Positions 1-27,790 of a DNA stretch of 27,790 bases are shown here, piece by piece. This DNA comes from Syncephalis fuscata. Its lineage: Eukaryota; Zoopagomycota; Zoopagomycetes; Zoopagales; Piptocephalidaceae. A program made the position numbers and the translations under genes. Within the stretch, counting starts at the first letter, position 1. Each line of letters begins with the position of its first letter. Where the stretch lies: assembly GCA_025786725.1 (NCBI GenBank), contig JAHLTZ010000102.1, positions 1-27,790 of the forward strand, written 5' to 3'. A model generated the notes under the pieces. It searched no databases. It worked only from the letters and a program-made list of their open reading frames with translations, and had not been told where the DNA came from.

Positions 1-188
1 CAAGACCACCAGTAACGACGAGACCCGTCTGGATGAACGTCTAACGAAAATATATTTACTTTACGTTGACGTTCATCTATTAACCGTGATTATAGAGTGC
101 ATATAGCGAGGTTATTCTAAAGATTGCGTTCAAATAAGAACCAACTTACCAAGATGGCCAAATCCACGCCGGCTTTGATATATGCATT
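1..188 (-). CDS. Possible partial gene at left edge (two exons)
   Basis: On the minus strand a candidate exon at 188-150 (reading NAYIKAGVDLAIL) is followed by a GTAAGT donor at 149-144. A candidate acceptor (TTAG) precedes 40-1, which reads TFIQTGLVVTGGL in the same frame. The 109-nt intron is within the range of other introns in this window. The joined peptide is hydrophobic, as in a membrane or enzyme core, but I do not recognise it. Other frames of these short exons are also open, so the frame choice is an inference from the combined hydrophobic reading. The gene would continue beyond base 1, and its upstream exons between 189 and about 600 were not found. Weak call. Confidence 0.25.
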
Positions 189-1038
189 CTACCACTATAA
201 CACTAGTAGTAAGAGTACGAGTACTAATAATACTTGGATCGGTAAAAGTAATTCGAAAAGATAAAAAGAATCCGGTTATGTTATGCCAAGGATAACAAAC
301 AAACAAACAAACAAACAAACGCAATGACAACAACAAATACACGTCGTCGTCTAATGTGGCCAATTGAAAAGTATTCAGTATAAATCGGAGATTGATCACG
401 TCAGGTATTAAATAATAGTTTGTATTAATAAAAAACTATAACTATTTTAAACTTTTAAACTTTCATTAATAACAAAGCACCAGACTACGTATATATAAAG
501 TTTAATATTGTAAATGATTACGTATTTTTACTTACTGACTTTAATGTGCAATAATATTTATACTTTAATGACTTTACTATGTAATACTATTACAACTTTA
601 TAACATGACCCCTCATTGTGTGATATATTGTCATTGTTAGACTATTTATATAATAAAACAATTTTGAAACATCGTTGTACATTGAGAGTTGGAGATAAAT
701 ACTATTCATGCATTAGTTTCAATAAATTAGTTAAGCTATATTGCAGCAACAAAGAAAATGTTGCTAAACGTGCAGCAATATGCATGTCCGAACAGTTGCT
801 GCTGCTGTTACTTATTGTTACTGTCACCTTTGCCAATTCCAAGTCATTGTGCGCCCAGTCGGGCATGTTCTGTTTCAGGCCCCCATTTACCATTTGCCAT
901 TTGCCATTGACCATTGATCCTCGTGTTCAATACCATCGATTTTGTTGTTAAATTTACGTTAACTTTTCTATTTCGCTGCACTTGATTTTCTACACTATTT
1001 TTTGTGCTCTACTATTTTATTCATATTGGTAAACCAGT
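189..1038. other. AT-rich intergenic region / 5' side of the metacaspase-like gene
   Basis: Mostly AT-rich sequence without convincing coding exons. Contains an AAAC-type microsatellite (294-320). From 784 to 951 (+) there is an ATG-initiated 55-codon frame starting MSEQLLLLLLIVTVTFA, which looks like a signal peptide followed by a short Cys-containing tail. The tail lies over the short CCATTTGCCATTTGCC-like repeats at about 890-915, so chance is likely. It could instead be an upstream ORF in the leader of the gene starting at 1039. No clear TATA box was identified. Confidence 0.5.
294..320. repeat. AAAC tetranucleotide microsatellite
   Basis: Nearly seven uninterrupted copies of a four-base AAAC unit. 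Simple repeat; no function apparent. Confidence 0.95.
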
Positions 1039-2040
1039 ATGACTGAACCAGCAACAGCTATCGTTCCTGTTAAGAAAATACATCCAGCAGTTGAGGACCA
1101 TAACAGTGATATACAACAACAACAGCCAGTAGCACCATTATCGCCATCCACTTCTTCTAGTGCTGCTCCAACAAGCAACGATGGTATAGCGTTGTTTTTA
1201 TCAACGTTAACACTTGTTAACCAACAAAAGAATACTGCTACTATAACACCGCCCAGTGCAATATCATCGCAATCAAGTCGTCCACTGCCCACACCACCAG
1301 TCAAGAAAACATCAGCACCTGTATCCCCTATTACCCCGGGTGATGGCTCATTTGATCCACTAAATCAATTATCACGACCATCTTCTTCGTATTATCCAAC
1401 AAGTGCCACATCTATTGATGGTCTATCGCCTTCTGTACTGCCATCAAGTATAGCCACTAGTGATACCACACCTACATCTGCCCTTTCATCGCCAGATACA
1501 AGTACATCACCAATATTGGCAAATGCCGTGCCATTCATAGATGGTTTAGCCAATCCAATGGCTATGCCATCAACTACGGAGACTGGTCCACTATTAACTG
1601 ACCCAACACAGTATCCTTCGCCTCCATTGACCAACATGGTCGCACCTACTAATACTGCCGGTATTGTATTCCATAATGGTCAATATCTCCAGATGGTACA
1701 AACACCCAATGGACCACAATATGTTGTAGTGGCACCACCTATGAATAATTCAGCCATGCCATCAACAGCTATAGTAGATACTACTGTAGACACTACTATT
1801 AATACAACCATAACAAATGATCAAACAAAAGAGGTAATTAATCTATTCAATTTATTATAATAACTAATTATTATTAGACAACCACTCATATAAATGAGGT
1901 TGTGTCCATTAAAGATGATGCTGTAATTAATACAGTATCTACTACTGTAGATATCCATACAGTTACACCTGTTATAACTAATAGTGAAATACCAGTATCA
2001 GCCGATACATCCGATAATACATGCATCGTTGATATTCAAG

Positions 2041-2079
<39 letters not shown>

Positions 2080-4323
2080 TTGATAATACTGCCGATTCTA
2101 TTACTGCTTCTAATGAAGCAGATATTGTTGCTATTGCTGCCGCCACTGATGCTCTTATTAATGCTGCAGCTCAAAAATCGGCCTCACTTAGTGCTGCTAC
2201 TCAAGCACCCACTGTTAACACTAGCATTGCTACTAGTCAACCAGCTGTACCTCAACAACAGCCACCTACTGTTATTAATAATACATTTACTAATGCCACT
2301 CAGATGCCTATACCAATTAGTCATGCTACAACGATACCAATGACAGGCCATCCAGCCGCTCCAATGTATATCAATAATCCTGCCATGGCTATACCTGGCA
2401 CAACAACACAGCCTATGATGTTATCTCATGCCAGCACTATGCCGATGTCCTATGTCGCATCTAATGGTCTTATTATGAAGCCTGGTAAAAATATCAATAT
2501 GAGCAATAATACATTCATGGGTGGACTATTTTCAAATAAAAAGTCACCAACCGCACCTATGATGGGGACACAAATAATCAATGGACAAGTAGTTGGTGTT
2601 CCAATGATGAATGGTCAAATGGCCGGCACTCAAATGGTTAATGGTCCATTAGTTGGCCCTCAAATAATTAATGGACAACTAGTTAATAGACAAATAGTTG
2701 GTGGGCAAGTAATTAATGTACCAATTTTTGGTGCTCAAATGGTCAGTGGTCAAGTAATTGGTAAACAAGTAGCTGGTGGACAAATAATTGGTACACCGGT
2801 TACTGGTGCCCAAATGGTCAGCGGTCAAATGGTCAGTGCACAAGTAGTTGGTGGACAGGTAGTTGGTACACCAGTTACTGGTGCCCAAATGGTCAGCGGT
2901 CAAATGGTCAGTGCACAAGTAGTTGGTGGACAAATAATTGGCACACCAGTCACTGGTGCCCAAATGGTCAGTGGTCATGTAATTGGTAAACAAGTAGCTG
3001 GTGGACAAATAATTGGCACACCAGTTACTGGCGCCCAAATGGCCAGCGGTCAAATGGTCGGTGCACAAGTAGTTGGTGGACAGGTAGTTGGTACACCGGT
3101 TACTGGTACCCAAATGGTCAGCGGTCAAATGGTCACTACACAAATGGTTGGCACTACAGCAACTGCCGGTATGGTACAAGATCAAACAGCACTTATGCCT
3201 ATTACTGGTAAACGGCGTGCATTACTTATCGGTATCGATTACCGCAATACACAAATGCAACGATTAGGTAATCACTTTATTATTATTAAGTGTGATTAGT
3301 ATTAACAGTGATATCTTTAATAGGTAGTGGTGCGGCAGTAGGTGAATTTTATAAGTTCCTGACTGGCCATTGCAATTATAAGCCATCAGAAGTGCTTGTA
3401 CTTACTGATGCACAGCCAAATCCTAAAATGCATCCAAATCGAGCGGTTATTATTAAAGCTATTGAATGGTTAACCAAAAATGCAGCACCTGGCGATTCAT
3501 TCTTATTTTATTATTCAGGTCGCAGTGCTATGGTAAGTATTTAGTAATGATTTATTTGCTTTATTAAACAATATTCAGATTCAAGATATGACAGGCGAGG
3601 AATTAAATGGTGTTTGTAATTCTCTTACACCTATGGATCATCTAGTGACTGGCCAATTAGTAAATGCGGTAATTGTTTTATTATTGATTAATTTATTCAC
3701 TTTGCTAATTGATGACTGTGTAGGATATCAATACGATTTTGGTTAAGCGTATTCCAGTTGGTGCTCGACTACTGGTACTTAATGATATAGTGACACCAGG
3801 CTCGCTTTGTAGCCTACCTATTGTTTATAAGGGGGATGGCAGTAAGCGTGGTGTGGTTAGTGATACAGCTGGTTTGGGTGCAATAGCCGCCACTGCCGGT
3901 CTTAAGCTTTTTTTCGGTCTGGATGCCGGTGCTATGAATTCAGCTGGTAGGGGGGCTGCAAAAGCCGCTAAAGTAGCATATAGTAGGAATAAGCGTCAAT
4001 CTAATCGAGGAACACCGGCATTGGTTGTGGCTATTGGAAGGTAACGATAAACAGTAAACACAATATCAATAGTACTAACTAATAATACCAATAATAATGG
4101 TAGAAAACCACCTAAAACGGCATCGAACGCTGCGGCTCAAGTGCCACCACCGCCACCTGGTACCGTGGCTCGTTTATTCATGGAGCTTTACCAATGTAAT
4201 CCGGTTCTTTCATACGAACAATTACGTGTCGGTATGATTCAGCAATTTATGACTCGTTATGGACATCGACCGGAATTCTCGTCAGGTAGTGATCTTTTGT
4301 GGAGGGGACAGATTGTTATTTAA
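1039..4323 (+). CDS. Metacaspase-like protein, probable pseudo-protease, six exons
   Basis: Exons 1039-1833, 1878-3267, 3324-3532, 3579-3668, 3724-4040 and 4104-4323 join in frame into 1006 codons. All introns are GT..AG and 44-63 nt long; the last has a TACTAAC branch site at 4073-4079. Residues 1-about 490 are Ser/Thr/Pro/Gln-rich and probably disordered, with a 12-Thr run. Residues 495-689 are five-residue repeats. The caspase fold starts near 711 with RRALLIGIDY, continues through GDSFLFYYSG and LPIVY, and ends with a typical metacaspase C-terminus (LSYEQL..., FSSGSDLL...). Type I metacaspases are cysteine proteases cleaving after Arg/Lys, with an SGHG His motif and a D-x-C-H-S-G Cys motif. 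Here these read SGRS (Arg795) and DIVTPG (Val851), and the acidic substrate-pocket segment reads GRKPPKTASN. Proteolysis is therefore unlikely; a regulatory or scaffold role is inference. Intact frame and splice sites argue against a pseudogene. The start is the first ATG of the open frame. Convergent with ADE2. Confidence 0.9.
2042..2078 (+). repeat. ACT trinucleotide run encoding poly-Thr
   Basis: Twelve consecutive ACT codons encode a threonine run in the disordered prodomain of the metacaspase-like protein. Pure codon repetition suggests slippage expansion, so the length is likely polymorphic. Confidence 0.95.
2565..3149 (+). repeat. In-frame 15-bp (5-aa) repeat array with 75-bp higher-order unit
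   Basis: The region translates into 39 consecutive pentads of pattern x-x-Gln/Pro-aliphatic-aliphatic/Thr, for example GGQVV, GTPVT, GAQMV, SGQMV, SAQVV. From about 2730 the pentads are organised into a 25-residue block repeated every 75 bp: equivalent GGT/GGC-GCT/GCC-CAA starts fall at 2730, 2805, 2880, 2955, 3030 and, diverged, 3105. Earlier pentads (2565-2730) are more diverged, with NGQ and GPQ variants. Synonymous third-base changes between copies alongside a conserved aliphatic/Gln pattern suggest selection on the protein. It is not the classical A(D/N)Lxx pentapeptide family. A regular strand-turn or amyloid-like structure is possible but is inference. Confidence 0.95.
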
Positions 4324-4509
4324 TAGCAAACCAGTATAAATAAAATTGATATTAAGTATTACAATTTAAATTCGCTTAATTCACTTATTAAATATTATGT
4401 AATAAAATACTTAATTAACTAGTTCAAATTATGATCATAGATTCTGTATGGTAAAGCATCTAGTAATTAACATTATACTAATACGATGCATCCGGTTATA
4501 TTTATTGCA
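4324..4509. terminator. Shared 3' region between convergent genes
   Basis: Short AT-rich spacer between the stop codons of the metacaspase-like gene (+) and ADE2 (-). A canonical AATAAA at 4339-4344 lies just past the plus-strand stop and could direct polyadenylation. Minus-strand signals are less clear in this AT-rich stretch. Confidence 0.4.
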
Positions 4510-6375
4510 TTAATAATTCTTATAGCCCACTAGGTTGATACGCTCAACCTTGGCCATAACCTGGGCTTCTTGATCGGACAAGTAGCGGTCCATCAATTCT
4601 AGGTGGGCTTTTTCTTTTACACCGAGTATACGTACGGCAAGTAATCCGGCATTGGTGCTATTATTAATAGCTACTGTGGCTACTGGAATACCTCGCTATA
4701 AGTATTCATTATTAGTACTCATGTATATTATTATGTTATTATCGTATGCTTACAGGCATCTGAACAATAGAGTAGAGCGAATCAACACCATCAAGACAGC
4801 TGCCTTTTACCGGTACACCAATGACTGGCAATGAAGTCTGAGCGGCCACCATGCCTGGTAGGTGTGCTGCTCCGCCAGCACCGGCTATAATGCATCGTAG
4901 TCCACGTTCGACTGCTGTACGTGCATACTCGGTAAGACGGCCTGGTGTACGATGGGCACTAACAATTGTCAGTTCAAATGGCACATCGAATTGTTCAAGT
5001 ATTTCTGCAGCCGCTCTCATTACTGGCAAATCCGAGTCACTTCCCATAATAATGCCCACAACTGGCTGGCCACATGATGTAGGCGACGAGAACAGCGGTG
5101 TATTTAATTGTAGCATAGTCATGGCTGTCTCGGCGGATGCCTCTTCTGCGTCGGGTTCAGCTGCATCGAGTTCGCTAAGAATAGGTGCCATAGACGATAG
5201 GATGCTGGCCAAGCTGGTGCCTACTACAGTAATATGGCCCATCTTACGACCGGGTCTTAGTTCTGGTTTGCCGTAAAGATGAACAGTGGCGCCTGGTACA
5301 TTTAGGGCAGCTTGTATCGCACCAGTCATACCATTACTGCCTAGTAGATTAACCATAATGGCGGCGGGTACCTTTAAATCAGTACCGCCTAGTGGCAATC
5401 CAACAACGGCTCGTAAATGATTTTCAAACTGAGACGACTGGCATGCTTCAATAGTGTAATGGCCTGAATTGTGTGGTCTTGGAGCAATCTCATTAACAAG
5501 GATTGAGTCTATATTGTAATGCAGTTACAAATAAGTACTGTAGTAAATAGCTAATCGTTATACTGACCATCTTTCATAAGAAATAGCTCTACACCAAATA
5601 TACCTGCACCTTCAAGAGTAAGAACAGCTGCCTCGGCTACACGACGTGCCATATCAGCTACTTTTGTTGAAACCGGTGCGGGTGCCAATACTAAATGACA
5701 GACACTACGCCGTTGAATCGTTTCAACTACCGGATAGCTTACGACTTTTCCATCTCGACTACGTACTACCATTACGGCTAATTCCTTGTTATAGTTTGCC
5801 CATCGCTCAGCGTAGATACCGCCGACACTGGCTGCATCTCCACCGCCTAAACTTGCATAGGCCGTACTACAGTTGTCTGCTGTATTCACTACCGCATTAC
5901 CGCGGCCATCATAAGCAAGTCGGCGTGCCTTTAGCATAAGTGGATAGCCAAATGAGTTACCAGCCTCTGCAACGGCATTTTCGTCAGTACAAGCAAAAAA
6001 GTCTGGCACGGGTACGCCATGTGAGCGTAGATGCTCTTTTTGGCGCAGTTTATCCTGGATAAGCGCAATGGTTGCCGGCGTGGGTTGGACATCGATTTTG
6101 CCGTTGGCAGTATCAGCTACTTCTTTTAGTGCCATCGTATCTACATGCTCAATTTCAACGGTAAGTACATCACAATGCGTCGCTAGTTGTTGAATTGCTT
6201 GTGGATCGGTGAATGGCGCGTCAATATGAGTGGTGCTGGCCAGTAGCTGCTTAGCCGGCGCTTGTGGCAAAGGATCAAGTATATGCAGGGGAATTTGAAG
6301 ACGGTGAGCCGCTTCAGCCATCATACGACCCAGCTGACCTCCTCCAAGTACGCCAACACGCTTACTCGAGATCAT
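4510..6375 (-). CDS. ADE2: Phosphoribosylaminoimidazole carboxylase (AIR carboxylase), three exons
   Basis: Exons 6375-5568, 5508-4754 and 4695-4510 (introns 59 and 58 nt) join to 582 codons, close to the roughly 570 residues usual for fungal Ade2. The enzyme carboxylates aminoimidazole ribonucleotide in de novo purine synthesis in the cytosol. The N-terminal PurK-like ATP-grasp half opens with [12 protein letters not shown] and includes [17 protein letters not shown] and, across the first intron, [20 protein letters not shown]. The C-terminal PurE half starts near residue 419 with [13 protein letters not shown] and contains [34 protein letters not shown] and the last-exon segment [12 protein letters not shown]. 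An Ala/Glu-rich linker of about 50 residues separates the halves. The first intron begins with the less common donor GTCAGT, forced by reading frame. All recognisable motifs are intact, so the gene should be functional. The ATG at 6375 places the glycine-rich loop at the expected distance from the N-terminus. Confidence 0.98.
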
Positions 6376-6900
6376 TATATATGGTTATGTATATGATATA
6401 GATATAGACAAATACACCAAGAGCGATAGAGCGGCGACAGGCTAGTCGAAACAAAAAGCTTAGCAAGAAAACCCGAAAATAAATCTGGCAATCTCACCTT
6501 ATCAGCATCTATCTAATCAGTATGCTAGTCACTTAGTCCCACTGTTATGACGATAACTTGCATTAATTAACTTTTAATTATAAGTATTAACATCATACTA
6601 ATTGTTAATTAGTGTAATTAGTGTAATTGCTCCCATTGATATCGGATACGTTAGCTTAACAACGAACATTGGTTACTTATTGCTATATAATTGTATTGGC
6701 ACCGAATAAAACGAATTTATTGAACACATTGATGTTTATATTTATCGTATATTTTTATTAAACTACGTCACATTAAAGCTCTTTAGGTATACCACCATTA
6801 ATACTGTTCTGCATTTCCGTTTTAGCCGTTCTACATTTAATCTGATGTTTGTATAATTGGAAAAGCCAAGGGCTTTCGTTTTTGGTTTTCTGTGGCCGTC
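6376..6900. promoter_or_regulatory. Divergent intergenic region between ADE2 and the LEA-2-like gene
   Basis: 525 bp separating two divergently transcribed start codons; it must hold both core promoters. Strongly AT-rich at about 6540-6780. TATA-like TATAT stretches lie immediately before the ADE2 start (about 6376-6405). No specific factor site was recognised with confidence. Confidence 0.5.
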
Positions 6901-8169
6901 ATGGTTTCCTCGTCGCGGCCGCCGCCTATCTTTTACCACGGCACCTATCTATGCGCTTCTCCTTCTTCTTCTACCTCTATTTCTGCTGCTGCTACTGCTT
7001 CTTCTGCTTCTTCTTCTAGCACTGCTTCACGGCCACAGGCTCAGGTGCCATATCGTCAACCATCCAAATATAGTGGTGTATACGATCCAATTAGTGGGCC
7101 TGCTGTAAAACGGCCAGTAACCTGTATCCAGCCGTTTCATTTGGTAGCACCACCATCACAATTACCACGACCATTAGCACCACGATTACCAGTGCCAGTA
7201 TCATTGGCATCTCCGCCTCGACCGTCTATATTTTTTCACTCTTCTGCTACTGCGTTTCCGCCTTCCTCTAATACTTCTTTGCATACTAGAACTTTATTTG
7301 AACTTCCATTTCCTCGATCGACAATGAGTATCCAACACCAGCATCCGCCACCCATGGCAGAGGCACATACTTATCCTCATGCAAATACAGGATATAGCCA
7401 CCCAGTACAACCACAGACGACTTATATGGGTAACGCCATGAGCTATCATAGTGGCGACCCATTAACCGGGCCACCAGCGGCTAAGCATAAAGGTAGTGCC
7501 TCCAAATCCTGCTGGACACGTAAGCATCGACCATGCGGCAGATTGTGTCCGTGTTGCTGCTGTAGTTGCTGCTGCTGTTGCATTGTGTTGATTCTTCTAG
7601 CTATTGCTATTGGCATTACTACGTTTTTTGTATGGCCTCGCGTACCACAGGTCGACCTACTTGAAATCAAGCCTATTACACTGCCATCAGGCATGGATCT
7701 GGCATCCTCAATGCTAAATACAATAACAGGCAGTGGCCCGCTTTCATTTACGAGTGAGTGGCAACTTAAAGTGGCCGTTGATAGCCCCAACTATATTGGG
7801 TGGCATTTTGACAAAGTAACTGGTGAGTTGGTCGATCCTCCAACTGGTCGTGTTGTTGGCACGGGCAATCTTACCGATTTCACGCTGCCGGCCCGTACGA
7901 ATACAACTGTCACGCTACCCGTGCAACTAGTCTACAAAGCAACGTCGTCAAATGATGCTAATAAGGAAAGCAGTGGTATAACTGGCGGCATACTAAGCAA
8001 GATAATGGATCCAATGCTGTCACGAGTCATTACCGCCTGCCAGCAAAAGACTAAAATCCCTATGACACTTAAACTATCATTTTTAGTGCCGGTCATCCGA
8101 TGGTTTGGTGTACCTCATATTGAGCGATCTATTTCCTTATCTTGTCCTTTCCAAATGCCTTCTCTGTAG
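6901..8169 (+). CDS. Single-pass membrane protein with Cys cluster and LEA-2-like domain
   Basis: Uninterrupted 422-codon frame. Residues 1-200 are Ser/Pro/Ala-rich and probably cytosolic and disordered. Residues 216-227 read CPCCCCSCCCCC, directly followed by one hydrophobic helix at 228-245 (IVLILLAIAIGITTFFVW). The rest (about 250-422) looks like a LEA-2 / NDR1-HIN1-like beta-sandwich: VDLLEIKPITLPSG, a SPNYIGWHFDKVTG strand pair (295-), GTGNLTDFTLPA and a repeated strand pattern. Possible N-glycosylation sites are N323 and N334, if this part is lumenal or extracellular. Family assignment rests on this architecture and strand motif, not a search. The 11 Cys beside the membrane suggest S-palmitoylation (inference). 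The ATG at 6901 has G at -3 and G at +4. A second ATG at 7324 (A at -3, MSIQHQHPPPMAEAH) would give a 281-aa protein and cannot be excluded, because the upstream part is low-complexity. Function unknown; LEA-2 domains elsewhere are linked to stress and membrane or lipid interaction. Confidence 0.7.
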   Translation: MVSSSRPPPIFYHGTYLCASPSSSTSISAAATASSASSSSTASRPQAQVPYRQPSKYSGVYDPISGPAVKRPVTCIQPFHLVAPPSQLPRPLAPRLPVPVSLASPPRPSIFFHSSATAFPPSSNTSLHTRTLFELPFPRSTMSIQHQHPPPMAEAHTYPHANTGYSHPVQPQTTYMGNAMSYHSGDPLTGPPAAKHKGSASKSCWTRKHRPCGRLCPCCCCSCCCCCIVLILLAIAIGITTFFVWPRVPQVDLLEIKPITLPSGMDLASSMLNTITGSGPLSFTSEWQLKVAVDSPNYIGWHFDKVTGELVDPPTGRVVGTGNLTDFTLPARTNTTVTLPVQLVYKATSSNDANKESSGITGGILSKIMDPMLSRVITACQQKTKIPMTLKLSFLVPVIRWFGVPHIERSISLSCPFQMPSL

Positions 8170-8328
8170 CATCCTTTTTTCATAGTCTTTTTTAAGTATA
8201 ATAACTTTATATATCGATGCATATTACTCAATTTTAAATAAAAATAATTGTATCAACTACTTAATAGACTAATTGCGTTAATATTACTGTGTTTTTACTC
8301 AGTTTACTAAACATACTTAAAGCAGAAG

Positions 8329-8532
8329 CTAAATAAAAAATATATTATTTTTTTCAATTACTTTATATGTTAGAATGGTTGCAAAAACGACAATAAAGAA
8401 GAGAGCTAAGTAATTTAGATAATAGATAGCAAAAGTTGCTTGTGTGGCAATTTCCGTGATGCCAACTAATAACATGGCATATGTAGCAGTAATCAAATGA
8501 CTACAATTAATAGCATTCAATCTATTGAACAT
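8329..8532 (-). CDS. Possible small membrane protein arising from inverted-duplication arm
   Basis: ATG-initiated 67-codon frame beginning MFNRLNAINCSHL, with two hydrophobic stretches (about residues 17-35 and 44-60) that could be membrane helices. Its first 13 codons lie inside the left arm of the inverted duplication. The right arm encodes the mirrored start MFNRLNIINCSHL on the plus strand and stops five codons later (9217-9270). The shared starts suggest a duplicated gene head, but the frame is short, AT-rich and resembles no family I know. It may be a chance frame or a remnant. Confidence 0.25.
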   Translation of the reverse strand: MFNRLNAINCSHLITATYAMLLVGITEIATQATFAIYYLNYLALFFIVVFATILTYKVIEKNNIFFI

Positions 8533-8695
8533 GCTAGTTGATGGTAAGTGACATCAATCATCAAATACTCATCGTCATAGATTTATTATCCAGTATGCAT
8601 ATATTCACCATTTACTTGCATTATTCCCATTCTATCTCACACTACTATATACCATTATATAATATACAGTCACATTCTATTTGCTATAAACTTCA
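8494..8695 (+). repeat. Left arm of diverged inverted duplication
   Basis: Starts CAAATGACTACAATTAATAG and matches the reverse complement of 9050-9255 along its whole length at roughly 80% by eye, with only short gaps. The best block is GGTAAGTGACATCAATCATC, identical in both arms. Similarity fades inward after about 8695. Confidence 0.85.
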
Positions 8696-8708
8696 AGTAG
8701 ATATAAAT

Positions 8709-8757
8709 AATGAGCTGAATTAGCCGACTTTTGTTAATAATAAAGCTAAAGCAAAAA
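8709..8757 (+). repeat. Short direct repeat, copy 1
   Basis: AATGAGCTGA-ATT followed by AATAATAAAGCTA and CAAAAA. The same ordered blocks recur at 8870-8909 in the same orientation, with an 11-base gap relative to this copy. Both copies lie in the spacer between the inverted arms. Confidence 0.65.
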
Positions 8758-8869
8758 GAACAATTGCAATAGCTAGCGCGTATATACTAGACAATAAAAC
8801 AGTATACAATATTAAGCGACAATTAGCTATGTCAAAGTTATTAAGCATATATGTATGCTTAATGAAGTG

Positions 8870-8909
8870 AATGAGCTGAGATTTATAAATAATAAAGCTA
8901 GAACAAAAA
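8870..8909 (+). repeat. Short direct repeat, copy 2
   Basis: Second copy of the blocks at 8709-8757 in the same orientation; it lacks about 11 bases in the middle. Confidence 0.65.
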
Positions 8910-9049
8910 TAAAAGTAGTTTTGAATAGAGGAGGACTAGGTGAGTATAGAATGATATGTAAAATGATAAATGTACGGTAAGAAAGCATATTAAACAATGT
9001 TAAAACTATAGTACATATAATGCAATGAGGGGAATGAGTGAGGTTTATT

Positions 9050-9255
9050 GGAACGTATAAACAATAGAATGTATTCAATATGTCATAGAATGATGTATAA
9101 TAGCGTGGGATAGAATGGAAATGATATAAGTGAATGGTGGATATATGCATATTGGATAATGGATCTACGATTATGAGTATTTTGATGATTGATGTCACTT
9201 ACCATCACCCAGCATCATGTTCAATAGACTGAATATTATTAATTGTAGTCATTTG
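9050..9255 (-). repeat. Right arm of diverged inverted duplication
   Basis: Reverse complement of the left arm (8494-8695). The arms are separated by about 354 bp. This arm carries an extra 3-base insertion near 9210, and its outer edge at 9255 is a sharp end of similarity. It encodes the mirrored frame start MFNRLNIINCSHL at 9217. Confidence 0.85.
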
Positions 9256-9368
9256 TCTTCCAAAAAATAATAAATGTAATGATGTAATGATTAATAAAAC
9301 GCTTAATTACAAAAATAAAAATAAAACTTTATTAAAAATACAAAAAAGAAATGCAGTCTATATAGCTG

Positions 9369-9519
9369 CTAAATTAATAAGAAATCGATTAGCTAGATAA
9401 TAGTATACGATTAAAGTTAGTGACAAATTATTAATTAAAATTACTACTTACCTTAATACCTTCTAACAAGATGTTAATTGAAAGCGCACAAGCACGTGGT
9501 GTATTGCCAATAACTACAT
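9369..9519 (-). pseudogene. Exon-like remnant of a spliced gene
   Basis: On the minus strand an AG acceptor precedes 9519-9452, which reads VVIGNTPRACALSINILLEG and then IK. A GTAAGT donor starts at 9451. A CACTAAC branch-like site and a CTAG acceptor end the 59-nt intron at 9393. The next exon, 9392-9369, reads LIDFLLI and stops. The intron has all the features of the real introns in this window, and the first peptide looks like folded protein rather than AT-rich noise. No convincing upstream exon joins to it: the sequence above 9520 has stops in the candidate frames. It is therefore called a probable truncated gene end or a gene with unrecognised upstream exons. Family not recognised. Confidence 0.3.
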
Positions 9520-10197
9520 CTAAGGCTTTAATTTATTTAATAAATGGTTAATTGCTACAACATTAGTTACATCATAGCAATAGCAACTAGCTGTTCAATA
9601 CTATATTGTATAAACTAACGACTATACCACGCTATTATCAGTACCAGTAATGCTTCTATTTTTATTTTATATTTTATTTTTATACTCGAGTAATTATAAA
9701 ACACGTATAATCATTTTAATGGTACATAATATACACCATTCCTATAAATCATATTCCACAACTGCTATTAATTTTATAGCTGTAAAATCTATTTAATATA
9801 ATGATTCATACTAGCTAATAATTTATTCTCCTCTACAATTACACTATATTAATACTAGTAAGCAATGAAAAGGCATGAATAGTAGTGGACTTATTATATT
9901 TATATGCACACAATGAACAAGTAAAATAAAATGAGTTTTAAAAAAATCTAACAATAAGCATATGTTTTGCAAATAAAATATACATATAAAAAACATATAC
10001 TAACATGTTTTATACAATGTATTAAGTAAATAATATTTATGGGTAATATTCTAATGATGAATAGCAATATTGACAATAATTCAAAAGTAAATGAATGCTA
10101 TATACATTAGAGCAGTAGAATACGCAAGTATATCCGTTATTTTGTAGCGATTGGAGTTGATGATAGTAGTAAAATAATAAATAATAGTTTTTTTAGA

Positions 10198-12071
10198 TTA
10201 TTGACTGCTACAAGTGCTAGTTGTTATTTGCTGAAATTGGTTATTAAACTGCTCAATTATCTGCTGGGCTATGGCTCGACCAGAATCGGTAGCATCAGCA
10301 GTGATGGCCAAGTAAATAGATTCATTATACGTCGATACAGTAATGCTCAGCTTTCCGGGTCCTATCGTTGGTGAGTGAACTAGCCAGGACTGTACACGAT
10401 AGTACGGCAGCGTCTCTCCTTTTAAATACAAAAAACTGATATCTTCTTCATCTTTGACTGTTGTTGTGCTTGTGAAGGGTAGCGATACTTGAAGTTCACA
10501 ATTTTCTGTATATTGATTCCATCTAATATTAAAAACATTAGTACTGTTTAGTAGCAATAATAAATTACGTACGCATTGAATGATTGCATGTAAAATGCCG
10601 CCGGTGCTTGTTGGTGTGCTATTTGTCTATACTGACGAGCAGCTTCTAGACGATCAGTAGTAGAATTTACCCCCTTGCCAGATATATGAACATATGCAGA
10701 CTGTGTTTGATGAAAACTAAAACAGTTACTATCTTCACGCAATGATATAGGCAATTGCAGCAACCAATCACTTGCATCTTTGCCTGTGTTTAGTTCATTT
10801 GCCAAGCCTATTGACTGGATAGTATGTTGATTGGATCGAACAGATATGTATGCTTCTATAATACAGGCCAATATGACATCATTGATATCAGTATCTGGAT
10901 AAGCATCACAAACAGTTTGTACAGCAGATAATGGAAGAGGGGTCGACCATCCGGTGTATTTGAGCTGTGATCGACGATTTATCCAAACCAATGGCTTTGT
11001 TTGAATTAAACGAATCCAATAGACTGATAGAAATGCTAATGAATACATAAGGCGGCACCAAGTGTAAATTATTTGAGTTACAGCTTGGGCTGTTTGATAG
11101 CTTGTTTGTAAGATTAGCGAGTGCCATGGTGTTGGTGCAAGTGTGGTGGCTACTGTATGAGTATCAGCTGATAAAGCACCATAAGATAAACTTGTAAAGG
11201 TATTGTTCTTTAATAAAGTGTTTTTCTCATCACAATCAGCATTAGTGGCAGTATCATTATTGGAGTTGATACTGTTTGCTGATAATGACATTGCATTAGT
11301 AATTGTCTGGAGTAAACCTTCAATGTCCATGATACATTGATGAACGGCGAGTGCCATAATTGTTTGGTTTTCAAGGCCATGCATTAGTTGAACCCGCCAT
11401 AACGGTAAATTAAAAGCGTGGTGGCGAGAGTGAAATTCACCGTAGCATGACTGAATTGCCGCTTGCTCACGATCCATTAAACTTGGATGCTGTGGCGAGG
11501 GTGGCGGCAGTAATAGCCATCTTTCTTCAATGTTGTCTCGAGGATGCCACTCTGGTATGGCAGTCGTTTGTTCTGATGATGATGATGATGATGGATATGG
11601 TTGATAGCTAATATCAGACCAATGAGCTAGACCACGCGTATGCCATCCATTATTTTCGCCTTCTTTGCAGGTACATTGGTGGCGATCGTGTTGAGTTTTT
11701 ATTGCAGTCACAGGAATTTGACGTAGACGAGGTTGTAAACGACAAATCAATTCCATTTGGTCGGCAACCACTGCCGGGCTGACTTGGCCTTCTAACCAAA
11801 ACAATAGTGTGGTATAGCTATTACGTTCCAATGAACTGCTTCCTGTTGACAGCAAATTCAACTCTGTTGATGTCATTAACACCGAAGGTATAGCCTGATA
11901 ATTGTCGCCATTCTCATTAGTGCTGCCCACGCCATCAGTACTATTAGTATCATTGGCAGTATTGATAGCGATAGTACCCTCTTTTTTCTTGCTACTATTG
12001 TATTTATCCAATTTCGGCGACGATGGTATTGGTTTAATACATAAATATCCATCAAAAACAATATCTCCCAT
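10198..12071 (-). CDS. WS/DGAT-like O-acyltransferase, two exons, altered active site
   Basis: Exons 12071-10573 and 10522-10198 (50-nt intron with a CTACTAAAC-like branch region) give 607 codons. The layout fits the wax ester synthase / acyl-CoA:diacylglycerol acyltransferase family, which transfers acyl groups from acyl-CoA to fatty or glyceride alcohols for neutral lipid. An N-terminal 'mst-x-L' start and LLFWLEG strand is followed by RLRQIPV, PLWRVQLMHGLENQTIMALAVHQCIMDIEG, then NDVILACIIEAY (about 396), LPISLRED and a C-terminal part (SPTIGPGKLSITVSTYNESIYLAITAD, 550-576). The family's HHxxxDG active site reads H244-Q245-C-I-M-D249-I: the second His, usually the catalytic base, is Gln and the Gly is Ile. 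A hydrophobic stretch (about 340-365) could anchor it in a membrane. Asn/Ser-rich inserts occur near residues 30-60 and 265-300. The start is the first ATG of the frame (MGDIVFDGY); a possible leader intron acceptor (TTTTTTTAG) lies just upstream. The substrate cannot be deduced, and activity is uncertain because of Gln245. Confidence 0.8.
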
Positions 12072-12843
12072 TGTATAAATTGAATCACTGACTAAAAAAA
12101 CAAACAGCAAAAAAATAAAAAGGCTTGAATAATGAATGGTGCATATTACATTTAGCCAGTTTATTATTGTTTTTATTGTCTACAAGTGTTAGTGCCGTGC
12201 TGACCATCATGATGTTGAACTCAACACGTGAATAAGTCGTGATGTCAGGTGATTGAGAAATCCAGTTACATGTGAACATTAGCGCATGTTGTCGTCATCT
12301 GCTCTTTGTTGCAATTAAAAGCAAGCTTTCTCTTTTTTGTGATATTCTCGTTTTTATGCGTCTGATGATTGGTTTGATAGTAGTAGTGTTGTGTATATTG
12401 TAATCCATAACAAACAGTAAAACAAAAATTCCCAATGCTACTTAAATAGTATTCGAGTGTTTCCATTTTAGATAACCATAATGTCAGTACTAAAAGACAA
12501 TTGGTTATATCAGAGTGAATATTGTTACCAAGCCATGCAAACTCTGTGCCATTTAAAGCAGTGCCTTCTTATTGAAAACGAGCATACCACGTGTGTAACG
12601 CGCAATCAAAATAAATCGGAGTCAATGGCGGCCATTTTAACAAGTCGGTGGCCAGTCTCATAAAAGCTGCGTTTTTTTATTATTATTCTCGTGTGTACCA
12701 TTAACGTAACATTACTTTTTAACTTATAATACCATTTCTAACGATTAATACCGCAGTATTTCATAGTTAATGCAATATTTTAATTACTTTTATCAATTTC
12801 CTATAGACCGTATTATAACAAATAATACTTTTATTTTATTTAA
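12072..12843. promoter_or_regulatory. Divergent intergenic region between acyltransferase and tail-anchored protein genes
   Basis: Two palindromic E-box motifs CACGTG (12225-12230 and 12588-12593) and an inverted CCAAT box (ATTGG near 12367) could serve either divergent gene. A 60-codon ATG frame at 12481-12663 (+, MSVLKDNWLYQSEYCYQAM...) has no recognisable domain and may be leader sequence. 12664-12843 is AT-rich. Regulatory roles are inferred from motif identity only. Confidence 0.4.
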
Positions 12844-13740
12844 ATGGCTAATGAAACACCATTAATTATTCTTAATCAAATGTCATCGTTATCGGATAAA
12901 AATGCAACGGTTTCGCAGCCGACATTTGAAGTCCAAGAGCAATTTAACTCGACTGTAATAGTGAACGATTACAATCATGAGATGGATATAATTGAAGGCT
13001 ATCGGCAGACCGAAGAATCGACAGCCACTGAGACAGGTCACAAAGAAACTAATATGTCTACCTCGGCAGATTATGGTAACTATCTACAGTCGCTAGTCAG
13101 TCGTCAATATCCATATGCTACTACCGCATCAATAGCGCACTGGGATTCTTGGCACCTTGCAATTGATGACCATGCAGATAGGGTCTATTCTAGCAGGCAG
13201 CCATCGCATCATCCTTCAATGTCTTATTATGACTGTCAAGAGCCGAATGATATGCCTTCTTATGGGCCTTGTTTGACAACAAATTATGCGCAGTTTGATA
13301 CAATTAACTACAAAAGATCTCAATCAGCTGTTACAGCGCCAAATGCCATGATATCCTCGCCATATCTATCGACACCGCCACTAACGCCATGCTCGCCACA
13401 GCGTAACACTATATCTGTGCAACAAGCACAGTATTCAACACCTTATACTTCGCCGTCTTATGCCTCATCTACAACCATTGCTCCCCTTCCATTTCTAGGC
13501 ATTTCCAAGGCAGTATCGCCTCAACAGATAGAGGCCTCCAAGCCTGTAATGCTACCGCCTATCTACAATGACAATAGCGAGAGAAAAACCTCAAATCTCG
13601 AAGCTACCTATCATCCATGTTCCAGCTGCTTACCATCATTCTCAGTCTCAATTTGTTGTGTGTGTGCGATAGTCATACCAGTGCTGCTACTGTCAATCGC
13701 TCTTGTTGGTTTTTTTGTTGATTTTAGCTCTATCATTTAA
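12844..13740 (+). CDS. Disordered protein with C-terminal membrane anchor
   Basis: Intact 298-codon frame without introns, in a fungal-looking codon style and with an ATG (MANETPLII) right after an AT-rich leader. Residues 1-255 are polar and Ser/Thr/Pro/Tyr/Gln-rich, with clustered Ser/Thr-Pro sites (STPPLTPCSPQR and SPSYASS near 178-210), typical of proline-directed phosphorylation; disorder is likely. The C-terminus has Cys259, Cys262, Cys271, Cys272 and Cys274 running into one hydrophobic helix (about 272-292) that ends six residues before the stop. This suggests a tail-anchored protein facing the cytosol. The Cys-rich segment plus helix and FFV ending resembles that of the LEA-2-like protein at 6901-8169 (CCCC..., TTFFVW), so it may be a relative lacking the ectodomain. 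No enzyme domain recognised; function unknown. Confidence 0.75.
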   Translation: MANETPLIILNQMSSLSDKNATVSQPTFEVQEQFNSTVIVNDYNHEMDIIEGYRQTEESTATETGHKETNMSTSADYGNYLQSLVSRQYPYATTASIAHWDSWHLAIDDHADRVYSSRQPSHHPSMSYYDCQEPNDMPSYGPCLTTNYAQFDTINYKRSQSAVTAPNAMISSPYLSTPPLTPCSPQRNTISVQQAQYSTPYTSPSYASSTTIAPLPFLGISKAVSPQQIEASKPVMLPPIYNDNSERKTSNLEATYHPCSSCLPSFSVSICCVCAIVIPVLLLSIALVGFFVDFSSII

Positions 13741-15293
13741 ATACCGCTTATAGTAATAACCGTGTCTTTATTTGATGCATATACTATTTTGAACACATAG
13801 ATATTATATGGTACATTGTACGAATGAATTCACTAATAAAACTAATTATAATACATTTATCAATTGTATATGATATAAAAACTAGTAACATGCTATGCTT
13901 GTATATATATATATTGAACAAGCAAATGGACAATGGATGCAAATTTACATGCGTAAATATAGATTATTGACAAAATCAATTGTGTAATTATGCGCTGAAG
14001 CAAGCAGTTACCATATCACTTGATGTTTCGTGCAAAAAGACGAAAACAATGAGTAACAATGATAATATGCTGATGATGACGATGGTGATGAGAGTAAGGA
14101 TGATAATGGTGCTGATGATAGTAATAATAATGGTGATGAGAAATAAAAGGATGAATGATGATCGGTATGAGTGGATTATGGTAATAGACACCGCAAAGTT
14201 TGACATAGCCGTAATGGAGGCATAGAACGCAGCGCAAAATACAAAGGAAAATGGACATAAAGGTCGCTAATAAAATGCACACAAAACATCACACAAATAA
14301 CAAACAACAGACAAACAAACAGACAAATAACTTTACAAATAAACAAGTGCTAGATGCATAGACAAACAAATAAGCGTGCAAAAATAACTATTAGCTTGTC
14401 AATAACTATATCGGCCAATAGTCGTAGCACTAGCATTTGTGTTACTTGTAAATCGTCGTATCCAGTGTAATTAATCGGAAAGCTTGGTACTTTAAAATGC
14501 TCAACATCGTAATTGTCGTAACGCTTGCAAATAAAAAAGCGTGTGGATGCCTTAAAAAGCAACTGATAACTACAATGATAGACAGATGGTATTACTGTAC
14601 ATCTGGCACAATATACAGTCTAATAGTAAATTAAACTGCTATCGACCAGATGAACAACAATTATTTGCCCAGTCAATAAAGAACAGATTGGATGCTAGTA
14701 ATAGACGAGAAAAACGTGAATGCTGCGCGTCAAAAATAAACGCGTTAACTTGTAAAAGGAAAGTGGTGATATAAGCGTGGATGTGTGCAAGGGGTAAAAC
14801 AAAGCGCGAATAGAAAAGTGCAGCCATTGCTCAAGCACTGACGTGGCTTGTGGATATGCGTGTGTTGAGATGGAAAGATGGACGAAGGAAGAAAGAGAGG
14901 TAGAGAGAGAGAGAGAGAGAGGTAGAATAAAAGATAAAAAAGGTTGAAATGGATGGCGATAAAGTGGGATAAAGGAATAAGAGAAAGTAGAGAGGTGAGA
15001 GTATTTGAAAGCAATGACTAGCATTTACCAATGTTGTTTTTATGCTGATATAATTGAAAGACAAAAAACAGGTCATTCCAACTGCTTAGTAACTTCGTTA
15101 TGCAGATTTATATCAATATCTGTTAACGTAGATTTAGAAAGAAGAAAGAAAATGAAAAGAAGAGTTATGTTTAAAGAGTATATATATATATGCTACAAAT
15201 GAAATGAAGAATAGTACGCGAGAGTCAACGCGTTAAAAAGAAATGGTGCCATAACTTTGGCTGAGTCATAGGGAAAATAGTAGGAGAAGAAAT
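13741..15293. other. Intergenic region with simple repeats
   Basis: Spacer between the tail-anchored protein gene (+) and the 3' end of the RFX gene (-). Contains GAT-rich sequence (about 14060-14165), an ACAAA-rich stretch (about 14280-14370), GA repeats (14902-14921) and purine-rich plus-strand DNA up to about 15010. A 70-codon minus-strand frame at 14562-14350 (ASTRFFICKRYDNYDVEHF..., hydrophobic at the end) begins at TTG behind an AG and has no recognised homolog; it could be an exon but is not called. No RNA gene seen. Confidence 0.5.
14902..14921. repeat. GA dinucleotide microsatellite
   Basis: Ten AG/GA units inside a wider purine-rich tract (14880-15005). Confidence 0.95.
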
Positions 15294-18030
15294 TTACGAC
15301 CGGATTGGCTGGTTTGCCGTCGGAGGAGCAGTTGACAGGTTTATCGATAGAGTGGATCGCATCGATGATGCTGAACTAGCAGAAAGAGAAAGCTCACGAT
15401 GAGTATGATCGTGGCTATACTCGCGGTCGGTGTAATTACGGTGTGAATAGGTAGCATCTTCACAAGGCTCTTCGGCAAACTCACTACTATCGCAGCTATG
15501 CATATCGCTATAAGCATCGGCTGTCATTGTGTGTTGCATGCTATCAGGCTGTGGCGATGGCGAATGATCCGATGTATTCATATCGACATCGCTGTTGTCG
15601 GTTGTGGTAGCAGTGCCGGCAGTGTCGCGACGACCCGTCAGATTGGTAATTTTGGTGTCGGTAGTAGCCTGTTCTGATGCAGCAAAACGTGATCGACGGC
15701 GCTGTTGTGCTACGCGTTGTGCTTCCGTTTGTGGGCGACCTTTTTTGGCCGTGACACTAAATTGGCGATTGATGAGCACACGTAAAGTAAAATGAAGGAA
15801 GGAAAAAAACGCTTATGGCGGTACAAACAATGGCCAATCATAGGCCATCAAGTAATAATTGACTTACCGATTGCCATTGTATTTTGGGTCATCACGAACG
15901 ATGGCTTCGACGTTGGCCAGCAAATAAGAGCCGTCTTTTGGGTGAATGCCAATATAGGAGTAGCTATAAACGATAATTAAGAATAAACGGCATGTTGATT
16001 TATAATGGTTAGTAACTAGAATGGTATTATAGTAAGTGATGATAGTAACTTACGTTGACATGCGTCGTTGGCCAAGTCGACGTGATCGAATGCCAGGAAA
16101 AGTGCTTACAACAAGACGGCCAAAGTTGGCCAAATCAAGTAGTTCGCCCTCTGGATCAACACGTTCTGCGTATTGAATGTAGTACTGATGTAGTGTACGG
16201 CGTTGAATAGAAAAACGAGGTGGTGCTGGCTCAAAGTTATCGAGTAGCCTATCAGATGTAGATATATATCGTTAATAAAAACAAATGCTATGCTTAGCAA
16301 ACTTACCATTTGCGCCCAGTATCTCGTTTACGTGCCAGCTCGTCGTGACGTGGATGTGCACGTCGCATCATTGAAGATTCATGGAAGTTTGAAAAGTTTT
16401 GCGATGCAGCAGCCATGCCATTAAAGTGAGAGGCTGGCATAGGTGCATTACTGATATCTAGTACATCATTGGCATGAATAGCGCCACTAAACGACGAATG
16501 GCCACGAGAAGAGTGCATGTTGTCGGCAAATTCATGCTTGATCGCATGATGTACCAGCGTAGAACGATGTGCAGTACCACTTTGCTTGTATGCCATTGTT
16601 TCCGACACTATAGAATGATATCATAAGGTTGGTTAGTCGTTATTGTTGTTAACAAAAAACAATCGCTTCATTGTATGCTATATTTTAGCACACAATGCTA
16701 ACAAAGACTTACCATGGCTACCGTGGCTTGTGGGTATTTGATGCGAACGCTGTTGCTGAATAGACGTGGTCGAAGAAGTGTGGCCTTGGCATACACTATC
16801 GTAATGAACATCGGCAGGCGGTGTCACCTGGCTATACACAGGTGGGTCGCGTTGCTGGTAACGCTTCACGGCATCCTGTTGATAGCCAGCTGGTGTATGG
16901 CGGGCATAGGACGAGCTATAACGGTAGTCGTTATAGTCATGCACTCGACCCTCTTTATTATAGCAGGACGACAAGTGATCAAATGACTGTACAGATGGCA
17001 AGCCAGCAATCGGTTTACTATCATGTCGCAATGACGGTAAATGTGGCGCCGATTGATGATGGTAAAGCGATGGCAAAACGGTCTTTGTTTTTGGTAGGCC
17101 ATTATTCAATGTGTTTGCTTTGGAAAGTCCATGAGAAAACTCGATTGAATGCTGTTCGGGGTAGAAACGATGGCCAACCGGTGCTGGTTGTCTATAGGAT
17201 AGTGGACGAGCGTATTCGTCACTTCTTTCTGTGTGAGCGAATTGGTTTGAATAGGATGTGCTATCGGCGGAGGTATAGGAAGAGGTGGCGGTGGCGGCAG
17301 CAGCATGCTCATACATATCGGTAGTGCTCGGTGAAATACGCTGGGGGTTTAATGGAACGGAGTGGTGCGCAGCGTGTTTCGTGTAGTGAACACTATCGGT
17401 AAAAGATGGCCGTTGCTGTTGCTGCTGTAGCAAATGATGCTGCATTTCAAACGATCGTGGCGGAGTCGTTTGGCCGAATCGAAGCATAGTCGAGTGCTGT
17501 TCTTTTGGGTAGGCAAGTACTCGATCCCTAGCCATCATCGCCTGTTTATTAACTTCACGGCGATCATTATAGTTATCAGGGGATAGCGGAGTAATGAGTG
17601 GGCGATTATGAACAAATCCGCCATTTTTTGAAGGTAAAGGCGATAGTAATTCGGATATCTTTGTAGGTGAACGTGTATCATTGCTGTGCTCGCTTTGATG
17701 TCTAGCCGAGATGAGTGCTGGGTGCTGATGACTTGAGGGTACATGGCCAGAAGAAGGCTTTGGACCATTGCTATACAATGCTGCAGGGGTCGAATAACTT
17801 GTGGGCTGATAGTTTGACACCGAGTCACTTGTACTGCCATTTTCTGGGTGAGAAATTAAGAACGGTAGAGGTGGCAGGCCGGCCTGTGTATGCTGACTAT
17901 CGCCTGAGCCAATTGTTCTAGGCGCAGTTGAATGGTGTTCGGCGGAACGATGAGCAATGGCATTCGAATGCTGATTGGAAGGTAGCCAGGACTTGGCACT
18001 CTCCGCAGTTTGACTATGGGTGGCATGCAT
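15294..18030 (-). CDS. RFX-family winged-helix transcription factor, five or more exons
   Basis: Exons 18030-16713, 16607-16307, 16248-16054, 15963-15868 and 15756-15294 (introns 105, 58, 90 and 111 nt, GTAAGT donors) join to 790 codons. The RFX DNA-binding domain spans residues 540-611, across exons 3 and 4 and starting at an exon junction: WLLDNFEP, IQRRTLHQYYIQY, LANFGRLVVSTFPGIRSRRLG, then QRRMSTYSYIG. RFX proteins bind X-box DNA through the wing; the fungal members Crt1/Rfx1 and Sak1 control DNA-damage or cell-cycle genes. The usual wing core is RRLGTRGNSKYHYYG; here Gly-Asn and Lys/His are replaced (R602-M603, T605, S607). Residues 1-530 are His/Ser/Gln/Pro-rich and low-complexity. After the domain come an AT-hook-like KKGRPQ (641-646), an RRR motif (656-658) and an acidic/Ser tail. 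The dimerisation regions of animal RFX proteins were not seen. The ATG at 18030 is the first in frame. An alternative exon at 18196-18094 may join at 18013 (SQSVS|SQTAES), so the N-terminus is uncertain. Confidence 0.88.
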
Positions 18031-20090
18031 CTGAATGTAGTCAAACAAGTTTTAGCACGTTATTTACGGCGAACTTTACCGTGGATTACTGACCTTGAAA
18101 CAGATTGACTAATACTATTAGTTACTAAATTGCCAGAAACCGGAACTAGCAGTGAGGATACGCGTGGATGAGGATGAAAAGGGAATGCAGAGCTAGCTGA
18201 TCTACTGTGCAATACGGATAGATTGACAAAAACAAGAGATTGTTTTTGAAAACTATGGATTGAATTGTAACGTCTGCCTATAAGATAAATAGATGTAGTT
18301 GATTAGTATAATGTGCTATATACAAAGGGATGGTTCAATGATGTGAGTATAAACATAATAGCTTAAATGCCATTATTACAAAGAGACTAATCTAATTAAA
18401 CCAACCATTGAAATAGACTCAAGTGTGTCGGCACACATGCATGTAAAGATCAGTGGCGGGGAAAGGTAAGGCATGGTCAAAGCGCAATTAGCAAATCCAG
18501 CCAGCATATGCATGCAGATGATGCAACATAGGCATGGGCAGTGCTAGGCTAATAGATACATGATGGCATCAACTGGCTACTTACAATTAAAAAATCAGTC
18601 GCAAAAGCAGATTAAAGTGTATGACCACGCAGGAAAGCAGATAAGTGTTGCGAATAATGAGGTGCGGATAGGTTATTTGGTATGCTATATAAGTGTTGGT
18701 TGATTAGTTATAGCTTTGTGTAAACGATGAAACAAGGCAACCAAAAAGCATAATGAGGGAGGAATACAAAGTCTGAACACAAAGATAGCAAATAAATAGA
18801 CTGAGGCGCGTAATTGTGCGTCAGAATAAGGAAACAAGCCAGTAATTATGATCGAGACAATTGAAATAAACATGCAGCGAATGTACGCGGATGTCAACAA
18901 AAGTGTAATCTACTCAAATTAAGTGGCATTGAAAATAGTAGTAAGAACAATAACCGCAACAGTAATAGCAATGCTAAGGCTAACGCACTATGGTCATGAA
19001 AAACCAACAAAACAGGTATTAATAGAGCAAAATAAATGAATTAGTGTAAAAAACTAAAACAACACCCGAAAAGCATATAAACTTGGCTCTGATACGGCAG
19101 CAACCAAGGCGGGAAATAATTACGCATTAAACGAGCGGCTCGTTAGATGACCACGCGGCATATAGAACCGTGGAGTACAAAAATAATTACAGGGCGGTAA
19201 GGGGCAAAGGCATACATGTCAAAATGAAAAGGAGACGGTTTGAAATCGTCGTGTCTGGTAAAATTCTAACACGTTTAGTCTAATGCCGGTCGGTTCTGCA
19301 TCAGCTAATAATAACGATGAAACAAGCAGGATTTCTTATTATATTGACCATCTGAGATCAATAATTGCTTGGTAAAAGTTTAGGCTTGCCCAATAAAGCA
19401 ATATAGACACGAACGGATTAGACTACCACGATGAGTAGTTTCAAGTTTCAAGGCTCGGGAGTTCAAATAGATTCAAGGTAACTGACAGTATAATTAGGGG
19501 CAGTCTGCGGGAATGGTCGAATAAACGATGATAGGTGTTCTTATTTCTTAATCATCACGAAACAGGTCACAGAAGTGTCAATGCCCAATGTGTCCTGGCA
19601 ACAAAGTATAGACCAGAAATACGGTGAAATACTGAACCGTTTAACATCAACACGAACGAGGAAAAGGGGATTATCACGTAAGCTGATTTGATGAGCATGC
19701 AAACATAATGCTTAAAGTTACAGCATTTTGCAATTAAATAATAATATTGTTACCGAAAACAAACATTTGATGTCAACATATTGTTTGAATTGCTGGCTAA
19801 TAAAAAACTAAAATTACATAGCCATCAAACTAATTACTAATTATCCTAATGGATTGTAATAATAATGAACATTACACCATATAATGTGTGATATACGCGT
19901 ACATAAAATAAACAGATGGAAGTAAAGATTGCTTATAGCATTAATAACGTAATACTTACTTGTAATGTGCTGATTCAGAAGGGGTGTTTAACTAGCTTGC
20001 AAAAGAACAAATAAAAGAAAAGCAGAAGCAGCAATAGTAGTAGCGGCAGCAAAACAATAACAATGACGAAAACAGCAACAACAACAATAA

Positions 20091-20162
20091 CAATAGTCGC
20101 AATAATAACAATGACGACAACAACAACAATAGTCGCAATAATAACAATGACGGCAACAACAA
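20091..20162. repeat. 36-bp tandem repeat, two copies, in CAA-rich tract
   Basis: CAATAGTCGCAATAATAACA and the rest of the unit recur at 20091 and 20127 (period 36) with one difference (GACGAC / GACGGC). The flanks (20030-20090, 20155-20172) are CAA/AAT-rich. The minus strand therefore shows an open but meaningless Val/Ile-rich frame. Confidence 0.85.
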
Positions 20163-21550
20163 CAACAATGGCTAGTTGCAAAAAAAACACCTAATTATAA
20201 TGAAACAAATAAACATCAAACACGTACACGGCTTATCGTTAGTAAATTCTAGATTAACCATCAAATAGCAGCGTAAAAATAAAGTGCATCGCTAAACTGT
20301 GGACCATTTAAACTAAGGTGTTAACAATAAAATACCTACTAGTTGGTTTCCAATATAAATAAAATGTTTAAAGGCAAACAAGCAAAGGACTATAATAACA
20401 AACTATAATGAAGAGAAAAGATGGAATGCAATTTGACGATTAGATTTGCTAGTCAATTGCCTCTTATAGATCTTAACAGAGAATAGCTCAAAAAGCGGAC
20501 CTTTTTACACTCGCATTTCAAGTAGCAACATGACAAAAAGGTGTCGTAATATGAATGGACAAGTAAGTATGTGCGATAGTGAGAGTGAGAGTGAAAGGCG
20601 TGCTGCTTGGTCACATTGTCAGAATCCCCGAAATTGGTTGACATGTGTGATCGGACGGGCAAGTCAAGCTTAGGCATGGTTGTACAAATAGGCATGTGGA
20701 CCATGTTCTGTGTGACCATGCAATTGCAAGCAAGACGATCGATATAACAAGTTCTATATTAGTATAGACATACTAGTGAGAACCTTGGAAAAGCTTTGTC
20801 TAGTGTCTAGACACCATGCGGAATCGAAACTAAGCCATCGGCCTTTCATCCGGTTCCACTTGTATCTAATGCTTGATGTTCAAAGCTTTAGCTAAAAATG
20901 GAATGGTTCCTGAAACCAATAGAAAAGTCGACAGCCGGGACAACTACTGAATTGAGTGATAGCCCATATCTCTGGACCGTACACACCTCTCGCTCACTCG
21001 CGCCATCTTTAGAGGCATGCGTTTGAAATAGAAGAACGTCATTTCATAAGCTGAAAAGGAGAATTACAGACCAAATGCAACGTGCATTAAATGTGGTCTA
21101 TTCTCGCCTTTGTCAAAATTCCCATACACTCACAGAACAAGCAGCAGGCAATTGGACATGCGCACTAAAATGTTGCTGAGCATGTGGAGGCAATTTGCAC
21201 AGCAATGACAAATTCATGCGCGCATTGTGGCAAAGATAAGTGTGCAAACTATTCCAGTTGTACAACTTGGCAATTAGAGTAGCGTTATGGGAGCAAAAAT
21301 GGCAATTCAATCTGCCACACCAACGCTAGAGTGAGAAAGACCGAGGGAAGCGTGAACATTGCAATGCACATGTTTCACCAAGCATGTTTGCTATCTAGCA
21401 ACACGCGCTGACAAGTAAGCCTGCAAAGCCAAGCATATGACTTTTTTTTTGCTAATGGAATAAACAGCGTTGTTTGGTTGGCAAAGAGCGCATTAAACGC
21501 AAGGAAAAAGGTATCTGATCTGAGCGTTGTAGTCTCAATGGCACATGAAC

Positions 21551-21566
21551 TGCATAGCGCTATGCA
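21551..21566. repeat. Perfect 16-bp palindrome
   Basis: TGCATAGCGCTATGCA is its own reverse complement. It overlaps the first bases of the adjacent 26-bp tandem repeat. It could bind a dimeric protein, or be chance. Confidence 0.9.
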
Positions 21567-21615
21567 TTCGGACAGCGTTTTACCGCTGTGCATTCGGACA
21601 CCGTTTTACCGCTGT
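21564..21615. repeat. 26-bp tandem repeat, two copies with internal hairpin
   Basis: Two adjacent copies (21564-21589, 21590-21615) differ by a single base. Copy 1 contains ACAGCG-TTTTAC-CGCTGT, a 6-bp stem. In copy 2 the one substitution (ACACCG) breaks the stem. Confidence 0.9.
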
Positions 21616-22264
21616 ATGCGCGCACGCAAGCACAGTAGATGGCGTGTGAGCTAGTATAGCCCATCCAAAAATAGTACTTTCGAACATGGAGTATACATGT
21701 TTCGGTGAGGCGGATTGTAAAGCAGTACTACAAGTTATCAAAGTGCAAAAATGCACATTAACTACTACTGCTAACACTAATAGAGCGCTTATAGCTACTA
21801 TTACAGTTAGTAATACGGATGTTATTGTATCACTTTTTTGCAATAAACAATAACAAACTATATTAATATTACAAACAGTTTGCTCAAAGTGTATAGAGCA
21901 TAATAAACCACTTTTAAGATTAAAATACCAAAATTCAATACGCCAAGCGGCAGATAGTTTCAAGATGTACCTACTTGTAAAATACCAAAACAATAGTGAT
22001 TAAATAACTATTCAATAGCGGTAAACAATAAAAAACTAGATGACAAAAGCTGCAAACTATGATGGCCAGCGTTGCAAGCCGGAGAGTAATAAAGTAGAAT
22101 AACAAAAATGTTAGTGACTGGAGGTGTTGATGGTAAGGAAAGTATTCGGAGAAGATAAATAAGTGCTGTAGATAAAAGAGGAAAACACGGAGATGTGTTG
22201 TTATAGGGAGCGGTGTGCGGAAATGAAGAAACGAGCACAAGGGGTGTACGTACGCACCGGAAAT

Positions 22265-22278
22265 ACACACACACACAC
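22265..22278. repeat. AC dinucleotide microsatellite
   Basis: Seven AC units. Confidence 0.9.
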
Positions 22279-23556
22279 CAAAGATGTGAGTCGAACGAAC
22301 TTCAAGTAAGTATATTAGGAAGAAGATGGAGGAATACCCAGCAGCGTGAATTCAATGCTAGAACTGGACGTAGTAAGGCGGTCAAATCGGACCGCAAGAT
22401 ATATCAACGAACGAGGTAAGCAGATGGGTACACAAAAAGGCCGTTACATTCACTGGCGGCTCTACTTGCCTATGAGAGCACGGGCAAGGAAATTGTCACA
22501 CCAGCAACTTATCGCTGCAGGTGATAATCAGAGCTTGATGAAAATACAGGAAATCTGGACTCTTCCATAACTCAAGCATTCAAGTCCAGATTAATGTAAG
22601 CATAAAGTTTCCGAGAGCACAGAACCAAAAAGCCAAGACATGCATATTTCAAACATAAACAGCCATTTTGTGAATACAAATAAAAGTTACCATGAGATGT
22701 ATCGCGCAAGAGAAAAAGATATTACGCGTGATATGCAAATAAGGCAATTTTATCATTATCTCCGGCAAATTTAGTAATTCACTTTGTTGTTGCAATTGCC
22801 ATTAAACAGACAAAAAAACTGATATACATTACAAAAGATAAGAAACAAAAAGTATGCACGTGCCTAGATCACACGTGTTAGAAACTACGGGGCTGGGTGT
22901 ATTGAAAGCGAGAGTGGAAAGCTGGAGTATCGAAAGAATGACAAAAAGAAGCATAAAAGTCAATACTTTGATAAACCGAAAAAGGAAACCGAATTATTGG
23001 CGTAATCCTAATGTATATAGGTAAACCAGCATCACCGTAACCAACAATTCAAGTGTGGTTTATTGGTGCTATGCAAGATAATTCCGGCCTCGTCCCGTCT
23101 CTAGCTCAAGACGCGTAGGTATCAGACTTATGTGACTGCCGACTAATAACAAACTAACGAAGAAATAAGGTAAATGGCCAAGAATACACCGTTTTAATGC
23201 ACGATTGGCAAAACACAGATATGGGTGGAGATGCAAATATCCGTCTAGTAGAATTTACTGCCAAAACAGATATGAGCCCATTAGATTATCAAGCAACCTG
23301 GCACGATGTACTCGTTTATAGTTATCTTTGATCCTAGGGGTTTAAATACCGATAAATCACGCATATGTGTTTTATGCTCTGCCTAGATTAGGCGTATAAC
23401 AACAAGTACAGCATCATTGCATTAAACTGCATGGGATGCTGAGGCACGTTTAAGGAAAACCAAATGAGTAATCAGTATTCATGCCTGTGTGATGGTGAAG
23501 CGTTGTACTGAAACAAAAAAGGCTTAGAAAGATTACGGCCATTGATGCAATTGATG

Positions 23557-23614
23557 CGCGCGCACACACACACACACATATACACACATACACACATACA
23601 CGCATACACACATA
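23557..23614. repeat. CG/CA-type microsatellite with ACACAT units
   Basis: GCGCGC followed by CA repeats and ACACAT/ACGCAT variants; a compound alternating purine-pyrimidine tract. Confidence 0.9.
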
Positions 23615-24387
23615 CGGCGAACAGAAACTGTTCAGTGTTATCTTAATGAAACTCAAGTAGGACACGGCTAATTATAGCAGCTAGCCATGCCATCTCACTG
23701 ACCATTCATCCATTAACACACAGCTCTGGTAATGTAATACGATTCTCATGTGACTAATATTATATTTCATTACACAATTGACCCACAAAATAGGCAAACG
23801 ACAGTACACAGGCCGCAGACCTCGCGTTGAAACACATGTAGACACCAACCGCCCGATGTAGGTCGTGGCAAGCACCATAAACTATTTCAAAAATCCTTAA
23901 ACGTTTCTACGACACAAATGGTAGCTAGTAGCAGCTGTAGTAACTTACCAAATATTGTCGGGCTATCCAGGTGGATATCAGCAGCTATATGAACGAAAAC
24001 AATGGTCAGTATTTGGTACCATAAAGAATGGCCGAGCAAAGGCTCAATGGTTTATGTCGCTCAGAAAAGCGTAGCTGGCAAGTAAATTGGAGCAATTTAA
24101 CAATAATCAATGGTGTGCTTTGTAATTCAAGTGGCTAGAAATAAAGCTAAACCATGCAGTTCTACGTAAAAAAGAGTGTAATTTAAGCGAATTTAAAGTT
24201 TAAGGCTCAAAGGAGATTGGATAAAATGTAATACTAAGTGGCAAGTGTATGAATGTGCTGTAAGATACAAATATAATAACGGCGTTATTTAAGTAGCCTT
24301 GACTAAACAGTTACTTTGCCAGGTGCTACTCGCAACCTCCGTTGACTCTGTATTCAAACACACGTGTATATAACAATGGTGTAATAG

Positions 24388-24407
24388 TGGTGGTGGTGGT
24401 GGTGGTT
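24388..24407. repeat. TGG trinucleotide microsatellite
   Basis: Six TGG units, followed by a strongly purine-rich stretch to about 24590. Confidence 0.9.
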
Positions 24408-25395
24408 ATGGTGGCAGTGGCTGGATAGAGAGGGGAAAGAGGGGAAGAAAAGAAGAGAAAGGACTCAATAGGTGAATTAACAGGTATGAGGAGGGAACGA
24501 AAGAGAGGAGAGTAAGAGTGATAAGCGCTGGAAAGGAATAAACATAAAGAATAGAGCTGACGAAGCGAAAAAGAGTAGAACAAAGTGGAAAGAAGTCAGC
24601 TATTAATGTGGGGACGTGCACCGCCCCTTGTAATCGGAAGTTGCAGTGAAATAGTATTGCCAATGCCTAGCTGGCTATGGAAAAGATGTGGTTGACAATG
24701 TGGGCTGTTGTCTTCGCAAACGAACTGTACAACAAAACGACATGACAGCCTGACGCTCGTCTAAGTACCTGTGCATCATCCCACTTGACTGCCAACATCG
24801 TGGGATTGATCTGTGTGAATACCCACCGTTACATACATACATATGAAGAAACACGAAGACCGACGCAAGACGCACGTGCATTCGCAAAGGTAGGATGCTT
24901 ACCCGGAGTGAACTGTACAACGTCTGATGAAGGTGGCAGTAGATCGAGAGGGATGTTGAAAGGAAGGAAACAGGAGAAGGACTAATGTATATGATAAAAC
25001 TATACGGGTACCTACATCCGAGGACATGCAGTGTTTATTAATTGTCATAGGCAATAGCATTGGCCGAATTGAATGACGGTAAAGTGACTGGCTACTATTG
25101 CGTGAACACTGGTCGCAATCATAAGGCAGTTTTACAGCCTGCAAAAATAACGACACAACTTAGTCAGGTTATCCATTTCGAGTACCCGTAGGTATTGGAA
25201 CAACACGTGTCAGCATGGAGAAGCTGAGGTGAGATTTAATGTAAAACAAAGTCGATGAATATCTGATGAGAAATTCTTTATTTTGGAAGTGTCGATCAAC
25301 AACAGCCACTGTCCGTTTGCACGGTAATGTAAACAATGAAGCTGGCCAGCATATCTCCTGTACCATACTCATAAAATGCAATCATTTATGGTTAC

Positions 25396-25415
25396 TTACT
25401 TGTTTAAACAAGTAA
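25396..25415. repeat. Perfect 20-bp palindrome
   Basis: TTACTTGTTTAAACAAGTAA is an exact inverted repeat without spacer. AT-rich, so chance is possible. Confidence 0.85.
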
Positions 25416-25473
25416 ATGAACGAAAGCAGACATAGGCTGTAATACTGATGGGTTGGCGACAAACAATGAGACA

Positions 25474-25512
25474 CCACACATACACATACACATACACACA
25501 CGCACACACACA
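25474..25512. repeat. CA / ACACAT microsatellite
   Basis: Alternating ACACAT and CA units similar in composition to 23557-23614. Confidence 0.9.
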
Positions 25513-26159
25513 TCGGAAGCGGTAGAGAAAATAGCTTGTTTAACCACGCGCATTGAAGACAAGTTGGTAACCTGTAAGTTAATATGCAGAGGCCTCAGAA
25601 TTCACGGCTTCTCTATCGGTCTGTATCCTTTTCGGCTTATTGAGTCTTTTGACAAAAGCATGTCAGCTGGAACTTGTAGCCAAGACCAAACTTAGCAATG
25701 GATAGTCTAGGACTGCTATAATAGATAAGCAAAATTAAAAAGTAAACCGCCAATGTCTTATCATCATCGTCACACTGGTGATTGATTTTGGTAAAAATGT
25801 TATAACCTATAGCGATGCTGATGATCGTAAGGCATGTGTATACGCACACCACCCATTCATAATTTAATGTCTAGCCACAAACCAAATTTACCGATAAGTA
25901 CACTGAATGAATGGCGAGCAATCTAAGTTTGTTCGTTAGCAAGATCAAACAGAAATGGATAAATCTGCATGCAAACACACGAGTATGGCGCGTGCACTTG
26001 CACATGAAATTGGAGACCTACTACGCCGCAGCCGTGCCCATTGCCTAGCTCAATGGTTGGCTTTTTAAATTACGCGCCCTACTGTTCTTGCACCGAGCGT
26101 TTATGTACTGCCCATGACATATTAAAAGGGAAACATTTTTATGGTTTTGGCATGATGCA

Positions 26160-26167
26160 TATAAAAG
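26160..26167 (+). promoter_or_regulatory. Candidate TATA box
   Basis: TATAAAAG in an otherwise non-TATA-rich context, with a pyrimidine-rich stretch (ACTTTTCCCATTTTCTGAC) about 20-35 bases downstream, where a transcript could start near 26190. A small hairpin (AACGG-CTAAA-CCGTT, 26196-26210) follows. No convincing coding sequence follows on the plus strand in this window, so the transcript would be non-coding or have a long leader. Confidence 0.35.
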
Positions 26168-26820
26168 TCTAGACAACTTTTCCCATTTTCTGACTAACGG
26201 CTAAACCGTTCAGCAGTTGTCATTGTTGTTGCCGTTTTTGTTTTCCTTGCCATGCAATCATTGAATCGCATTTGCATTATAGCCATTAGAACAGACAAGC
26301 TTGCAGTTATCTTTTGCAAGTACCCGTTTGATTAAGCGTAACCGGTTCTTCAGGTACATAGTATTTGGCAGTGACCGGCGCTAATAGCTAGTCGGTCCGA
26401 TGCAATGTCTGTGCGAAGCATGCTTTTTAACATCACAGCTGATGGATGTTGGCAGTAACGGGATTTTGTCTAAACGAATTCTTACATCATAAATTGTTTT
26501 GCAAACGCGCAGCGATTTGCAGGCCATGGTATTGGCATTGCCAACCATTTTTTTATTTAGTCTTAAACCGTTTAGCCGATGCCAATTATTTGAGGCGCTT
26601 TCAAAAATTATATAAGCATTTAGTTATGCAATATTATTACTACTATTAATATTGCTACTATTACACCAGTAAAGACAATGACAGCGGTGTAATAAACATT
26701 AAATGTTTTTACGTGTTTTTAGCAAGCATTGCGGCAATTGTAGTATGAATATCACACACTGCAGATTCATACTCGAGATGCCATACGGTATCATTGCAAC
26801 TGTGTGTGTATGTGTGTATG

Positions 26821-26883
26821 TGTCTATGTGTCTATGTGTCTATGTGTCTATGTGTCTATGTGTCTATGTGTCTATGTGTCTAT
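26821..26883. repeat. 8-bp tandem repeat TGTCTATG, about eight copies
   Basis: Uninterrupted TGTCTATG units flanked by TGTG-rich variants (26799-26820 and 26884-26910). Because 8 is not a multiple of 3, the open plus-strand frame through it gives a cycling VSMCLCVY peptide and is not a gene. Confidence 0.95.
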
Positions 26884-27251
26884 ATGTGTGCATGTGTGCA
26901 CGTGTGCGCGTATGCATTCGCTTAAATGATTTTTGCTGGTCTTTCAAAATTTCAACACTGCTATGGCCTATCTGCTGCTCTTTCTCTTGAAAACGAAACA
27001 CTGAGTGTAACCAATCATCGACTAGTTTGCTGTGTGTTTTGCTTTCCCGAATTTTTCTGCTTCGTTTGCTTTTAAAATCTTGTTTTCTGGCCTTTTGCCA
27101 CCTCTACTGCATCAAATAATAAGCCTATTTTTACGTCATATTAGCACACGATAGAAGAATATTAACCAAAGTTTTTTTTGATAAAAGCTGTTAATACAAG
27201 AACAATCGTTTGTAGTAGCGTTTAATTATATAGTAAATTATATTATAAATA

Positions 27252-27287
27252 TAGTAATAATAGTAATAATAGTAATAATAGTAATAA
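27252..27287. repeat. 9-bp tandem repeat TAGTAATAA, four copies
   Basis: Four exact copies followed by a partial one (TAGTTA). AT-rich simple repeat. Confidence 0.95.
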
Positions 27288-27790
27288 TAGTTACAATGGT
27301 AATATTTAAGCGTAAGCTGTTAAAGTTTTGCTATATAACTTGCTTAATGGTAATTATAACGTAGTATCAATTGATTAGAAAGAAGCGCAAGTAACACTAT
27401 TACTTTGCTAATATACATAGAAGCTGGATATTTCTTAAACATTACCAACAATGTTCAATTAAAGTCAGCGTCGGAGATATAAATTAATTATGGTGTAAGT
27501 GGTTTCGTCAAATTGTAATATGCTAATATTTACAAAAAAGCTATCTTTATTTATTTAATGAAAATCATAACATATACAATAAATAAAAATTGATAATTAC
27601 ATTTTGAGTATACATATACTGGCATAGTTTTAATATTTACAATATATTATATATGCTAATTTAGCTGGATTTATTTAAAACTAAAGGTAGTCAGGATTAG
27701 TCAATAATTATAGCTAATGATTTGTTAATCGGATTACACATCTATCTTTTGAGTAATTTATCATGATGATTGATAAAAACGTGATGTGGT

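Follow-up and report, generated by a model that had tools for sequence, protein, structure and literature searches.

Whether metacaspases are mainly proteases, or also proteostasis proteins that do not cut, is a matter of open debate, and excerpts of the literature describe mixed results for catalytically dead mutants. For CrMCA-II of Chlamydomonas the catalytically dead form suffices to restore heat tolerance, in yeast a Cys mutant of MCA1 gives a partial rescue (PMC10896300), and plant MC1 goes into stress granules even when inactive (PMC10473220); these precedents are counted here in favour of a non-catalytic role. Counted against it are the findings that inactive yeast Mca1p raises the aggregate load, activity being needed to keep aggregates low (PMC13304501), and that the anti-ageing effect of plant MC1 requires catalysis (PMC10473220). 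An excerpt of a 2025 review gives the His-Cys dyad as common to all metacaspases (PMC12914765).

The gene described here, W, comes from the fungus Syncephalis fuscata. Like Yca1/MCA1 of S. cerevisiae and CgMCA-I of C. glabrata, its product has a p20 followed by a p10 part behind a low-complexity N-terminal prodomain. The homology extends across the domain, and the first part of p20 is similar in the predicted model of W. It differs from both enzymes in lacking the dyad and the calcium-binding Asp residues and in having an altered S1 pocket. Its prodomain comprises about 700 amino acids with G/V/Q pentapeptides, whereas YCA1 (432 amino acids in total) is described as having a P/Q/N-rich one (PMC12914765).

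Metacaspase-like proteins with replaced catalytic residues are described from other lineages. MCA4 and MCA1 of the kinetoplastid T. brucei are type I pseudo-metacaspases which, like W, combine the metacaspase fold with replaced catalytic residues and occur beside active paralogs. In these the Cys is replaced by Ser and in one of them the His by Tyr, excerpts of PMC6426788 and PMC3058108 disagreeing as to which, while W has Arg and Val. W also lacks the calcium-binding Asp residues and two pocket residues, the comparison with the T. brucei proteins being one of catalytic residues alone. MCA4 is described as a pseudopeptidase that is processed by an active metacaspase (PMC6426788, PMC10896300). 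Plasmodium MCA2 and MCA3, of yet another lineage and compared by description, are likewise said to lack the H/C dyad (PMC3058108). Bacterial pseudo-orthocaspases, for instance Synechocystis SyOC, resemble W in being pseudo-variants of caspase homologs, mostly with Y/S, but they have no p10 and their acidic pocket is called conserved (PMC6426788), whereas that of W is partly lost. Among the literature matches listed there was no fungal pseudo-metacaspase. A natural fungal copy in which the dyad, the calcium site and some of the pocket are lost while much of the core is kept may be regarded as evolution's own experiment on the debated question. If such a protein is expressed and retained, the fold alone would be useful, and its partners would reveal for what.

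The locus and the gene model

The window, i.e. the whole stretch of DNA that was analysed (27,790 bases), is the complete contig C5 of the S. fuscata genome assembly, which comprises 28.95 Mb in 299 contigs. S. fuscata belongs to the order Zoopagales of the phylum Zoopagomycota. Positions 1-17079 of the window match contig C1 (1,005,272 bases, from C1:864745) in three collinear pieces with 97.5-98.5% identity, and positions 25000-27500 also match it, in order, at 98%; these are the two stretches that the comparison covers. Because of this collinear match at about 98%, C5 is read as an apparent second-haplotype contig that has been retained in the assembly beside C1. A local duplication is less likely, since the C1 matches are in order over both stretches. 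About 280 bp at 8857-9140 are found in the window and are missing from C1, and positions 9063-9255 match 18001-18188 of the joined C1 stretch on the opposite strand with 83% identity.

The gene model of W consists of the following parts, all on the plus strand:

1039..4323, plus strand: predicted pseudo-metacaspase gene W, six exons spliced in frame, 1006 amino acids and stop
1039..1833, plus strand: exon 1, low-complexity N-terminus (splice model)
1878..3267, plus strand: exon 2, with low-complexity prodomain sequence, the repeat array and the first part of the caspase-like domain (splice model)
3207..4320, plus strand: metacaspase-like p20 and p10 domain, introns included (BLASTP and phmmer; the first 150 residues also by predicted model and Foldseek)
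3324..3532, plus strand: exon 3, ending SGR(795)S-AM where the paralogs have SGHG (splice model, paralog alignment)
3579..3668, plus strand: exon 4, in which C811, N827 and A828 occupy positions of calcium-ligand Asp residues (homolog alignment)
3724..4040, plus strand: exon 5, carrying DIVTPG (splice model)
4104..4323, plus strand: exon 6, p10-like end with the remainder of GRKPPKTASN and FSSGSDLL (paralog alignment, phmmer)

A preliminary description of this DNA had six exons joining exactly in frame, which holds: the joined exons encode 1006 amino acids and a stop, and all introns are of the GT..AG type, with lengths of 44-63 bp. The span it gave, 3324..4323, corresponds to exons 3-6, while the gene starts at 1039 and the domain already in exon 2, at about 3207. 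NCBI has a protein from the C1 copy, P0003, annotated as 'caspase domain-containing protein'. It starts at the position of W residue 408, in exon 2, and uses introns 2-4 of the W model identically, but ends at VAIGR with a TAA within intron 5, and therefore lacks the p10 end. It is improbable, though, that W itself gives such a p20-only product by retention of intron 5. Splicing of this intron is preferred because exon 6 aligns to the p10 part of Yca1, because the modelled gene of paralog A (see below) is interrupted there by an intron of the same phase, and because a TACTAAC branch-like motif is found upstream of the GT..AG intron's acceptor. The two haplotypes further display one difference, a synonymous one, in the 220 bp of exon 6, against two in the 63 bp of intron 5.

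The last 300 residues of W make up a type I metacaspase domain, p20 and then p10, behind the N-terminal prodomain (BLASTP, phmmer). When phmmer was run against PDB sequences, the 298-residue domain matched the C. glabrata enzyme 7qp0 over residues 1-287 (E 3.6e-32) and yeast Yca1 4f6p (E 3.6e-30) and 4f6o (E 4.9e-30, residues 1-288). T. brucei MCA2 matched with E 1.6e-14 or weaker, and the plant enzymes MC4 and MC9 weaker still. Homology of W to active metacaspases over the full length of p20 and p10 is thus shown by the sequence matches, in agreement with the preliminary statement that the exons align along the type I metacaspase fold. Against paralog A, BLASTP with composition correction off scored 117 bits, with 28% identity in 303 columns. 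No Pfam Peptidase_C14 match was found in W, where 0 families were obtained with an E threshold of 1 (10 in the case of P0003), while C14 was matched in paralogs A (E 3.3e-37) and B (E 2e-41); this difference serves as a gauge of the divergence of W.

AlphaFold2 was run on P0003, in which the p10 part is missing, with 49 homologs in the alignment. The ten-residue mean pLDDT was 82-98 over W residues 703-852, i.e. up to the old Cys position, 42-75 past residue 852 and 32-57 in the prodomain part, with 62.4 for the whole model and a pTM of 0.54. Foldseek placed metacaspases on top, with E 4.0e-17 over 161 columns for 7qp0. The prediction suggested in the preliminary description thus gave a metacaspase fold for W residues 703-852 in this p10-less model. 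It is taken as support and not as independent proof, since the homologs in the alignment help the prediction and p10 is absent.

Lost and retained residues

Conservation was read from the best 120 of 605 profile-search matches. The four replacements listed first below concern the pocket, the dyad and the calcium site:

3326..3337, plus strand: S730-G-A-A733 in place of C-I-N-D, i.e. of the S1-pocket residues Cys92 and Asp95 of T. brucei MCA2 (alignment)
3521..3523, plus strand: R795 (CGC) at the catalytic His position, His in 120/120 homologs listed
3790..3792, plus strand: V851 (GTG) at the catalytic Cys position, Cys in 120/120 homologs listed
3811..3813, plus strand: S858 at the calcium-ligand Asp245 (C. 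glabrata) or Asp220 (T. brucei), Gly on C1

The calcium-ligand residues of the C. glabrata and T. brucei metacaspases are given in PMC9622860, and the S1-pocket residues Cys92, Asp95 and Asp211 of T. brucei MCA2 in PMC6426788, both used in excerpt. Among the same best 120 of 605 homologs the Cys92 and Asp95 equivalents are each present in 120/120, and the four calcium-ligand Asp residues in 120, 120, 119 (one has Glu) and 120 of 120. All eight sites are replaced in W: in the order dyad, pocket, calcium site they read R, V, S, A, C, N, A and S. The His-Cys dyad of active type I metacaspases is absent, as are all calcium-ligand Asp residues, which in W read C811, N827, A828 and S858. In the S1 pocket the first two residues are replaced (S730, A733) and the third is kept (D849). 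The Ser of the SGH motif is also retained, taken here as the Ser two residues before the catalytic His where the excerpt of PMC6426788 prints Ser159, and so is the Gly that supplies a calcium ligand in C. glabrata.

The preliminary reading of the His motif as SGRS with Arg795 and of the Cys motif as DIVTPG with Val851 is borne out by the codons CGC and GTG of the window, and both contigs give R795 and V851. The specificity segment does read GRKPPKTASN, where the three paralogs have GCMDSQTSAD, GCRDDQTSAD and GCRDDQTAAD. The calcium-site acids had been called sparse; they are indeed depleted, but with all four Asp ligands replaced this understated the loss. Because the dyad, the calcium-binding Asp residues and two pocket residues are lost together, proteolysis and calcium switching by W appear very unlikely. 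W would thus be more thoroughly disarmed than had been described, and its maintenance, treated below, is probable.

There are 79 columns with at least 95% conservation among these best 120 of 605 homologs, and paralog A keeps 77 of them. W keeps 41, divided as 29/40 of the non-polar, Gly and Pro type (GPAVLIFYWM) and 12/39 of the polar ones (Fisher P 2.9e-4). Retention of non-polar over polar residues is the pattern that would be expected for a fold without an active site. A recent inactivation by one residue, or a sequencing error, was rejected, 38 of the 79 near-invariant columns being different and the contigs agreeing on R795 and V851.

It is very improbable that another Cys or His provides a new activity in W. 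C857 lies only six residues past V851, and the domain contains four His residues (H744, H765, H819 and H988). However, the catalytic His and its neighbours are replaced, the calcium and S1 sites are lost, and position 857 is not Cys in paralogs A, B and C. An artefact of the gene model or assembly, with the true splicing bringing the motifs back, is even harder to credit. The indels in exon 1 of C1, described below, and nothing else speak for it, while R795 and V851 are found on two contigs. Moreover, no contiguous His-Gly codon pair occurs in any plus-strand frame of window 3480-3740 or in the matching C1 stretch, and no contiguous Cys-His pair in 3724-3900 or its C1 counterpart. Alternative splicing that restores the HG and C-H-S-G motifs was consequently rejected as far as contiguous codons in the scanned stretches are concerned.

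Haplotypes, paralogs and descent

In the domain (299 codons, stop included) C5 and C1 differ by 7 synonymous and 3 non-synonymous changes (S858G, I861T and F891L) and by no indel. The probability of so few non-synonymous changes is 0.003 with equal rates and 0.014 with the transition bias observed in the aligned stretch, and omega is about 0.14-0.20, as estimated from one haplotype pair with ten differences. Counting to the end of exon 5 gives 6 synonymous and 3 non-synonymous changes (P 0.009-0.034). The N-terminus (624 codons in the window reading, gapped codons excluded) has 8 synonymous and 17 non-synonymous changes, which is like neutral variation; the comparison of domain and N-terminus gave a Fisher P of 0.06. 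As a yardstick, the neighbouring ADE2 gene has 8 synonymous and 5 non-synonymous changes in two exon pieces. This neighbour, on the minus strand at about 4520-6375, is a fused PurK-PurE (ADE2-type) gene that adjoins W and has Pfam support in both exon groups.

Exon 1 of C1 (window 1096-1481; C1 about 865840-866226) has three 1-bp deletions and a 3-bp insertion with a net length of zero. Residues 20-148 are thereby put out of frame, and a straight reading runs into nine stops. This may be a real variant or an assembly error. The C1 domain is unaffected by it, and the NCBI C1 protein begins downstream. Exon 2 has indels of 15 bp and 225 bp, each divisible by three. On both haplotypes the same sites are lost (S858 being Gly on C1), the domain is open and the splice sites are GT..AG. 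The domain of W is therefore probably maintained by selection at the protein level, as far as one haplotype pair can tell. The earlier impression that the gene is maintained is hence supported for the domain, by the 7 to 3 ratio and by the sites lost on both haplotypes, but fails for the N-terminal 700 residues, with their neutral-like variation and the partial frameshift on C1.

The preliminary description also proposed a search for an active paralog, and three S. fuscata metacaspases with intact His and Cys were found in the same genome: A on contig C68, and B and C adjacent to each other on C278.

C68:491827-493698: metacaspase A, intact paralog

All four domain introns of W recur in A at identical places and in identical phases (1, 0, 0, 2). 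For the last of these, a one-residue alignment gap can be moved, and when it is placed after the intron the positions agree exactly. B and C lack two of the shared introns, the one that follows GHGGQ and the one within the VIMFSG segment. Unlike W, A has intact dyad, calcium and pocket residues and a P/G/Y-rich prodomain. In paralog B (L005, reverse strand) the codons of the conserved G-x-I-V-D-D, with two calcium-binding Asp residues, do not share the reading frame of the flanking exon. Six codons, which would encode two of the four calcium-binding Asp residues, are left out of the gene model of B; either a shifted splice donor or a one-base difference would account for this.

Trees were built with 39 rows, namely W, A, B, C and 35 of the best 120 listed homologs (605 matches). 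In them B is placed with a protein from Syncephalis plumigaleata, and C with a protein from S. pseudoplumigaleata, and because of this B and C are regarded as older than the species. Placement of W beside A, B or C was tried, and all four groupings stood unrejected by the AU test, with P 0.164 for W and A, 0.283 for W, A and P0013, 0.179 for W and the B group, and 0.186 for W and the C group. The W branch is extremely long, with 3.6 or 9.8 changes per site. As the tree cannot place W, its link to A rests on the introns, which suggest that W descends from a metacaspase having A's intron plan. No W ortholog was found in two word-filtered searches of proteins of 553-1760 and 166-528 amino acids. 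A search with W alone gave P0003 and P0002 only, from the same length-limited, word-filtered protein sets; P0002 (E 2e-26) has 1117 amino acids and, by eye, two metacaspase domains. W-like proteins may still lie among the other 485 profile matches or have been missed by the word filter.

Judged by its sequence, W is a pseudoenzyme derived from a type I metacaspase, with clear homology and replaced catalytic residues. The pseudo-metacaspase reading put forward earlier has gained from the homology and predicted fold, the shared introns, the replaced catalytic residues, the loss of the same sites on two haplotypes, and the intact-dyad paralogs in the same genome. W might also be a decaying duplicate, in which catalysis went first and the remainder drifts with an open frame left over. 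The C1 exon 1 frameshifts, the near-neutral N-terminus, the Pfam miss and the failure of the two word- and length-limited searches to find an ortholog all fit such decay, and the very long branch fits relaxed constraint too. This explanation is nevertheless considered unlikely. Both haplotypes retain an open domain frame with GT..AG sites, and the domain shows 7 synonymous against 3 non-synonymous changes without any indel. The exon 2 indels keep the frame, and the losses hit polar more than non-polar conserved residues. Moreover, stops would be expected after a period of drift that could account for a branch of this length. It is thus rather probable, though by no means secure, that the domain of W is maintained, with a non-catalytic binding role.

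The prodomain and the possible role of W

The prodomain contains several repeated elements, all on the plus strand:

2041..2079, plus strand: (CTA)13 microsatellite coding for poly-Thr, 15 bp shorter on C1
2571..3149, plus strand: pentapeptide array [GSN]-x-Q-[MVI]-[VI], with GTPVT every 25 amino acids
2690-3134, plus strand: 75-bp repeat unit in 5.9 copies (TRF), C1 being without 225 bp (three units)

Of the 36 in-register slots in residues 510-689, 35 match a loose form of the pentapeptide pattern and one does not, and GTPVT occurs five times at intervals of 25 residues. D and E are absent from the array and K+R make up 2% of it; in the first 410 residues of W, D+E amount to 7%. The array may resemble elastin or condensate-forming sequences. 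At E 0.001, no genome match for the array was found beyond C5 and C1.

W would be unable to cut peptides or to switch with calcium, and if it stays folded it would form a constitutive binding module. The long low-charge prodomain with its G/V/Q-rich array is perhaps condensation-prone and may tether W at protein condensates or aggregates, where it could act as a non-catalytic scaffold or as a competitor beside metacaspases A, B and C. This detail of condensates and partners is given about half the credence of the binding role itself. Comparably tentative is the broader proposal of a metacaspase fold freed of catalysis and calcium and joined to a pentapeptide prodomain that evolves fast and is elastin-like or beta-prone, which would make W a structural or condensate protein and the first fungal pseudo-metacaspase with a job of its own, perhaps that of setting the activity or placement of three active paralogs. 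The preliminary description had put forward regulation of an active paralog or a part in aggregate handling; either may apply, and intact-dyad paralogs are indeed present.

A more specific function as a dominant-negative regulator or decoy of A, B or C, through pairing or substrate competition, is rather doubtful. The three intact-dyad paralogs in the genome agree with it, as do the processing of a T. brucei pseudo-metacaspase by an active one (PMC6426788) and the dimers formed by Chlamydomonas CrMCA-II (PMC10896300), both from excerpts. On the other hand, metacaspases are described as monomeric in the excerpted review (PMC12914765), and the pocket residues that substrate competition would require are partly lost. 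The binding role of a maintained domain is kept here as the preferred reading.

Elsewhere in the window, two overlapping open frames on the minus strand at 10198-12179 look by eye like a WS/DGAT- or condensation-type acyltransferase, with no Pfam match at E 0.01; no Rfam match was obtained. Short dispersed repeats are found at 27226-27317 and 26801-26863, for which 33 and 5 further genome matches were listed, respectively.
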